Shown: in pieces, positions 1 through 64,000 of the stretch
Position numbering within the stretch: position 1 is the first letter of the stretch
How the letters are laid out: each line of letters opens with the position of its first letter
DNA from: Sphingorhabdus lacus
GTDB taxonomy: Bacteria; Pseudomonadota; Alphaproteobacteria; Sphingomonadales; Sphingomonadaceae
Length of the DNA stretch: 64,000 nt
Direction of reading: 5' to 3'
Assembly: GCF_009768975.1 (NCBI RefSeq)
Contig: NZ_CP035733.1
Location: 3,392,001-3,456,000, forward strand
Notes under the pieces: generated by a model
What the model was told of the DNA's origin: nothing
Seen by the model: the letters and a program-made list of their open reading frames with translations, nothing else
Databases searched by the model: none
Translations under genes and position numbers: made by a program

Positions 1-23
1 ATTCCGACAATGGGGTAAGCTCC

Positions 24-893
24 ATGAAAATCGCGTTTATCGGGCTGGGCAATATGGGCGGCGGGATGGCTGCGAACCTTGTGAAAGCAGGGCATGAGGT
101 CAGCGCGTTCGACCTGTCGCCCGAGGCGCTTACCCGGGCGGAGGAGAATGGCTGCGCTGTCTTCGGCACCGTGCAGGAAGCCGTAACCGGCGTCGATGCC
201 GTCGTATCAATGCTTCCCAATGGCGCCATTGTCGACGCGGTCTATGGCGCGGATGTCATCGGCCAAGCGCCGCAAGGCGCGCTGTTCCTCGATTGCTCCA
301 CCATTGATGTGGACACCGCGCGTAAAGTAACAACGGCTGCAGAGGCCGCAGGCTATGCGATGGTCGACGCCCCGGTATCGGGCGGAATCGCCGCGGCCAA
401 TGGCGGCACGTTGACCTTCATGGTCGGTGGCACAGACGATGCCTTCGCGCGGGCCGAACCAATATTGGCGGCGATGGGTAAGGCGGTTATCCACGCGGGA
501 ACGAGCGGCGCAGGGCAGGCGGCGAAAATCTGCAACAACATGCTGTTGGGCGCTTCGATGATCGCGACTTGCGAGACGTTCAGACTGGCGGAAAAACTCG
601 GCCTCGATCTCCAGACCTTTTACGACATCTCGTCCAAGGCATCGGGTCAGAACTGGTCGATGACCAGCTATTGCCCCGTTCCCGGCGTCGGCCCCCAAAG
701 CCCCGCGGATAACGGCTATCAGGGCGGCTTTGCAGCAGCGCTGATGTTGAAGGACCTGAAGCTCGCGATGGAAGCGGCAGACTCGGTCGATGCCGAAGTG
801 CCCATGGGCGAAAAAGCCGCCGCGCTTTACGAGGCTTTCGCCCAAAACGGTTCAGGCGGCATGGATTTTTCGGCGATCATCAAAACGCTTTAA
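24..893 (+). CDS. mmsB: 3-hydroxyisobutyrate dehydrogenase
   Basis: Predicted NAD-dependent oxidation of 3-hydroxyisobutyrate to methylmalonate semialdehyde in valine breakdown, in the cytoplasm. The 289-residue length is normal for the family. The N-terminal Rossmann nucleotide-binding loop GLGNMGGGMAANL is at residues 7-19, the substrate-binding DAPVSGG signature at 115-121, and the catalytic lysine (K168) lies in GQAAKICNNMLL. A GGGG-containing ribosome site stands just before the ATG. It is convergent with rfbA (10 bp apart) and has no functional link to the polysaccharide genes. It probably closes a branched-chain amino acid operon lying to the left. A related beta-hydroxyacid dehydrogenase such as GarR is the alternative, but the DAPVSGG and KICNNMLL pattern favours MmsB. 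Confidence 0.9.
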   Translation: MKIAFIGLGNMGGGMAANLVKAGHEVSAFDLSPEALTRAEENGCAVFGTVQEAVTGVDAVVSMLPNGAIVDAVYGADVIGQAPQGALFLDCSTIDVDTARKVTTAAEAAGYAMVDAPVSGGIAAANGGTLTFMVGGTDDAFARAEPILAAMGKAVIHAGTSGAGQAAKICNNMLLGASMIATCETFRLAEKLGLDLQTFYDISSKASGQNWSMTSYCPVPGVGPQSPADNGYQGGFAAALMLKDLKLAMEAADSVDAEVPMGEKAAALYEAFAQNGSGGMDFSAIIKTL

Positions 894-902
894 GGGCAGC
901 TA

Positions 903-1769
903 TCACTTTTGCGCGAGATCCAGCAGATATTTCCCATAGGCTGTTTTCTCAAATAGCCTGCCCCGGGCGATAAGCTGGGTCTTGTCAATAAAGCCCTGCA
1001 AATAGGCGATTTCTTCGAGGCAGGCGATTTGGGTGCCGGTTCGTTTCTGGATCGTGCGTACAAATTCGCTCGCCTCAATCAGGCTGTCATGCGTGCCGGT
1101 ATCGAGCCAGGCATAGCCCCGGCCCATCCGTTCCACGTAGAGCTGATCGGCTTCCATGTAGATCCGGTTGAGATCGGTGATTTCAAGTTCGCCGCGGGCA
1201 GACGGCTTTAGCTGACGTGCATATTCCGCCGCGTTTCCGTCATAAAAATAGAGGCCGGTAACCGCCCAGTCCGATTTGGGCGCGGTCGGTTTTTCTTCAA
1301 TGCTGATTGCGCGTCCGTCGCTGTTCAATTCCACCACGCCATAAACGGTAGGATTGTCGACATGGTACGCAAACACCGTGGCACCCGTGGTTCGCGTCCG
1401 GGCATGGGATAGAAGTTCGCTAAAGCCGGCGCCGAAAAATATATTGTCACCCAGAACAAGCGCGGACGGTTCAGTACCTATAAAATCGGCTCCGATATGA
1501 TAGGCCTGGGCAAGACCCTCTGGCTTGGGTTGAATGGCAAATTCGATATTCAGGCCAAGCTCGCGGCCATCGTCGAAAAGACGCCGATAATTATCAATAT
1601 ATTCGGGCGAAGAAATGATCAGAATGTCACTAATTCCCGCCAGCATCAGCGCCGACAACGGGTAATAGATCATCGGCTTATCATAGATAGGCAGCAGCTG
1701 TTTGTTGACTGCCAATGTCGCGGGGTGAAGGCGTGTGCCGCTACCCCCTGCTAAAATAATGCCACGCAT
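903..1769 (-). CDS. rfbA: Glucose-1-phosphate thymidylyltransferase
   Basis: Makes dTDP-glucose from glucose-1-phosphate and dTTP, the first step of dTDP-L-rhamnose synthesis. The nucleotidyltransferase loop GGSGTRL is at residues 8-14 and the sugar-phosphate binding stretch [16 protein letters not shown] follows. I place the start at the ATG that begins MRGIILAGG, because AGGGA lies 8 bases upstream and the extra 20 codons further upstream do not look like the family. This gives 288 residues, the usual size. It is the last gene of the rfbC-rfbB-rfbD-rfbA operon, 22 bp after rfbD. The rhamnose presumably goes into the exopolysaccharide built by the genes to the right. Confidence 0.95.
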
Positions 1770-1791
1770 AGAATAATCCCTGGTACGATAT

Positions 1792-2658
1792 TTAACGAAA
1801 ATGTTCTTCCAATATGCTGTCGACCGCATGTTGCCAGCTTTGAGCTTCTATTCCAAAATCCCGCGCAAGCTTCCGGGTAGCCAGTCTCGAATTGGCAGGC
1901 CTGCGGGCAGGAGTAGGGTAAGAGGTCGTCGGTATCGGCGTAAGCTGTGGTGCGCGAACGCCAAATTTTTCCGCTTGTTTGAAAATATAGGCGGCCAGCT
2001 CAAACCAGCTTGCTTCACCCTGGTTCACGAAATGCCATGTCCCGCTTTTGTCGCGCAACTGTTGCGCGATCGTCAGGACCGCTTGGGCCAAGTCGCCGAC
2101 GCTGGTTGGGTTCCCGACCTGGTCCGATACAATCTGAAGTTCATCGCGCTCACCACCCAAGCGCAACATTGTCGTCAAAAAATTTCGGCCCTTTGGGTCC
2201 AGTAACCACGCCGTGCGGACAATGGCGTGCTGCACACCTGTGGCGCGGATCGCATTTTCACCGGCCAGTTTAGTCATACCATATATTCCAAGAGGATTTA
2301 CCGGATCATCTTCATCATAGGGCGCCTGCTTTGTGCCGTCGAAGACATAATCGGTCGAAACATGAATGATCGGAATGCTCCGCCGCGCGCATTCCTCCGC
2401 CAATATTGCCGGCGCAGTGCCGTTGACGGCATGTGCGATTTCCGCGTCGCTTTCAGCCTTGTCGACGGCGGTGTAAGCCGCGCAGTTGATTACACCGTCC
2501 AGATTCTGGGCGGCCATGCTCGCTCGGATAGCGTCGGGATCGGACAAATCCATCTCGGAGCGCGTCGGACAAAATATTTCGAAATCCAGATCTTGGGATA
2601 GCTCTGCCACCGCCCCGCCAAGTTGTCCGGTGGTGCCGGTAACCAGCCAACGACCCAT
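1792..2658 (-). CDS. rfbD: dTDP-4-dehydrorhamnose reductase
   Basis: Final NADPH-dependent reduction giving dTDP-L-rhamnose. It is an extended short-chain dehydrogenase: the cofactor loop TGTTGQLG is at residues 7-14, a STDYVFDG segment follows, and the catalytic YGMTK (YxxxK) motif sits near the middle. The start is the ATG whose first base is the last base of the rfbB stop (TGATG overlap), so translation is coupled. An in-frame TTG directly upstream is less likely. It is 288 residues long, as expected, and is third gene in the rfb operon. Confidence 0.94.
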
Positions 2659-3740
2659 CAATCCGGGACCCCGGTTTTTTGAAGACCCAAGCGGTCACCC
2701 TGATAGGCACCGGACATGATGTCTTCCCACCATGTGCGGTTATCGAGATACCATTGGACTGTTGCGCCTATGCCGTCTTCAAAACTGTGCTTCGGTTTCC
2801 AGCCAAGCTCATTTTCCAATTTTGTCGCGTCGATCGCATAGCGGAAATCATGACCGGGTCGATCGGATACGAATGTGATCTGGTTTCGGTAACTGCGCCC
2901 GTCCGCCTTTGGACTAAGTCTATCAAGCGTGTCGCAAATTGCTTCGACAACAGCGATATTGGTCCGCTCGGACCGCCCGCCAATCATGTAGCTGTCGCCG
3001 ACCTTGCCCTTTTCAAACACGGCTTGCAGCGCCCGAACATGATCGTCCACATAAAGCCAGTCGCGCACATTGTCGCCGGCGCCATAGACAGGCAAATTTT
3101 CACCGGCCAGGCATTTGATGATCATCAGAGGGATCAGCTTTTCCGGGAAGTGGAACGGACCGTAATTGTTGGAGCAATTTGTAATCAGTACCGGCAAGCC
3201 ATAGGTATGGTGCCACGCCCGGACGAGGTGGTCCGAACCGGCCTTGCTTGCCGAATAGGGTGATCGCGGATCGTAAGCCGTTTCCTCGGTGAAAAATCCG
3301 TCTTCGCCCAATGCCCCGAATACTTCGTCCGTGGAGATATGGTGAAAGCGAAAACTTTCCTTTGAAGCGCCGTCGAGGGACCGCCAATAGTTCAGAGTTG
3401 CCGAAAGCATCGAAAAGGTTCCGACAAGATTGGTCTCGATAAAAGCTGCGGGCCCGTCGATTGAACGATCCACATGACTTTCAGCCGCCAAGTGGGTCAC
3501 GACATCGGGTTTGAACGACCGGAGAATCTCGGTGATTTTTGCCGTGTCGCAGATATTGGCTTGCACGAAATCGTAACGATCCGATTCCGCAACGGATGCG
3601 AGAGATTCGAGATTCCCGGCATAAGTCAGTGCGTCAACATTCAGCACATTGTGCGAGGTGTTCTGGACCAAATGGCGCACCAAAGCCGAACCGATAAATC
3701 CGGCACCGCCAGTGACAAGGATGTTTAGCGGTTGGCTCAT
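2658..3740 (-). CDS. rfbB: dTDP-glucose 4,6-dehydratase
   Basis: Converts dTDP-glucose to dTDP-4-keto-6-deoxyglucose with bound NAD. The Rossmann motif GGAGFIG is at residues 11-17, followed by the [10 protein letters not shown] segment, which carries the Thr-Asp-Glu catalytic group. The [15 protein letters not shown] stretch carries the YxxxK pair. It is 360 residues long, typical of RmlB. It overlaps rfbC by 4 bp at its start and rfbD by 1 bp at its end, so the operon is tightly coupled. Confidence 0.96.
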
Positions 3741-4306
3741 TTGGGAACTTTCAGCGGCTGGAGCGGGTTGCCATCATAAGGGAAGTCGATATCTGCTTCC
3801 TTTAACATCGGCAATTTCCTGTCCTTTTCAGAAAGCAACGGAGCCCGGCCTTGGAGAGGCCAATCAATGCCGATTGTGCTGTCATCCCAGGCTATTCCGC
3901 CATCTGCCTCCGGTGCGTAATAGGCGTCGACCTTATACGCAACCTCGGTATCATCTTCCAAGGTGAGGAAGCCATGGGCGTATCCCGATGGAATAAAAAG
4001 CTGCTCTCCCTTTTCGGCGGTTAACTCCGCGCCGATCCATGCGCCGAAAGTCGGTGAATCGCGACGAATATCCACCGCGACATCGAATATGCGGCCTCGT
4101 AAGCACCGCACCAGCTTGGCTTGAGCGTAGGGGATGGACTGATAATGAAGTCCGCGAATTGTCCCGGCCTGTCGTGACAGTGAATGATTGTCCTGACAAA
4201 AATCAGTCACGATACCCAAATCGGCATAACGTTGTCGGGTCCATGTTTCTACAAACCATCCGCGCGCATCTGCGAAAAATCTTGGAATGATCAGCTGGAC
4301 CGTCAT
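3737..4306 (-). CDS. rfbC: dTDP-4-dehydrorhamnose 3,5-epimerase
   Basis: Cupin-fold epimerase that inverts C3 and C5 of the keto sugar in dTDP-rhamnose synthesis. The [14 protein letters not shown] stretch near the N terminus and QDNHSLS followed by GTIRGLHYQ are family signatures, with the catalytic base His54 in RGLHYQ. The 189 residues match the family. It is first gene of the rfb operon, so the promoter should lie in the 118 bp between this start and the stop of the cell-wall hydrolase gene upstream. That gap shows no clear terminator, so read-through is possible. Confidence 0.95.
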
Positions 4307-4424
4307 GACATCCGCTCAAACGTGCTAACTGAGTTCAACAATATTGGTTCGATCATTAACGAGTGTCCGCTTTCGATGGCTTTGGTCAAACCGATATATT
4401 TCGGCATATTCACGTGGTTCCGGC

Positions 4425-5480
4425 TTATTGGCGATCTATCAAAAGTGACGGACCGTCCGCGCGAGTACCGACCCGATTCTTATCTACGATGAGCCCGCTG
4501 CCATTGACGATGCCAGCTTTCTCTTTTCTGTTCTGGTTTTCGGAGATTATCCGTGTCTGCGGAGTGACCAGCAAGCCGGTCTCACTTTTAGCATCGTGTA
4601 ATTCGGTGCTTAAGGGGCGCTCCATTTCGATTGCAGCCGCTACATCCGCATCGGCGCCAATATTCACGAAAATCTCTTCAGATACCGGGGTCGAACCGGC
4701 GACTTTCATCTGTGGCAGTTGTTCAATTCCCGAATAGCGGTTCCGAAACGCCGCCAGGGTTCCGTTACGTCCCGACCACCTGTAAAAAATGTGCGAACCG
4801 ACTGTCCTGAGCTTTGAGAGGCTGGAGCTCCAATAGGGGACGACCCAGATGGTGTGATAATGCGTGGCCAGCCCGACGCTCGGCTCCACATAGCCCGCAA
4901 GCGCCCGTGCTGCGATAGCCTGCGCACGTGCCCAACCCGCCTGTGACGGACGCCGCGCGAGAGAGCCGTCGCATGTGAAGCTGAACTGGCAACCTGTGGT
5001 CCGTTCGGACCCTTGAAAAACGACGCCACACACGCTGTTGGCATATTCAGGATGCCTGACGCGGTTCAATACCACCTGGGCAACGGCGCGCTGTCCTGTA
5101 ACACTCTCTGAATCCGCCTCATAATAGACGGCGGCTGTCAGGCACTCGATCGCCAGCATTTTGCTTCGCGCGGATATGGATGACGACTGGATGGAAAACG
5201 GCAGAGCAGGGACGATTGGCTCTTGCGTGTCCGGTACTGCGGCGTTGATCGCCACTGCCGCCTCCGGGTCGACATCTTCTCTAAAGCGAAACTGGATGGG
5301 TTCGGATGCCGGGGGCTTCGCCGCTTCCTTGCTGTCCTGCGAAATTCGCCAGATGCCTATCGGTGCTGCGATAGCTGTATAGACGGCGCCAACCGCAACC
5401 GAAAGCAGCAGTCCCACCGCTGCGAACAGCGCGAAAATGCCTACCGATCTAGATGCATATTTGGCTTTGGAGCGCAGCAT
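4425..5480 (-). CDS. Cell-wall hydrolase, SleB/CwlJ type
   Basis: Predicted membrane-anchored peptidoglycan hydrolase. One N-terminal membrane segment (about residues 12-38) is followed by a periplasmic domain of the hydrolase_2 (SleB/CwlJ) family. Family signs are LTAAVYYEADSE, which carries the conserved Glu, then GQRAVAQVVLNRVRHP and a Cys-rich CQFSFTCDG stretch. The last 100 or so residues are low in recognisable motifs. It lies between the rhamnose operon and a PEP-CTERM gene, all on the same strand. Local wall remodelling for the export complex is a possible role, but SleB-like genes are common in sphingomonads and its presence here may be chance. Confidence 0.85.
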   Translation of the reverse strand: MLRSKAKYASRSVGIFALFAAVGLLLSVAVGAVYTAIAAPIGIWRISQDSKEAAKPPASEPIQFRFREDVDPEAAVAINAAVPDTQEPIVPALPFSIQSSSISARSKMLAIECLTAAVYYEADSESVTGQRAVAQVVLNRVRHPEYANSVCGVVFQGSERTTGCQFSFTCDGSLARRPSQAGWARAQAIAARALAGYVEPSVGLATHYHTIWVVPYWSSSLSKLRTVGSHIFYRWSGRNGTLAAFRNRYSGIEQLPQMKVAGSTPVSEEIFVNIGADADVAAAIEMERPLSTELHDAKSETGLLVTPQTRIISENQNRKEKAGIVNGSGLIVDKNRVGTRADGPSLLIDRQ

Positions 5481-5521
5481 GTCATCCCGTCAACTTAATG
5501 GGCCATCTTCTTAACAAGAAA

Positions 5522-5549
5522 GAGGCCAGCCATCATGTGGCCAGCCTCC
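5522..5549 (-). terminator. Possible terminator of the PEP-CTERM gene
   Basis: On the minus strand an imperfect inverted repeat (GAGGC ... GCCTC with inner GGCC pairings) is followed by TTTCTT, 32 bp after the PEP-CTERM stop codon. The pairing has mismatches and alternative registers, so this is a weak call. Confidence 0.35.
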
Positions 5550-5581
5550 AACTCAAATGCAATTGGTAAGATCAGCAGCTG

Positions 5582-6238
5582 TTATGCAAACTGGAAACGT
5601 ACCCGCGTTTTGGCCCGGCTGCGCATTGCGAAACCGATGGCGCCAAAACCAAGAAGCATCAGCATCCAGGTGCCGGGTTCAGGAACCGCGTATACGGCGT
5701 CCATATCCGCTCTCAATGCAACGGGATTAACCCCACCGCCTGCTTGGTTGAATACGTTGAATACGACGGTGTTCGTTCCAAAAAGGAAATTACCGCCCGT
5801 GTTCAGCGCGATGCCCGCGCCGTTGAATGACGTATTGCCCGTGGTTACCGGGTTGGTGATCAGTACCCCGTTCAGCAAAATAGATACGATATTGTTATCG
5901 GCCCACAATGTTCCGATCAACCGTGCTGTCGACAGCTGCGCAAACGCTGGGATCGTGAATACGCGTGTGAAGGCAAAGGTCGTGTTACCTGGCTGGTTGG
6001 TCGTGGTTTCCGGATAGATATATTGGGCGCCATTCACAGGGGCGTTGTTCGGCGCGTTGTACGTAACTGGTACGGACGATGGAACAACAGCCGTTGTGGT
6101 GACATTCGTCGTCAGGTTTGTCACCGTCCAGCTGCTGTTAGTGTCCAGCGACTGCGTGATCTGGGTGGCTGCAGAAGCAGCGGTAGGAAGGGAGACTGCG
6201 GAGAAGGTTAACGCCAATGCCAATGTGTGCTTAATCAT
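5582..6238 (-). CDS. PEP-CTERM sorting domain protein
   Basis: Secreted protein of unknown function carrying an exosortase sorting tail. It has a signal peptide (about residues 1-23, ending near ASA). A Thr/Asn/Val-rich beta-type body follows, then a C-terminal PEPGTWMLMLLGFG starting at residue 186, a hydrophobic helix and a basic end. The start is the ATG of MIKHTLAL, because AGGGA stands about 8 bases upstream; seven further in-frame codons upstream have no such support. It is 218 residues long. The exosortase at 29091 is the likely processing enzyme. The upstream region (6239-6819) is long and could hold regulation. Confidence 0.85.
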   Translation of the reverse strand: MIKHTLALALTFSAVSLPTAASAATQITQSLDTNSSWTVTNLTTNVTTTAVVPSSVPVTYNAPNNAPVNGAQYIYPETTTNQPGNTTFAFTRVFTIPAFAQLSTARLIGTLWADNNIVSILLNGVLITNPVTTGNTSFNGAGIALNTGGNFLFGTNTVVFNVFNQAGGGVNPVALRADMDAVYAVPEPGTWMLMLLGFGAIGFAMRSRAKTRVRFQFA

Positions 6239-6819
6239 GTTTAGTCCCTTTTTATCCAAACAAAGCCTTATTCAAGCGAAGCTGGGACACATTATTGCTG
6301 CGTCCGCACATCGAAATTCCGACTTATTATACTTGGTCTAACCTTTGTTGCGGCCAGACTGTTCCTTACCAAATGCAATTTCTTTCAAGTAATGAAACTG
6401 CACTTCAACTAAACCACACCTTCCAGTTGGAATGCCCTTCGACACAACTGGGCAGGGTAACCTACCGATCTATTTGATGTTCGCAGTTACAAGGATATGC
6501 CCTGCGATATATTTTTGTTAACCGCATTAGATAAGGTCGGGTATTTACTATCCGTTAACTAATGTCAACAGCCTGCCGCAAAATAAATTGTGCAGTGCGG
6601 CATCGGGGATTGCCATCGGTCACTCCCGTAGCGGTAGGACGATTATAAGATATTGAAAATGCTAAAAATATATAGGGTTCGTCGAACGTGGTCTGCCTAT
6701 GAAATCTCTTGTAAAATCAGACGAACCGAAATCAGGCGGGGTGCCGCACGCACATAATCGTATCGGTCGGTTACCTATATCCGAAGATGTGGCGAAGATG
6801 CGCGGAAACATAAGAAAAA
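6239..6819. other. Gene-free AT-rich interval
   Basis: About 580 bp between the BY-kinase gene and the PEP-CTERM gene, both on the minus strand. It is clearly more AT-rich than its surroundings, especially about 6480-6690, and contains repeated TTAAC words (near 6517 and 6553). I found no convincing coding frame, tRNA or strong hairpin-plus-T terminator. It should contain the promoter of the PEP-CTERM gene and the end of the EPS export operon transcript. Confidence 0.5.
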
Positions 6820-7608
6820 TCAGGTTTTTGTGCTGTAATAGCCCTCATATTTGCCGCCATATCCATAGGGATCGCCAACTCCGCCGTTGAAACGATTAAA
6901 TACAGTTCCCAAAAGCGGCGTAGGTTCAATGAATTGCAGGGCGCTTTGAAGTTGCTTTTTAGTTGTAACGCCCTGTTCGACAATCATCACCACGCCGTCC
7001 AGCTGACCTGCGACAAGGATGGCATCGTCATTCGCAAAGATCGGCGGCAGGTCGACAATGACGATAGCGTCGGCGGGCAATGCGCGCATGACTGCGATCA
7101 GCGATTCAAACCGATCGCCGACCATCAACTCGGCTGAATTGACCATCGCGGGGTAGGACGGGAACACGGCGAGATTTGTGGTCCCGATGCGGCGACCTAT
7201 GGATTTGAGCTCGACATCATCGCCCATCAGAAATTCGGTTAGTCCGACATTGCCTCTAATTCCGAAGATACCGGCGACGGATGCGCGCCGCAAATCGAGA
7301 TCAAGTAAATAGGTTTTCCGGTTCGAGAGCATCCCCAACGACGCGGCCAGATTCGATGCGACAAAGGATTTGCCGGCACCAGGCGCCGCCGATGTGATCC
7401 CGATCAGCTTACCGTGTGTCGGCCCCAGCTTCTTGATGATTTGAGCCCGGAGCAGGTTGAAAGGCCGCGACCTTGCATCATTGGAGTCGACGGCGACCAG
7501 CTTGTCGCTCGACTGCGCGGGGTCCAAAACGTCCAGGGTTTCGAGAAATGGTACATTAATCAGACGCTTTTCGTCGTTAAATGCAATCCGTCCATATGGT
7601 TCGTTCAT
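6820..7608 (-). CDS. Bacterial tyrosine kinase of EPS export
   Basis: BY-kinase (CpsD/EpsG/Wzc C-terminal type) that controls polysaccharide chain length and export by cycles of tyrosine autophosphorylation. It is cytoplasmic and partners the GumC/Wzz protein encoded just upstream. The Walker A loop SAAPGAGKS is at residues 73-81, Walker A' LLDLDLR at 101-107, and a Walker B-like IVIVDLPP lies further on. The C-terminal tyrosine cluster (Y248, Y250, Y254, Y257, Y258) is the expected phosphorylation tail. At 262 residues it is a stand-alone kinase, as in PEP-CTERM/exosortase EPS loci. It is last of a four-gene operon with its partner 19 bp upstream. Confidence 0.9.
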   Translation of the reverse strand: MNEPYGRIAFNDEKRLINVPFLETLDVLDPAQSSDKLVAVDSNDARSRPFNLLRAQIIKKLGPTHGKLIGITSAAPGAGKSFVASNLAASLGMLSNRKTYLLDLDLRRASVAGIFGIRGNVGLTEFLMGDDVELKSIGRRIGTTNLAVFPSYPAMVNSAELMVGDRFESLIAVMRALPADAIVIVDLPPIFANDDAILVAGQLDGVVMIVEQGVTTKKQLQSALQFIEPTPLLGTVFNRFNGGVGDPYGYGGKYEGYYSTKT

Positions 7609-7627
7609 TGTACCAATCTTTCGTAAA

Positions 7628-9088
7628 TTAGGACGATTGCCTGCGGCGGAAATTGGTCATTCTTGCCCAGACCCGGCTTGCCCAGCCCATCGATGCATCG
7701 CCTACACCGGGAATCGTCGGTATCGAAACAAGGGGTGCAAAACCGGTGGCCGCCTGAATATCAAGCACATCGCGGACGGGGCGTCTGATTATTTCGATCA
7801 ACAATATCACCATCAGGCCAAGACCAAAACCCATTCCAAGTCCGCCCGCGATGAGTATCGGGCGATTGGGGGATATGGCTTTATCCGGAACGACGGGCGG
7901 ATCGATGACGGACAAACGCTCGCCCTTCTGTTCATTCTCGGCCTTCGCGTTCGATTGCGCAGCCATCAGGCGCGTGGATACGCCTTCATATTGCTTGTTC
8001 AGGGCGTCCAGTTTCTGCTGCTGCTGGGCGACTTCTTCGAGGATAAGCGGCGCGCGGGCTTGCGCGCCCTGGATCGCCGAGATGCGCGAGCTTTCCTGCG
8101 CCTTTGCGGATTGCAGGGCGCCGATCTGGGCGTTGTTGGAGGCGATCTGCTGGTCGATCGTGTCCTGCGGCAGCTTGGCCAGATTATCCGCCGCCAACCG
8201 CCGTGCCTCGGCCAGACGTCGCTTGGCAATGGCGATGTCGGGATGGTTTTCCGAATAGCGCGCTTGCGCCGCCGCGAGCTCTGCCTGCGCGCTGGCGACC
8301 AGCGGATCGCGTTCGGACGAGGATTTACGCGCCTCCCGTTGGGCGTTCAGCTGGATATTTTCGCGCTGGAGGGCGATGATCTGCGCGTCATATCCGCCGG
8401 ATTGGCCAGCGAAAATCGACATGCCCGTGCTCGACAGAGCCGCTCCATTCGCGCCCTTGACCTGTTCGATCGAGCTTTCGAGCGCGGATATCTGCGTTTG
8501 TAGGGCGGTTGCCTGCTCGGTGAGGAACTGGACGGTGTTCGTCGCTTGCTCCGAATTTTTCGTCGCATCCAGCAGCAGAACCTGCTCGGTCATATCCTGC
8601 GCAACGGCCTGAGCCTGCGCGGCGGTCTCATAATCGAAGCTCAGCGAAAAAGCGACGGTCGAGGATTTGCCGTTGCCCGCTTTCTGGAACTGGGCCGAGA
8701 CCGCGTCGATTGCAGTGGACGTACGCATGTCTTCCACAATTTCCGACAGGGATTTGCGCGCGCGGTCCTTGGTGTACAGACGATGTTTCTGGATAAGCTC
8801 GATCAGTCGTGGTCGGCTCAGCACCTGTTGGCGGATTTTCGCGATGCGCTGATCGATGATATCCATGTCCTGCGTCCCCGCCACGTCTTCGGGCAGCAAG
8901 GGCGATTCCACCAGAAGGGTCGCCGTCGAGCGGTACATGGTCGGCAACAGAAAGGCAGCCGCAATGCCGGCAATGAGGCACAGGATGGTCGGAATGATAA
9001 TCCAGTAGATGCGCTGCCTTATAATTGCCGGCAGATGCGCCAGCAGATTCGGGGACATGTCCTCATCTTCAAAGGTATCGCGGCCCAT
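7628..9088 (-). CDS. GumC/Wzz-type polysaccharide copolymerase
   Basis: Inner-membrane chain-length determinant (PCP family) for exopolysaccharide. It has an N-terminal membrane helix (about residues 26-50) and a long periplasmic coiled-coil section rich in Ala, Gln and Glu. A second helix near 418-440 follows a PNRP motif, which is the usual PCP signature. The 486 residues fit GumC-like proteins that act with a separate BY-kinase. The start codon shares bases with the stop of the outer-membrane gene upstream (TAATG), showing translational coupling. Confidence 0.9.
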   Translation of the reverse strand: MGRDTFEDEDMSPNLLAHLPAIIRQRIYWIIIPTILCLIAGIAAAFLLPTMYRSTATLLVESPLLPEDVAGTQDMDIIDQRIAKIRQQVLSRPRLIELIQKHRLYTKDRARKSLSEIVEDMRTSTAIDAVSAQFQKAGNGKSSTVAFSLSFDYETAAQAQAVAQDMTEQVLLLDATKNSEQATNTVQFLTEQATALQTQISALESSIEQVKGANGAALSSTGMSIFAGQSGGYDAQIIALQRENIQLNAQREARKSSSERDPLVASAQAELAAAQARYSENHPDIAIAKRRLAEARRLAADNLAKLPQDTIDQQIASNNAQIGALQSAKAQESSRISAIQGAQARAPLILEEVAQQQQKLDALNKQYEGVSTRLMAAQSNAKAENEQKGERLSVIDPPVVPDKAISPNRPILIAGGLGMGFGLGLMVILLIEIIRRPVRDVLDIQAATGFAPLVSIPTIPGVGDASMGWASRVWARMTNFRRRQSS

Positions 9089-10338
9089 TACACTCTTCCA
9101 AATTTAAGGGTTAGCCCGACCAAAGCCTGCACATTGGATCGTTTGGCAAAGGTTACATCGGAACTATTTGCATAAGATGTGGCAACATGGATCCGCGCAC
9201 GATCATTCAGACGACGTTCCACACGGCCAAACATGCGCACCGTTTCCAATTTGGTAGTACCGCCCACCAGAGGTGCGGACGCCACCGAATAGCTTGTTCC
9301 CGATTGCAGGGTATCGCGGCTTGAAAGCTTGACGCTGTAATTTGTTCCAAGCGACGTTTGGGTGCGGATGCCGCCCAATGCGGTTGGAATAACCTGCCTC
9401 TGGGCATCCACGCAAAAATTGTCGCGTGCACCACGGTAACAAACAGACCCCGATCCGGCAAATGCCGTCACGTTGAGCTTGCCCGTGGCTGTAACAACCC
9501 GTGTAATCGAAGCACCAGCCGTGGCGTTGATGACAAGCTGTGCCGTCAGGCGGGCTTTGAGCGACAATCGCGGGGATGAGATATGGGCGTCGCCAAACCG
9601 GATATATTTGAAGTCGCCGACGCTTTCTTCATACATTCCGCCGATCGAGACTTTGTCGTTGATCTGCCTTGAAAAGGCCAGGCTGTGGGACACAAAATTA
9701 TAGTCGTTCAAGCCGCTATTTTTGCGATAGCGCTGTAAACTGACGTTGCTTGCAAAAGTCAGCTGGTCAAACCGGTTCGGTTGAAAAACAACCGAGGCAC
9801 CCGCCGTCACTGCTTCACGACGCGTTTGCCGCCCCAACAAGGTAATGTCGTTCAGGATGACGTCGGGCGGAGGCGGGGTCTCAGGCGCTTGCGGCGGCTG
9901 CAGCGGTTCTTCCGCTGTTGGCTGCAATGCGTTCAGGTCGCTGTTTGATACATTTGATACGACGGACACATTGGCCGCTAATGTCGTGCGGGCATCGACG
10001 CGATGACGTCCCGAAATCGTTGCCGATACATTTTGGACAGATTTGTACGTGCCGGCATATTCGACATGCTCTACACGCGCCTGCAGGGCGATTTCGGAAA
10101 CCCCGTCGGAATGCTTGATAGCTGGAGCAACTTCCAACCTGAATGAAGCCACTTCCGGGTCATTATTGACCCCTAAAAATGGATTGCTATCGAACGCGGT
10201 CGACGTTGTCAGCGTGGCTCCACTTTGCGTATCCGCATAAGCGGGGGCTGGCAAAGCGGCATGGCCAAAGCCGGCAGCTGGAATAGTCCAGATGCCTGCC
10301 TTAAAATAATCACCAAAGCGCGACCCGGTTTCACTCAT
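9088..10338 (-). CDS. Outer-membrane beta-barrel protein of EPS locus
   Basis: Predicted outer-membrane protein of 416 residues. The N terminus is a poor signal peptide with a weak hydrophobic stretch ending near AYA at about residue 35. It is followed by alternating amphipathic strands with many Ser/Thr/Arg turns and a last strand ending LVGLTLKFGRV. This matches the uncharacterised barrel found beside exosortase-linked EPS exporters. It is co-translated with the Wza-like gene upstream (ATGA overlap) and the GumC-like gene downstream. It may form or gate the outer-membrane exit; this is inferred from position. Confidence 0.72.
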   Translation of the reverse strand: MSETGSRFGDYFKAGIWTIPAAGFGHAALPAPAYADTQSGATLTTSTAFDSNPFLGVNNDPEVASFRLEVAPAIKHSDGVSEIALQARVEHVEYAGTYKSVQNVSATISGRHRVDARTTLAANVSVVSNVSNSDLNALQPTAEEPLQPPQAPETPPPPDVILNDITLLGRQTRREAVTAGASVVFQPNRFDQLTFASNVSLQRYRKNSGLNDYNFVSHSLAFSRQINDKVSIGGMYEESVGDFKYIRFGDAHISSPRLSLKARLTAQLVINATAGASITRVVTATGKLNVTAFAGSGSVCYRGARDNFCVDAQRQVIPTALGGIRTQTSLGTNYSVKLSSRDTLQSGTSYSVASAPLVGGTTKLETVRMFGRVERRLNDRARIHVATSYANSSDVTFAKRSNVQALVGLTLKFGRV

Positions 10339-10958
10339 GGGACAATAACGGTGTCACCGCTTTCGATCATCAGGATGTTCTTCGCCGTTTCGGCGTCGAC
10401 AGACCGATTTCGCAAAATGTCTGCGAGCTTTGCTTTAATCATCACAAGTCCGCCCGCTGTCTTGCGCACGACCACAATATTGTCGAGATTGGCAAATTCA
10501 TCTGTGCCGCCCGCAAAGCTTAAAGCTTCGAGCAAAGTGACATAGCGACCGGGCGTAAAGGTCCCCGTCGACTTCACTTTTCCAATAACGGAAAATTGCA
10601 GTCCCGACGGGTTGCGAACCGATACGGTTACGTTGGGAACTTTGCCATCGAAATACTGACTTACCAATCCCGCAGTGATTTCTTTTTCCACTTCGACCGA
10701 AGTCTTTCCTGCGGCCTTGATAACGCCGACCAACGGATAGCTGAACGTTCCATCCGGCAAAATTTTTACAACTCGTTGCAACTGTTCTTCTCTCCAGACA
10801 TGAATTTCAAGCTCATCTCCGGGATTGATTCTGTAAACTGGCAGGTTGGTTGCGGCGGCAATTGTGCCTTGAGGCGCTGCCCGCTGCATGGCGCAAACCG
10901 GCTGTACACCTAGCGCAAATGCGGCCACGCAGAATAGAGCCAATGCTCGTTGCATCAC
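10335..10958 (-). CDS. Polysaccharide export protein, Wza/GumB type
   Basis: Periplasmic/outer-membrane export channel subunit. A signal peptide (about residues 1-24, ending VCA) leads into a Poly_export domain with INPGDELEIHVWRE and the ILPDGTFSYPLVGVIKAAG pattern. One SLBB-like domain (VIGKVKSTGTF, LLEALSFAGG) follows. There is no Cys for a lipoprotein anchor at the cleavage site and the protein is short (207 residues), as in the PEP-CTERM-associated exporters. It is the first gene of the export operon. Its promoter lies in the 163 bp shared with the divergent TPR gene. Confidence 0.9.
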   Translation of the reverse strand: MMQRALALFCVAAFALGVQPVCAMQRAAPQGTIAAATNLPVYRINPGDELEIHVWREEQLQRVVKILPDGTFSYPLVGVIKAAGKTSVEVEKEITAGLVSQYFDGKVPNVTVSVRNPSGLQFSVIGKVKSTGTFTPGRYVTLLEALSFAGGTDEFANLDNIVVVRKTAGGLVMIKAKLADILRNRSVDAETAKNILMIESGDTVIVP

Positions 10959-11121
10959 GTACCTCTTGTCATTTTTTGAAAATTATTGCGTCTCATGGAC
11001 GAGATTCGGCATCGAAAGTCAATGTCGTTAACTCGCTACTAGCGCTTCTTGGCGCTACTCTCTAGTAACAATTTATAACCCACATCTGTTCACCAACATC
11101 CTGCATGCGATCGAGTCTGGT

Positions 11122-12738
11122 TTGAGAATTCCCAACGCTTTTCGAAACATTACCCGATTCATTCTGATATGCTGTCTGGCATCGTTATCGGCGAGTTGCG
11201 GTGACAAATTGCAAAAGGCATCCGAATTTGCAACGGTTGCCGAACAGCAATTTGCAGGTGGGGACTTGGAGGCCGCACGTCTTAGCATTCAGAAAGCAAT
11301 TGCAACTCGAGACGACGTAGCCGCCTATTATATTTTGCTGGGACAGATCGAGGTTCAATCGCAAAAGCCGGTAAGCGCGTTCAACGCCTTCTCGCTTGCT
11401 CTAGATCTTGAAGCCGACAATGTTCAAATCCTTCAGAGTATTGCTGACCTTGGATTGCAAACGGGACGTGTCAAGGAAGCCGAGGAAGCGGCTGATCGCA
11501 TTTTGATTCTCGCTCCGGGTTCGCCTAATGCGCTTCTGGTGAAAGGTTTCATCGCAATCGACGAAGGTCGGTTCGATGTCGCACGCAAAGCCGTCGAGGA
11601 TATTTTATCCTTCAACGCCCAGGATGAAGGCGGAATCATTTTGTCCGCTCGCATCGATGCCCTGCAAGGAAAGCCACAAGAGGCACTCGCAAAAATTGAT
11701 GCGATCATAGGGCTGATCGGCGAGACCAGCGCCCTGAATGCCACGCGCCTGGAAATCTATCGTTTGTTGAGGCAGCCTGCACGGATGCTCGAATCGTTGT
11801 CGGCGTTAATCCAAAAAGCAGATGCAAATAACGAATATCAACTGGATTACCTGAACTTGCTTTATAAAGTTGGGAAACAGGATGAAGCACGCAACGCTGC
11901 GGTGACATTGCTGCGTGATCCAAAGCTGAACCGCGATCAAACCGTCAAGATCATCGATATCTGGAACGAATATGACGCTGATCCCCTAACGGCGGCTCAA
12001 ATTTCCTATTTTGCGAAAGATGGAACGCGCACTGCCCAGATTTTGCTTACGCGTCATTTCCTGAACACGGGCCGCACGGATATCGCTGCCCGAATAATAG
12101 CGAAACTCGAAAAAGGACAATCACCCGAAGCGCTCGGCTTGATGGCGCAGATACGATTGGCAGAAGGCGCATCTCGTACCGCTTATGGAATCGCCGATCG
12201 CATTTTGGAGGTCGATCCGCGGAACGAAGATGCGCTGATTGTTCGCAGCGCCAAATATATAAAGGAGAAACGATTCGATAAGGCGATTGCGGATGCCAGC
12301 ATCGTTACGAGCGATGCGCCACAAAATCCGAATGGTTATGTGGCTTTGGTGAATGCACTTGCCGCCAAGGGAAGCAAGATCCGGGCCCGGCAAGTCTTTG
12401 AACAGGGGATGGAATTTCTACCGCAAAGCCGGTTGCTGGCGATGCATTACAAAGAGCTTCTTCTTCGGTGGGGCGATAAGCCCAGAATTGTCTCGCTCGA
12501 TAAGGAGGTCGCACTGGCCAGTCCGTCTTCGACAAAAAGCTGGACTATCTTCAGTGAATCCTGTTCACGCTTTGGCGACGGGCTCTGCGCGAAAGCAGCA
12601 GAGCAGGGTCTGGCAAACGCGAAAAACAGCTATCTCGTCGACGATCCGCCCGGAACCCCACGCAGAAGGGGGTTGTTTGCCCGAATAACACCAGAAAAAA
12701 TTTGCGCGACCACAGGGGGCATATGCACGGAAAGCTAG
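11122..12738 (+). CDS. TPR-repeat lipoprotein of EPS/PEP-CTERM locus
   Basis: Large tetratricopeptide protein (538 residues) resembling the TPR lipoproteins that accompany exosortase EPS clusters. A hydrophobic start (residues 12-25) ends in SASC, a weak lipobox. Repeated helical pairs with A-A-L-A and P-N-A/P-E-A spacing then run through the protein. The likely role is a periplasmic scaffold in polysaccharide export or assembly, by family and position only. The only in-frame start is TTG at 11122 with a poor ribosome site; a nearby ATG at 11105 is out of frame. It overlaps the sugar transferase gene by 16 bp. Confidence 0.78.
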   Translation: MRIPNAFRNITRFILICCLASLSASCGDKLQKASEFATVAEQQFAGGDLEAARLSIQKAIATRDDVAAYYILLGQIEVQSQKPVSAFNAFSLALDLEADNVQILQSIADLGLQTGRVKEAEEAADRILILAPGSPNALLVKGFIAIDEGRFDVARKAVEDILSFNAQDEGGIILSARIDALQGKPQEALAKIDAIIGLIGETSALNATRLEIYRLLRQPARMLESLSALIQKADANNEYQLDYLNLLYKVGKQDEARNAAVTLLRDPKLNRDQTVKIIDIWNEYDADPLTAAQISYFAKDGTRTAQILLTRHFLNTGRTDIAARIIAKLEKGQSPEALGLMAQIRLAEGASRTAYGIADRILEVDPRNEDALIVRSAKYIKEKRFDKAIADASIVTSDAPQNPNGYVALVNALAAKGSKIRARQVFEQGMEFLPQSRLLAMHYKELLLRWGDKPRIVSLDKEVALASPSSTKSWTIFSESCSRFGDGLCAKAAEQGLANAKNSYLVDDPPGTPRRRGLFARITPEKICATTGGICTES

Positions 12739-14177
12739 GCGTGACGTCCAGAACCGCGAGCGGCCATATCCGCTTCACAACGAATGTGCTTCGGTCGCTG
12801 GGTATTGCGAATGATGTTCTGTGCCTGCTGATCGCCTATGTGTTTGCATTGATCGTCTATGAAGTTTCGATCGGCTATTATTTTGACGCACATTTGCATC
12901 GCACAGGTGCGGTTATATTGGGCGTCAATTATCTGCTGATTAAAGTGTCCCGCGATGGCTACACCATTTTTCGGGGGCAGGGTGAGGACCTCGGTAGCAC
13001 GTCCATTGCCGATTTTTTACTGGCATCCGGCCTGACGGCCTTGGTGGTTCTTCAGCTGGGAATGATGCCTGAATTCTCGCGCGGGCTCGGGCTGTTTTTT
13101 ATCGGCTTTGGTGTCGTGCTGCTGTTTCTGAGCCAGATGGCATTTCGTCGGCTGATCTGGATATTGATGGACAGAGGGATAGTCGGGCAACGTGTCGCCA
13201 TTTATGCACCCGACCGGGCCATTGTCTCCAAGGTCAACCAACTGCTCGATATCGAGCGTCTGCCCCATCTGAAGATTATAGGTTACGCAGACGACCGCAT
13301 CGGAGCGAAGAAATCGTCGGTCGATTCGATTCAATATCTGGGAGGGTTCGACGCTCTGCTTGAGCTGGCGCAGTCGGGAAAACTGGATCAGGTCATATTG
13401 GCGTGGCCGGATATCGAGCAGGACCGGCTGGATTTCATTGCCGAATCCTTGAGCTCTGCCTCCATCGATTTATGCCTGCTACCCCGTGAGACGACCGAGA
13501 TATCGACACGGTACAAGGTCAATTTTCTGGGCTCTGTGCCCGTATTGGCCATCTGGCAACAACCGATCCGGGATGTCGATGGCCTCTTGAAAGAATCCAT
13601 CGATCGTTTGAGTGCCTTGATTGCCCTGATCGTGCTTAGTCCTTTGCTTTTGATGGTGGCCATAGCGATCAAGCTGGAAAGCAACGGTCCGGTCATATTC
13701 CGGCAGAAGCGTTTCGGGTTCAACAATAATGAAATTTCGGTTTTGAAATTCCGGTCCATGTATGTCGACCGGCAAGACAGCACAGGGGCCAAACGAACCG
13801 AGAAAAATGATTCCCGCGTGACCTATGTCGGCCGATTAATCCGCCGGACGAGCATCGATGAATTGCCGCAACTCGTCAATGTGTTGCGCGGCGACATGTC
13901 GCTGGTCGGGCCCCGGCCGCATGCGACGAAAATGAAGGTCGGCGACAAATATTATTTCGATGCCGTAAAAGGGTATGCGGCCCGCCATCGGGTCAAGCCG
14001 GGGATTACCGGTCTGGCACAGGTACGTGGTCTGCGCGGCGAAATCGCAACCGTAGAACGCGCGCGCAAGCGTGTGGAATATGACATGTACTATATCGAAA
14101 ACTGGTCCCCTTTGTTCGATATCCGGATTATCCTGGAAACTTTTGTAAAGCTGGTGTGGGACAAACATGCCTATTGA
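12723..14177 (+). CDS. Undecaprenyl-phosphate sugar phosphotransferase, WcaJ-like
   Basis: Starts the EPS repeat unit by moving a hexose-1-phosphate from a nucleotide sugar to undecaprenyl phosphate. Four N-terminal membrane helices (within about residues 20-130) and a CoA-binding-like middle domain come before a membrane re-entrant helix. The C-terminal transferase domain carries KFRSMYVDRQD, DELPQLVNVLRGDMSLVGPR and KPGITGLAQV. I use the ATG giving 484 residues, the usual size; the TTG 21 bases upstream would lengthen it without support. It overlaps the end of the TPR gene and the start of the next small gene. Confidence 0.9.
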   Translation: MHGKLGVTSRTASGHIRFTTNVLRSLGIANDVLCLLIAYVFALIVYEVSIGYYFDAHLHRTGAVILGVNYLLIKVSRDGYTIFRGQGEDLGSTSIADFLLASGLTALVVLQLGMMPEFSRGLGLFFIGFGVVLLFLSQMAFRRLIWILMDRGIVGQRVAIYAPDRAIVSKVNQLLDIERLPHLKIIGYADDRIGAKKSSVDSIQYLGGFDALLELAQSGKLDQVILAWPDIEQDRLDFIAESLSSASIDLCLLPRETTEISTRYKVNFLGSVPVLAIWQQPIRDVDGLLKESIDRLSALIALIVLSPLLLMVAIAIKLESNGPVIFRQKRFGFNNNEISVLKFRSMYVDRQDSTGAKRTEKNDSRVTYVGRLIRRTSIDELPQLVNVLRGDMSLVGPRPHATKMKVGDKYYFDAVKGYAARHRVKPGITGLAQVRGLRGEIATVERARKRVEYDMYYIENWSPLFDIRIILETFVKLVWDKHAY

Positions 14178-14436
14178 CCCGGCTTCTCCCTCAGCGACTG
14201 TTCCGGATTGGAGCCGCGAAGAGAAATCGACCTTTGAATGGTCGCCCTCCCGGTCCTTGCTGGCAAGCTTGCGGAGCTACCATCGTTGGAAACCGCGCGG
14301 CAGTTTAGGCTGGCTACCAACCAAAATCGCGATGTTACGCCATCGTTTCTGGTCCATTATCACCGGATGTGAAATACCCTTGAACACGCAGGTTGGCGGC
14401 GGTTTGGTAGTGCCCCATCCGAATGGCTTGATGTAA
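14167..14436 (+). CDS. Truncated serine acetyltransferase-like protein
   Basis: Only 89 residues, corresponding to the N-terminal helical part of SAT-family acetyltransferases. It runs through LRHRFWSIITGCEIPLNTQ and GGGLVVPHPNG, and then stops. The His in PHPNG aligns with the catalytic His of CysE-type enzymes, but the hexapeptide-repeat beta-helix that forms the acetyl-CoA site is missing. The stop overlaps the start of the next glycosyltransferase (TAATG), so it is probably still translated and may only serve coupling. It is either a decayed EPS acetyltransferase or a deletion remnant. Full-length relatives are about 170-190 residues. Confidence 0.65.
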   Translation: MPIDPASPSATVPDWSREEKSTFEWSPSRSLLASLRSYHRWKPRGSLGWLPTKIAMLRHRFWSIITGCEIPLNTQVGGGLVVPHPNGLM

Positions 14437-15497
14437 TGTCCGGTGGAACTGGTCTTGCGGTGATCATCGTCAACTACCGCACAGCGCATCATTCGATACA
14501 ATGTGTGCGGACGTTGGCCCGGGAAAGACAGTATCTCCGCGATCTGGAGGTGGTGTTGGTCGACAATGCGTCGGGTGACGGGTCGCCTGACATCATGGCA
14601 GGGGCGCTTGCCGACCTGATCGATGCAGGATTTGTCCGCTTATTGCCTCTGGATTTAAATGGCGGGTTCGGGTGGGCGAACAATCAGGCCATATTGGAAT
14701 TGCTAGATCGTACCAATCCCCCCCAATTCATCATGCTGCTCAATCCGGACTGCACCATAGAAGAGGGTGCCGTCGCGTCGCTTCGCGAAGAACTCATGGC
14801 GCATGACAGATGCGCGGTGGCGGGTAGCCAGCTTCTCAATCCGGACGGCAGCGTATCCGGGTCGGCATTCCGGTTTCCTACCATCGGCCGGGAACTGGTA
14901 CGTGGCGCGGGTATTGCCGCAGTCGGGCGTGTGCTTGGAATTGCTCCCACATTGATTTGCAGCGATCGTGCGTGTGAGGCGGAATGGGTCACAGGCGCAA
15001 GCTGCCTGTTCCGCACGCAGGCCTTGATCGAAAACGGACTGTTTGATGACGGGTTCTTCCTCTATTTTGAGGAGGTCGAACTGATGTTCCGGCTTCGCCA
15101 GGCCGGATGGGCTATTCGTCACGTGCCTGCCAGTAGGGTTTTCCACATTGGTGGCGCGTCGACTGGCGTGCGGGAGGGCAAGTCCCTCTCGACGCCATCT
15201 TTGCCGCTCTATTGGTTCCAGTCGCGCCGGCGTTTCCTGACCCTGGCATATCGGCCGCTTGGCGCTTGGCTGGCAAGCATCGCTTGGCTTGCGGGCGTTG
15301 CGCTCTCCCGGATCGCAGCGCTTTTTCAACCGTCCCGATCCGGTGCCTCCAGCATAGCCGATGTCCGTCACATGCTGGATTATGGACTATATCCAGATGA
15401 AGCCGACCAGATGGCTGCGATCATTTGGAAAGACGGTCCCAAGGGGCAGCCGCCCTATTGGATGCGTGCCGGAAAGCAGGTGAACCATGCCGGATAG
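14436..15497 (+). CDS. Family 2 glycosyltransferase
   Basis: GT-A fold glycosyltransferase, 353 residues, resembling rhamnosyltransferases of EPS and O-antigen loci. The N-terminal nucleotide-sugar site reads VIIVNYRT then VLVDNASGDGS. The LLNPDC stretch supplies the metal-binding region and FLYFEEVELMFRL the catalytic acid region. A hydrophobic stretch near the C terminus may attach it to the membrane. Donor and acceptor cannot be read from sequence; dTDP-rhamnose is plausible given rfbABCD. It is coupled to its neighbours by 1-bp (upstream) and 11-bp (downstream) overlaps. Confidence 0.85.
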   Translation: MSGGTGLAVIIVNYRTAHHSIQCVRTLARERQYLRDLEVVLVDNASGDGSPDIMAGALADLIDAGFVRLLPLDLNGGFGWANNQAILELLDRTNPPQFIMLLNPDCTIEEGAVASLREELMAHDRCAVAGSQLLNPDGSVSGSAFRFPTIGRELVRGAGIAAVGRVLGIAPTLICSDRACEAEWVTGASCLFRTQALIENGLFDDGFFLYFEEVELMFRLRQAGWAIRHVPASRVFHIGGASTGVREGKSLSTPSLPLYWFQSRRRFLTLAYRPLGAWLASIAWLAGVALSRIAALFQPSRSGASSIADVRHMLDYGLYPDEADQMAAIIWKDGPKGQPPYWMRAGKQVNHAG

Positions 15498-16512
15498 TTC
15501 GTCCGCCGCGCCGGATCGGTTGGGAATTGTTGTGATTGGCCGCAATGAAGGCGAACGCTTTTGTGCGTGCCTTGCGTCTTTGCCGCCAGCTATTCCTGTG
15601 GTTTATGTCGATTCCGGTTCTACAGATGATAGCGTGGAGAACGCCCAAAGGGCGGGCGTTCATGTTGTCCATCTGTCTGCGGAGTCCGGATTTACTGCGG
15701 CGCGCGCGCGGAACATGGGGTGGCGGGCGTTGCTTGCAAAGTTCCCCGATCTTGAATTCATACAGTTTATCGATGGGGACTGCTCGCTGGACCCGAACTG
15801 GCTTGGGCATGCGATGGCCGAGATTACGCTCGATGACGGGCTTGCCATTGTATTTGGCCGCTGCCGCGAGCGCTATCCTGAAAGGAGCATTTACAATGCC
15901 CAATGCGACCGCGAATGGGATGTCCCGTTGGGCGATGTACGGAGCTGTGGCGGCAATGCGTTCATCCGCGTCGCGGCTTTGGTGCAGGTGGATGGCTATA
16001 CGGATCTTCTGATCGCCGGGGAGGAACCGGACATGTGTTTGCGCATGCGCAAGCATGGCTGGGTAATCCGGCGGATATTACCGGAAATGACCCTACATGA
16101 TGCCGCGATCCATAGCTTTGGGGCCTGGTGGAAAAGGGCGAAGCGGGCAGGGCACGCCTATGCCGAGCATGTGTATATACATAAAGGGAATGCAGACCCG
16201 GACTGGGTGCGCGCACTGGCCAGCATGGTGGTCTGGGGGGTGGTGCTTCCGGGGCTGTTTGTTCTGGGCTTGGGTCTGGGGTTGCTTGTGCACCCCTATT
16301 GGGCATTTCTCTCGCTAGCTGTGGGAAGTGTTTTCACGTTGCAGTTTTTTAGGCTATCGAGACAGGGGAAAGCAAAGGGGCTAACCCCAAAAACCGCACG
16401 ACTGGAAGCCACGCTGTTGTTAGTTGGTAAGTTAGCACAATCCACCGGAACCCACCTTTTCCTACTGAAAAATTTAACGAAAAGTCGGACAGCCATTATG
16501 GAGTACAAATAA
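15487..16512 (+). CDS. Family 2 glycosyltransferase with membrane tail
   Basis: Second GT2 enzyme of the locus, 341 residues. The N-terminal domain has IVVIGRNEGER and YVDSGSTDDS for nucleotide binding, then FIDGDCSLDP (DxD-like) near residue 95. A helical membrane pair follows near 240-285 (rich in Val, Leu and Gly). It probably adds a sugar to the lipid-linked repeat unit on the inner membrane face. It overlaps the preceding glycosyltransferase by 11 bp and is followed after 4 bp by a damaged acetyltransferase gene. Confidence 0.85.
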   Translation: MPDSSSAAPDRLGIVVIGRNEGERFCACLASLPPAIPVVYVDSGSTDDSVENAQRAGVHVVHLSAESGFTAARARNMGWRALLAKFPDLEFIQFIDGDCSLDPNWLGHAMAEITLDDGLAIVFGRCRERYPERSIYNAQCDREWDVPLGDVRSCGGNAFIRVAALVQVDGYTDLLIAGEEPDMCLRMRKHGWVIRRILPEMTLHDAAIHSFGAWWKRAKRAGHAYAEHVYIHKGNADPDWVRALASMVVWGVVLPGLFVLGLGLGLLVHPYWAFLSLAVGSVFTLQFFRLSRQGKAKGLTPKTARLEATLLLVGKLAQSTGTHLFLLKNLTKSRTAIMEYK

Positions 16513-16516
16513 CGAG

Positions 16517-16912
16517 ATGGGGATTGGAGTCGAAAAAACAACACTCTGGCAACTCGTTTCAGAAGATTATGACGCGAATGGACGAGACTGGACGAGACCC
16601 GGCTTTCGGGCTCTTGCGGTTTACCGGTTTGGCGTTTGGCGTATGAGTATTCGTATCCCGACCATCAGGAAATTGGCGAGTTTTTTCTATCGGATCGGGT
16701 ATCGCAGGTGCAGAAATATCTACGGGATTGAATTGCCGTATACGGCAAAGCTCGGTCGGCGGGTTGTGATTGAGCATCAAGGAGGCATTGTCTTTCACGG
16801 TGCCACCTCCATTGGGGACGGCACAATCATCAGGCAGGGTTGCACGTTCGGGATTCCAGCAAAAATCGTACCGCAGCGTAAATCAACGAATTCCCGTCGA
16901 CAGACTATGTAA
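16517..16912 (+). CDS. Serine acetyltransferase-like protein with internal deletion
   Basis: 131 residues. The N-terminal half is SAT-like (FRALAVYRFGVWRM, IYGIELPYTAKLG, then VVIEHQGGIVFHGATSIGDG). The text then jumps from RQGCTFG straight to GIPAKIV, which is the motif that normally ends hexapeptide-repeat acetyltransferases. About 40-60 residues of left-handed beta-helix therefore appear to be missing in frame. The GG and GI codons on both sides of the join suggest recombination between repeat units. An acetylating role in EPS decoration was likely ancestral. Activity is doubtful. Compare the other truncated SAT gene at 14167. Confidence 0.68.
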   Translation: MGIGVEKTTLWQLVSEDYDANGRDWTRPGFRALAVYRFGVWRMSIRIPTIRKLASFFYRIGYRRCRNIYGIELPYTAKLGRRVVIEHQGGIVFHGATSIGDGTIIRQGCTFGIPAKIVPQRKSTNSRRQTM

Positions 16913-16935
16913 AAAGGGAAAGCATCATTCCAAAT

Positions 16936-18342
16936 TTGATTGCATATTCTGCGCTGGCGATCTGGCCTGTCGTGACATTCCTGTTGTTTCAGACATTGTC
17001 TTCAAAAAAGGCGATTGTCTGGGCGACTTTGGGAGGCTTCCTGTTGCTGCCCGTGGGCACTTGGTTTGATGCTCCTGGCATGCCCAAAATCGATAAAACC
17101 GTGGTTGCCAACTTGTCCTTATTGGTGTGCGCCCTGCTATTCGCGAAGTTCAGGATACTGCGCCTGCCGAAAAGCAAGCTGCTGATCGGATTGTTGGCCT
17201 TATATGTGCTTTCCCCAGTCGTCACCACTCTCAGCAATCGAGATCCTCTGATGTTATCGGTAAGCATGCTGCCTGGCATGACACTGTATGATGGTGCCAG
17301 CTTGCTTGTTCGGCAATTAATTGAAGTCACACCATTTTTAGTCGCTTTTAACGCCTATAAAGCTGAACAAGATATTCGCGGTTTATTGGTGGCAATCATA
17401 ATTTCTGCCCTCGCGTATTCGGTTCCCATACTGTGGGAAGTTCGCATGAGCCCGCAACTCCACGCCCAACTATATGGTTTCTTCCCGCACGACTTTTCGC
17501 AACAAATGCGCGCCGGAGGATTTCGGGCTGTTGTATTTTTGGGTCACGGCTTGGTGGTTGCAATCTATATTGCAATGGCGCTTGTCGCTGCGATCGCGCT
17601 TTGGCGCACTCGGACAAAAATTATAGGAATACCTGGCGCGGCCTATACGAGCGTGCTGCTGATCGTTCTTATTTTATGCAAATCGGCCGGCGCATTGATA
17701 CTGGCTATCTTTGTCGGTGCTGCTTCTTACTTTATGCGATACCGGAATATAATTTCTGTTCTTGCGATAAGCGGCCTTATAATTGTCTCTTATCCTGCTC
17801 TTCGCGGTTTCAATATCATACCCGTGAATAGCATAGCTGCGATGGCAACATCGATCAGCAGTGATCGCTCCTCATCTTTCAGAACACGTATTGAAAATGA
17901 AGACATTCTGCTCGAAAAAATTTCCGAAAAACCATTATTTGGCTGGGGAGCGTGGGGACGAGGAAGAATCTATAAGACAGATTGGACGGGTGACTTTGAT
18001 TACGATGCGACAATCACGGATGGTAGCTGGATAATCATCATGAGTACCTTTGGTTGGGTTGGATATATCGCGTGTTTCGGACTGCTCGCGTTTCCTACGG
18101 CTCGCGCTCTTTATCGGCGAAAGCGGTTTGATAAATATCCAAGTTTCGTTGCGCTTCTAGCTGTGCTTGTCGTGAACTTATTCGACCTATTGCCTAACTC
18201 TTCTTTGACACCTTTGACGTGGTTGATTGCAGGTGCCTTGAGCGGTTTTGACCCAAGGTCGGTAAGGGGTGCGTTATCGCGCAAGGAGTTCTCGAGAAGC
18301 GAAGAAAACAGCGCGGCGACTGCGGTTGGAACTGCGAAATGA
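16936..18342 (+). CDS. O-antigen polymerase/ligase-like membrane protein (Wzy type)
   Basis: Polytopic membrane protein, about 468 residues and ten or more hydrophobic segments. A large loop near residues 300-350 carries the short GWGAWGRGRI stretch and other polar residues, as in Wzy and WaaL proteins. It probably polymerises EPS repeat units in the periplasm. The start is uncertain. A TTG at 16936 is used, with GGGAAAG about 13 bases upstream, and no ATG or GTG lies in frame nearby. Base composition is lower in GC than in the export genes. It overlaps the next gene by 4 bp. Confidence 0.78.
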   Translation: MIAYSALAIWPVVTFLLFQTLSSKKAIVWATLGGFLLLPVGTWFDAPGMPKIDKTVVANLSLLVCALLFAKFRILRLPKSKLLIGLLALYVLSPVVTTLSNRDPLMLSVSMLPGMTLYDGASLLVRQLIEVTPFLVAFNAYKAEQDIRGLLVAIIISALAYSVPILWEVRMSPQLHAQLYGFFPHDFSQQMRAGGFRAVVFLGHGLVVAIYIAMALVAAIALWRTRTKIIGIPGAAYTSVLLIVLILCKSAGALILAIFVGAASYFMRYRNIISVLAISGLIIVSYPALRGFNIIPVNSIAAMATSISSDRSSSFRTRIENEDILLEKISEKPLFGWGAWGRGRIYKTDWTGDFDYDATITDGSWIIIMSTFGWVGYIACFGLLAFPTARALYRRKRFDKYPSFVALLAVLVVNLFDLLPNSSLTPLTWLIAGALSGFDPRSVRGALSRKEFSRSEENSAATAVGTAK

Positions 18343-19136
18343 CCGTGGACGACAAGTCGATGAGTGGCTCCCTAGTTGTACCTACGCTGCGGCAAAATAT
18401 ATCCTTCTTGAACATCGACTTTAATACGAGTTCGCGTCAGGATATCTTAACTGCATTATGTGAGCTTTCAGCGTCTCGATCTCATAGCTACATAGTTACT
18501 CCGAACGTCGACCATATAGTGATGTTGGACGGGCTACCAGATATCGAAATACGAAGACGTTTCGCGGATGCTTATCATAGGGCCGTGATAAGACTGTGTG
18601 ATAGCCGCATCTTATCGGCGTTGGCGCGTTTGCGGGGGATTAACCTCCCGGTGTTTCCGGGTAGTGATTTGACCGCTCATTTGGTCTCCGAGTGCTTCGA
18701 TGAGCGGGTTAAGGTCGCGATCGTGGGAGGCACAGTTACATCGCTGATGAAGTTGCGGGGGCTTTTCCCATTGCCGAATTTCGTTCAGTTTGTACCGCCG
18801 ATGGACGTGCTAAATAATCCAAATGCCATCGCCGAAATCACAGACTTCCTCTCTGCTGCGCAAGCGGATTTTGTTCTGATGGCGATAGGAGCGCCGCAGA
18901 GTGAAATAATAGCAGATATTTGTCAGCGTGACGGGAGATTTGGCGGGGTTAGTTTGTGTATCGGCGCGTCGATTGAATTTCTGACGGGTGAAAAGCAACG
19001 GGCTCCGATCTGGGTCCAGCGTGTAAGTCTAGAGTGGGCTTATCGACTACTGACCGAACCGCGGCGTCTATGGCGCAGGTACCTCATAAGGGGGCCAAGA
19101 ATTCTCAAGATTTTTATTCAAGGCGGGGTCAGATGA
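18339..19136 (+). CDS. WecG/TagA/CpsF-family glycosyltransferase
   Basis: Family 26 type glycosyltransferase, 265 residues. Family signs are VTPNVDHIVML near the N terminus and LCDSRILSALARLRG (the conserved Asp-Ser region). VAIVGGT, ADFVLMAIGAPQSE and CIGASIEFLTGEKQRAP follow, and the C-terminal WAYRLLTEPRRLWRRY is a membrane-contact helix. The enzyme adds a sugar to a polyprenyl-linked intermediate. It starts inside the end of the polymerase-like gene (ATGA overlap), so it belongs to the plus-strand EPS operon and ends it. Convergent with the next gene. Confidence 0.88.
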   Translation: MTVDDKSMSGSLVVPTLRQNISFLNIDFNTSSRQDILTALCELSASRSHSYIVTPNVDHIVMLDGLPDIEIRRRFADAYHRAVIRLCDSRILSALARLRGINLPVFPGSDLTAHLVSECFDERVKVAIVGGTVTSLMKLRGLFPLPNFVQFVPPMDVLNNPNAIAEITDFLSAAQADFVLMAIGAPQSEIIADICQRDGRFGGVSLCIGASIEFLTGEKQRAPIWVQRVSLEWAYRLLTEPRRLWRRYLIRGPRILKIFIQGGVR

Positions 19137-19192
19137 CTACCGTGTGGATAACTATTCGGAAATTTCAGCTTCACGAACCGCGAAGAAACCAC

Positions 19193-20374
19193 CTATCGTT
19201 CAGTTCGATTCCAGCCCGGGGTTATACCGCGAACCAGCTTCAAATAAATGGGTAGTTTCCATAAAAGATAGACAGGAAGCTTCAAAAGTGTGGATGCTTC
19301 GAGCCATCTATGACCTCCAAATATCCACGCGAGAATAATGGCTAACATGGCCAAGCAAAAAGCGAATAGCAGAACCGTAAGAGGAATAAGTTCGCCGGTC
19401 GCGAAGGCCGCAAGCGCTGCATATACTAAAGTTAACAGGGTTATCCCAAAAAGAAGTGCGACGGGCGGGACCATAAGATGCAGTCCCAATAGAAAATGTT
19501 TCCAGTTTAGCGAAGAAGCACCTTTCCATAGGGAATCGATCCCAAATTCACGCGCGGTCGCAATGAAGCCATGTTCCCAGCGTGCTCTTTGATCTAAAGT
19601 GGCACCTTCGCTAGCGGGTATGCTGGTCACGAACGCTTGTTCAAGATAGATGGGTGCGGTTCCTGAGCCTGTCAGATAAACCGCCAGACCGAGGTCCTCC
19701 ACAATATTTGAAGTGGCCAATGGAAGGTCTTTAAACAACTGCCATGGAAACGCCATTCCTGTTCCTGTTAGAAGAGCGGCACCTCCTAAACGTTGAGATC
19801 CGCGCTGACGCAACACGTTCTTTACCCAAAAAGCAAAATTCGAAATTTGGACCATCGGCGAAGAATACAAGCTGGAGTTTAGTGTATATCGAGCTTGGAC
19901 CGGACGCGTTGCTTTCACGCAATAGCGGGAGAGATCGCGAATTGATTGCTCATCTGTAATACAATCAGCGTCAATTATTATGACACAATCCGGAGGGTTC
20001 TTTTTGAGTTTGTCACGCCCGAATGCCAACGCATAACCCTTTCCACGGCAATTCGGGTCTGTTCGATCAATAACTTCAAATCCAAAAGATTCGACGATCT
20101 CGCTCGTTCTGTCGCTGCAATTGTCTGCTACAACCAACAGCCTAATGTCTTTGGAAAGGATTGGTTTTAACTTTTCAAGTGCATTGCCTATCGTAAGCGC
20201 TTCGTTATGCGCAGGCATTAAAATGACTGTTTTTTCTACATTGCCCGCGATGGGAAAAGGTTTGGGCGCACTTAATCCTAGCAGTGTTTCAATTGTAAAT
20301 ATCGCCAAAGCAATCGAGAGTGGTGTGATGAGCAACCAAGTGCTCAGGATCACCAAGTTATTGGTCATGTGCAT
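19193..20374 (-). CDS. Processive-type family 2 glycosyltransferase
   Basis: Membrane glycosyltransferase of the cellulose/hyaluronan synthase branch of GT2, 393 residues. An N-terminal helix (about 8-32) is followed by the catalytic domain with PAHNEA, VVADNCSD, the metal-binding DADC at 135-138 and an ED acceptor-site pair. QRARW, the QxxRW signature, lies near residue 260, and two or three C-terminal membrane helices follow. It may add a backbone sugar rather than build its own polymer. The start overlaps the upstream glycosyltransferase by 17 bp, so the two form a minus-strand operon. Confidence 0.85.
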   Translation of the reverse strand: MHMTNNLVILSTWLLITPLSIALAIFTIETLLGLSAPKPFPIAGNVEKTVILMPAHNEALTIGNALEKLKPILSKDIRLLVVADNCSDRTSEIVESFGFEVIDRTDPNCRGKGYALAFGRDKLKKNPPDCVIIIDADCITDEQSIRDLSRYCVKATRPVQARYTLNSSLYSSPMVQISNFAFWVKNVLRQRGSQRLGGAALLTGTGMAFPWQLFKDLPLATSNIVEDLGLAVYLTGSGTAPIYLEQAFVTSIPASEGATLDQRARWEHGFIATAREFGIDSLWKGASSLNWKHFLLGLHLMVPPVALLFGITLLTLVYAALAAFATGELIPLTVLLFAFCLAMLAIILAWIFGGHRWLEASTLLKLPVYLLWKLPIYLKLVRGITPGWNRTER

Positions 20375-21575
20375 GGTACTTTACGATTAGCTCGAACAAC
20401 TCTGCACCATTCTTCATGGAATCATGAAGAGAAACCACACGTTCGCGACCTGCTTTGCCCATTTCGGATAGAGTTTGAGGAGGGGTTTGCATCGCGGTTT
20501 TTAAAGCTTCCACCAGTGCATCGACAGAACCCGATGGAATAAGCCATCCGCTTTGATCGTTCACAAGTTCGGGTGTGCCAGCAATAGCCGTGACAATCAC
20601 AGGGACTTCGAGAGCCAACGCTTCCATGATGACAACTGGTAGTCCTTCCGCGAAACTCGGGAGCACCATAGCTTTTGAATCGAGAAGGGATTCGACAATT
20701 TCCATGGTGCTAGCCCATCCTACCAAGTTAACATAATCTTGCAGATCGTAATCGCGGATCATGTTTTCTATTTGTGGCTGCATTTCTCCGCCGCCAATCA
20801 ATTGGATCGTAAAACGATATCCGTCATCTTTCAGAATGGCAGCAGCTTGGATGAGTAGCGGAATCCCCTTTTGTCCGCTGAGACGCGCGATCGATGCAAA
20901 TTGTGTTTTCTCATAGGTCGGCTTGGAACGATTGTTCAAAATAAAATTATCATCTACTCCGCACCGAATGACCTCGATTTTTCCCCAATCTTGATAGTTG
21001 GCCCAGCGCATGAGTTGCCCCTTGCCGAAATTGCTTATCGCAACTGCGAATAAGGCGTCGGATATCTTGCTGCGCAAATCCAATTCGATTGGTCGGTCAA
21101 ATTCATCAGGTCCATGTACTGTGAAGCTAAATGGTGGCCCACCCAGCTTATAAGCTATTTGCGCCACAGTCGCAGAATTTGTGCCGAAATGGGCATGCAA
21201 GTGCTTTACATTTTGTTCTCTAAGCCGTCGGGTAAGCCAAGCAGCTTCGGCAATATATGCAATACGTCGAATGAGATCACTTGGACGAAAGCTGGACCCG
21301 GCAAATGCTACGCGCACTGCATCCGCGAACTTTATTGGCGATGCCAATGCTTTGATGAACATCTGTAAAACAAGGCCAAACCAATTGTTTTCGAGTATTA
21401 CCTCTGTTTTTTCGTATTCGCGTTTGTCCCTGATGTCCGGTAGCAATTCTGGATCGGAATTCCGCACCGAGAAACGGAAAACGGTCCCTCCTGCACCTTC
21501 GATTCCCGCTATCTCTCGCCGGATAAAACTGTGGCTTATGGCTGGATATTTATTGACGAGGTATGCGATGTTCAA
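20358..21575 (-). CDS. Family 4 glycosyltransferase, WcaL-like
   Basis: GT-B fold retaining glycosyltransferase of about 405 residues. MNIAYLVNKYPAISHSFIRRE at the N terminus resembles colanic-acid transferases such as WcaL. HLHAHFGTNSA and FTVHGPDEF mark the acceptor domain, and the C-terminal donor domain has SFAEGLPVVIMEALALEVPV with the EX7E-type glutamates. It is first gene of a two-gene operon. Its promoter lies in the 179 bp shared with the divergent epsI gene. Confidence 0.87.
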   Translation of the reverse strand: MNIAYLVNKYPAISHSFIRREIAGIEGAGGTVFRFSVRNSDPELLPDIRDKREYEKTEVILENNWFGLVLQMFIKALASPIKFADAVRVAFAGSSFRPSDLIRRIAYIAEAAWLTRRLREQNVKHLHAHFGTNSATVAQIAYKLGGPPFSFTVHGPDEFDRPIELDLRSKISDALFAVAISNFGKGQLMRWANYQDWGKIEVIRCGVDDNFILNNRSKPTYEKTQFASIARLSGQKGIPLLIQAAAILKDDGYRFTIQLIGGGEMQPQIENMIRDYDLQDYVNLVGWASTMEIVESLLDSKAMVLPSFAEGLPVVIMEALALEVPVIVTAIAGTPELVNDQSGWLIPSGSVDALVEALKTAMQTPPQTLSEMGKAGRERVVSLHDSMKNGAELFELIVKYHAHDQ

Positions 21576-21734
21576 TTCAATACCTTAACGAAAAGTGAGG
21601 CAATTCCAGCTTTACTATACCAATATGTATGGCCCTAACACATACCGAAGAGCTAACCTTCACTAATGCCAGGCAGCAATTACCCCAGTGCCTAAATAAC
21701 ATTTGATCTAAGGGTCGAATAGTTCTCGCGGTGT

Positions 21735-21752
21735 GTTAACTTCACTGTTAAC
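21735..21752. repeat. GTTAAC pair in the epsI leader
   Basis: Two copies of the palindromic hexamer GTTAAC are separated by 6 bases, ending 2 bases before the epsI start. The arrangement recalls the TTAA-N7-TTAAC target of CtrA, but the spacer is 8 rather than 7, so the identity is open. Confidence 0.35.
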
Positions 21753-21754
21753 GA

Positions 21755-22444
21755 GTGTGTGTGGATCTGAAAGCCAAAAATTCAAAAATCGACAGGCGCG
21801 CGCTGTTGTTGGGGGCGGGTTTTGCGCTTTGTGGGGGGGCGAGTTTTGTCGCAACGCCGCGCCAGACAAGCTCACGCATTTCGGAAGTCGCGTTCCAGGC
21901 GTTGTTGCCGGCCAAAGTAGGCGGGTGGACCGCGCGGGTGAGCTCCGACCTCATCCTCCCATCGGCCGACGCGTTGAGCGACAAGCTTTACGAGAATCTG
22001 AAGACCTACACCTATGAGGGCCCCGGCCTGCCCACCATCATGTTCCTCATCGCCTATAGCAGCGTGCAGCAGAATGACGTCCAGGTCCACCGTCCCGAAG
22101 TCTGCTATCCCATGTCCGGCTACCCCATCCTCGATAACCGGCCGGTCAAGGCCCGCATCGGCAACAGAGGCATCCCCGCCCGCTATCTGACCGCCGACAG
22201 AGGCGCCCTGCGCGAGATGATCCTCTATTGGACGCGGGTAGGGCAACGCTTTCCGCTCAACTGGACACAGCAAAGGATCGAAATGGCACGCGCAAATGTG
22301 AGCGGAGTAATCCCCGACGGTGCGCTGCTGAGGTTTTCGACGATTTCGGCGGAGGGAAGCAACGATTATCAATTGCTCACTGATTTCGCACATAAAATGG
22401 CCCAGAGTTTAAATCCAAAAATGAAGGAAGTATTTTTTGGATAA
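21755..22444 (+). CDS. epsI: EpsI-family exosortase-associated protein
   Basis: EpsI/DUF3485 protein of the exosortase-EPS systems, 229 residues from a GTG start (a second in-frame GTG follows two codons on). An N-terminal hydrophobic segment (about residues 15-33) starts with RRALLLGAG. The periplasmic domain has the family hallmarks: VHRPEVCYPMSGYPI with its single conserved Cys, and LYWTRVGQRFPLNWTQQ. In some species EpsI is fused to the exosortase; here it is a separate gene, 7 kb from the exosortase at 29091. It probably works with the exosortase or EPS export. It overlaps the next gene by 8 bp. Confidence 0.85.
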   Translation: MCVDLKAKNSKIDRRALLLGAGFALCGGASFVATPRQTSSRISEVAFQALLPAKVGGWTARVSSDLILPSADALSDKLYENLKTYTYEGPGLPTIMFLIAYSSVQQNDVQVHRPEVCYPMSGYPILDNRPVKARIGNRGIPARYLTADRGALREMILYWTRVGQRFPLNWTQQRIEMARANVSGVIPDGALLRFSTISAEGSNDYQLLTDFAHKMAQSLNPKMKEVFFG

Positions 22445-23510
22445 ACGTTCAAACGGGCAATTTGATGTGGACGGAATGAAGGGATGGGCGATCGCCGCCC
22501 CCTTTTTTAATGGTGAAGAAGACCGCTGGATTGACGATTTTTTCCCAAACGACTTCATGCAGCGGACTGGTTGGAAGTTCGTTAAATGTGCGCGTCCTTA
22601 TTTAGTTGCCAATTGGCATGAGCGGAAAAGGCGCGACACCGGATTTTCCGACTGGTGGAAATATTGGGTGCATGCGCTGCGTGCGTGCAGACACGCGGAG
22701 AAATTGGGCGGTCTAATCACGATTTTCCCCCAACTCGCGCTCCTTGCATGTTTCCAGCGCAAAATATTCAGAATGAAGTTCAAGGTCGTCGCCTATTGCT
22801 TCAATATTGGAGAGGAGCCGGGCCCATGGCGCCGCAAATTCGGTGCCTGGGTCTTTAAAGATGTAGAAGCGATCGTGGTTCATTCGCGGGCGGAGACGGC
22901 GCTGGTTTGTGAATGGTTCAACCTAAGACCGGATCAGGTGATTTTCTTACCGCTTCAAATCGGTCAAATTAGCCGCCCAAAAGACGCAATCGATGAAGAG
23001 CCTTATGTCCTCTCAATGGGGTCTGCCAACCGCGATTATCCTACCTTTTTTAAGGCTATAGAGCATACGGGCCTCCGCACCATCGTTGTCGCTGCACCCA
23101 GATGCATCGACGGGTTGGATGTGCCAGCAAATGTAACATGGTTGCAAAACCTTACCCCAGACGCTTGCCGCAATCTCGCGGCGAAAGCCCGTGTAAATGT
23201 CGTGCCTCTTATAGATGGCAGATCATCTTCCGGCCAGGTTACGGTTGTTGAAGCAATGCGATTGGGAACACCAATTGTGGCTACGGAAACAATAGGTACC
23301 GCAGATTATATAGAGAGTGGCGAAACAGGTTATCTCGTGCCCGCGAATAATGCTAAAGCAATGACAAATGCCATATTGGAAATCTGGAACGATCCCGATT
23401 TGCAATCAAAGTTTTCTGGCAATTCTAGCGATTTTGCTGAAAAACATTTGTCTGATGAGGCTTTGGGAATAGCATTGAGCAGTCTATTGAGCGACATAGC
23501 AAAGAGATAA
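22437..23510 (+). CDS. Family 4 glycosyltransferase
   Basis: GT-B glycosyltransferase of 357 residues. The C-terminal donor domain is clear: VNVVPLIDGRSSSGQVTVVEA and MRLGTPIVATETIGTADYIESG contain the spaced glutamates of the family. The N-terminal domain is less typical. I choose the TTG at 22437 as start because AAGGAAG lies 7 bases upstream, inside the end of epsI (8-bp overlap). The acceptor and sugar cannot be told. Confidence 0.8.
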   Translation: MDKRSNGQFDVDGMKGWAIAAPFFNGEEDRWIDDFFPNDFMQRTGWKFVKCARPYLVANWHERKRRDTGFSDWWKYWVHALRACRHAEKLGGLITIFPQLALLACFQRKIFRMKFKVVAYCFNIGEEPGPWRRKFGAWVFKDVEAIVVHSRAETALVCEWFNLRPDQVIFLPLQIGQISRPKDAIDEEPYVLSMGSANRDYPTFFKAIEHTGLRTIVVAAPRCIDGLDVPANVTWLQNLTPDACRNLAAKARVNVVPLIDGRSSSGQVTVVEAMRLGTPIVATETIGTADYIESGETGYLVPANNAKAMTNAILEIWNDPDLQSKFSGNSSDFAEKHLSDEALGIALSSLLSDIAKR

Positions 23511-23545
23511 ATCTCTAAGGCGATTTAACGCATTGGATAAAGTTT

Positions 23546-25312
23546 GTGGCCATTGACCGCCGTTCGTTTATTGTAGCTTCGGCATCGGGTGGAGGAATAT
23601 TGGCGTTGGGCGGCGGCCTTGCCATGTCGCGGGGGTCGGACACGGCCTCTGATGGGATGGTCCCGCGCAACGAAGCATTTCCGAAACTTCCCATTGGCAT
23701 GAATTTGGCCGGTATCGCCGATTGGGAGCCGGGATTTCCGTTCCGCAATCTGTTTTTGGGCGCGCGGCAGTGGATTTCCAAAAACCAGAGTATTACCGGT
23801 CCCCACGACACCAAAGCCGAATCCGCATTTCAATATGATGCGGACGGCTATCCGCTTCAGGTCCCGGTCGCTGTGCCGGGTCAGGCGGAGCCCCAGATCC
23901 TGTTCACCTATGTGCCGAACAGCAGGCCGCCCGGAAATTATGTCCTGCTTTATGACGGCGAAGGCGAAATAGGCGGTTTGTTTGGCGCAGGCCGCATATT
24001 GTCGCAAAAAAAGGGCCGCGTTAAGCTCTGGATGGAGCAAGATGGCAAAGAGCATGCCATCGTCATCAAGCGGTCCAAGCTGGGCAACCATGTCCGCAAT
24101 ATCCGGCTGGTTGCGGAAGAGGACGAAAGTGTCGACTTGCTCGCATCGCCCTTCCTGCCCGAATTTCTCGATTTTTGCCGCCCCTTCCATTGTCTCCGGT
24201 TCATGGACTGGGGGTCGACGAACAATTCGATTGAAGAAGAATGGGCCAGCCGGAAACGCCCCACTTTTTATACACAAGTCAGCGGGAGAGGTGATCCAGA
24301 CGCCCGCTACAGCCCCGCTCCTACAGCTTTTCAGCGGATGTACTCGGGCGGGGTTGCCATCGAGACGATGATCCAGCTGTGCAACGAACTCAAAATCGAT
24401 CCCTGGTTCTGTATCCCGCACCGGGCAACCGACGACTATATCGCGCAATTTGCAAGGCTGGTGAAAGAGCGCCTCGACCCTTCGTTGAAAGTCTATGTCG
24501 AATATTCGAACGAGCTCTGGAACTGGAGCTTTTTGCAGGCGGGATGGATGCTGCAATCGCCACTGGCCGGTGCGATGGTGGAGGCCAAAGGCGGCAAAGC
24601 GTGGAAAGATGGCGATAGATCGAAGGGGGAGGGGCATCCCGAGCGGATCGGTGCCCTGTTCCGCCGCGCCTTCGCCATTTGGGAGCGCGAGTGGAGCGGA
24701 GCCGACCAAAAGCGCCTCGTCCGTGTGTGCGCCGTACAGGCGGCTTGGGTCGACGCGTCGAAGCGGACCGTCAAATGGTGCGTGGACAATGGCGGAGCCG
24801 ATGTGGTGTCGCCTACTGCGTATATCGGCCCGGATGATTCAGTATACGAAATATGGGAAGCATTGGGCGAAAGATTAACTGCAGATCAGGTAATTGCTGA
24901 CCTAAGGCAAAGGGTCGATAGGCTGCATTCTGGCAGCAGTATTGCGGAGATCGTCAGATATGCGGCGTTGTTTGGGTTGAAATACGTTTCATACGAAGGC
25001 GGGCAGCATATCCAGCCTAAAGGGCAAATGGACCGGCCTTATTCGCCAGCATTAGCTGCCGCTCAATATCATCCCGCAATGTATGATCTGTATATTGAAC
25101 TCTTTCGCTTTCATCGAGATTTAGGATGCGAACTACTGTGCCACTTTGATAGTATCGGGCGACAGGGAACTAGATGGGGGAGTTGGGGTGCTAAATCGAG
25201 TTATATGGAATCTGACTCCAATAGCCCCAAAATGTCCGCATTAGTCGATTGTAATATAGAGAAAAATAGAAAAAGCGAAAATCTTATCGACAAGAATATG
25301 AATAGGGTTTGA
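23546..25312 (+). CDS. Tat-exported GH-A-like glycoside hydrolase of EPS locus
   Basis: 588-residue exported protein. The N terminus has a twin-arginine signal (DRRSFIV then a Gly/Ala-rich hydrophobic stretch). The body resembles a TIM-barrel glycosidase of clan GH-A. The Asn-Glu pair in EYSNELWNWSF (Glu323) is the likely acid/base and the Glu in SYEGGQH (Glu484) the likely nucleophile. Such proteins have been called cellulose-binding proteins in annotations, without proven activity. Position inside the glycosyltransferase cluster suggests a periplasmic depolymerase or trimming enzyme for the same EPS. The start is GTG with GGA about 8 bases upstream. The last 150 bases are AT-rich, marking the edge of an AT-rich block. 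Confidence 0.72.
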   Translation: MAIDRRSFIVASASGGGILALGGGLAMSRGSDTASDGMVPRNEAFPKLPIGMNLAGIADWEPGFPFRNLFLGARQWISKNQSITGPHDTKAESAFQYDADGYPLQVPVAVPGQAEPQILFTYVPNSRPPGNYVLLYDGEGEIGGLFGAGRILSQKKGRVKLWMEQDGKEHAIVIKRSKLGNHVRNIRLVAEEDESVDLLASPFLPEFLDFCRPFHCLRFMDWGSTNNSIEEEWASRKRPTFYTQVSGRGDPDARYSPAPTAFQRMYSGGVAIETMIQLCNELKIDPWFCIPHRATDDYIAQFARLVKERLDPSLKVYVEYSNELWNWSFLQAGWMLQSPLAGAMVEAKGGKAWKDGDRSKGEGHPERIGALFRRAFAIWEREWSGADQKRLVRVCAVQAAWVDASKRTVKWCVDNGGADVVSPTAYIGPDDSVYEIWEALGERLTADQVIADLRQRVDRLHSGSSIAEIVRYAALFGLKYVSYEGGQHIQPKGQMDRPYSPALAAAQYHPAMYDLYIELFRFHRDLGCELLCHFDSIGRQGTRWGSWGAKSSYMESDSNSPKMSALVDCNIEKNRKSENLIDKNMNRV

Positions 25313-25316
25313 AATA

Positions 25317-26360
25317 GTGTGTCGATATCTCTTTCTATGTCCTGACAGCACTTCTGCTTCGGGCGGCATCGCAGTTATTTACGACTTGGCGGCGTTACTG
25401 AACAGCAATGGGTATAATGCGGCTGTGGTCCATAATTCCAAAAATGCTGGTTATCCAGACTATCCTGAAGCCGTGCCAATGTTTTTTACAAACGCCTTAA
25501 ATCAGACCTACGGGCGCAATTCCGGACGCAAGTATCGGGTTCAGACTTTATTGAATAATTTGCGACCGAAGGAGAAAAAGTTACAGCACCTTGAGCTGCG
25601 GCCCGACGATGTGATTGTAAGTCCAGAATTTCAGTTTGCCGAAGCAGTGGAATCATTTCCTAACTCCAAAGTTGTAGTGTTCGTTCAGAACCCATTTTCG
25701 TTAATGACGTCATATCACACATGTTTGCAAAGAGGGATCAAGCCGCGGCAGCATGTGAGATACTGGCTTGGGATCGCTGAAGTTTGTCGGTCACATCTAG
25801 CAGTATTGAATTTTGAACCATCTGCAATTTTTCCTGTGACGATGAAGCCACATGATTTCCCGTTTCAAGAAACAAAGCAAAATTTGATTACGTATATGCC
25901 TCGAAAACGGCCTTGGGAAGCAAAGGTGATTGCGGACGCATTGCAGCGTCGAGGCAATATCTATGGATACCGGCTTGAGGCGCTCGAAAACATAACTCGC
26001 GCTGAAGTGGCAAGTAAATTGGGTCAAAGTCGATTTTTCATTTCGTTACTCCAGCAGGAAGCATTGGGATTTCCCGCAGCAGAAGCCATGTCTTCTGGAT
26101 GTATTGTAATTGGTTTCGATGGATTGGGAACATCCGAGTATTTTGACGCGCAAGTAGGCATTCCTGTAACGGAGGGCGATGTAGCAGGACTGATTAATGC
26201 TGTTGAAGTTGCTGTTGAGCAGTATGAAACTGAACCGCGATTGTTAAACGAGATGCGAAAAAGGGCATCCGAACGTGTCAGATCTCGATACAGCCAAGAA
26301 GCTTTCAGGCATGGCGCCTTAGAGGCTTGGGCAAAAATGCATAAAACTATTAATGAATAG
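25317..26360 (+). CDS. Glycosyltransferase, group 1-like
   Basis: 347-residue GT-B type protein from a GTG start 4 bp after the previous stop. The C-terminal half is the convincing part: LGQSRFFISLLQQEALGFP, then AAEAMSSGCIVIGFDGLGT and EYFDAQVGIPV, which form the donor-binding region. The N-terminal half shows only LCPDSTSASGGIAVIYDLA as a recognisable glycosyltransferase opening. Codon use is AT-rich compared with the genes on both sides of the locus, suggesting a separate origin. Confidence 0.72.
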   Translation: MCRYLFLCPDSTSASGGIAVIYDLAALLNSNGYNAAVVHNSKNAGYPDYPEAVPMFFTNALNQTYGRNSGRKYRVQTLLNNLRPKEKKLQHLELRPDDVIVSPEFQFAEAVESFPNSKVVVFVQNPFSLMTSYHTCLQRGIKPRQHVRYWLGIAEVCRSHLAVLNFEPSAIFPVTMKPHDFPFQETKQNLITYMPRKRPWEAKVIADALQRRGNIYGYRLEALENITRAEVASKLGQSRFFISLLQQEALGFPAAEAMSSGCIVIGFDGLGTSEYFDAQVGIPVTEGDVAGLINAVEVAVEQYETEPRLLNEMRKRASERVRSRYSQEAFRHGALEAWAKMHKTINE

Positions 26361-26369
26361 GCTTAAATA

Positions 26370-27428
26370 ATGGAAACAATAACTATTGTTGATACGTCAA
26401 TAAGTACAGACAACACTGGTGATGAAATAATAATGGAGTCTGTTAATGAAATAATTAGTGAAATATTTTCAGATTCATATATATTTCGTGTTTCTAGTCA
26501 TGACGCGCTGTCAGAAAGAACGCGATCATTTATACGAAAATCGTCCTGGTGCTTTATTGGGGGAACGAATTTGTTGTCTTCCGATTTTAAGCCTTGGAGT
26601 CTTTGGAAGTTGGATGCTCTGGCAGCAAACGCTTTAGGTTCGAGTCGAACAATATGTCTAGGCACGGGGTGGAACGATTACATGCTGCCGCCAAATGAAG
26701 ATAGCCAAAAATTGCTCAGGACGGCACTATCTAATAAGTATATTCATGCGGCTCGGGACAGGTATACGCAAAGTCACCTAGAAAGCTTGGGCTTAGCGTC
26801 GGTATTTACCTCCTGCCCTACAACTTGGGCTCTCACTCCATCTGTCTGTTCAAAAATTCCAGCTAGGAAGTCGGGGACGGCAATTATTACCCTCTCTGCG
26901 TGGAGGGCAGAAGTTGAGTTAGATCGAAACTGGATCAACATCGTAAAAAAGTCATACGACAAAGTTGTGTTCTTCTCGCAAATGCAAGAAGACTTTGAGT
27001 ATCTACAATCTATCGGTTTTACCGATATACCTGTTGTTGCTGCCACGGTACAAGCATATGATAGATACTTGGAGTCAAATGTCGTCGACTTTATCGGAAC
27101 TCGACTGCACGGAGGAATTCGGGCATTGCAGAAGGGTAGGAGGGCAGTTATTTTATCTATCGACAACCGTGCAGCGGAGATGGGTAAGGATACTGGATTG
27201 CCTGTTTTGCCGCGCGCAGATTGCATGGCATTATCTAAATGGATTGGTGAATCTTCAACTGTAAAACTCGATCTTCCCTACGAAGCTATTGAACGTTGGA
27301 AAAATCAATTCACGTTATCTGCCCGGCAAAACTTAGAGCCATTATACCCTTTGCCCGAGGTAATTCCGCCGCCACCTCTTATGAAACGACTGAAGCCAGC
27401 CCTGAAAATGCTTATTGGAAGGACTTGA
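26370..27428 (+). CDS. Polysaccharide pyruvyl transferase-like protein
   Basis: Family of the PS_pyruv_trans domain, 352 residues. DTSISTDNTGDEIIMESV at the N terminus, WCFIGGTNLL, AARDRYTQSHLESLG and DFIGTRLHGGIRAL are its signatures. In other EPS systems such enzymes put a pyruvate ketal on a terminal sugar using phosphoenolpyruvate. Some relatives act as sugar transferases, so the ketal call is tentative. It is the most AT-rich gene of the window and follows the glycosyltransferase by 9 bp. It converges on the flippase gene. Confidence 0.8.
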   Translation: METITIVDTSISTDNTGDEIIMESVNEIISEIFSDSYIFRVSSHDALSERTRSFIRKSSWCFIGGTNLLSSDFKPWSLWKLDALAANALGSSRTICLGTGWNDYMLPPNEDSQKLLRTALSNKYIHAARDRYTQSHLESLGLASVFTSCPTTWALTPSVCSKIPARKSGTAIITLSAWRAEVELDRNWINIVKKSYDKVVFFSQMQEDFEYLQSIGFTDIPVVAATVQAYDRYLESNVVDFIGTRLHGGIRALQKGRRAVILSIDNRAAEMGKDTGLPVLPRADCMALSKWIGESSTVKLDLPYEAIERWKNQFTLSARQNLEPLYPLPEVIPPPPLMKRLKPALKMLIGRT

Positions 27429-27468
27429 AGATATTCATCTACAGATAAGGTCGATTGATTAAACCTGA

Positions 27469-27492
27469 CTCTTTATCTTTGGTCTTAAAGAG
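27469..27492. terminator. Hairpin between convergent genes
   Basis: A CTCTTTA ... TAAAGAG stem with a 10-base loop overlaps the stop of the flippase gene. It could end transcription from either side, but it has no GC-rich stem and only a short T stretch. Confidence 0.35.
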
Positions 27493-28924
27493 CAATTACA
27501 GCTAAAGTAAGAAAAGAAATCATAGCTAATATTGAGACATCTAGTTTTATATCACGCATTTTATAAGGCTGTATCATTGACCATGATGCGATTAAGACTG
27601 CTACATTGGCGATTCCAATCCCCACAAACATACCCAACATGTCATAAATCATGAATCCGGAAACTATTCCGATAATTCGACTTATTGCAGTAAGGACAAT
27701 CAAAATAAGATAAGTTTTTGATTTCCCAAGTGCTAGCAGGCCACTGTTGTATCCACTGGATGTAATTGCCACAGCGTTGCCTAAGGTAATAGCCACTACA
27801 AATTGTCCAGCTTCGTGATATCGCTGATCGTAAAGAAATCTGATTACTGTCTCACTTGTCAACACCACCACAGAGACTAGAAAAAAAGTTAAAATGAATA
27901 TCCGCTTTCGAAAACCACTAAGAACTCCTCTCAGTTTTTGGGGGTCGCTGCGATGAATTTCGGACAATGCAGGTAATCCGATGGACGTAGTGAGCTTCAT
28001 CGAAAGCTCAATTGGGATAGCGGCAATCGTATAGGCAATAGCTAATATACCAAATTCTGCTGGCGTAATGAGACCGCCTTGGATCGCTTTCAAACCCTCA
28101 CCACCTATGAAAGTGACGATGGTCGACAGGAAAATCCATTTTCCGAAATGGACAAGTGACTTCGCGGCGGCCGGTTCCAATCGAAATTTATGGGTATGTC
28201 CTTGGAGAAGCCAAAATCCGAGGACAGCTGTAGCCAGCGAGCCGACTATATTTCCGACTGCCAATGCCCACACCGATCGCCATGTATAGGCCAGCACGAC
28301 CATTGTGATGATGGTGGCGAGTTGCCCCGCCAGCTGGATGAAGGTGACGGTGCGAAAATCGAGATCGCGTTCCGCGGTCGACATCTTGACCGACGTAAAG
28401 CCTGCGATGGCTGCGGTGGTGCTCAGTACAGTCAAAAGCGGAAACAATATGGGCTGTTTGTAGATCAGCGATATGGGGTAGGCGAGAAGGCAGCCGACCA
28501 CGCACAACGCAAAGCCGCGGATGACCTGGATCGTCCAAGCTGTATTAAGAAAGGCGGGGTCGTTGCCACGTGGATCACGGATGATCGCGGGCTTGATCCC
28601 CAAATCGGAAAACATCTGAAGGCCGACCAAAAATATGGTCGCCAAGGCCATCAGGCCGAAGGCTTCCGGAAACAGCAATCGCGTGAGGATCAGGTTCGAT
28701 CCTAATTGCAGCACGCGCTGGATGACGAAGCCTCCGCCGATCCAAGCGCCGGATTGGGCGGCGCGGCCGGATAGGGATCCGGGATCCGACCCGCCGCTGA
28801 CCATCCTCATCACCCGGGCAAAGGGGCGGGCGATGCGATCGAGATAGGGGTTAGAATTCAATAGGACGGGCCTTGGGGTCGGTGCGGGTGGTACTTGTGT
28901 TGCGATTACCAGTGACCCCGCCAT
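27485..28924 (-). CDS. Wzx-type oligosaccharide flippase
   Basis: MOP-superfamily transporter that moves lipid-linked EPS repeat units to the outer leaflet. It is about 479 residues, with 12 to 14 hydrophobic segments and the typical start SGAWIGGGFVIQRVLQLGSN followed by LTRLLFPEAFGLMALATIF. The 50 residues before that are polar and Pro-rich, so an internal start (for example the ATG near 28810) is possible. No strong ribosome site was seen for either. The gene is divergent from the exosortase. Its 3' third is more AT-rich than its 5' part. Confidence 0.88.
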   Translation of the reverse strand: MAGSLVIATQVPPAPTPRPVLLNSNPYLDRIARPFARVMRMVSGGSDPGSLSGRAAQSGAWIGGGFVIQRVLQLGSNLILTRLLFPEAFGLMALATIFLVGLQMFSDLGIKPAIIRDPRGNDPAFLNTAWTIQVIRGFALCVVGCLLAYPISLIYKQPILFPLLTVLSTTAAIAGFTSVKMSTAERDLDFRTVTFIQLAGQLATIITMVVLAYTWRSVWALAVGNIVGSLATAVLGFWLLQGHTHKFRLEPAAAKSLVHFGKWIFLSTIVTFIGGEGLKAIQGGLITPAEFGILAIAYTIAAIPIELSMKLTTSIGLPALSEIHRSDPQKLRGVLSGFRKRIFILTFFLVSVVVLTSETVIRFLYDQRYHEAGQFVVAITLGNAVAITSSGYNSGLLALGKSKTYLILIVLTAISRIIGIVSGFMIYDMLGMFVGIGIANVAVLIASWSMIQPYKMRDIKLDVSILAMISFLTLAVIAL

Positions 28925-29090
28925 TGTCGAGCGAAATGCTGCGCGAAGGGCCTTGATCCATGAGTTGCCTATAACCGTCGTTATTGTTTCACGCTTGCGC
29001 GAATGACAAGCTTCGCGCTATCTGTCGCCCATAATGATAGCGTACGGGGCAAACCTAGCGCAACCGCGGGTGTAGAGTTGACTAAAGACA

Positions 29091-29975
29091 TTGTCTGATT
29101 TCGCGAAATTGGCGCCTTATTTTGGCGGACAATCCTGGTTGGCGCGGTACTGGCCTGTCGTCGTTGGCGTTGCCTTGCTGTCTTTTCCCACATTGCAGTT
29201 CATCGCGACGGAAAGCTGGACGACGGAGCAGGGCTCGCACGGGCCGCTGGTGCTGGCGTCGGGTCTGTGGTTGTTATTCCGGCTGATGCCGGATGCCAAG
29301 GCGGTGCGGGATCGGCCGCCGCTTTTCCGGGGCGTTCTGCCTGTTCTGCTCGCTACCATGTTGGTGCTGGCGTTCCGGCGCGCCGCGATTATCGAGCTGG
29401 AGGTGTATGCGCTGTACCTTGTGTATATCGCGCTGCTCTATGCTTTCCTGGGGTGGCGCGCGGTGGTGCGGCTCTGGTTCCCGCTGATCTACCTGGCTTT
29501 TGCGGTGCCGATGCCCGACAGTCTGATTGCGCTCGCCACAAATCCGTTGAAACTCTGGATCAGCCAGAGCGCGGTTACCTTGCTCTATCAGGCCGGCTAT
29601 CCCATCGCGAATTCGGGTGTGATCATCCATATCGGGCAGTATCAACTGCTTGTCGCGGCGGCCTGTGCGGGGTTGAATTCGCTGATAACCCTGTCGGCGC
29701 TGACGCTGTTTTATGTGTATCTCACGCATAAATCGAACTGGAAATATATGGTCGTGCTGATCGCGGCGGTGATCCCGATTGCGATATTTGCCAATTTGAT
29801 GCGGGTGCTGATCCTGATCTTGCTGACATTCTATGCCGGCGAGGCAGTGGCGCAGGGCTTTCTGCACAATTTCGCGGGCATGACGACGTTCGCGATTGCG
29901 CTGGTCAGCATATATGTGTTCGACCAGCTATGTCAGAAAATCACCGGCCGCGGAGCGCCGGGGCGTGCCGTTTAA
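29091..29975 (+). CDS. xrtV: Exosortase (XrtV-like)
   Basis: Polytopic membrane cysteine protease/transpeptidase that processes PEP-CTERM tails. All three catalytic residues of the family are present: Cys192 in AACAGLNSL, Arg238 in ANLMRVLIL and His259 in FLHNFAGM. About eight membrane helices cover most of its 294 residues. There is no fused EpsI domain; EpsI is encoded at 21755. The AACAGLNS context, the separate EpsI, the small partner gene and the sphingomonad setting point to the V type. Subtype assignment is from memory of the family. TTG start. Likely substrates in this window are the PEP-CTERM proteins at 5582 and 31306. Confidence 0.9.
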   Translation: MSDFAKLAPYFGGQSWLARYWPVVVGVALLSFPTLQFIATESWTTEQGSHGPLVLASGLWLLFRLMPDAKAVRDRPPLFRGVLPVLLATMLVLAFRRAAIIELEVYALYLVYIALLYAFLGWRAVVRLWFPLIYLAFAVPMPDSLIALATNPLKLWISQSAVTLLYQAGYPIANSGVIIHIGQYQLLVAAACAGLNSLITLSALTLFYVYLTHKSNWKYMVVLIAAVIPIAIFANLMRVLILILLTFYAGEAVAQGFLHNFAGMTTFAIALVSIYVFDQLCQKITGRGAPGRAV

Positions 29976-30223
29976 TCTTCCGGCTCTTCTTGGGCGAATG
30001 GCTTCAGGATATAGTGGATGTACGCCAATATCCCGACAATCAGCGGAATGGCGACATATTCAAGATGCGCATTCCCGAAATAATTGGCCAGTGCACATCC
30101 TGCCGACGGAAGTAAATATTGGTAAAGTTTGTCCTGCGGTTCATCCTGCGTAGAACGCTGCAAGAATAGGACCACCAAGCCCGCGAATATCGCGACCGTG
30201 ATCCAATCATAGACAGTTTCCAA
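29972..30223 (-). CDS. Small membrane protein, probable XrtV accessory
   Basis: 83 residues with two predicted membrane helices (about 8-22 and 56-74) separated by a polar linker, and an acidic C terminus (AQEEPED). A small protein of this kind is regularly found next to sphingomonad exosortase V genes and is considered part of that sorting system; its mechanism is unknown. It converges on the exosortase gene and overlaps it by 4 bp. The family call rests on size, topology and position, and I have not aligned it to known members. Confidence 0.65.
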   Translation of the reverse strand: METVYDWITVAIFAGLVVLFLQRSTQDEPQDKLYQYLLPSAGCALANYFGNAHLEYVAIPLIVGILAYIHYILKPFAQEEPED

Positions 30224-30325
30224 CCTGAATTCCCCGTTGCAATGTGGATGGGTTAGCCAGTAAGAGAGCGAACCTAATTATTGGTCTACAAGCAATTTAT
30301 AGCCCTGACCCGAGGAGCTAATTAA

Positions 30326-31159
30326 GTGAAAGTCAAATTAACCGCAAGGCTGCTTATCGCCTGCATAGGAATACTATCTATCCAAGGCTGCAGTGGTACA
30401 CCGACCGGACAGGTCGTCGCCGTCGTAAATGGTGAGGAAATTACCCAACAAGAATTGAATGCCGAGCTCGCCGAAATGGGCCAGGTGCCCGCCGGCGACA
30501 AACAACTCATCCGTCAGCAGATGCTGCAGCGGATCATTGAGCGGCGTCTTCTGGCACAGGTTGCCAAGGAGGAAGAGCTGGACCGCGATCCGTTGTACAT
30601 CATCCGCGAGCGGCGTTTGAATGAAGAGCTTTTGGTCCAGATGTACGGTGCAAAAACGGCGGATACGGTGCGTGTCCCCAATTCGGCGGCCGTGCAGAAA
30701 TATATCCGCGACAACCCCGGCAAGTTCAATCAACGCACGGCCTATCTTGTCGATCAAGTCACGTTCGACCTGCCACGCGACCCGAAAATATTGAAGGCGC
30801 TGGAAGCGGACAAGACCCTGGCTGATGTCGAGGCAACCCTGAAAAGCTTAAACGTCGTCTATGCGAAGGGCAAAAGCAGCGTGGATTCCGGCAATGTTCC
30901 CACCGCCGTTTTGAACCAGATCCTTGCGCTGCCGGCTGGCGAACCTTTCATCATTCCAGCGCAAGGCAAAGTTGTCGTTAGTGTGATTACCGGGCGCCAA
31001 CCGGTTGCCGTAAACGAGCGCGATGCCGTGCCGCTGGCCGCCCAAGCCATGCGTTCAGAGTCGCTGAGCAAGTTGATGCAAGCCCGGCTGACCGAAGCCA
31101 AGGCTGCCGCAAAAATAACCTATCAACCACAATTTGAGCCACCAGCAGACAGCAAGTAA
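30326..31159 (+). CDS. epsD: EpsD-like peptidyl-prolyl isomerase lipoprotein
   Basis: Periplasmic foldase of the SurA/parvulin-like group, as in the EpsD family of exosortase EPS clusters. A lipoprotein signal ends at Cys22 in LSIQGCSG, and a SurA-N type helical domain starts with VVAVVNGEEITQQELN. The parvulin-like C-terminal part is degenerate, so it may act as a chaperone rather than an isomerase. It is 277 residues long. Probably helps fold exported EPS or PEP-CTERM proteins. Divergent from the small membrane protein gene; the promoter lies in the 102 bp between them. Confidence 0.82.
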   Translation: MKVKLTARLLIACIGILSIQGCSGTPTGQVVAVVNGEEITQQELNAELAEMGQVPAGDKQLIRQQMLQRIIERRLLAQVAKEEELDRDPLYIIRERRLNEELLVQMYGAKTADTVRVPNSAAVQKYIRDNPGKFNQRTAYLVDQVTFDLPRDPKILKALEADKTLADVEATLKSLNVVYAKGKSSVDSGNVPTAVLNQILALPAGEPFIIPAQGKVVVSVITGRQPVAVNERDAVPLAAQAMRSESLSKLMQARLTEAKAAAKITYQPQFEPPADSK

Positions 31160-31305
31160 TGAATAGGGCAAACCAAATATATTGACTTAATTCGCCGGAG
31201 AGTGAAGGCGGTTGAACATCTTGGTAAGCGTGCGTTCGATCAGGATAAAATAATGGGGTCGCAAATGAATAAAGTCATATTGGTGAATCGCGCGGTGACG
31301 CTGCG

Positions 31306-32001
31306 ATGACATCCTCCCAATCTGCATTGTCCCGAATTGAAGGCCGGGAAAAATGGATAGCGGCTGTGATTGCCGCGATTTTCATAACCATGGGCTTTGC
31401 GCGCCTTGAAGACCGGTCGATATTGGAAATCGGGGGCAATGCTGCAAATGCTATGGCCGCTGTTGCGACCCTGAGCGCCGATGACGAAGCTGCCGAAGAA
31501 GCTGAAGAACAGCCCTATATCACGCCAATTGCACAGGCATCGCGGCTCTCCCGCCCCAAGGCGCGCAGAATATTGCGCGACACCGTGCTGCCCGCGAACG
31601 GAAATGGCGGCGGCATAGCACCCACTTTCACACCAAATACAAATGGTCTGTTTGGTCCGTTGCTCGATACAAGTGCGGGCGCGCTGGAAGCTTTCGCACT
31701 GGGCGACAATCTGCCCGAGCTTGCATTGGCATCCCCTCCTTCACTTGCCCGTAACCCTTCCGGCATCTTCGCTTCGGGTGGCATTCCGGATGGAGGAGGC
31801 ACCGGTGGCGGCGGTGGCGACACCGGTTCCGGTGGCACGGATTCCGGCAATGGCGGCGGTGGTGACGGTCTTGTGCCTGCGGTACCCGAACCTTCGACAT
31901 GGATGATGCTGCTTCTCGGCTTTTTCATGCTGGGATCGGTGCTGAGACACCGTAACAAAGCAACCCGGGGCCATTTTGCTCATGTGCATTCCGGCCTCTA
32001 A
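31306..32001 (+). CDS. Gly-rich PEP-CTERM sorting domain protein
   Basis: 231 residues with a hydrophobic N-terminal helix (about 17-32, signal anchor or signal peptide). An acidic stretch (DDEAAEEAEE) and a disordered middle follow, then a run of Gly/Ser/Asp repeats (about 160-190) and the sorting tail PEPSTWMMLLLGF from residue 194. It is a strong candidate substrate of the exosortase 1.3 kb upstream. A Gly-rich linker before the tail suggests a surface-displayed or matrix protein. A 14-codon reading frame (31265-31309) ends on its start codon in an ATGA overlap and may couple translation. Confidence 0.82.
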   Translation: MTSSQSALSRIEGREKWIAAVIAAIFITMGFARLEDRSILEIGGNAANAMAAVATLSADDEAAEEAEEQPYITPIAQASRLSRPKARRILRDTVLPANGNGGGIAPTFTPNTNGLFGPLLDTSAGALEAFALGDNLPELALASPPSLARNPSGIFASGGIPDGGGTGGGGGDTGSGGTDSGNGGGGDGLVPAVPEPSTWMMLLLGFFMLGSVLRHRNKATRGHFAHVHSGL

Positions 32002-32021
32002 GCTGGGTCGAAACCCTTAAC

Positions 32022-32900
32022 ATGCTAAATTGGCGCCCTAATCGATATTCGCTCTTGGCGTGGCTTTGGTCCATGCTTGTGGGCAGCTATCTGATGTTTG
32101 AAGCCCATAGCTATAGAGGTTTCTACGCGTGGGTGTCTGAATGGCAAATTTCGGTGTTCGGGTCCTATGCTCCATTTTTGAGCTTTCTGTTTCTGTTGGC
32201 CATCGGTGTATTACCTGTGCTGCTGATTTTGACGCTCATTCGTAAGAGACGCCGTCGTCAGCCGGATGTCGTGGGTGCCGCAAACCTGCGTTTGGAGCGG
32301 GCCATTAAAATACGGAATGCCGCACGCGGTGTTTTCGCCGTTGCGTTCGGACTTTTGCTGGTCGCGCTGCTGTTTGTGACCTTCGCCCTCCCGAACGATG
32401 AGGGTGAGCCGGTGACCTTGACCGTGTCCGAAAATTCGTCAGTCCCCTTGCGCGAAGGGGCCGCACGACTGGTCGGGGGCGAAGTCGGTACGATGTTCAC
32501 TTTTGGCCAATCCTGGTGGATCGGCGAGCACCGGAAATTTTTTGCGGTGTATCAAGTGCCCGGACTCAATCGGGAAGGTGCCAGCTTTTTCGTAGACCTC
32601 GGGCCGGTTGATGTGAAGCAATTGCCCGGCCTCCGCCAACGAACGACCTGGTCGGGCCTTCTTGTAAAAGGCGGGTTGCCCGGAACGACCCGTCCGATGT
32701 TACGCAGTGCCGGTATCAAAGTCAGCGATCCCTATTACACATTATATCCGGATCGCCGGACGCTTCAGGCAAGCTATTTCGTTCAGCTTGGACAAATGGC
32801 GTTGCTCGCGCTGCTGCTTGCCTTGGTCAGCATCTTTTACAACCGTCATATCGCGCGAATACAAAGAGAGTTTAATACGGCAGCGCGCCCGACAGTTTAA
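32022..32900 (+). CDS. Unrecognised membrane protein downstream of PEP-CTERM gene
   Basis: I do not recognise this 292-residue protein. It has four hydrophobic segments (about 10-28, 48-72, 103-124 and 258-280). Between the third and fourth lies a periplasm-sized domain of about 130 residues with several GxW, YQVPG and LRQRTTW stretches but no catalytic motif that I can name. An RKRRRRQ patch after the second helix should face the cytoplasm. It follows the PEP-CTERM gene by 20 bp in the same orientation, so a role in the sorting system or the EPS assembly is plausible. Confidence 0.6.
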   Translation: MLNWRPNRYSLLAWLWSMLVGSYLMFEAHSYRGFYAWVSEWQISVFGSYAPFLSFLFLLAIGVLPVLLILTLIRKRRRRQPDVVGAANLRLERAIKIRNAARGVFAVAFGLLLVALLFVTFALPNDEGEPVTLTVSENSSVPLREGAARLVGGEVGTMFTFGQSWWIGEHRKFFAVYQVPGLNREGASFFVDLGPVDVKQLPGLRQRTTWSGLLVKGGLPGTTRPMLRSAGIKVSDPYYTLYPDRRTLQASYFVQLGQMALLALLLALVSIFYNRHIARIQREFNTAARPTV

Positions 32901-32957
32901 GGGCCGTTAACCAAGCATTAGAACGCGAACGCAATTCCGGCGCGTTATTGCGGTCCT

Positions 32958-33464
32958 ATGACGCATCTGATGCAATTCAGTCTCGGTCTTACCGTCGCAA
33001 TCGCGCTGAATCTGGCTATCCAGACGTCAGGCGAAAATGACGCGCGCACGGCGTACAGCATAAATGCCACCGGAATGAGCGATAAAGCCGCAGGCCCTGC
33101 ACCCATTGCTCTACGCGCGAACGACGGCTTATTTTATGTGCGCGGTACAGGCGACGCAGGAACCGTGACCTTCCTTGTCGACACCGGAGCATCGCATGTT
33201 GTTCTGGGGCATAAGGATGTCGATAAGCTGAAAATCTCGCCCCTGCAGACGTCGGATCGGGACTATCTGAAAACCGCATCCGGAAAAGTTCAGGTGAAAT
33301 GGGTCGTGATCGACCAACTGTCTGTCGGCGGCAGCACATTACACAATGTGCGCGCAGCAATCCCCCAATCGGATATCGGCATTTCGTTGCTCGGCCAAAA
33401 TGCCTTGGCCCAATTTCAGACCGTCAACATCGATGGCGATACCATTTCTTTCAAACGCGATTGA
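32958..33464 (+). CDS. Retropepsin-like aspartic protease (clan AA)
   Basis: 168-residue secreted or anchored protease of the TIGR02281-like group. An N-terminal hydrophobic stretch (about 4-22) is followed by a single DTG active site in FLVDTGASHVVLG (Asp75). The later GISLLGQNALAQF holds the flap/psi-loop signature. With one DTG it must dimerise. The gap to the upstream gene is 57 bp. It closes the exosortase-linked cluster on this side. No terminator with a T run was found in the 170 bp that follow. Confidence 0.8.
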   Translation: MTHLMQFSLGLTVAIALNLAIQTSGENDARTAYSINATGMSDKAAGPAPIALRANDGLFYVRGTGDAGTVTFLVDTGASHVVLGHKDVDKLKISPLQTSDRDYLKTASGKVQVKWVVIDQLSVGGSTLHNVRAAIPQSDIGISLLGQNALAQFQTVNIDGDTISFKRD

Positions 33465-33636
33465 TAGGCCAAACCCGATCGTTTCGGTTGCCGGGAAATT
33501 CCCGAATATCTGCCGGGTCTGTGTCTTCGTAAAGTCACCGATGATGTAACTGTTCCGATTTACCCGCGCAGTGGGTGGCTTGACGTTTAAAAAGCAGGGC
33601 CAATTACTGTGGTTATCAATTGCTCTGTGGATACAA

Positions 33637-34647
33637 TCACTTGGCGAACTGTCTTAGAATGAAGTTCAAGATGAACTCGTCGCGGCCGGGGGTTTTTGCG
33701 CCTGTTACGGTTTGCCATTTTTTGGGCAGATGGTCGGCGACATGTCCAGCCTCTTCGCTGAAAACATAATGCTCGAAAAAGGATCGCCAAGCCTGTTTCT
33801 CAGGCGCTGGCTGGTCGCGTATCGTCATAAGCGCCAGTAGGACGGCTTCGAACGCCGGACCGGCGCCTTTGGGCATCCACCAATAATTGGCGAGCATGTT
33901 CAGGGGGCCATTTGCCTCTACATGGTGCCACCACAGCGACGGAATATAGATGGCATCGCCGGGTTCCAGATCGGCAGTTAATGCTGCGGCTTCTGCGTCG
34001 CGAAATTTCGGATAGCGCCCATAATCGGGATTATGAAAATCAACCATGCTCGCAGGTGGACCTGCCATCGTGAACTCCAACGGCCCCACATATAAGTTGG
34101 AAATCTGCTCAGGTGGAAATAGGGTAAAACGTCGAGTGCCCGAGATGCAGCATGCGATGTTGCGGCTATTGTCATAATGCGCGGCAACTCTGGATGTGTT
34201 GCCCAGCCATAAGCGGGGTTCGATTTCTGCGTTCAAGAGCGGCATGGGGTTTTCGGTGCTGAAGTCCGGCATCGTCGCGCCAGAAGGTGCGGAACCAGCA
34301 TAGATCATCAGGGGAGGAGGACCTTCTGCCGTCAACAGCAATTGATCGACGATATGGGAAAGCGTCGTTTCGCCTTTGTCATAGTTAAAGCCGTTCATGT
34401 CCTGATTGTAGAAATAGCGACCCTGCATTTCGGGTTGGCCGACGAAGGTTTCGACAGCGACGCCGCTATCATGCTGTTTGAGATAGCTCCCGAGATCGCT
34501 TCGCGACTTTTGTGCGGCCTGCACAATAGGCCAATCCGCCACCAGGCCTTTCAGGATTACAGGTTCACCACGCGTCAGTATTTCGTCTTCAAAAATGTGC
34601 TTCGTAACATTGTGGCGAAACGGAACCGAGTTCGGGTGTGTCTTCAT
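33637..34647 (-). CDS. JmjC-like cupin domain protein (Cupin_8)
   Basis: Putative Fe(II)/2-oxoglutarate oxygenase of 336 residues. The metal set HxD...H is visible as AAHYDNSRN (His157, Asp159) and WWHHVEA (His241), with GTRRFTLFPP and PGDAIYIPSLWWHH typical of cupin_8/JmjC-like hydroxylases. I use the internal ATG at 34647 (AGGAG 12 bases upstream), because the longer frame opens with a TTG and unrelated residues. It is divergent from the esterase-GH115 pair across a LacI-type operator, so it probably belongs to the xylan regulon. Proteins like this accompany TonB receptors and halogenase-like genes in related bacteria; the substrate is unknown. Confidence 0.75.
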   Translation of the reverse strand: MKTHPNSVPFRHNVTKHIFEDEILTRGEPVILKGLVADWPIVQAAQKSRSDLGSYLKQHDSGVAVETFVGQPEMQGRYFYNQDMNGFNYDKGETTLSHIVDQLLLTAEGPPPLMIYAGSAPSGATMPDFSTENPMPLLNAEIEPRLWLGNTSRVAAHYDNSRNIACCISGTRRFTLFPPEQISNLYVGPLEFTMAGPPASMVDFHNPDYGRYPKFRDAEAAALTADLEPGDAIYIPSLWWHHVEANGPLNMLANYWWMPKGAGPAFEAVLLALMTIRDQPAPEKQAWRSFFEHYVFSEEAGHVADHLPKKWQTVTGAKTPGRDEFILNFILRQFAK

Positions 34648-34696
34648 GTGCGCATCTTGCTCCTGTCCGAAATCACTTAACAGCAAATAACGAAGA

Positions 34697-34710
34697 TGGT
34701 AGCGTTACCA
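34697..34710. promoter_or_regulatory. LacI-type operator, TGGTAGCGTTACCA
   Basis: Near-palindromic 14-mer in the divergent promoter region between the cupin-like gene and the esterase gene, one base off the shared consensus TGGTAGCGCTACCA. Probably bound by the LacI-family protein at 57645. Confidence 0.7.
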
Positions 34711-34737
34711 GTAGAGTCGGAGAAGAGAGGGTTTCGA

Positions 34738-36690
34738 ATGATCATGAAGCGACGCCATTTGGCGATATGCGCTGCAATTTGTTTTTCGGCATCAGCGCCA
34801 TCCGCGATCGCAAAGCCCGCACTGCACAGCATTTTCACAGATCACGCGGTTTTACAAAGAGACCAGGCAATAGAAATTTGGGGCACTGCAGCGCCATCCG
34901 AAGCCGTGATCGTGACCATTGGAGAAACTTCGGTCCGAACCAGCGCTGATGCCAAGGGCGCATGGCGGGTGCCATTGTCGCCGATGAAAGCTGGCGGTCC
35001 CTATACGCTTAGCGTCAGCAATGACGCAGGGGTAACACAGCAGCTGAGCGATATCCATTTCGGAGATGTTTTTCTGTGTTCGGGTCAGTCCAATATGGAA
35101 ATGCAAGTGAAGGCATCCATGAATGCCGAAACGGAAATCCGGCGTGCCGATTATCCGCAAATCCGCCTTTACACTGTCGCCAGGGCGAGTTCGCCGGCTC
35201 CTGTAAATGAACTGCCACAAGGCGGATCGTGGAAGGTGGCCAATCCCGATAATGCCGGCGATTTTTCGGCCACATGCTATTATTTCGCCCGCGATTTGCA
35301 GCCGCACGTCGGCGTTCCCATCGGTCTTATCAGCGCGTCATGGGGTGGCTCTGCGATTGAATCCTGGATCGGTGCAAATGGCTTGGCGGCGGTTGGAAAA
35401 AATGCCGAGGTCGCGATGTTACGCACCTACGCGACCGATGAAAAGCTTGCCCAGGCTAGCTTCGGGAAAAGCTGGGAAACATGGTGGAAGGGCAGCTTCC
35501 CACAAGATGCGGGACCATGGGCCGAAAAAGAACGCGCCGGATGGACTGCCGTTCCATTACCGATGCGTGATTGGAAAAAATGGGGTGACAGCGATCTTGC
35601 ACAGCACAATGGGATGCTCTGGTATCGCAAATCCTTCACACTGACGCCCGATCAGGCAAAGTCCGGGACTATCCTTCATCTCGGGCAGATCGACGAAATC
35701 GATATGACATGGGTGAACGGCAAGCCTCTGGCCCAAAGCTTCGGCTGGGGAACGAACCGGGATTATACCCTGCCTGCAGGCATGCTGAAAGCGGGTCCGA
35801 ATGAGATTGTGACGAACATTTATAGTGGCTGGGACATGGGTGGCATGTTCGGACCCGCAGAGGCCATCAACCTGCAGTTGAAGGACGGTTCGAAAATCAG
35901 GCTGGGCGATGGATGGCACTTCCGCAAGGCACCCAAGGGGGCAGGCGACCCGCCCCGCGCACCCTGGCTCGCCATTGGCGGCCTGACAACAATTGGTAAT
36001 GCCATGATAGACCCGCTTGCACCTTATGGATTGCGGGGGGTGCTCTGGTACCAGGGGGAATCAAATGCCGGAAATCCGAAGTCTTACAGGGCTTTGCTCA
36101 CTACGTTGATGGCCGATTGGCGCGCAAAGTTTCAGAATGCCCAATTGCCGTTCCTGGTCGTCCAACTGCCCAATTTTGGACAGGCGGTTTCTTCTCCCAC
36201 CAACTCCGGCTGGTCCGATCTGCGCGAAGCGCAGCGTCTCGCGGTGCGCGATGACAAATTGTCGGGGTTGGCCGTCATCATTGATGCGGGGGAAAATGAC
36301 GATATCCACCCGCCCAACAAGCAGATTGTGGGGCAACGTCTGGCCCGACTGGCCCGGCACCAGATCTATAAGCAAGCGGTGACCGCCAATGGTCCTAACC
36401 CGGTATCGGCCGTTCGAAGGGGCGGAGAGATTGTTGTGCGGTTTGAAGGTATCGATGGGCAGCTTGTAACGCGCAGTGCGCTGGCCCCGATTGCGTTCGA
36501 AATCTGTGGGGCGGGATCCGACACCTGTCGCTTCGCCAGCGCAACGGTGCAAGGCGACAGCGTCGCAATCGATGCGCCGGATAACGGCAATGTGGACCGC
36601 ATTCGTTATTGCTGGGGGGATGCACCGCTCTGCAATCTCTACGATGGTGCCGGCTTGCCCGCAGGGCCGTTTGAGATCGCCGTGCGATGA
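34738..36690 (+). CDS. Sialate O-acetylesterase-like carbohydrate esterase
   Basis: SGNH-type esterase of 650 residues with a signal peptide (about 1-26, ending AIA). The catalytic Ser lies in FLCSGQSNME (Ser118 with this start), and GENDDIHPPNKQ supplies the Asp/His part. The middle holds an inserted jelly-roll-like domain, as in sialate O-acetylesterases. Sialic acid is an unlikely substrate here: in this locus removal of acetyl groups from glucuronoxylan is more plausible (inference). The start is the ATG at 34738, with GAGAGG 7 bases upstream. Its last bases overlap the GH115 start (ATGA), so the two are made together. Confidence 0.85.
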   Translation: MIMKRRHLAICAAICFSASAPSAIAKPALHSIFTDHAVLQRDQAIEIWGTAAPSEAVIVTIGETSVRTSADAKGAWRVPLSPMKAGGPYTLSVSNDAGVTQQLSDIHFGDVFLCSGQSNMEMQVKASMNAETEIRRADYPQIRLYTVARASSPAPVNELPQGGSWKVANPDNAGDFSATCYYFARDLQPHVGVPIGLISASWGGSAIESWIGANGLAAVGKNAEVAMLRTYATDEKLAQASFGKSWETWWKGSFPQDAGPWAEKERAGWTAVPLPMRDWKKWGDSDLAQHNGMLWYRKSFTLTPDQAKSGTILHLGQIDEIDMTWVNGKPLAQSFGWGTNRDYTLPAGMLKAGPNEIVTNIYSGWDMGGMFGPAEAINLQLKDGSKIRLGDGWHFRKAPKGAGDPPRAPWLAIGGLTTIGNAMIDPLAPYGLRGVLWYQGESNAGNPKSYRALLTTLMADWRAKFQNAQLPFLVVQLPNFGQAVSSPTNSGWSDLREAQRLAVRDDKLSGLAVIIDAGENDDIHPPNKQIVGQRLARLARHQIYKQAVTANGPNPVSAVRRGGEIVVRFEGIDGQLVTRSALAPIAFEICGAGSDTCRFASATVQGDSVAIDAPDNGNVDRIRYCWGDAPLCNLYDGAGLPAGPFEIAVR

Positions 36691-39158
36691 TCCGCTGGCT
36701 GGTGGTTTTGCTTTTGCTGTTCCACGGAACAGTTGAGGCGAAACCTCCGCGACAAGTTGAAGTCGTTTCCAACCACGAGGTTGACGCATTCCTTCTGCTG
36801 GAAGGGGATCGCGCGGCGCAGGTGATTACCGATCCTTCGGATGATCCGGCGGTCCAGCGGGCAGCCACCAATTTGGGCAAGGACATCTCAAGCGTTTCGG
36901 CAAGCCGTGCGCCAAAGGCGGGGCCGATGCCCATTTTGGTCGGAACGCTCGGCCGGAATGCGACGATCGATGCGCTGGTCAAAGCGGGCAAGCTGGACAT
37001 TTCAGATGTGGATGGAAAGTGGGAGGCATTTGTCCAACAGGTCGTGGACGCTCCCATGGTGGGCGTTCCGCGCGCGCTTGTGATTGCGGGTGCCGACCGT
37101 CGTGGGACGATCTACGGGGTTTATGATCTGTCGTCGCGGATAGGGATATCGCCTTGGCATTGGTGGGCCGACGTTCCTGTTCCAAAGAAACGCCAACTCT
37201 ATGTGACGGCCGGGCGGCGGATTGACGCGCCGAAAGTGCGCTATCGCGGCATCTTCATCAACGATGAAGAGCCTGCCTTGGGCAATTGGGCGCGCAAAAG
37301 GTTCGGCGGGGTGAACGCGCAATTTTACGAACAGGTGTTCGATCTGCTGCTGCGGTCGAAGGCCAATTATCTGTGGCCCGCCATGTGGGGCAAGTCGCTT
37401 TGGCAGGATGACAAGCAGAGTGCTCAACTTGCTCAGGATATGGGGATCATCCTCGGCACGTCGCACCACGAACCCATGATGCGCGCGCATGTCGAGTGGG
37501 AGCGTGCGCAGGCGGGGCGGTGGGATTATACGACCAATAGCGAAAATCTGAGAGCATTCTGGCGCGATGGCGTTGCCCGCTCAAATGGCCAGGACCGCTT
37601 GGTGACGATCGGCATGCGGGGCGACGGCGATGAGCCCATGTCAGAGACAACCGCCATCAACTTGCTGGAGAAGATTGTAGCGGATCAGAGGGCGTTGATC
37701 GCCAAGGAGACCGGCTTACCGCCCGAAAAAACGCCGCAAATGTGGGCCTTATACAAAGAGGTTCAGGACTATTATGATCAGGGGATGCAGGTCCCGGATG
37801 ATGTCCTCCTGCTGTTTGCGGATGACAATTGGGGCAATATTCGCAGGTTGCCACAAGCCGGAGAGCGCCGCGCGGGTGGCTTTGGCGTCTATTATCATTT
37901 CGATTATGTCGGCGACCCGCGAAACTATAAATGGTTGAACAACACGCAGATCGAACGGGTCTGGGAACAAATGTCCATGGCGCGCGCCCATGGGGCAGAC
38001 GCACTCTGGATCGTCAATGTCGGGGATATCAAGCCGATGGAACTGCCGACCAGCTTCTTTCTGGATTTCGCGTGGGACCCGGATAAAATCCCGTTGGAAG
38101 CGCTGCCCGATTATTATCGCCGCTGGGCGATGCAGCAATTTGGCGCATCCCATGCCGCAGATATCGCCGCGCTGTTGCGCGACAGCAGCCGGATCAATGC
38201 GCGGCGCAAGCCGGAACTCATCGATGCGCAATATTACCGCACCGACGACGATGGCGAAGCGGAGCGGATTGCGCTGGAGTATAGCGATATGGACAAGCGT
38301 GCCCGCAAAATCGCCGGAGAGCTCGCCCCGCAATATCGCAGCGCCTTCTACCAATTGGTGCATCACCCCATCGAAGCCATGGCGAACCTGCACCACATGT
38401 ACCGCGCCGTTGCGCAAGGCCGCATGGACGATGCCGAGCGCGCTTTTGCAAATGACCGTGCCATTCGCGACCGGTACGAGGGGCTGGAAGAGGGCAAGTG
38501 GCACGACATGATGCGCCAGACCCACATCAGCTATACCGGATGGCAACAACCCGAGCAGGATGTGTTGCCCGATCCGGTATCGTGGCGGCCGGACCGGAAC
38601 GTTCGCAGCGGACCCGATGCGAGCCCCGTGCCGGGTCGGAAGATGTTCCTAGAGAAAGACGGGCTCATCGTCATGGACGCGCCGTCATTTGCGCGGGCCG
38701 GCTCGGCCAGCGCGGCCGCTTGGCGCACCATTGCGAACCTGGGGCATTGGTCGGGAAGTGTAACTGTCCTCCCACAGTCCGGCGATTCCTTTGCGCCGGG
38801 TGCAGGGCCCTATCTGGAATATGACCTTGCCTTGGGTGCTGCGGGCGATTTTAGCCTGGCCGTCTACGCGTCGCCTTCACTCGATGTTCTGGGCAAAGGG
38901 GGATTGCGCTATGCCGTTTCGGTCAATGATGGGCCGCCGGTGATTGCCGATCTCATGGCAGGTGACGCCAATGTCTGGAGCAAAGCGGTGGCCGACAATA
39001 TCCGCATCGCTGTAACGCGGCATCGGGCGGAAGAGCCCGGCCCGATACGCGTCCGGATTTGGGCGGTTGATCGTGGCGTTGTTATTCAAAGAGTGATCGT
39101 CACCCGTGGCGAGTTGCCAAGGTCGAAGCTGGGACCGGTCGGGTTTAAGCCCCGCTAA
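36687..39158 (+). CDS. GH115 xylan alpha-1,2-glucuronidase
   Basis: Secreted glycoside hydrolase that removes (4-O-methyl)glucuronic acid from xylan side chains, by family. The signal peptide is about residues 1-19. The catalytic core has YRGIFINDEEPALGNWA, LLRSKANYLWPAMWGKSL and GIILGTSHHEPMMRAHVEW, all typical of GH115, followed by LFADDNWGNIRRLP. The C-terminal part (from about residue 650) is beta-rich and matches the family's extra domain. The 823 residues are normal. Translationally coupled to the esterase; convergent with xylA. Confidence 0.92.
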   Translation: MIRWLVVLLLLFHGTVEAKPPRQVEVVSNHEVDAFLLLEGDRAAQVITDPSDDPAVQRAATNLGKDISSVSASRAPKAGPMPILVGTLGRNATIDALVKAGKLDISDVDGKWEAFVQQVVDAPMVGVPRALVIAGADRRGTIYGVYDLSSRIGISPWHWWADVPVPKKRQLYVTAGRRIDAPKVRYRGIFINDEEPALGNWARKRFGGVNAQFYEQVFDLLLRSKANYLWPAMWGKSLWQDDKQSAQLAQDMGIILGTSHHEPMMRAHVEWERAQAGRWDYTTNSENLRAFWRDGVARSNGQDRLVTIGMRGDGDEPMSETTAINLLEKIVADQRALIAKETGLPPEKTPQMWALYKEVQDYYDQGMQVPDDVLLLFADDNWGNIRRLPQAGERRAGGFGVYYHFDYVGDPRNYKWLNNTQIERVWEQMSMARAHGADALWIVNVGDIKPMELPTSFFLDFAWDPDKIPLEALPDYYRRWAMQQFGASHAADIAALLRDSSRINARRKPELIDAQYYRTDDDGEAERIALEYSDMDKRARKIAGELAPQYRSAFYQLVHHPIEAMANLHHMYRAVAQGRMDDAERAFANDRAIRDRYEGLEEGKWHDMMRQTHISYTGWQQPEQDVLPDPVSWRPDRNVRSGPDASPVPGRKMFLEKDGLIVMDAPSFARAGSASAAAWRTIANLGHWSGSVTVLPQSGDSFAPGAGPYLEYDLALGAAGDFSLAVYASPSLDVLGKGGLRYAVSVNDGPPVIADLMAGDANVWSKAVADNIRIAVTRHRAEEPGPIRVRIWAVDRGVVIQRVIVTRGELPRSKLGPVGFKPR

Positions 39159-39170
39159 CCGGTCCCTAAG

Positions 39171-39187
39171 CGCTATCAGATATAGCG
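39171..39187. repeat. Small inverted repeat at xylA stop
   Basis: CGCTAT, a 5-base loop, then ATAGCG between convergent GH115 and xylA genes. No T run follows, so terminator function is uncertain. It contains GCGCTAT but lacks the palindromic form of the LacI operators. Confidence 0.35.
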
Positions 39188-40492
39188 GCTGACGATATTT
39201 TCGACATATTCTTGCTTGCCCGAGCGTGGCTTGGGGTCAATCTTTGCCGCCACAGCCGCATCGGAAATCGCCTCCAGATTTGATGCCCCCGAAAGCATGG
39301 CTTGCGCATCTGCGCTCTGCCAGCCGGCATAACGTTCCGTAACGACAGCATCCAGTTCGCCGCCCTCAATCATTGCTGCAGCGTTGAGCAAGCTGCGCGC
39401 CAGGATGTCGATACCACCGATATGGCCGTGAAACAGGTCAGCCGCATCAATGCTTTGGCGGCGGACCTTCGCATCGAAATTGTTGCCGCCATTTTGGAAG
39501 CCGCCATTTTTGAGGATATAATACATGGCGGTCGTGATTTCCCGGATGTCGTTCGGGAACTGGTCCGTGTCCCAGCCATTTTGTGGATCGCCGCGGTTCA
39601 TGTCGATCGAACCGAATATGCCAAGATTGATAGCGCTCGCGATTTCATGTTCGAAGCTATGCCCCGAAAGGGTCGCATGATTGGCTTCGATATTCATTTT
39701 GACTTCTTTTTCCAACCCGTTGGCAAGAAGGAAGCCATAGATGGTTTCGACATCGAAATCATATTGATGCTTGGTCGGTTCATGCGGTTTTGGTTCGATC
39801 AGGATGTCGCCCTTGAAACCGATTTTGTGCTTATGCTCGACGACCATTTGCAGGAAGCGCCCAAATTGAGCCTTTTCCTGCTTAAGGTCTGTATTGAGCA
39901 GACAGTCATAGCCTTCGCGACCACCCCACAACACATAGTTAGCACCGCCCAAGCGATGCGTTGCCTCGATACAGTGGCGCACCTGCGTCGCTGCGAAACG
40001 GAAAACGTCGGGATCGGGATTCGTCGATGCACCACCCATATAGCGGGGGTGGCTGAACATGTTCGCGGTGCCCCAAAGCAGCTTCACGCCGGTAGCGGCC
40101 ATCTTGGCTTCGATCTTGTCGACGATGACCGCGAAATTACGCACATGTTCGTCGATCGTTTCGGCATGGGCCATCACATCAACGTCGTGGAAGCAGAAAT
40201 AGGGCAAACCGAGGCGGGTGAAAAATTCGAACGCTTCGTCCAGCTTATGGTCCGCACGCGCCTGGTCGATGGGTCCACCATGCCAGGGACGGTTGAACGT
40301 GCCTGCGCCAAAGACATCGAATCCGTCCCAGCAGAATGTATGCCAATAGCAAACCGCCATCCGTAGATGTTCGGCCATCGTTTTACCCATGACCACACGG
40401 TTCTTGTCATAATAGCGATATGCGAGCGGATTGGTCGAATCTATCCCTTCAAATTTGATAGGTTCAATGTCGGCAAAATAGCTGGTTGCCAT
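39176..40492 (-). CDS. xylA: Xylose isomerase
   Basis: Interconverts D-xylose and D-xylulose, with two divalent metals, in the cytoplasm. Family signatures are [32 protein letters not shown] (active-site His), [18 protein letters not shown] with metal ligands, and [18 protein letters not shown]. 438 residues is the usual size for the class II type. It follows xylB by 11 bp in one operon, so the isomerase is the downstream gene, contrary to the usual xylAB order. Confidence 0.97.
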
Positions 40493-40503
40493 GGTAGTCT
40501 CTC

Positions 40504-41949
40504 CTAAAATGATGTCTTCAGATTCTGGTAAAGCGAACGGAATTTCGGCATCCGTTCGGCATAAAGCTCACCCAATCGGTCGTCGGGTTCTTCGACGTGC
40601 AAAATGGGAGGAGCGGCACAAATTGTTTCAATGGCGGAACCTGTATCGGCCAGTTGCGCAAGGCGCGCAGCGCCATAGGCAGGGCCAACTTCGCCGCCGT
40701 CGCGATAAATGAGCGGCCGACCTAAAACAGAGCTGAGGATCTTGCCCCAATAGTAGGATTTCGCGCCGCCCCCGATAACGGTGATGCTATCGATATGCGC
40801 GCCGCTGTCGGTAAGGGCGTCCATACCATCGCGAAACGCGAAGGCGACGCCCTCCAATACCGCCTGTCCGATTGCCGCAGCATCGCTTTCATGGGTCAGT
40901 CCGAACAGCACGCCTTTGGCGCTGGGGTCGTTATGCGGCGTCCGCTCACCGGACAAATAGGGGAGGAAAACTTCGGTTGAAGCGGGCGCGCCGCGCGCCT
41001 CTATGGCCGCAAACAAAGTGCCTGCATCGGGCAAGCCACACAAACGCACAGCCCAGTCGACGCAACTCGCAGCGCTCAATATGACTGACATCTGGTGCCA
41101 ACGGCCGGGCAGGGCATGGCAAAAGCTGTGCACGCCACCCGCTGGATTTGGGGTGTAGCCACCATTTGCCAGAAACAGCACGCCCGATGTGCCCAAAGAG
41201 AGAAAAGCATCGCCCGGCCGAACGACACCAACGCCGACTGCACCAGCCGCATTGTCGCCGCCGCCAGCAACAACAGGAACGCGGGCCATACCCCAAGCCT
41301 CCGCGAGCTCTGCCCGCAATTGGCCCGTTATTTCGTTGCCCTCATATAATTTGGGCATATGGCTTCGATCGAGGGCCGTTGCCTCCAGCATGACATCGGA
41401 CCAATTGCGCTTGCCGACATCCATCCACAATGTGCCGGCACTGTCCGACATGTCGGATGCGCGTTCACCCGTCATACGCAGCCGCACATAATCCTTAGGC
41501 AACAGGACGGTTTTGATTTGTGCAAATATTTCGGGCTCATTTTCCCGTACCCACTGCAATTTGGGTGCAGTAAAGCCGGGCATGGCACGGTTGCCCGTGA
41601 TCTGCCCCAGGTCCGGAACATCTCTTTCCAAAGCCGCGCACTGGTCCGCGCTGCGACCGTCATTCCACAATATTGCCGGACGCAACGCCTTGTCATCGTT
41701 GCCCAAAAGGGTCGCGCCATGCATTTGACCCGAAAGGCCAACGGCCTTCACCGCATGCCGCTTTTTCAGGTCGAGGTCGCTGACGGCGCTGTTGGTTGCG
41801 GCCCACCAATCGGCCGGGTCCTGTTCCGACCAGAGGTCATGCGGACGGGAGACGGACAAAGCAGCGGTGGCAATTTCCACAACCGTACCGGCTTCATCCA
41901 TCAATACCGCTTTGACGCCGGACGTGCCGATGTCGATTCCCAAATACAT
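40504..41949 (-). CDS. xylB: Xylulokinase
   Basis: FGGY-family kinase that phosphorylates D-xylulose to xylulose-5-phosphate. [19 protein letters not shown] is the N-terminal phosphate-1 motif, followed by [11 protein letters not shown], the catalytic region AILWNDGRS and the C-terminal [14 protein letters not shown] (adenosine and phosphate-2). I start at the ATG of MYLGIDIG (481 residues), with GAGAGGG about 9 bases upstream; ten more in-frame residues upstream are not family-like. First gene of the xylBA operon, with an operator copy 49 bp upstream of the start. Confidence 0.95.
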
Positions 41950-41997
41950 AGACTCAAACCCTCTCCCTCTTGTCTGCAACCGTTATCAGGAGAAAAA

Positions 41998-42011
41998 AGG
42001 TAGCGCTAACA
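41998..42011. promoter_or_regulatory. LacI-type operator upstream of xylB
   Basis: AGGTAGCGCTAACA, two changes from the shared consensus, 49 bp before the xylB start. With the copy at 42165 it frames the divergent xylB/MFS promoter region. Confidence 0.6.
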
Positions 42012-42164
42012 TTTTTTTAGTTTGATATATAAGATACTGAAATACATAAGTATAAAAAGAACGACACAAAAATGCTATGAGCCCAAATAAAATTTAGGCA
42101 GGATTTTCGAACTGTCCTAAGTTCTCGCCATTGACACCAGCAGCGTTTAACTGCACATCAATTG

Positions 42165-42178
42165 CGGTAGCGCTACCA
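42165..42178. promoter_or_regulatory. LacI-type operator upstream of the MFS porter
   Basis: CGGTAGCGCTACCA, with a perfect 12-bp palindrome inside, 58 bp before the porter start. Centre-to-centre distance to the xylB-side copy is 167 bp, so DNA looping between the two is possible. Confidence 0.7.
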
Positions 42179-42236
42179 TAAAGCGCGCTTGGGAACCGCC
42201 GGATATGATATGCCGGCCTATCGGGAGAGGTTTTTG

Positions 42237-43643
42237 ATGACAGAAAAGTCAGGAGAGCAGACGAATCTGCCATTCGTGGTCGCAATTGTCGCCGTAGCGA
42301 CGATCGGCGGCTTATTATTTGGATATGACAGCGGCGCGGTCAACGGCACGCAGGATGGCCTGAAATCGGCCTTTCAACTGAGCGATGAAGGACTGGGCTT
42401 TACCGTCGGTTCCTTGCTGCTGGGTTGCATGGCAGGCTCTTTTCTCGCCGGCCGTCTCGCCGACGCGTTGGGCCGCCGCAATGTTATGATGCTGGCGGCT
42501 ATATTGTTTTTGATCGGGGCCATCATCCAGGGTTTTGCCCATGAGCAGCTGATCTTTGTTTTCGCCCGTTTTATGGGCGGTATGGCGGTTGGTGCAGCCA
42601 GCGTCCTCTCACCTGCCTATATATCGGAAGTCGCACCCGCCAATATTCGCGGACGTATGACAACGATCCAGCAGATCATGATCATCACCGGCCTCACGGC
42701 TGCGTTTGTCGTGAATTATGCCCTCGCACATAGCGCCGGTAAATCGACCGAGATATTCTGGGGCGGATATGAAGCGTGGCGCTGGATGTACTGGATGCAG
42801 GCTATTCCAGCCGCAATCTTCCTGGTGGCATTGTTCTTCATACCCGAAAGCCCGCGCTATCTGGTGTCCAAGGGTCGCGATGCCGAGGCGAAGGTGGTTC
42901 TGGGCCGTTTGTTCGGTCAGGGGTCTTCCGAAAGCAAACTCGCCGATATCCGTGCAAGCTTTAACGAAGATCACCGCCCACGGCTTGGTGACGTCATGGC
43001 GTCGGGAACCTTATTCCGGCCGATCGTATGGGCGGGATTGTTGCTCGCGGTTTTCCAGCAGCTCGTCGGCATCAACGTGATTTTCTATTATGGAGCCACA
43101 TTGTGGCAGTCCGCCGGATTTACTGAAGATCAGTCCTTGCTGATCAACATCGGTTCGGGTGTCGTGTCGATTGCGATCTGCTTTTTTACGGCAGCCTTTG
43201 TGGACCGTATCGGCCGCAAGCCATTATTACTCATCGGCTCGCTGGGCATGGCGGTAACCTTGTTCGCGATGGCCTACGCCTTTTCGAACGGTACACTCGA
43301 CGGTGCAGGCAAGCTGCAACTTTCGGATAGTGACGGCGTGATCGCGCTGGTCGCCGCCAACCTGTATGTGATGTTCTTCAACGCCAGCTGGGGACCGGTC
43401 ATGTGGGTCATGTTGGGGGAAATGTTCCCCAACCAGATCCGCGGCAGCGCGCTGGCCGTTTGCGGCCTCGCCCAATGGGGTGCCAACTATGCCATCACCC
43501 AGGCGTTCCCGATCATGCTGGCAAGCCTGGGCCTCGCCATCAGCTATAGTTTCTACGGGGCCTGCGCCTTGATCAGCTTTTTCCTCGTGAAGGCCTTCAT
43601 CAAGGAAACAGCCGGGAAGGAATTGGAACAGATGGAAGGCTGA
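42237..43643 (+). CDS. MFS sugar porter, probable xylose:H+ symporter
   Basis: Twelve-helix major facilitator of the sugar porter family, 468 residues. Signatures are GGLLFGYDSGAVNG in helix 1, LAGRLADALGRRN between helices 2 and 3, RGRMTT, PESPRYLVSKGR in the central loop, and DRIGRKPLL in the second half. Xylose is the likely substrate from its position next to xylBA and under the same operators; glucose-type porters look alike. The start is the ATG at 42237, with GGGAGAGG 7 bases upstream; ATG 42210 and TTG 42189 lack such a site. Confidence 0.9.
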   Translation: MTEKSGEQTNLPFVVAIVAVATIGGLLFGYDSGAVNGTQDGLKSAFQLSDEGLGFTVGSLLLGCMAGSFLAGRLADALGRRNVMMLAAILFLIGAIIQGFAHEQLIFVFARFMGGMAVGAASVLSPAYISEVAPANIRGRMTTIQQIMIITGLTAAFVVNYALAHSAGKSTEIFWGGYEAWRWMYWMQAIPAAIFLVALFFIPESPRYLVSKGRDAEAKVVLGRLFGQGSSESKLADIRASFNEDHRPRLGDVMASGTLFRPIVWAGLLLAVFQQLVGINVIFYYGATLWQSAGFTEDQSLLINIGSGVVSIAICFFTAAFVDRIGRKPLLLIGSLGMAVTLFAMAYAFSNGTLDGAGKLQLSDSDGVIALVAANLYVMFFNASWGPVMWVMLGEMFPNQIRGSALAVCGLAQWGANYAITQAFPIMLASLGLAISYSFYGACALISFFLVKAFIKETAGKELEQMEG

Positions 43644-43662
43644 TCTTCCACGCAATTAATAG

Positions 43663-43695
43663 AAAAGGCCCGCCTCGACAGCGGGCTTTTTTTTT
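43663..43695 (+). terminator. Rho-independent terminator after the MFS gene
   Basis: AAAAGGCCCGC stem, a 7-base loop, then GCGGGC and nine T residues. It ends the porter transcript; its T run overlaps the stop of the convergent halogenase-like gene. Confidence 0.9.
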
Positions 43696-45196
43696 ATGCA
43701 GCACAGTTTTCGCGGATGAAGTCCCGATGCTTGGGCATATATTCGGCCGAGTTCGTCACCGCCGTCTGAATCTGGTGCAAACGGGACTGCGTTTCTTCGA
43801 GCGATAAAAGCTGCGCCACGGGATCGAAGGTGCGCGGCTTCATCAATTGGCCGGTCATGACCGCGAACCAGCTGGTATCGTTGAACAGTTCCTCATTCTC
43901 GCGAAAGCAGCGGCCGCTATTTTCAAAAACGGCAATCTTTTCCGCCAGACGGTCTGGCACTTCCATATTGCGGCAATAGTCCCAGAATGGCGTGTCGGTA
44001 CGTTCTGTTGCCTTATAGTGCAGCACAAGGAAATCCCGGATTTCTTCGGTTTCCGTCGTAATGACGCGGTTGTAACGGTCGATGTCGACGGGGTTGAAAC
44101 TGCGGTCCGGAAAATTGGACAGCAAACGCGCAATGCCGCTTTGGATCATCCAGATACTGGTCGATTCCAGCGGTTCCATGAATCCCGAAGCCAGGCCGAT
44201 GGCCACGCAATTCTTCACCCAGTGTCTTTTTCGATGCCCGGTGGTGAATTTGATAATCCGGGGCTCGGCAAGCGGCTCGCCATCCAGATTGGCGAGCAGG
44301 GTTTCGCGGACGGCTTCGTCGCTGATGAAGTCGCTGCAATAGACATAGCCATTGCCGATCCGGTGTTGCAGCGGGATGCGCCACTGCCAACCTGCATCGC
44401 GTGCGGTCGATCGGGTGTAGGGCGTGATGTCTTCGACGCCAGAGCAGGGGACCGCCATGGCGCGGTTGGCGGGAAGATATTTTGACCAGTCGACATAGCC
44501 GGATTTGAGCGCCCCTTCGATCAGCAATCCATGAAAGCCCGAACAGTCGATAAACAGATCTGCCTCGATGCGGCCGCCATCTTCCAGTTCAACAGCTTCG
44601 ATAAAACCGCTTTCACCATGCTGGAGAACGCGCGTGATCTTGCCCTCCCGCCGTGTCACTCCCGCTGCTTCGGCATATTCGCGCAGGAACAATGCATAGA
44701 GTCCGGCATCGAAATGAAAGGCATAGGAAATCTGCGACAAGGGCGAGTTTCCAGCGTCGATTGGCCGCATGAACTTTCCAAATTCGGCCGCTTTCGCCTG
44801 AATGGAATATTCGTCGATCCAGGGTGCGAGACCATCCTGATAAAGCCGTTGCCAATAGGCGTGGAAAGAAACCCCTTCCATGTCGACACCATATTTGCCG
44901 AAAGGGTGGAAATAGGTGTGCCCTTTCCGGCCCCAGTCGACAAACTGGATACCCAGCTTGAAACTGCCTTTGGTACGGCGCACGAAATCATTTTCGCTGA
45001 TGCCGAGCATCCGGTTGAAGATGTTGATCTGGGGGATGGTCGCTTCGCCAACGCCCACGGTGCCGATGGCGTCGGATTCAACCAATGTGATTTTGGCATA
45101 GTCACGGCCCAGCACTTTTGCGAGCGCGGACGCCGTCATCCAACCGGCGGTACCACCACCCACGATTGCTATGCTGCGAATGCGGTTGTCGGTCAC
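43694..45196 (-). CDS. Tryptophan-halogenase-like flavoprotein (fourth in operon)
   Basis: Flavin-dependent halogenase family member of 500 residues. The FAD-binding GGGTAGWM is near residues 13-20, the catalytic Lys is Lys80 in TKGSFKLG (equivalent of PrnA/RebH Lys79), WQWRIPLQHR is the WxWxIP motif, and the Glu-Ser-Thr of PLESTSIW matches the Glu346 site. I set the start at GTG 45196, with AAGGGAG 6 bases upstream and a single base between it and the stop of the preceding gene. The native substrate is unknown. It is the last gene of the four-gene operon and converges on the MFS terminator. Confidence 0.85.
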   Translation of the reverse strand: MTDNRIRSIAIVGGGTAGWMTASALAKVLGRDYAKITLVESDAIGTVGVGEATIPQINIFNRMLGISENDFVRRTKGSFKLGIQFVDWGRKGHTYFHPFGKYGVDMEGVSFHAYWQRLYQDGLAPWIDEYSIQAKAAEFGKFMRPIDAGNSPLSQISYAFHFDAGLYALFLREYAEAAGVTRREGKITRVLQHGESGFIEAVELEDGGRIEADLFIDCSGFHGLLIEGALKSGYVDWSKYLPANRAMAVPCSGVEDITPYTRSTARDAGWQWRIPLQHRIGNGYVYCSDFISDEAVRETLLANLDGEPLAEPRIIKFTTGHRKRHWVKNCVAIGLASGFMEPLESTSIWMIQSGIARLLSNFPDRSFNPVDIDRYNRVITTETEEIRDFLVLHYKATERTDTPFWDYCRNMEVPDRLAEKIAVFENSGRCFRENEELFNDTSWFAVMTGQLMKPRTFDPVAQLLSLEETQSRLHQIQTAVTNSAEYMPKHRDFIRENCAA

Positions 45197-45197
45197 T

Positions 45198-46703
45198 TCA
45201 AACTCCCTTGCAATGGCGCATGATATAGTCCGCATGCGTCGGCATATTGTCGGCAGCTTGCCGGAATGACTGGCCCATAGCGGCGAGCAATTTCTTCATC
45301 GGACCGTCGGGGACAGCATCGACAAGCGGGTCATATCCGGTCGGGATCAGGCCCTGGCCGATCATGACTGCGGTCCAATTGGTGTCGGTAAACAACTCGT
45401 CCTCATAGCGGAACAGGCGGCCACGGCCGGCAAAAAGATCGATCTTGCGGCGCAAACTATCGGGAATTTCCATCGCCGCACATTGCCGCCAGAACGGTTC
45501 AGACCGTTCGTTGAGCTTGTAATGCAAAATCAGAAAATCGCGGATATGCTCCCATTGGGATGCGGTCAGCCGGTTATACTCATCGCGCTCATGCGCTTTG
45601 AAATCCTTGTCCGGAAATAGAGCGAGCAGCTTTGATATGCCCGCCTGGATCAGGTGGATACTCGTGGATTCCAGTGGCTCCAGAAAGCCGCCCGCCAATC
45701 CGAGTGCCACGCAGTTTTTGTTCCACGCCAGCTTGCGGCGGCCGGTTACGAACTTCAGCGGCCTTGGTTGGGCAAGCGGTTCTGAATCGAGATGCCCCAT
45801 CAAGATCCCGGCTGCGGCGTCGTCCGAAAGCTGGCTGCTGCAATATACCAGACCGTTACCCGTGCGGTGCTGGAGCGGTATGCGCCACTGCCATCCGGCC
45901 GCGCGGGAGGACGAACGGGTGTAGGGCAGCAAAGGCTCGGTTCGTGCGGTCGGGACTGCAAGCGCCCGGTCGCATGGAAGCCAGTGGGTCCAGTCTTCAT
46001 ACCCCGTTTGCAGGCATTGTTCGATCAGGAGCGCGCGAAATCCGGTGCAGTCGATGAAGAGTTCGCCCTCAATATGCGTGCCGTCGTCCAGCACCAGGGC
46101 GGAGATAAAACCGTTGGTGGAATTTTGCTGGACCTGTTCGATCTTGCCTTCACGGCGAACGACGCCGCGTTCTTCGGCATAGGAGCGCAAGAAATTTGCG
46201 TAGAGTCCGGCATCGAAATGATAGGAATAGTCCAGCGCTGGCCCGGCGGGTCCCGGGATATGTTCCGGCCGGTCAAACCGGTAATGGCGCGCGGCCACAG
46301 CAGACATATTGAACTCGTTCAGCGGTACGGCAAAACCGAGCTTTTGAAGTTTCAGCCAGAAGTGGTGAAACTTGATGCCATTGATGTCATGACCGTAGGG
46401 GCCGAAGGGATGGAGATAGGCTTCTCCTTCACGTTGCCAGCCGTCAAATTCGATACCCAGCTTGAACGAGCCCTTAGTCGCGGCAACAAATGCATTCTCA
46501 TCAATGCCCAGCATCGCGTTGAAGGTTTTGATGGGGGGGATGGTTGCCTCGCCAACACCGACGATACCAATCTCGTCGGACTCGACGAGCGTGATGGAGC
46601 TTTCCTGCATGGGCAGCATTTTTGAAAACGCCGCGGCCGCCATCCAGCCTGCGGTTCCGCCACCTGCTATGACGACTTTCCGGACGGGACCTGCTCCGCT
46701 CAT
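45198..46703 (-). CDS. Tryptophan-halogenase-like flavoprotein (third in operon)
   Basis: 501 residues, close in sequence to its neighbours. GGGTAGWM is at residues 14-21, GVGEATIPP at 49-57, and the catalytic Lys81 in TKGSFKLG. WQWRIPLQHRTGNGLVYCS and EPLESTSIHLI follow. All motifs needed for FADH2/O2/halide chemistry are present, so it may be active, but the substrate is unknown. No signal peptide, so cytoplasmic. The start overlaps the preceding gene by 4 bp and the stop is 1 base from the next start. Confidence 0.87.
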   Translation of the reverse strand: MSGAGPVRKVVIAGGGTAGWMAAAAFSKMLPMQESSITLVESDEIGIVGVGEATIPPIKTFNAMLGIDENAFVAATKGSFKLGIEFDGWQREGEAYLHPFGPYGHDINGIKFHHFWLKLQKLGFAVPLNEFNMSAVAARHYRFDRPEHIPGPAGPALDYSYHFDAGLYANFLRSYAEERGVVRREGKIEQVQQNSTNGFISALVLDDGTHIEGELFIDCTGFRALLIEQCLQTGYEDWTHWLPCDRALAVPTARTEPLLPYTRSSSRAAGWQWRIPLQHRTGNGLVYCSSQLSDDAAAGILMGHLDSEPLAQPRPLKFVTGRRKLAWNKNCVALGLAGGFLEPLESTSIHLIQAGISKLLALFPDKDFKAHERDEYNRLTASQWEHIRDFLILHYKLNERSEPFWRQCAAMEIPDSLRRKIDLFAGRGRLFRYEDELFTDTNWTAVMIGQGLIPTGYDPLVDAVPDGPMKKLLAAMGQSFRQAADNMPTHADYIMRHCKGV

Positions 46704-48118
46704 GCTGCAATGGCCTTTAGCGATTGCAGATAGGATTGCTGCTGTGGCAGGGATGAGACCGCTTTCAGCATGACCGAGCGCACCCGCTCGAAATGCGCTG
46801 CAATCGCGTCGCGAGCGATGCCATTTGCGACGACATCATAGCGCCGGGGCCGGATGTCTAATGCTTCGAAAAGCGCGATCCAGTCCCATGTTTCGAATGA
46901 CTCTTCGTCATATAAAGCCACCCTGCCGCTTGCTTCATAGGCAGAAAGGCGGTGTGCAAGACGTTCGGGAACCGGAGGAGCGGAGGCATCCTTCTGCACA
47001 AAATGAAGTATCGCGTAATCGCGCGCGTTTTCGAGTTGCTCGATTGTTTGCCGATTATACTCGGACGCCTCCACCGAAGATTCCAGGCTGTGCGGGAAAA
47101 GGTCGAGCAGGCGGGACAGGGCGGTGGCGACCAGATGTAACTGGGTCGACGCGACAGGCTCGATGACCGCGGCGGCACCCCCGATCGCCAGACAATTTCC
47201 CGCCCAAGGCGTGGCAATGCGGCCGTTGGTGAAGGTGTAGGATCCGGCCGTGCCCGATCCCGCGCCGCGGCTGATAACAAGCTCTTCGACCCGATCCTGG
47301 CAGGAAAGAAAACGCTGCCACCCGTCTTCATGCGCTTCGATATGTGCATAAAGGGGAGGGGGGGAATTGGAGGGTGTGACCGAAACCCGCATGTGGTTAT
47401 GGGGGAGCCACGCACTCCAGTCTTCAAATGCATAGCCCGGCATGTGACTGGCCAAAAGGCGGGCCTGACCGCTGCAGTCCAGGAAGAAATCGCCTTCTAC
47501 AACTTGGCCCGAAGATAGCCGAACCGAGCCTATCCGGTCCTTGGTATCGAAATGAACGTCTTCCAGGTCGCCCTCGATGACCGATACGCCCCTCTGCTTC
47601 GCGGCATTCTGGAGATAGTGCCGATAACCATCGACATGGAGATGAAGGCCATGCGCCATGGTCGACAAAACCGAACGGCCATCGCCCTTGTAAGGTGCAA
47701 AACGCCCCGTCTGCGCGCAGAGGGCCCCTACAGAATAGTTGGCAAGATTTATCGTTGCTCCATCCGCCCTCATGCGCGCCATCAGATGATGAAATGCCAC
47801 AGGTCCCAGATTGGCACCCACCTCGCCATAGGGATGAAAGGCAACGGCACCGGCTGCCCTCCAATTGCTCAACGCTCTCCCGAGGCCGTAACTGCTCCCC
47901 GTGTGCGCCACCATATGGTCTTCATCAATGTCGAGACGCGCATGCAGTTCGGCAACCGACGGAAGCGAGGCTTCAATCGCGACGGGAAGGCCGAGGGAAT
48001 CATCAATACCGCCTGAGTCGACCAAAATGACCGCACAGCTGGTTTTCGCGGCCAGCGTTAAAGCGGCCAGCCATGCTGCCACCCCGCCGCCAACAATCAC
48101 AATTCTCTCAATGGGCAT
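46700..48118 (-). CDS. Degenerate tryptophan-halogenase-like protein (second in operon)
   Basis: 472 residues from the ATG of MPIERIVIVGGG. The Rossmann FAD site is altered (GGGVAAWL). The catalytic Lys is replaced by Gly (SSYGLG, Gly78), the catalytic Glu by Ala (EPVASTQLHL), and the WxWxIP motif by WQRFLS. The fold and length are kept and no frameshift is seen, so this looks like a pseudo-enzyme or a redirected flavoprotein rather than a decayed gene. The start lies 11 bp inside the gene upstream; a 43-codon longer frame exists but has no support. Confidence 0.82.
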   Translation of the reverse strand: MPIERIVIVGGGVAAWLAALTLAAKTSCAVILVDSGGIDDSLGLPVAIEASLPSVAELHARLDIDEDHMVAHTGSSYGLGRALSNWRAAGAVAFHPYGEVGANLGPVAFHHLMARMRADGATINLANYSVGALCAQTGRFAPYKGDGRSVLSTMAHGLHLHVDGYRHYLQNAAKQRGVSVIEGDLEDVHFDTKDRIGSVRLSSGQVVEGDFFLDCSGQARLLASHMPGYAFEDWSAWLPHNHMRVSVTPSNSPPPLYAHIEAHEDGWQRFLSCQDRVEELVISRGAGSGTAGSYTFTNGRIATPWAGNCLAIGGAAAVIEPVASTQLHLVATALSRLLDLFPHSLESSVEASEYNRQTIEQLENARDYAILHFVQKDASAPPVPERLAHRLSAYEASGRVALYDEESFETWDWIALFEALDIRPRRYDVVANGIARDAIAAHFERVRSVMLKAVSSLPQQQSYLQSLKAIAA

Positions 48119-49616
48119 GGGCGCCAATCTGCCGGATAAAATCAGCATGGGTTGCCAACCCTTGAGCCGCAATGTGGCAATCGGATCGCAGGCGATCGAA
48201 TTTGGCCTGCAAGTCTGCTTCCGGAATAGCCTCTCCCAGCGGATCATTGTTTTGCGGGATTACGCGCTGGCCGAGATAAACGGCGATCCAGCTAGCATCG
48301 AGAAACATGCCGTCCCGGTAATTCACGACGACACCACGCTCGCGAAACATATTGATCTTATGCGTAAGGGAGTCCGGGATCGGCATCGTCCGCACATAAT
48401 TCCAGAACGGCGTGTCGTCGCGTTCGGTCGCATGATAATGCAGGATCAGGAAATCACGAACGCGCTCATATTCCAGATCCATCAACCGGTTATATTCCGA
48501 CGCCAGCGCAGGATCCCAGCTCTGATCCGGGAAAAATTCAAGCAATCGGCCGATAGCAAGCTGGATCAGGTGGATGCTGGTGGATTCCAAAGGCTCCAGA
48601 AATCCGGCGGATAAACCTATGGCGACGACATTTTTTGACCATTGTTTGCGACGCTTTCCGGTGACGAAGCGCAACTGGTTCAATTTGGCCAATGGCGCGC
48701 TTTCCAGTTGATCCACTAATGTGGCTGCTGCCACATCGTCCGAAATATAGTTGCTGCAATATACATGTCCGTTGCCGACGCGATGCTGTAATGGGATGCG
48801 CCAGATCCAGCCGGCATCTTGGGCGGTTGCCCGTGTATAGGGTGTCAAAGGACCGGCGGTTGCGCAGGGTACCGCGACGGCGCGGTCGCACGGCAACCAA
48901 TGTTGCCAGTTTTCATATCCGCTCTGCAATGCGCCTTCGATCAGCAAGCCACGAAAACCCGAGCAATCGACAAAAAGATCGGCAGATAGTGATGTGCCAT
49001 TATCCATCTGCACCGATTGGACAAATCCACTCTCGGATTCGAGTGCGACGTCGATGATTTTACCTTCATGGCGCTTCACGCCGCGTTCTTCGGCATAAGC
49101 GCGCAGATATTTGGCATAAAGACCCGCATCAAACTGGAAGGCATAGGAATAGGTCGACAGCAGCGAATCGGGATCCTCGGCAGGATAGGCGAAGCGACAT
49201 GCGCGCGCCGCCATCACCGGTAAGGAATAGTCTTCAATAGGATGGCCGCCAGATGCTCGTTGCATGCGCGCCCAGTGCTGGTGGAAGGCGACTCCCCCAA
49301 TGCTTTCGCCAAAGGCTCCGAAAGGATGGATATAGGAATCGCCTGCACGGGCCCAATTGCAAAATTCGATCCCCAATTTGAACGTGGCCTTGGTCTTGGC
49401 CATAAAATCTGCTTCGTCGAAGCCGAGCTTTTGGTTGAAAAATCGGATGTGAGGAACGGTAGCTTCGCCAACACCGACGGTGCCGATCTCTTCCGATTCG
49501 ACCAGATGAATCGCGTATTTCTGCCCGGAAAGCATATGGGAAAGCGCCGCAGCCGTCATCCAGCCGGCAGTTCCCCCGCCTACTATGACAATGTTTTCGA
49601 TTGGCCGATTTGGCAT
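48108..49616 (-). CDS. Tryptophan-halogenase-like flavoprotein (first in operon)
   Basis: 502 residues, first gene of the four-gene operon. GGGTAGWM is near residues 13-20, GVGEATVPH at 48-56, the catalytic Lys80 in TKATFKLG, WIWRIPLQHR and EPLESTSIHL. I start at the ATG of MPNRPIEN; the 54 codons upstream are Arg/Ser-rich and unlike the family. A GGGGAGG lies about 12 bases before the ATG. The promoter is shared with the divergent TonB receptor and holds two operators. Confidence 0.87.
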   Translation of the reverse strand: MPNRPIENIVIVGGGTAGWMTAAALSHMLSGQKYAIHLVESEEIGTVGVGEATVPHIRFFNQKLGFDEADFMAKTKATFKLGIEFCNWARAGDSYIHPFGAFGESIGGVAFHQHWARMQRASGGHPIEDYSLPVMAARACRFAYPAEDPDSLLSTYSYAFQFDAGLYAKYLRAYAEERGVKRHEGKIIDVALESESGFVQSVQMDNGTSLSADLFVDCSGFRGLLIEGALQSGYENWQHWLPCDRAVAVPCATAGPLTPYTRATAQDAGWIWRIPLQHRVGNGHVYCSNYISDDVAAATLVDQLESAPLAKLNQLRFVTGKRRKQWSKNVVAIGLSAGFLEPLESTSIHLIQLAIGRLLEFFPDQSWDPALASEYNRLMDLEYERVRDFLILHYHATERDDTPFWNYVRTMPIPDSLTHKINMFRERGVVVNYRDGMFLDASWIAVYLGQRVIPQNNDPLGEAIPEADLQAKFDRLRSDCHIAAQGLATHADFIRQIGAHAH

Positions 49617-49717
49617 ATCAACCCAGAACCTCCCCGATTTTCTTGTTCTTCGTAATCTGCAAGATGAAGCATTTTCATTCTTGCGAAAGCGATAAATATG
49701 CACTACTCCAAAAATAA

Positions 49718-49731
49718 TGGTAGCGCTACCG
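49718..49731. promoter_or_regulatory. LacI-type operator, halogenase side
   Basis: TGGTAGCGCTACCG, one mismatch from the perfect palindrome. First of two copies in the divergent halogenase/TonB receptor region. Confidence 0.75.
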
Positions 49732-49750
49732 TTAGAATTGCGCACCATAA

Positions 49751-49764
49751 TGGTAGCGCTACCG
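49751..49764. promoter_or_regulatory. LacI-type operator, TonB receptor side
   Basis: TGGTAGCGCTACCG, identical to the copy 33 bp away. The spacing is close to three helical turns, so two repressors could bind on the same face. It is 32 bp before the receptor start. Confidence 0.75.
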
Positions 49765-49795
49765 TAAACACGGCGCAAGGAATTGGGAGAGGTTC

Positions 49796-52700
49796 ATGAT
49801 TGGGAATTCTGCTGCTGCGGCACAACATTTGTCGTCTGACATAAATTTACGTGCGACGCTTCGCGCTGGCGCCTCCGGGCTCGCGCTTTTTGCTACAATG
49901 GCTTCTATGCCCGCCTTGGCGCAGGATGCATCCGAAACTGCACCGCAAAGTGATGCGACGGAAGAAGCGATCGTTGTTACCGGTTTCCGCGAGTCGCTCC
50001 AGAGCGCTCAATCCCGCAAGAAGAACGCGGATACGATCGTCGACTCGGTGACGGCTGAAGATATCGGCGCATTGCCCGACCGTTCGGTTACCGAAACCCT
50101 GCAGCGTATCCCAGGTATCTCGATCAACCGCTTTGCAGCAGGCGTCGATCCCGACCACTTCTCGGTCGAAGGTTCCGGCGTTGTTGTCCGCGGCCTCACC
50201 TATGTCCGCTCCGAATTCAATGGTCGTGAGGCGTTTACGGCCAATAATGGCCGCGCTCTTGGCTTTGCCGACGTTCCTTCCGAGTTGCTCGGCGGTGTGG
50301 ACGTTTTCAAAAGCCCCTCTGCCGACCGTGTTGAAGGCGGCATCGCGGGTGTTGTGAATCTGCGTACCCGTCTGCCTTTTGACAAAAAAGGACTGGTCAT
50401 CGCCGGTTCGCTCGAATTGAATTATGGCGATTTCGCCAAAAAGGAATCGCCCACAGGCGCTCTTGTCCTCAGCAACACTTGGGACACAGGCATCGGTGAA
50501 ATTGGTCTGCTTGCCAGTGTGTCTTATTCGCAATTGTTCTCGCGCGCAGACCGCTTCCAAGTTTCAAGCTTCCGGGTTCGGCCGATTTACTCCAATGGGA
50601 CGCGGACCGATGTTGTTCCGTTTACGGGCGCGACCCAAACAGGCAGCGGCATTTTCCCGCGCGGTGCGGTCTTGGGAACCCAGGAATTTGACCGTGAACG
50701 TTATGGCTATGCAGCTGCGGCGCAATGGCGCAGCAATGACGGCAATATGGAGGCGACATTCCAGTTCCTCCGTTCAGATGCGCGCCAGGCATGGACCGAA
50801 CGGACCATGGAAATCGCCACCGACAATGTGGCGAGCAACGGCGACTCCCGTGCTGTAGCCGGAACTTCTATCGAGTTTGACGATAGCGGCCTGTTCTCCA
50901 GCGGCGTTATCACTGGCCCGACGGGTTGGCGCGATGACCGTCAGAATGACGGTTTGTTGCGGACGCCTATTTTGGGCTTGCAGTCGAACAACATCCGGCG
51001 CGACAATGAAAACCGTGCTGTGACATCCGACTATGCGTTCAACTTCAAATGGGACGTCACCGACAATTTTGCGTTGAATGTCGATTATCAGCATGTCGAT
51101 TCATTCGTGAAGGTGCGTGACAACACGCTCTGGATTTCGACCTATCAGGATGCCTCCATTCAATTGAACGGATCTAAATTCCCGACCGTGGCATTCCAAG
51201 CACCGCAGAATTGTACGGTCGTTCCTTGTCCCGGAACCCCGGGGAGTGCCGGTGGAACGGTATTCTTCAATGATGATGACGAGTTCCCCGCCTATTACAC
51301 CGGGACGCATCAAAGTTTCTCCGATCCATTCAACAGCTTCTACCGGTCTGCGATGGACCATTTTGAAGACAGTGACGGAAACAGTGATGCCCTTCGCATC
51401 GATGGCGAGCTGACATTCCCCGAAGATGGGTTCTTTAAAGCGCTTCGGGTTGGCGGTCGCTATGCTGATCGTGATCAAACGGCCCGGTTCTCTGTTTATA
51501 ACTGGGGTGTGCTCAGTGAACAGTGGGGCAACCGTGGCCCTGTGTGGCTCGATGAGAATGTCGACGGTATTCAGGGTGGAACCGGCGGTACGCCTCCGCA
51601 GGGTTATGAAGAATTCTGCTTCGATGGCTTCTTCCGCGGTGCCGTACAAAACCCGCTCAATGGATCGTGCCGGTTGTTTTACGCTGGAAACACCGTCAAG
51701 GATTATGAAGGCTATGCGGCCTATGCCAACAACATTGTCAATGAATGGAAGGCTGGACCGCAAACAGGCGGTGGTGGTGGTTGGACGTCACTGGCGACCC
51801 GTCCCGGTGTCATAGCCGGTACGCCCTATCGCCCCGGTGAAATCAACGACCAGAGCGAGACAAATACTGCGGCTTATGTGATGCTGCGTTATGGTCACGA
51901 ATTTGACGGCGGCGCGAAGCTTTCGGGCAACATCGGCGTGCGTTATTCCAAGACCAAGCGGGATTCCCAAGGTTTCCGTGAGTTCGGTGTATCCGGATTT
52001 GTGGATGACGCGTCCTGTGCGACGCAGCTGGCATCGGCAACCGCCGCTGCGCAGCTCAGTGGCCAGCCCGCCTCCATCAGCGCGTTCTGCGCAATTACGC
52101 CCGCGGAGCGGCAGCAAGCACGTAATTTCCTGAATGGCGCGCTTGTTCCGAGCACCGTGCAGTTGGATTACGAATATGTTCTGCCAAGCTTCAATGCGAA
52201 GCTCGAGCTGAATGGTGGCCTGCAACTGCGCGCTGCTTACTTCAAGGGTGTGGCTCCACCGGAATTTGGATATGTACGTAACTATTTCCCTGTGAATCTG
52301 GACACAATTACCAATACGAACCCTGATGGTTCGGCGATTGTGCCAACTGTAAGTCCGACAGGTGCGATAAACACTGCTGGTGCCCGCTTCCAAAGCAACT
52401 TCGTGGCAGGAAATCCCTTGTTGAAGCCAACGACGTCGGACAATTTCGACTTCACGGCGGAATGGTATTTCTCGCAAGTGGGCCAGTTGACCGCATCGGT
52501 TTTTGCAAAGCGCCTCTATGGGGTTTTGACCAACGACATCGTGCGGACCGACTTGAGCAACAATGGCTCGACATATTCGGCGGTTATCACGTCACCGGTT
52601 AACTCCGATCGTGTGGGTACAATCCGGGGGCTCGAGCTTTCCTATCAGCAGGTATATGACTTCCTGCCCGGCTTCCTGAAGGGCTTGGGGATCCAGGCGA

Positions 52701-53155
52701 ACTATACCTATGTGAAGAGCAAGGGTGTGCCGCAGAGCACGTTGTCCGCAACCGATCCCGACGTGGCAGCCGGCCGGCAGCCGACCATCGGCGGCTCGTC
52801 CTTCCCGCTGCAAGGCTTGTCGAAGCATCAGTTTAACATCACGCCCTTTATCGATATCGGGCCTGTGTCGGCTCGTGCATCGTACAACTGGCGGTCTCGT
52901 TATCTCTTGACGCTGCGCGACGTGATCACGCCCTTTGATCCGATTTTCCAAGAGTCTTACGGACAATTGGATGCGTCGCTGACCTGGTCCGTAACGGATA
53001 ACATCAAGGTCGGCATCCAGGGCGTTAACTTGCTCAACTCGGTCACGAAAACATCTGCGGCGGTCGAAGATCAGAATGGAGAAATCCGTCTTGTACCGCG
53101 CGGTTGGTACATCAATGACCGTCGCTATACCGCGATTGTCCGCTTCAACTTCTAA
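49796..53155 (+). CDS. TonB-dependent receptor, probable xylo-oligosaccharide importer
   Basis: Large outer-membrane receptor, 1119 residues, of the Caulobacter/Xanthomonas type used for plant glycans. The signal peptide ends at ALA near residue 42. The plug domain begins with EAIVVTGFRESLQSAQSRK and DTIVDSVTAEDIGALPDRS and contains RIPGISINRF. The barrel has many aromatic strands and ends in RFNF, with a terminal Phe. GGGAGAGG stands before the ATG. Substrate is inferred from neighbours (GH10, GH43, GH115) and from the two operators in its promoter. It is divergent from the halogenase-like operon. Confidence 0.92.
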   Translation: MIGNSAAAAQHLSSDINLRATLRAGASGLALFATMASMPALAQDASETAPQSDATEEAIVVTGFRESLQSAQSRKKNADTIVDSVTAEDIGALPDRSVTETLQRIPGISINRFAAGVDPDHFSVEGSGVVVRGLTYVRSEFNGREAFTANNGRALGFADVPSELLGGVDVFKSPSADRVEGGIAGVVNLRTRLPFDKKGLVIAGSLELNYGDFAKKESPTGALVLSNTWDTGIGEIGLLASVSYSQLFSRADRFQVSSFRVRPIYSNGTRTDVVPFTGATQTGSGIFPRGAVLGTQEFDRERYGYAAAAQWRSNDGNMEATFQFLRSDARQAWTERTMEIATDNVASNGDSRAVAGTSIEFDDSGLFSSGVITGPTGWRDDRQNDGLLRTPILGLQSNNIRRDNENRAVTSDYAFNFKWDVTDNFALNVDYQHVDSFVKVRDNTLWISTYQDASIQLNGSKFPTVAFQAPQNCTVVPCPGTPGSAGGTVFFNDDDEFPAYYTGTHQSFSDPFNSFYRSAMDHFEDSDGNSDALRIDGELTFPEDGFFKALRVGGRYADRDQTARFSVYNWGVLSEQWGNRGPVWLDENVDGIQGGTGGTPPQGYEEFCFDGFFRGAVQNPLNGSCRLFYAGNTVKDYEGYAAYANNIVNEWKAGPQTGGGGGWTSLATRPGVIAGTPYRPGEINDQSETNTAAYVMLRYGHEFDGGAKLSGNIGVRYSKTKRDSQGFREFGVSGFVDDASCATQLASATAAAQLSGQPASISAFCAITPAERQQARNFLNGALVPSTVQLDYEYVLPSFNAKLELNGGLQLRAAYFKGVAPPEFGYVRNYFPVNLDTITNTNPDGSAIVPTVSPTGAINTAGARFQSNFVAGNPLLKPTTSDNFDFTAEWYFSQVGQLTASVFAKRLYGVLTNDIVRTDLSNNGSTYSAVITSPVNSDRVGTIRGLELSYQQVYDFLPGFLKGLGIQANYTYVKSKGVPQSTLSATDPDVAAGRQPTIGGSSFPLQGLSKHQFNITPFIDIGPVSARASYNWRSRYLLTLRDVITPFDPIFQESYGQLDASLTWSVTDNIKVGIQGVNLLNSVTKTSAAVEDQNGEIRLVPRGWYINDRRYTAIVRFNF

Positions 53156-53180
53156 CGGAATCTGAGTTCATCCTCCCTGA

Positions 53181-53215
53181 GCCGTCGCCTTGCAAAAGGC
53201 GGCGGCACTTTTTTT
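53181..53215 (+). terminator. Strong terminator after the TonB receptor
   Basis: Eleven-base-pair stem with one G-U pair, a GCAA tetraloop and seven T residues. It lies 26 bp after the receptor stop. Confidence 0.92.
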
Positions 53216-53918
53216 ATGGGCGGCGGTAGGCGATGAACAGGTTGGCCGTAAGACGGCCGAAGCGTGGATCAGGGTCCAGCGGAACGTCTGCAGGTATGAC
53301 ACCTGAGTGAAGCATATTGCTCCTGTAGAGAATGAGCCGGTCGAAGCGTGCCTCGATATGCGCGGTTTGCGTATAGCCGGGAGTTGAAGGTGCCATGTAG
53401 CCCGACATTTCCGGCATTTGCGCCAGCATTGCATCGCGCACATCTATCCAACGCGCAGCACGCTCTGGACCAACGGATTCATAACCGGTTTTGTCTTGCC
53501 TGTAAAAGGCGGTGCCACCCAGTTGTGCAGCGTATAGATAGTGGACGACCGCGAAGTGCAGACTGTCCGTCGTATCAATATGCGGGACCTTCTGCAGCGG
53601 CTGAAGATCGCTTGGCGCGGTTGTTAAGATAGAGAAAAAGCACTCTGCTTTCGCCAGTTTTGCGCCGTCAATGCGGTAGGTGTTGCGGATGACAGGATCA
53701 AGCGCGCGAACCACACCCTCGACATAATCGAGCGGCATGGGTGCCCGAATACCGGGATAAAGATTGCTGTCTACGCCAATAAACTCGGCTTCGTTCGCGG
53801 CATAGCGGACCAGAGCCGACGGGTCCTGAAGCACGTTGTCGACTTGGACGAGGGCTGCTTCTTCCTGCCCGATCTTCAGAATATCCAATTGCGAAGAGGG
53901 GGAGGGCTCAAAACGCAT
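53214..53918 (-). CDS. DUF6445-like protein
   Basis: 234-residue protein without a signal peptide, similar in outline to the DUF6445 group. PHIDTTD in the middle and DRLILYRSNMLHSG near the end hold His/Asp and Arg/His residues in the order expected of a 2-oxoglutarate/Fe(II)-type double-stranded beta-helix, though the enzyme class is unproven. The start is ATG 53918 with GGGAGG 5 bases upstream. It follows the GH10 gene by 35 bp, so it is the third gene of the GH3-GH10 operon. Such proteins recur beside TonB receptors and halogenase-like genes. Confidence 0.7.
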   Translation of the reverse strand: MRFEPSPSSQLDILKIGQEEAALVQVDNVLQDPSALVRYAANEAEFIGVDSNLYPGIRAPMPLDYVEGVVRALDPVIRNTYRIDGAKLAKAECFFSILTTAPSDLQPLQKVPHIDTTDSLHFAVVHYLYAAQLGGTAFYRQDKTGYESVGPERAARWIDVRDAMLAQMPEMSGYMAPSTPGYTQTAHIEARFDRLILYRSNMLHSGVIPADVPLDPDPRFGRLTANLFIAYRRP

Positions 53919-53953
53919 ACGCGCCTCCCGCAATGTCGTTGCCGCTTATTGTT

Positions 53954-55099
53954 TTATCGCGCGGGCGCCGATGCGAAGGCCTGGGCAAGTACCGTATGCA
54001 AGGGCTTGGACTTGAATTCGCTATCATAAGGGCAGGGCCTTTTCGGCTGGCCGTCGGTGCGCGTCGGTTGAAACTGCTGAAGCCAGGAATAATTGTCGCA
54101 CAGCCCCCAAGCCAGCACATCTTTCAATTGGGGATAGCTGAACATGAGATCAAGATAGCCCTTGGCATAGGCGGCGACCGATTGATCGCGTGAAGCGATA
54201 TCTGCGGGCAAGGCCTGATCGTTGACGTCGAACTCGGTCATCAGCAGATGATATCCCATGGCGGTGACCTCATCGATAAACTGGCGCCATTCACGCTCCT
54301 GCTTTGGACCGGTGCCGGTAGACGGATCATAAGTATCGATCCGGATATGCGACTGGACGCCCAGGGCATCGACAGGGACGTTGCGCTTTTTAAATCCTTC
54401 CAGCAGCTTCAGAACACCGGCGCGATGTTTTTCATTGCCGGGCTCCCAGCTCATATAGTCATTATAGACAAGCTCTGCGTCGGGCAGCTGTTCGCGGGCT
54501 GTGTGAAATGCGAGGTCGACCAATGTCTCTGTGCCGCCGATGGCGCGCGACAAGGCAGTTTGCGCCAAGGTGGAATCTTCCAGCACCGTTTCGTTGACCA
54601 CATCATAGCTGAGGATCTTGCCGCGATAACGGTCGGTCACGGTCTTGATATGGGTGGTCAACAACCGCTCGGCTTCGCGGACCGGAGTGGCGCCAAAGTC
54701 ATAAGCTTCCAGCCATGCAGGTTGCCACTGCGGCCGGTGCCAGAGCAATGTATGGCCGCGTATGGCGAGAGCGTTTTTCTCCGCAAAGGCGACAATGGCG
54801 TCAAAAGGTCCGAAGTTGAACGCATCAGGTCCGGGGCGCAAAGCTTGCCACTTCATCTCATTTTCCGCGACCAGCATGCCGCAGTCGCGCTGCAGCAATT
54901 TGGCATATTGCGGATTGCGATATGATCCCGATTGTTCGTTGCCAGCGCTCACTGCGGAACCAAAACGCATTCCCTTGGATTTGGCGGCATGATGTAATCC
55001 GGAACCATGCTCATGCGCCCAGGCTGCATCGCGGCCAAGGCCGATCGCTCCTGCCATGGCGACCATCGAGGCAAGTGTTTCCCGCCGTGAAAGCTTCAT
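53954..55099 (-). CDS. GH10 endo-1,4-beta-xylanase
   Basis: Secreted xylan-cutting enzyme, 381 residues. A twin-arginine type signal (SRRETLASMVAM) leads to the TIM barrel. The acid/base Glu is in YDVVNETV (Glu170) and the nucleophile Glu in LLMTEFDVND (Glu289); LRGHTLLWH-like IRGHTLLWHRPQWQPAW is also typical. I use the second ATG: AGGAG directly abuts the first ATG but is 6 bases from the second. The gap to the upstream GH3 gene is 13 bp. Confidence 0.95.
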   Translation of the reverse strand: MKLSRRETLASMVAMAGAIGLGRDAAWAHEHGSGLHHAAKSKGMRFGSAVSAGNEQSGSYRNPQYAKLLQRDCGMLVAENEMKWQALRPGPDAFNFGPFDAIVAFAEKNALAIRGHTLLWHRPQWQPAWLEAYDFGATPVREAERLLTTHIKTVTDRYRGKILSYDVVNETVLEDSTLAQTALSRAIGGTETLVDLAFHTAREQLPDAELVYNDYMSWEPGNEKHRAGVLKLLEGFKKRNVPVDALGVQSHIRIDTYDPSTGTGPKQEREWRQFIDEVTAMGYHLLMTEFDVNDQALPADIASRDQSVAAYAKGYLDLMFSYPQLKDVLAWGLCDNYSWLQQFQPTRTDGQPKRPCPYDSEFKSKPLHTVLAQAFASAPAR

Positions 55100-55112
55100 C
55101 TTCATCTCCTAC

Positions 55113-57494
55113 TTATTCGGTAATCGTCAGTGTGGCGCTTTTCACATTGGCAGAACTGTTCCCCGCCATGATCTCAAAGTCGCCCGGCTCGACAACGCGC
55201 TGCATTTTGTCGTTCCAGAAATGGAATGCATCCGTGCCTAGCGTGAACGAAACATCGCGTGTTTCCCCGGGTGCCAATGTCACCCGCTGGAACGCTTTCA
55301 AATCCATGACCGAACGTGTCACCGAACTCACTTTATCCCGCACATAGATCTGAACGGTTTCATCACCTGCACGGTTGCTGGTATTCTTCACCGATACGGT
55401 AACCTTGACCGAGCCGTTGCGGGCAATGGTCGGGCTGGACAGAACGGGCGCGCCCAGCTCGAACGTCGAATAGCTGAGGCCGAACCCGAAGGGGTAAAGC
55501 GGCGATTTGTCTGCAAAGAGATACCCTCGGCGCGCGGTCGGTTTGTGATTATAGGTAAAGGGCAACTGCCCAACGCTGCGCGGAAAAGTCACCGGCAGTT
55601 TTCCGCCGGGGTTGACCGTTCCAAAAAGCACATCGGCCACAGCATTGCCGCCTTGTTCGCCCAGATACCAACCTTCCAATATCGCGTTGGCTTCGGTCGA
55701 AATCTTCGTGATTGAGGCCGGCCGGCCATTGATCAGCACAACGGTAATGGGCTTGCCCAATGCGCGTAAGGCATCGAACAGCTCTTGCTGCTCGCCGACC
55801 AGGTCCAAGCTGTCGCGATCGCCGAGATGGCTTTCGGCCCAGCCTTCACGGCTGGTCTGTTCGGTATCGCCCAGCGTCAGGATAATCTGGTCCGCGCCCT
55901 TTGCTGTTTCCACAGCCTCCGCAATCAATTTGCGATTTTCAGCCGGGTCGGCAAGCTTGACCTCGTCCGCCCACCAATCATCATTCTCGGTGATCTTTAC
56001 GCCTTGGGCAAACAAGATCGTTGCGCGGTTCCCCACCTTGGTTTTGATGCCTTCCAAAATGGGCACGGTCACGGGTGGCTGGCCATAATAGCCACCGAGA
56101 CGTGCAACATTGGCACTCGGTCCGATGACGGCAATTTTAGGTTTCGTGGTGCCTAAGGACAGCGGTAATGTTCCGTCATTCTTGAGCAAGGTGATTGAAC
56201 GCTGCGCCGATTTCAACGCCAGCGCGCGGGCATCGGCGTTGTTCGTGATTTTCACGGCAGCATCTGCATCCGCATAAGGATTTTCAAAGAGGCCAGCGCG
56301 GAATTTCATATCCAGCATCCGCCGCACAGCCTGATCGACGGCCGCTTGGGAGACCTTTCCACTCCGGACCGATTCCGCCAATGTCGAAAAGGACGCGCCG
56401 GTAGGCAAGTCAGAATCAACCCCCGCCGCCAAAGCCAGAATGGCGGCCTCCGACTTGTCCTTGGCAAGTGCATGCCGTCCGGCCAGTTCGTCAATGGCGT
56501 AATAATCGCTGACGACGGCACCTTTGAAACCCCATTCGCCCCGCAATACATCGCCCAGCAACCATTTGTTTGCATGGCTGGGGACGCCGTCGATTTCGTT
56601 ATAGGAAGCCATCACGGCTTGAATGCCTGTGCGCCGCACAACCTGTTCGAACGGCGGGAAGAAATATTCGCGTAAGACACGTTCCGAGATGGAAGCCGGC
56701 CCCACATTGGTTCCGCTTTCCGGCTGGCCATGGCCGGTGAGATGCTTCAGCGTCGCAAAGACTTTTCCGGGTGCCAAGACCGAGGCCTTGTTCTCACCTT
56801 GCAGACCTTCGACGGCGGCAACCCCCAATTCCCCTGCCAGATAAGGATCTTCGCCAAACGTTTCTTCAATGCGTCCCCAGCGCGGGTCGCGGGCCACATC
56901 GACAACCGGTGACAATGCCAAATGCACGCCCCGTGCCCGTATCTCACGACCAATGACGACATTGATTTCACGCAAAAGCGCAGGGTCCCAGCTTGATGCC
57001 AGGGCGATCGACTGCGGGAAACTGGTGGCGTCGAGGGCCGCATAGCCATGCAGACCTTCTTCATGCATCAAAATGGGAATACCCAGCCGTGTTTTCGTGA
57101 TTGCATGCTTTTGCATGGCATTCACCAGGCGGATGGTCCCTCGTACATCCCGCCCTGCGGCTATACGCGGCGATGCCGGGCCTTTCGCGTCGGAGGGACG
57201 GGCAAATTGCCCGATTCCGTTGGGAAACTTTGCCGACATTTTTACCGGGTCAAATTCACCCTTATCATCGAAAATTTCGGGCTTATTGTCCCAGATGGTA
57301 ATGATTTGCGCAATTTTCTCTTCGAGTGTCATGCGGGCCAAAAGGTCATCGACCCGTGCCGCAATGGGTGCGTCTGGATTCTTGTAGGTCGCCGATGCGG
57401 GCACTGCCGTTTGCGCAAATGCGTTGCTGGATGAAATAGCCGTAGCCGGCACGGATGCCGCGCAAAGCAATAGTACGAGTGCAGGTAATTTCAT
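55113..57494 (-). CDS. GH3 beta-xylosidase/beta-glucosidase
   Basis: Exported GH3 enzyme of 793 residues with a signal peptide (about 1-28). The (beta/alpha)8 domain has GIPILMHEEGLHG and RDPRWGRIEETFGEDP, with the nucleophile Asp in GAVVSDYYAID (Asp330). The alpha/beta sandwich and a C-terminal fibronectin III-like domain (SVKNTSNRAGDETVQIYVRD) complete it. Chain length and context favour beta-xylosidase on xylo-oligosaccharides. The start is the ATG of MKLPALVLLL with GAGGAG 7 bases upstream. First gene of the GH3-GH10-DUF6445 operon, with an operator 39 bp upstream. Confidence 0.93.
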   Translation of the reverse strand: MKLPALVLLLCAASVPATAISSSNAFAQTAVPASATYKNPDAPIAARVDDLLARMTLEEKIAQIITIWDNKPEIFDDKGEFDPVKMSAKFPNGIGQFARPSDAKGPASPRIAAGRDVRGTIRLVNAMQKHAITKTRLGIPILMHEEGLHGYAALDATSFPQSIALASSWDPALLREINVVIGREIRARGVHLALSPVVDVARDPRWGRIEETFGEDPYLAGELGVAAVEGLQGENKASVLAPGKVFATLKHLTGHGQPESGTNVGPASISERVLREYFFPPFEQVVRRTGIQAVMASYNEIDGVPSHANKWLLGDVLRGEWGFKGAVVSDYYAIDELAGRHALAKDKSEAAILALAAGVDSDLPTGASFSTLAESVRSGKVSQAAVDQAVRRMLDMKFRAGLFENPYADADAAVKITNNADARALALKSAQRSITLLKNDGTLPLSLGTTKPKIAVIGPSANVARLGGYYGQPPVTVPILEGIKTKVGNRATILFAQGVKITENDDWWADEVKLADPAENRKLIAEAVETAKGADQIILTLGDTEQTSREGWAESHLGDRDSLDLVGEQQELFDALRALGKPITVVLINGRPASITKISTEANAILEGWYLGEQGGNAVADVLFGTVNPGGKLPVTFPRSVGQLPFTYNHKPTARRGYLFADKSPLYPFGFGLSYSTFELGAPVLSSPTIARNGSVKVTVSVKNTSNRAGDETVQIYVRDKVSSVTRSVMDLKAFQRVTLAPGETRDVSFTLGTDAFHFWNDKMQRVVEPGDFEIMAGNSSANVKSATLTITE

Positions 57495-57532
57495 CGTTTC
57501 TCTCCTCTTCAAGCGATCACAGCCGCCTTTAA

Positions 57533-57546
57533 TGTTAGCGCTACCA
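57533..57546. promoter_or_regulatory. LacI-type operator upstream of GH3
   Basis: TGTTAGCGCTACCA, one change from the consensus. It is 39 bp before the GH3 start and 99 bp before the lacI-type gene, so it may also serve autoregulation. Confidence 0.68.
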
Positions 57547-57644
57547 TGAACGATTGTGCGATGCACGTCAATCTTTGACATGCATCATTGCATCATACTG
57601 GAAAAGCACCGCAAAGCGTGGCATGGCGTCTAGGGTAAGGGGGA

Positions 57645-58712
57645 ATGGATAGGAATATGGGCAGGATCCAAAAATCACCGCGCGCGCAGCAAGGTGGGGC
57701 GACGATTGCCGACGTGGCACGTGCGTCCGGGTTTTCACCGATGACCGTGTCGCGCGTGATTAATGGCGAGCGGAATGTGAAGGATTCGACCCGCGATGCC
57801 GTGATGGAGGCTGTTGAGAAACTAAACTATTCTCCCAATCTGGCCGCCCGAACCCTTGCCGGGGCGGAGCAGATCCGGATTGCAATGCTCTACGGAAATC
57901 CCAGCTTTGCCTATCTCAGCCGCCTTTTGGTTGGCACCTTGGAACAAGCACGCAAAAGCCATGTGCAGTTAGTCATTGAACAATGCGATGAAGGGCAGGA
58001 CATACATGACGTCTTTGCCGACCTCATCGAAAGTGGTGTCGATGGCGTCGTATTGTCACCGCCTCTCTGCGATTCTCCCAAGATGCTCGAACTGATCCAG
58101 AATACCGATGTCACATGTGTGGTCGTCGCCAACTGGTGCCCGCCGGGCAAAATGTCTGTTGTCTATATTGATGACGTCGAGGCTGCGGCCACCATGACCC
58201 GGCATATCCTGTCTTTGGGGCATAAGCGGATTGCCTTTGTGAAGGGAAATCCCGAGCAGAAGGCCAGCCACCAACGGTTGAAAGGTTTCGAAATGGCGAT
58301 GGCGGAAGCCGGGATGCCGATCGATCCCGAATTAGTCGTGGATGGTCTGTTTACCTACCGATCCGGTCTGGACGCGGCGGATAAACTGCTTGATCTGGCT
58401 AATCCTCCGTCAGCGATTTTTGCGAGCAACGACGACATGGCGGCAGCGGCCATAACCGTTGCCCATCGGCGGCATTTGGACGTTCCCAAAGATGTGACAA
58501 TCTGTGGCTTTGACGATACGGATTTTGCCTTGTCAATTTGGCCCGAACTGACAACCATCCACCAACCTATCGCCGATATGTCCCGTGCGGCAGTAGAAAT
58601 TCTGGTCGACCGGATCCGGGCCAAAAGGTCGGGCCGCCCCACCCCGCGCGAAGATCGAATGCTCGACTTTACTTTTGTGCGGCGGGAATCAGATGCGCAG
58701 CCTAATTCATAA
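57645..58712 (+). CDS. LacI-family transcription regulator of the xylan locus
   Basis: 355 residues. The N-terminal helix-turn-helix is TIADVARASGFSPMTVSRVI, and the hinge and periplasmic-binding-like sensor domain follow (FANDD-type SNDDMAAAA and GFDDTDFALSIWPELTTI). It is the only regulator in the xylan region, and the seven palindromes fit a LacI dimer. Xylose or a xylo-oligomer is the likely inducer. The start is uncertain: ATG 57645 has AAGGGGG very close, ATG 57657 has AGGA close by. Its 3' end overlaps the convergent GH43 gene by 11 bp. Confidence 0.9.
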   Translation: MDRNMGRIQKSPRAQQGGATIADVARASGFSPMTVSRVINGERNVKDSTRDAVMEAVEKLNYSPNLAARTLAGAEQIRIAMLYGNPSFAYLSRLLVGTLEQARKSHVQLVIEQCDEGQDIHDVFADLIESGVDGVVLSPPLCDSPKMLELIQNTDVTCVVVANWCPPGKMSVVYIDDVEAAATMTRHILSLGHKRIAFVKGNPEQKASHQRLKGFEMAMAEAGMPIDPELVVDGLFTYRSGLDAADKLLDLANPPSAIFASNDDMAAAAITVAHRRHLDVPKDVTICGFDDTDFALSIWPELTTIHQPIADMSRAAVEILVDRIRAKRSGRPTPREDRMLDFTFVRRESDAQPNS

Positions 58713-60363
58713 CATCGGTTGAATAGAGGCCGACCACCGTTCCTGTGAACAACAGGATGTCATATTCCGTTGCCAGCAACCGGGCGTCGGCGTCCGTCAG
58801 CACGGTCGTCCAATTGCCATTTCCGTCGGCATAGGCAAAGTCGGCTGCCGCACCCTTGATATGCATCTTCAACCGGATATTTGATGTGCGCAGCGGCTCC
58901 AGCGCTTTTTCAAAAAGTACCACATCTGCACCCGCCGTGCCTTTCAGGCCTTTCGCTGTAATGACGAGCTTTCGGCCCGTAGCACCCGTTTCGAGACCAA
59001 AGATAAATTGATGCCCTTCATCGGCAATTGCAGCCAATCCGGCTCGCCCATATTGGTTTGCCGAGGGCAGGGCGATTGTCGTGCTAATTTCGGCATTACG
59101 GTGCCGAAGACGCTGCCCTATAAATTGCGGTCCTGTTCCACGTAGCACAAGGCTCCCTGGCTTTTCTGTCAGGTTAAGCCATTCAGATGCAGGCGCTTTG
59201 CGTGCGAGCCATTGGGGACCCAGTTTGGTGGCGTTGAAGTCTTCGACCCATTTTGAATAATCGGTTTTCTGGTGTGTGCGGGGTAATGTCGGCCGCTTTA
59301 CCCGCAAGGGCACCGCTTTCCCTTGGGGCAGGATTTCCGGCCAACCATCTTTCCAGTTCACCGGCAGTAAAAATGTTTCGCGCCCTAAATTGGTAAGGTT
59401 GCGTTCGTAAGGCCGCGTAGCCAGAAAAACCGCCCACCATTTGTCGCCCGGAAGATTGACGAAGTCGGCATGGCCGGTTGCGTAAACCGGCAGCGGTCGG
59501 GCCGGGTCGAGATCACGCTGTGTCAGGATCGGGTTGTTCGGCCCCGGTGTATAGGGACCTGTTACATTTTTGCTGCGGTATATGGTTTGGCGGTGATCGT
59601 CCGACGTGCCGCCTTCAGCCGCCGTCAGATAATACCAGCCATCCTTTTTGAATATATGTGGTCCCTCACTCCATATCGGCTTTTCCTCGGGCTTTACGCC
59701 GCGATCAACCAACACCGTGCGAGGTCCGATTACCTTGGATTGTGCAGGATCATATTCCTGTAACCAAAGGGCGCGATGCCCATCATATTGCGCAGGCCCC
59801 TGCGGTTCGTCGTTATTGGTAATCCATACCCGGCCGTCCGTATCAAAGAACAGATCGGGGTCGATTCCTGTCACCGTGTCCAACCATATGGGCTTGCTCC
59901 AGGGACCTTTCGGATTTTTCGCCGTGATGATGAAATTTCCGCCACAGTCGATGCATGTCGTAATGATGTAAAACAGGCCTTTGTGGTGACGGATCGTCGG
60001 CGCAAAAATTCCGCGGTTGATTCCGACCGCAGGAAGTTTGAAATCAGCGCTGTCCGGGATTGCGTTCCCGATCTGGGTCCAGTTCACCAGATCACGGCTA
60101 TGGTAGATAGGCAGGCCAGGGACCCAGCCGAAGGACGAGTTCACAACATAAAAGTCCTTCCCCACGCGCACGATGCTGGGATCAGGCTGAAAACCGGGAA
60201 GTATCGGATTGCGATATTCATTGTCGGTTATCGGCAGCGCATCTTCGTCGGGATTGCTACCCTGATACTCCATCGACAGGAACTCGACGGAGTTTCCAGG
60301 CGCTGCCCAAGCGGAGGGTGCGATCAAAAGCGCAACGGCAAAAGGCAGTAATGTGCGAAGCAT
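58702..60363 (-). CDS. GH43 beta-xylosidase/arabinofuranosidase
   Basis: Five-bladed propeller enzyme, 553 residues, with a signal peptide (about 1-20). Catalytic residues are visible: the general base in PGFQPDPSIV (Asp61), the pKa-modulating Asp in TGIDPDLFF (Asp168) and the acid Glu in IWSEGPHIFKK (Glu233). The C-terminal half carries the beta-sandwich domain usual for GH43 xylosidases. Acts on xylo-oligosaccharides or arabinose side chains. Last of a four-gene operon (GH5, tandem-repeat protein, galM, GH43), 20 bp after galM. Confidence 0.92.
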   Translation of the reverse strand: MLRTLLPFAVALLIAPSAWAAPGNSVEFLSMEYQGSNPDEDALPITDNEYRNPILPGFQPDPSIVRVGKDFYVVNSSFGWVPGLPIYHSRDLVNWTQIGNAIPDSADFKLPAVGINRGIFAPTIRHHKGLFYIITTCIDCGGNFIITAKNPKGPWSKPIWLDTVTGIDPDLFFDTDGRVWITNNDEPQGPAQYDGHRALWLQEYDPAQSKVIGPRTVLVDRGVKPEEKPIWSEGPHIFKKDGWYYLTAAEGGTSDDHRQTIYRSKNVTGPYTPGPNNPILTQRDLDPARPLPVYATGHADFVNLPGDKWWAVFLATRPYERNLTNLGRETFLLPVNWKDGWPEILPQGKAVPLRVKRPTLPRTHQKTDYSKWVEDFNATKLGPQWLARKAPASEWLNLTEKPGSLVLRGTGPQFIGQRLRHRNAEISTTIALPSANQYGRAGLAAIADEGHQFIFGLETGATGRKLVITAKGLKGTAGADVVLFEKALEPLRTSNIRLKMHIKGAAADFAYADGNGNWTTVLTDADARLLATEYDILLFTGTVVGLYSTDVMN

Positions 60364-60383
60364 GGGCTCTCCGGTCTTTGGTG

Positions 60384-61271
60384 TCAGAGGGACTGCGCCG
60401 GCACTGCCGACAATATGATGCTCGACCGGTAACTCCCGCCAGGCGGAACGGTGGGCATCGCAGGTTCGTCCGTTGGACGGTTCAGGGCATTGTTAATATG
60501 CGGAACGGGTTCGAAACAGAATGATTCCCCATGCGGCGGTATGTACAGCACAGCCGCCGGCATGTTCGATTCTATTTGAAGACCCAAAGGCCGGTCCGGC
60601 CAGAGGATACTGGCAACGCCATCCCACTGTGCAAAACAATGATCTATGTTCTTGCCGGAGACAGGCTCGCCTTCCTGGAAATCATAAACCCCTTCCGGCG
60701 TAAGCATATCAGTTGGCAAAGCCATGTGGTCATTCATGAGCACGCGTTTGGCCTTGAACTGCAGAAAAGCACCGTCCTGATCAAAATAGGGATGATGGCC
60801 AAAGGCGAGCGGTGCGGGTTCTTCCGATAAATTGAACGCTTCGAGCGTTATTTCGAGCCGGTCCCCATCCAACCGGATATGTTGGGTTGCGGAAAAGGAC
60901 CAAGGCCAACGGCTATCTCGTGTGTGGCGATACCGCATCACTGTTTCGGCTTCGCTCATCCTTTCAGCATCCCAGCAGGACGTCCATCCCACGCCATGGA
61001 TTGCATGGGGTTCCGGGCTGAAATTAGGATCCAGACCGATTTCTTCGCCCATCCAGTTAAAGCTGGCAAAGCCGATCCGATTGGAAAAGGGGACCAGCGG
61101 GAAGGACGCAAAACGCAGCGGGTCGCGCGACCCAAGCGCGGCTGCATCGGTCGATCGCAGCATATTTTGGCCGCTAACGGTCCACGCCACAATAGCTCCC
61201 CCTACTTCCGGGCACAGGATGCAGTCGGACGAACCATGTTTCAGATAGAGAGTCTCAGGGTTGCTATTCAT
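60384..61271 (-). CDS. galM: Aldose 1-epimerase
   Basis: Mutarotase of 295 residues, without a signal peptide. PLAFGHHPYFD (catalytic His region), NRIGFASFNWMGEE and CFEPVPHINNALN (catalytic Glu region) are the family signs. In this locus it should interconvert alpha and beta xylose to feed xylose isomerase. I start at the ATG of MNSNPETLYL, which overlaps the stop of the upstream gene by 8 bp; the longer frame has an unrelated N terminus. Its ribosome site is weak, so coupling may matter. Confidence 0.88.
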   Translation of the reverse strand: MNSNPETLYLKHGSSDCILCPEVGGAIVAWTVSGQNMLRSTDAAALGSRDPLRFASFPLVPFSNRIGFASFNWMGEEIGLDPNFSPEPHAIHGVGWTSCWDAERMSEAETVMRYRHTRDSRWPWSFSATQHIRLDGDRLEITLEAFNLSEEPAPLAFGHHPYFDQDGAFLQFKAKRVLMNDHMALPTDMLTPEGVYDFQEGEPVSGKNIDHCFAQWDGVASILWPDRPLGLQIESNMPAAVLYIPPHGESFCFEPVPHINNALNRPTDEPAMPTVPPGGSYRSSIILSAVPAQSL

Positions 61272-62403
61272 TGGTAACTGCGATGGGTCCTGATGTGTTG
61301 AGCACATAAACTTGGCCGACTTCAATCGCTTGCGCTGCGGCACCAAAATGCAGTGCCACGGCGCCTTTACCTGCAGCAATGGTCGTGGATGCTTGTGTCT
61401 TCAATTGCAGCAACTTCCAATTCGGGCCCAAGGTCAGGACATTATCACCAAAACCGCTATAGGGCGCTTCATTCAATTGAACACGAATTCCCAGCTTGCT
61501 GGTTCCATCCCCAGAGCCACCCGGCGCGGTGCGTGCCAATACGCCGATCAGCAGAATATCGTCCTCTTTGACTTCTTCCAAAATGGGAATGGCGGCACCA
61601 ACATCATAAGGTTGTGCGGCTGGAGCCGATGTGGTGACCCGTAATGCGGTTCCACCTGTGCCTGGGATATTGGGCGAAGCTATGGTCATATGTGTCGCAC
61701 CCGGTCCGTAAACCGGCCAGTCCTTATTGGACGGATTATTGATCAGCCTTCCTTTGCCTTGCAGTTGCGGCAACAAATCCGTGGTCGCGGATTGGACCGC
61801 CTTGGTCGATTTTGCGGTCAAAGATGTAGCGCCGGCCACGACGATTGTCTGGCCGATTTCCAGCACCTGTTTGGCGCCCGCCAGCTGGAAGCCGACGACA
61901 GCCTGACCTCTGGAAATGGAGCTGGTTGCTTTTGCCGAGACTTCGTAAAGCTTCCAATCCTTGTCGATGACAAGCGTTGTGTCGCCAAACCCGGAATATG
62001 GCGCGATATTCTGTTGAACGCGGACGCCAATGCGTCCCTTTCCATCGGAGGTGTCCGCTGAAACCGTGCGCGCATAAAAGGCGACGACAATATCGGTTCC
62101 GGCCTTGATGGACGTGGTGATGGGGGCATTGGCCCCGACTTCGAACAGGGTTGCACCGGCTTTCGGTACGGTGATTTGCAACGCCGCCTTGCCGCCCGGA
62201 ATATCTTCGCCTTTGACCGGCTTGCTTGTCTGTCCGGTGCCGAAAATCTGCCAATCGAGCCGTGTCGGGTCGTTGATGAGACTGCCGGGCAACGCATCGT
62301 CAAGCGCCTGCAATTCTGCCGTGGGTTGGTCGTCGAACGCAAGGGCGGTGACAGGATATGACGCCGCAAACACCGCCAGCGCAAGGAAACGCATCTTGGT
62401 CAT
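61264..62403 (-). CDS. Exported tandem carbohydrate-binding-like protein
   Basis: 379-residue exported protein (signal peptide about 1-22, ending ALA) with no catalytic domain. It consists of two repeats of about 165 residues. Each repeat starts with L-I-N-(D/N)-P ... DW-(Q/P)-(I/V)-(F/Y)-G and contains G-R/K-x-G-(I/V)-R-V-Q and APYSGFGD, then WKL-(Y/L). The strand pattern resembles galactose-binding-like CBM folds. The likely role is holding xylan or its oligomers in the periplasm or at the cell surface (inference). In an operon after GH5 (6 bp gap), overlapping galM by 8 bp. Confidence 0.7.
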   Translation of the reverse strand: MTKMRFLALAVFAASYPVTALAFDDQPTAELQALDDALPGSLINDPTRLDWQIFGTGQTSKPVKGEDIPGGKAALQITVPKAGATLFEVGANAPITTSIKAGTDIVVAFYARTVSADTSDGKGRIGVRVQQNIAPYSGFGDTTLVIDKDWKLYEVSAKATSSISRGQAVVGFQLAGAKQVLEIGQTIVVAGATSLTAKSTKAVQSATTDLLPQLQGKGRLINNPSNKDWPVYGPGATHMTIASPNIPGTGGTALRVTTSAPAAQPYDVGAAIPILEEVKEDDILLIGVLARTAPGGSGDGTSKLGIRVQLNEAPYSGFGDNVLTLGPNWKLLQLKTQASTTIAAGKGAVALHFGAAAQAIEVGQVYVLNTSGPIAVTNE

Positions 62404-62409
62404 CGGCTC

Positions 62410-63405
62410 TTATTCCTTCAGACCCATGGCATCGCGCATACCGGGTACCCACGCTTTCTTTTCATGATCCCACAGCGGGAAGGTGTTCGTATACGCCCAG
62501 GCGCACATGCCAATTCCGATTTCGTCAAATGCGACCCGGACAGCTTTTTGATATTTCACCCGCTCGTCAAGCGACGCCGTGGTGTGTGCGCCGAATTCGC
62601 CCATAAAGGGTGTTTTGCCGGTCCGCGCAATATACTCGCGCACTTTCTGGACGTCGTCTTTCAGCAGTTTCTGATCCTCAGCACCGCCATAGGTGCGGCC
62701 CAGGGGTGGCGATGGATCGACCCAGCTCGCCCCCTGATGGGTGAAGTTGAACGGATCATAATAGTGGAAAGTCGGAACGATATTGGGATCGTCTGGCAAG
62801 TTCAGCGTTTTGAGCGAATTGATCCCACTCCAGAATTCCCCGCCGATGATGACCGGGCGGGTCGGATTGGTCTTGCGGATTTCGACGAGCGCAGGTGTCA
62901 GCACTTTCAGCAAATTGCTGTCGTTGAACTTGTCGTGCGGCTCATTTTCAATTTCAAACCACAGATGTGCTTCTGGTGCGTCCGCGAACTGTGCTGCGAC
63001 CTGGGTCCACATGGCCGCAAGCTTTGCGATATTTGCGTCGCTCGGGTCCTTGTGGATCTCTTCAAAATGGTGGCTGTTCAAAATGACGTTCAGACCGGCG
63101 GATCGCGCATCCGCAACCACTTGCTTGACCCGCTTCATGAAGATGGGATCAATTGTATGGGGGGCGTCCGTGCCTGCACGGGTGGACCAGCGCACGGGCA
63201 GGCGGATTGTGTTGAACCCGGCCTTTGCGATCCGCGTAAAGTCTGCCGCATCGATTTTCTTGCCGCCCCAGGCACCTTCGGTGGGTGTTTCGAGGCTGTT
63301 GCCCATATTGACGCATCGGCCGACGGGAAGACTGTCGGTCTTGGCCATGGCGGGTACGGTCATTGCCGATGCCATCAGGGCCATGAAGTATAGGTGGTGT
63401 TTCAT
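62410..63405 (-). CDS. GH5 endo-beta-glycosidase
   Basis: Clan GH-A glycosidase, 331 residues, signal peptide about 1-21. VGRCVNMGNSLE and FNTIRLPVRW open the barrel, the acid/base Glu is in FEIENEPHD (Glu155) and the nucleophile Glu in PFMGEFGAHT (Glu270). GH5 enzymes may cut cellulose, mannan, xyloglucan or xylan, so the substrate is open; a side activity on arabinoglucuronoxylan or on mixed plant cell wall is plausible. First gene of the GH5-galM-GH43 operon. Confidence 0.9.
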   Translation of the reverse strand: MKHHLYFMALMASAMTVPAMAKTDSLPVGRCVNMGNSLETPTEGAWGGKKIDAADFTRIAKAGFNTIRLPVRWSTRAGTDAPHTIDPIFMKRVKQVVADARSAGLNVILNSHHFEEIHKDPSDANIAKLAAMWTQVAAQFADAPEAHLWFEIENEPHDKFNDSNLLKVLTPALVEIRKTNPTRPVIIGGEFWSGINSLKTLNLPDDPNIVPTFHYYDPFNFTHQGASWVDPSPPLGRTYGGAEDQKLLKDDVQKVREYIARTGKTPFMGEFGAHTTASLDERVKYQKAVRVAFDEIGIGMCAWAYTNTFPLWDHEKKAWVPGMRDAMGLKE

Positions 63406-63476
63406 GCTGCTTAGGTCCTCTCCACGTCATTGCAGTCGTCAACTTTACGCAAGGGTCTTGACGCCCTTCTCGATTG

Positions 63477-63490
63477 TGATAGCGCTACCA
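63477..63490. promoter_or_regulatory. LacI-type operator between GH5 and second GH3
   Basis: TGATAGCGCTACCA, one change from the consensus, in the divergent region between the GH5 operon (start 63405) and the GH3 gene at 63511. It probably controls both. Confidence 0.7.
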
Positions 63491-63510
63491 CAATAAGCAG
63501 GAGAGGTTCA

Positions 63511-64000
63511 ATGCGTAAAATTCTGGCGACAGCATTGCTGTGCACAGCGGCTTTTTCGACCGCAATTATGGCAGAAAGTGAACGTTCACGCAGCAGTGTG
63601 GCCACTCCAGCGCTATGGCCAAAGGTCCAGAATCCCGTCGCCGAGGATCCGGCAATCGAGGCGCGAATCAAAGATCTTCTGAGTCGCATGTCGATAGAGC
63701 AAAAGGTCGGCCAGATCATTCAGGGCGATTTGGCGAGCACCACCCCGGAAGACATGTACAAATATCACCTCGGGTCGGTATTCAATGGTGGCAATAGTGC
63801 GCCGGGTGGAAAGCAGTGGGCACCGGCACCCGAATGGCTCGCCGACGCTGACCGGTTTTACGATGCCTCGATGCGCCCCCACGGCAACCTGCCGCTGATC
63901 CCGATGACATGGGGAAGCGACGCGGTGCACGGCCATAACAACGTGACCGGCGCGACCCTGTTTCCCCATAACATCGGTCTTGGCGCGATGCGTAATCCGG
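63511..64000 (+). CDS. GH3 beta-glucosidase-like protein, cut by window end
   Basis: Only the first 163 codons are in the window. MRKILATALLCTAAFSTAIMA is a signal peptide. The mature part begins with PALWPKVQNPVAEDP, then IKDLLSRMSIEQKVGQIIQGD, YHLGSVFNGGN and PLIPMTWGSDAVHGHNN, as in periplasmic exo-glucanase-type GH3 enzymes. It lacks the catalytic Asp region because of the cut. AGGAGAGG stands 4 bases before the ATG. Substrate cannot be decided: xylo- or gluco-oligosaccharide. Confidence 0.87.
   Translation, partial: MRKILATALLCTAAFSTAIMAESERSRSSVATPALWPKVQNPVAEDPAIEARIKDLLSRMSIEQKVGQIIQGDLASTTPEDMYKYHLGSVFNGGNSAPGGKQWAPAPEWLADADRFYDASMRPHGNLPLIPMTWGSDAVHGHNNVTGATLFPHNIGLGAMRNP

Follow-up and report, generated by a model that had tools for sequence, protein, structure and literature searches.

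A halogenase gene followed by a degenerate paralogue beside a TonB-dependent receptor gene in Sphingorhabdus lacus and other proteobacteria

In a stretch of 64,000 nucleotides of the Sphingorhabdus lacus genome (contig NZ_CP035733.1, positions 3,392,001 to 3,456,000; hereafter the window), a gene for a flavin-dependent halogenase, halA, is directly followed by a degenerate paralogue, halB, and the same succession is found after nearly every A-type gene collected from other genomes. We favour, with moderate confidence, the explanation that the two products form an obligate halogenase/pseudo-halogenase heteromer which, together with two ordinary halogenases, serves a glycan-receptor system. Under this explanation we infer a physical A-B complex, halogenating activity, a role for a LacI-type regulator and a macromolecular substrate.

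The halogenase cluster

Four PF04820 genes lie in tandem on the minus strand, joined by an 11 bp overlap, a 4 bp overlap (ATGA, at halB/halC) and a 1-nt gap (halC/halD), and a receptor gene diverges from them across two LacI-type palindromes.

43668..43686, minus strand: terminator-like hairpin 3′ of halD (consensus match only)
43694..45196, minus strand: halD, complete flavin-dependent halogenase of the D lineage, GTG start (Pfam match and motifs)
45198..46703, minus strand: halC, complete flavin-dependent halogenase of the C lineage (Pfam match and motifs)
46700..48118, minus strand: halB, pseudo-halogenase with the halogenase fold in a model (Pfam match, motif loss, predicted structure)
48108..48118, minus strand: overlap of the halA stop and the halB start, 11 bp (ORF coordinates)
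48108..49616, minus strand: halA, A-type flavin-dependent halogenase (Pfam match and motifs)
49717..49732, unstranded: LacI-type palindrome, operator 1, in the divergent promoter region, ATGGTAGCGCTACCGT (same pair in relatives L039 and L040)
49750..49765, unstranded: LacI-type palindrome, operator 2, 33 bp further, ATGGTAGCGCTACCGT (same pair in L039 and L040)
49796..53155, plus strand: TonB-dependent receptor, TIGR01782 (656.9 bits, cut-off 310)
51500..51526, plus strand: receptor motif NWGVLSEQW, residues 569-577 (receptor alignment)

The coordinates agree with the tandem, single-strand layout given in the initial annotation, and its assignment of all four products to the halogenase family is upheld by Pfam Trp_halogenase scores far over the cut-off of 21 bits (halA 657, halB 288, halC 638 and halD 640). 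An in-frame ATG at 45235 is a possible alternative start of halD. By eye, the Rossmann strand stands at or close to the start of each of the four proteins, which leaves no signal peptide apparent, as had been noted before. The tight coupling of the genes is likewise confirmed by the overlaps, and that of A to B is kept in relatives, where the overlap is usually 4 bp (80 of 113 A-type genes, with automated choice of starts) and not the 11 bp of S. lacus.

According to the motif definitions for flavin-dependent halogenases (in the available part of PMC5945002), halA, halC and halD keep every signature, namely GxGxxG, the catalytic Lys, WxWxIP and the catalytic Glu (K80, residues 270-275 and E344 in halA), and judged by match and signatures they are PF04820 flavin-dependent halogenases. 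The description of the cluster as four halogenases thus holds for these three genes and not for halB. In halB, Gly78 replaces the catalytic Lys, WxWxIP has become WQRFLS (267-272), EPLEST has become EPVAST (320-325) with A323 in place of the catalytic Glu, and GGGTAGW reads GGGVAAW, the final Gly of GxGxxG being gone. Since the catalytic Lys and Glu and WxWxIP are all lacking, halB is a family member by descent but not a halogenase by signature. Its predicted structure (pLDDT 95.5) has a TM score of 0.91 to both BrvH and 9luq, two solved halogenases considered below.

Rapid divergence and motif loss might be expected of a functionless gene decaying after tandem duplication. This is extremely improbable for halB and was rejected, because dN/dS was 0.151 and 0.133 in the two comparisons possible, as under purifying selection; B frames are also open, and their position is conserved, across alpha- and gammaproteobacteria. 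The DUF6445 gene in the halB locus evolves nearly as fast (dN/dS 0.126 and 0.079), so fast evolution is not peculiar to B.

A-B pairing in other genomes

A scan of genome contigs with halB alone as query yielded 29 pattern stretches and no relative among them, and an A-type profile was used next. Its scan gave at least 594 pattern matches, and the analysis went on with the 80 best among 578 confirmed stretches; 64 of the 67 places of one scan were taken in, and the best three candidates per genome were scored. At GC-rich loci genes were called as stop-to-stop frames, since greedy ORF calling hid some of them. With an A-type threshold of 755, chosen after the scores were seen, with identical-core genes counted once, with 44 genes having less than 1.7 kb of downstream sequence set aside and with the window's own cluster left out, the next gene encodes a degenerate halogenase at 112 of 113 A-type genes and a partly degenerate one at the 113th, as against 1 of 188 other halogenases. 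A degenerate next gene is likewise present at 101 of 102 A-type genes outside the loci that built the profile; in the score zone of 740-755 pairing is mixed (4 of 13).

The catalytic features K, second W, IP and E were counted in 116 B proteins (the 112 and four from the 740-755 zone): 91 retain none, 17 one and 8 two, and K and E occur together in a single protein. In a rapidly built tree the B proteins fall into a single lineage (SH-aLRT 100), and the A, B, C and D lineages and the adjoining receptor diverge in step across alpha- and gammaproteobacteria. On this comparison of sequences, the A-then-B arrangement is old. C or D is unrecognised at a good part of the A-B loci, leaving A plus B as the constant unit; of the earlier suggestion that the four proteins form a complex in fixed ratio, the idea of a complex is supported and a fixed ratio of all four is not. 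Evolutionary distances agree between A and B (0.86), A and C (0.91), A and D (0.86) and A and the receptor (0.79), each value being reached in none of 500 permutations, but such agreement follows from shared descent of the block and is hence no proof of interaction. B also diverges fast (mean pairwise distance 0.72 vs 0.44 for A), so that a common interface is not evident.

The conserved residues of B bear on another function, in which B, as a flavin carrier or an oxidase in its own right, would bind FAD and pass FADH2 to A, or perform some other redox step. Among 117 B genes, 113 preserve G13 and 93 preserve G15, and the GxG present in most long B forms still allows flavin binding; moreover, D210 and D214 are among the best-conserved residues of halB and lie within the stretch DFFLDCSG, which we take to contact FAD. 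We nevertheless regard such a function as very unlikely, since the short forms of B, from which GxGxxG and some 100 residues are gone, still occupy the same place after A. The model of one short form of 368 aa (pLDDT 90.5) has halogenases as its best structural matches.

Surrounding genes and shared palindromes

The further genes around the cluster were identified by profile match.

33637..34686, minus strand: Cupin_8 (JmjC-like) protein
36687..39158, plus strand: GH115 family protein
40504-41979: FGGY sugar kinase
42189..43643, plus strand: sugar transporter (MFS)
53214..53918, minus strand: DUF6445 protein (PF20043)
53954..55105, minus strand: GH10 family protein (xylanase family)
55113..57581, minus strand: GH3 family protein; likely start 57494, with a palindrome at 57532 upstream of that start
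57645..58712, plus strand: LacI-family regulator (Pfam match, palindrome nearby)

With its receptor, glycoside hydrolases, regulator and shared operator-like sites, this is, by gene content, a TonB-receptor glycan-utilisation locus. The two palindromes between halA and the receptor gene bear out the view that cluster and receptor have operators in common. With as many as 3 mismatches allowed, a pattern built from the two copies occurs at 7 places in the window, corresponding to 14 strand-wise matches vs 1.15 expected; 4 of the 14 are the source copies themselves, and 14 was reached in 0 of 100 shuffles. The palindromes recur at xylan and xylose genes, including the xylB/MFS and GH3/lacI intergenic regions; two lie at 41997 and 42164, between the genes for the FGGY sugar kinase and the MFS transporter, and one at 34696, where the Cupin_8 gene is divergent from 34696-36690. 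The LacI-family regulator likely reads these sites. Promoter-like sites in the region were fewer than chance (1 vs 4.1 in shuffles), and terminator-like hairpins showed no excess (8 vs 6.6).

Palindromes common to xylan and xylose genes would suit a small aromatic substrate imported or released with the glycan, such as a lignin-like phenol, ferulate or indole, and BrvH takes free indole in vitro (available part of PMC5945002). We consider such a substrate somewhat unlikely, because the pooled neighbours of A-B loci cover several beta-glycan families (88 proteins from 24 of 36 chosen loci, 2 of the 88 left out), no feruloyl-esterase-like or aromatic-catabolism family was recognised with Pfam or NCBIfam among 22 distinct window proteins scanned, and the conserved dead partner would be left unexplained. 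The first two of these observations also weaken the initial proposal of ferulate or coumarate on xylan. The Cupin_8 family is present at 52 of 113 A-B loci.

Known halogenases and the proposed mechanism

By sequence, the closest solved relatives of halA, halB and halC, the three proteins searched, are BrvH (Brevundimonas, PDB 6frl), Xcc4156 (PDB 6y1w) and 9luq (Pseudoalteromonas). BrvH and Xcc4156 carry the same motifs as A, C and D, and neither they nor their kin have a reported natural substrate. The brvH gene is adjoined by a second halogenase gene (PMC5945002, in part), which recalls the tandem cluster; in the available parts of both reports, BrvH and Xcc4156 are studied as single enzymes, and a pseudo-enzyme partner is not mentioned; the word TonB appears in neither text. 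PrnA, RebH, PyrH and Thal share family, fold and motifs with the cluster but are enzymes of secondary metabolism whose substrate is free tryptophan, and they are farther from halA (at most 304 bits vs 477 for BrvH). MibH, SrpI, MppI and ChlH act on Trp inside peptides and offer a model for a polypeptide substrate, although they are described from peptide natural-product clusters (PMC12424672, available part).

For a halogenase/pseudo-halogenase pair there is one predicted precedent, Ams8/Ams9 of armeniaspirol, in which an active halogenase is the predicted heterodimer partner of a halogenase-like protein with a replaced catalytic Lys and an obstructed FAD site, and deletion of ams8 abolishes the pathway (available part of PMC13311259). 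halA/halB resembles this pair in that one partner is without the catalytic Lys and the other intact. Ams8/Ams9 differs in its biosynthetic cluster and its proposed chlorination of a carrier-bound pyrrole; it is not a four-gene set, and no glycan receptor is mentioned in that part of the report. No report of a conserved A-B-C-D set was found in the literature searched.

In the heteromer that we favour, active A and its non-catalytic paralogue would be an obligate pair, B having taken over one half of an ancestral homodimer. In A, FADH2 from a free reductase would react with O2 to give a flavin hydroperoxide, as in known enzymes, and this would oxidise halide to hypohalous acid, with K80 and E344 steering toward an electron-rich ring; by analogy with BrvH and Xcc4156, bromide is likelier than chloride. 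B would carry out no chemistry and would most likely position a bulky substrate or stabilise A, halC and halD would be ordinary halogenases that probably modify other positions of the same target, and the LacI-type regulator would switch on the cassette together with the xylan receptor. The heteromer is supported by elution of BrvH as a dimer and by a crystal dimer shared among tryptophan halogenases (available parts of PMC5945002 and PMC7336383). According to the same two reports, BrvH (slowly) and Xcc4156 convert model substrates with no partner, and Xcc4156 may be a monomer in solution (PMC7336383, in part). Gene adjacency and coupling, too, can last without protein contact. If A-B heteromers are formed, assays on one protein alone would overlook the true activity, and expressing the halogenase along with its dead partner would make the substrate question testable. 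The pair would moreover give a clear example from bacteria of a pseudo-enzyme long retained as a subunit next to the active paralogue, and it could tie halogen chemistry to glycan uptake.

The receptor as a candidate substrate

The boldest candidate for the substrate is the receptor itself. At A-B loci a receptor of more than 600 aa was found in 98 cases, in 95 of them within 600 bp; 10 of the 113 loci yielded no receptor, 9 of these being among the 100 loci with 5.5 kb or more of sequence on each side. Both W570 and W577 are present in 95 of 95 aligned receptors of A-B loci. Among 41 TIGR01782 receptors drawn independently (40 of 63 receptor places plus L207), the pair occurs in 5 of 16 with a flanking halogenase and in 0 of 25 without one, that is, with none in the fetched flanks of about 2.5 kb per side (1.5 kb for L207). 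The proximity and the Trp pair would fit halogenation of the TonB receptor, or of some other exported protein, before it leaves the cytoplasm, for example at W570 and W577, with B as a docking subunit; the open active sites of BrvH and Xcc4156, for which peptide substrates are proposed in the available parts of the reports, point the same way.

We judge this unlikely all the same, since the motif marks a receptor clade and descent alone accounts for it, and W570/W577 was rejected as proof of receptor modification for this reason. The motif is absent from 11 of the 16 halogenase-linked receptors, and in a set of 25 receptors, drawn almost entirely from loci that have no A-type gene, W570 is present in 11 and W577 in 7. 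Conserved aromatic residues may also serve a glycan receptor simply for sugar binding. To our knowledge, no halogenated TonB receptor has been described. The fullest proposal, that A and its dead twin act as one enzyme and, with two more halogenases, brominate tryptophans of the co-regulated receptor, as a cassette widespread among proteobacteria, is decidedly unlikely; if the receptor were brominated, halogenation would be a regular protein modification in nutrient uptake. As regards the target, halogenation of the receptor is a special case of the A-B heteromer explanation. The idea that certain receptor residues (W378, Y629 and Y792) follow the presence of C and D was dropped, the groups of 53 and 16 receptors being confounded by descent. 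One of the five pair-carrying receptors of the independent draw, L228, also has a degenerate halogenase copy in its flanks.

A degenerate member of the halogenase quartet

The initial annotation had described four linked genes with their overlaps and gap, all of the halogenase family; re-reading of the window matched this layout exactly, and a family scan assigned all four (4/4) to PF04820. The quartet and its receptor are located as follows.

43694-49616, minus strand: halA, halB, halC and halD
49796..53155, plus strand: TonB-dependent receptor (TIGR01782), divergent from halA

The description as four halogenases holds for halA, halC and halD, which retain GxGxxG, the Lys of the KLGI motif, WxWxIP and EPLEST, but not for halB. 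When motifs are read according to passages of PMC5945002 and PMC7336383, halB has TGSSYGLG in place of TKATFKLG, WQRFLS in place of WIWRIP, EPVAST in place of EPLEST and GGGVAAW in place of GGGTAGW. Its predicted structure is nevertheless a halogenase fold (pLDDT 95.5), with 9luq, Xcc4156 and BrvH as the closest PDB structures (TM about 0.9). halB evolves under purifying selection, with dN/dS of 0.151 and 0.133 against two relatives; the values from the same two were 0.04-0.05 (halA), 0.06 (halC), 0.03 (halD), 0.01-0.02 (receptor), and 0.126 and 0.079 (DUF6445). In a third comparison the halogenases and the receptor were saturated. At 95% or more, H56, R385 and G436 of halA count as fixed in lineage A; in C and D they are rare, at 10% or less.

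The degenerate copy follows one kind of halogenase

Relatives within the genus and the order likewise carry a degenerate gene directly after the halA-like one. Searched without reference to B, a profile of 12 A-type proteins had matches at E <= 1e-228 in 66 genomes out of 396 from the order (67 places, of which 60 were fetched), and a second collection supplied 80 named records, the best 80 of 578 confirmed stretches. With A-type defined as a profile score of 755 or more, one per locus, a threshold chosen after the score gap was seen, a degenerate halogenase-fold gene (one without the intact motif set) follows directly on the same strand in 112 of the 113 distinct genes with room downstream, and in 101 of 102 when training-set loci are excluded. 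Among other halogenases, the next gene is degenerate in 1/188 (at locus L095, apparently cut short), and in the score zone 740-755 in 4/13. Thus the dead copy is tied to one kind of halogenase, the A type. The two genes overlap by 4 bp in 80/113 loci.

The exception is locus L151, where the next gene is partly degenerate (572 bits, two of ten sites checked changed) and is possibly an intermediate on the way to B. Of the five halogenase-fold genes at L151:4415-12130, the one that follows A retains K, WxWxIP and E, with GxGxxA and EA as its changed motifs.

Among the named hosts are Sphingomonas, Novosphingobium, Caulobacter, Brevundimonas, Niveispirillum, Erythrobacter and Asticcacaulis on the alphaproteobacterial side and Aliiglaciecola, Woeseiaceae and Steroidobacteraceae among gammaproteobacteria, several of these genomes being metagenome-assembled. 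The A type was rare in a class-wide draw, with 6/289 genomes (E <= 1e-215), four of them from the window's own family.

Pairing of a halogenase with a pseudo-halogenase has a predicted precedent: passages of PMC13311259 present Ams8/Ams9 as a predicted pseudo-halogenase/halogenase pair; halA/halB pairs the same two kinds of protein. In the open-licence PubMed Central literature, queries for halogenase with pseudoenzyme and for DUF6445 found no paper, and the matches listed there included no report of the conserved set of four or of the A-B rule.

Descent and composition of the cassette

A quick tree built from 96 proteins of 27 loci sets the 27 B proteins together on one side of a single branch (SH-aLRT 100); among the other halogenases, support is 94 for the C group (17 rows) and 96 for the D group (23 rows). 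All 27 A proteins fall in the A group, along with two others, one on a very long branch. A single origin of B is likely from this tree, short of proof because the tree program warned of long branches among B. Locus sub-groups repeat across all four lineages, and pairwise distances correlate among the lineages and with the receptor (0.77-0.91; 0/500 permutations as high). This agreement fits joint inheritance of the block, and does not by itself prove contact.

Exactly four halogenase-fold genes occur at 82/113 loci in the stretch examined. Besides A and B, profile scores recognize C together with D at 56 loci, only C at 15 and only D at 3; extra halogenases are of ambiguous type at 32 loci (no type assigned at 16 of them, one type at the other 16), and none is found at 7, where the stretch is possibly short. 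Since C and D are recognized by profile score at only part of the loci, A and B are the constant unit. A receptor is found at 103/113 loci and DUF6445 at 17/113. A different, single-halogenase layout is seen at L042:7027-10304, where a receptor is followed by consecutive SapC, Cupin_8 and halogenase genes. A divergent halogenase subtype, with WxWxIG and scores of about 400-430, shares its locus with a normal halogenase in three cases (L146, L194 and L195), directly preceding it in L194 and L195.

B itself has been reduced towards a core by decay. At some loci B is short, about 340-410 aa, and lacks both the WxWxIP block and the glycine motif; its model is still that of a reduced halogenase (pLDDT 90.5). 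Over all B proteins, conservation is lowest in blocks 241-280 and 441-472 (0.27 each) and highest in 321-360 (0.48), then in the N-terminal 1-40 (0.45). In 15 short forms 26 positions are invariant, 11 of them in the C-terminal stretch 290-316; retention of a C-terminal contact surface would fit.

Possible targets

A xylan-specific aromatic group is unlikely as the common substrate, because the neighbours of A-B loci represent several beta-glycan families, GH3, GH9, GH43, GH10, GH67 and GH5 (pooled counts, 86 proteins from 24 loci). Two Trp, mostly as NWGxxSxxW, are common to 95/95 A-B locus receptors. In an independent draw, both occur in 5/16 receptors with a flanking halogenase versus 0/25 without, and one of the five (at locus L228) has a degenerate copy in its flanks too. 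Among 25 receptors nearly all at loci without A-type genes, W570, one of the two motif Trp, is found in 11 and W577, the other, in 7. The receptor being the substrate, a role in sugar binding and plain descent would all fit this pattern. Passages of PMC11337851 name flavin-dependent/tryptophan halogenase and TonB-dependent receptors in separate contexts.

Surroundings and other loci of the genome

The genome is a single contig (3.46 Mb), with the window close to its end. By family scan, the quartet is neighboured by the receptor, DUF6445, GH10, GH3, LacI and a sugar transporter, further by GH115, a GH5-family protein and an acetylesterase-like protein, and also by an FGGY sugar kinase, GH43, an aldose epimerase and a Cupin_8 (JmjC-like) protein; a xylose-isomerase-like protein scores just below the family cut-off. 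The palindrome ATGGTAGCGCTACCGT and its variants occur at seven places in the window. Two of these separate halA from the receptor, and two relatives have this pair at the corresponding position.

33637-34686: Cupin_8 (JmjC-like) gene, ~9 kb from the quartet
34696-34711: palindrome, coinciding with the earliest ATG in the acetylesterase-like reading frame
34738: more likely start of the acetylesterase-like gene, ahead of a signal-peptide-like stretch

The Cupin_8 gene may be part of the quartet's regulon, because the palindrome at 34696 lies between it and the divergent acetylesterase-like gene. The Cupin_8-type family is present at 52/113 A-B loci.

PF04820 is represented in the genome by eight genes (nine rows, halB being split in two). 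The four outside the quartet lie at three further places, with a TonB receptor at each in the 20 kb fetched, and three of the four TIGR01782 receptors above cut-off are at halogenase loci. A second DUF6445 gene lies away from the quartet (G000:C1:1711015-1711677, L223). L052:16013-17521, which closes a receptor locus that by eye looks starch-related, encodes a divergent halogenase on a long branch, with complete motifs and EPLEAT for EPLEST.
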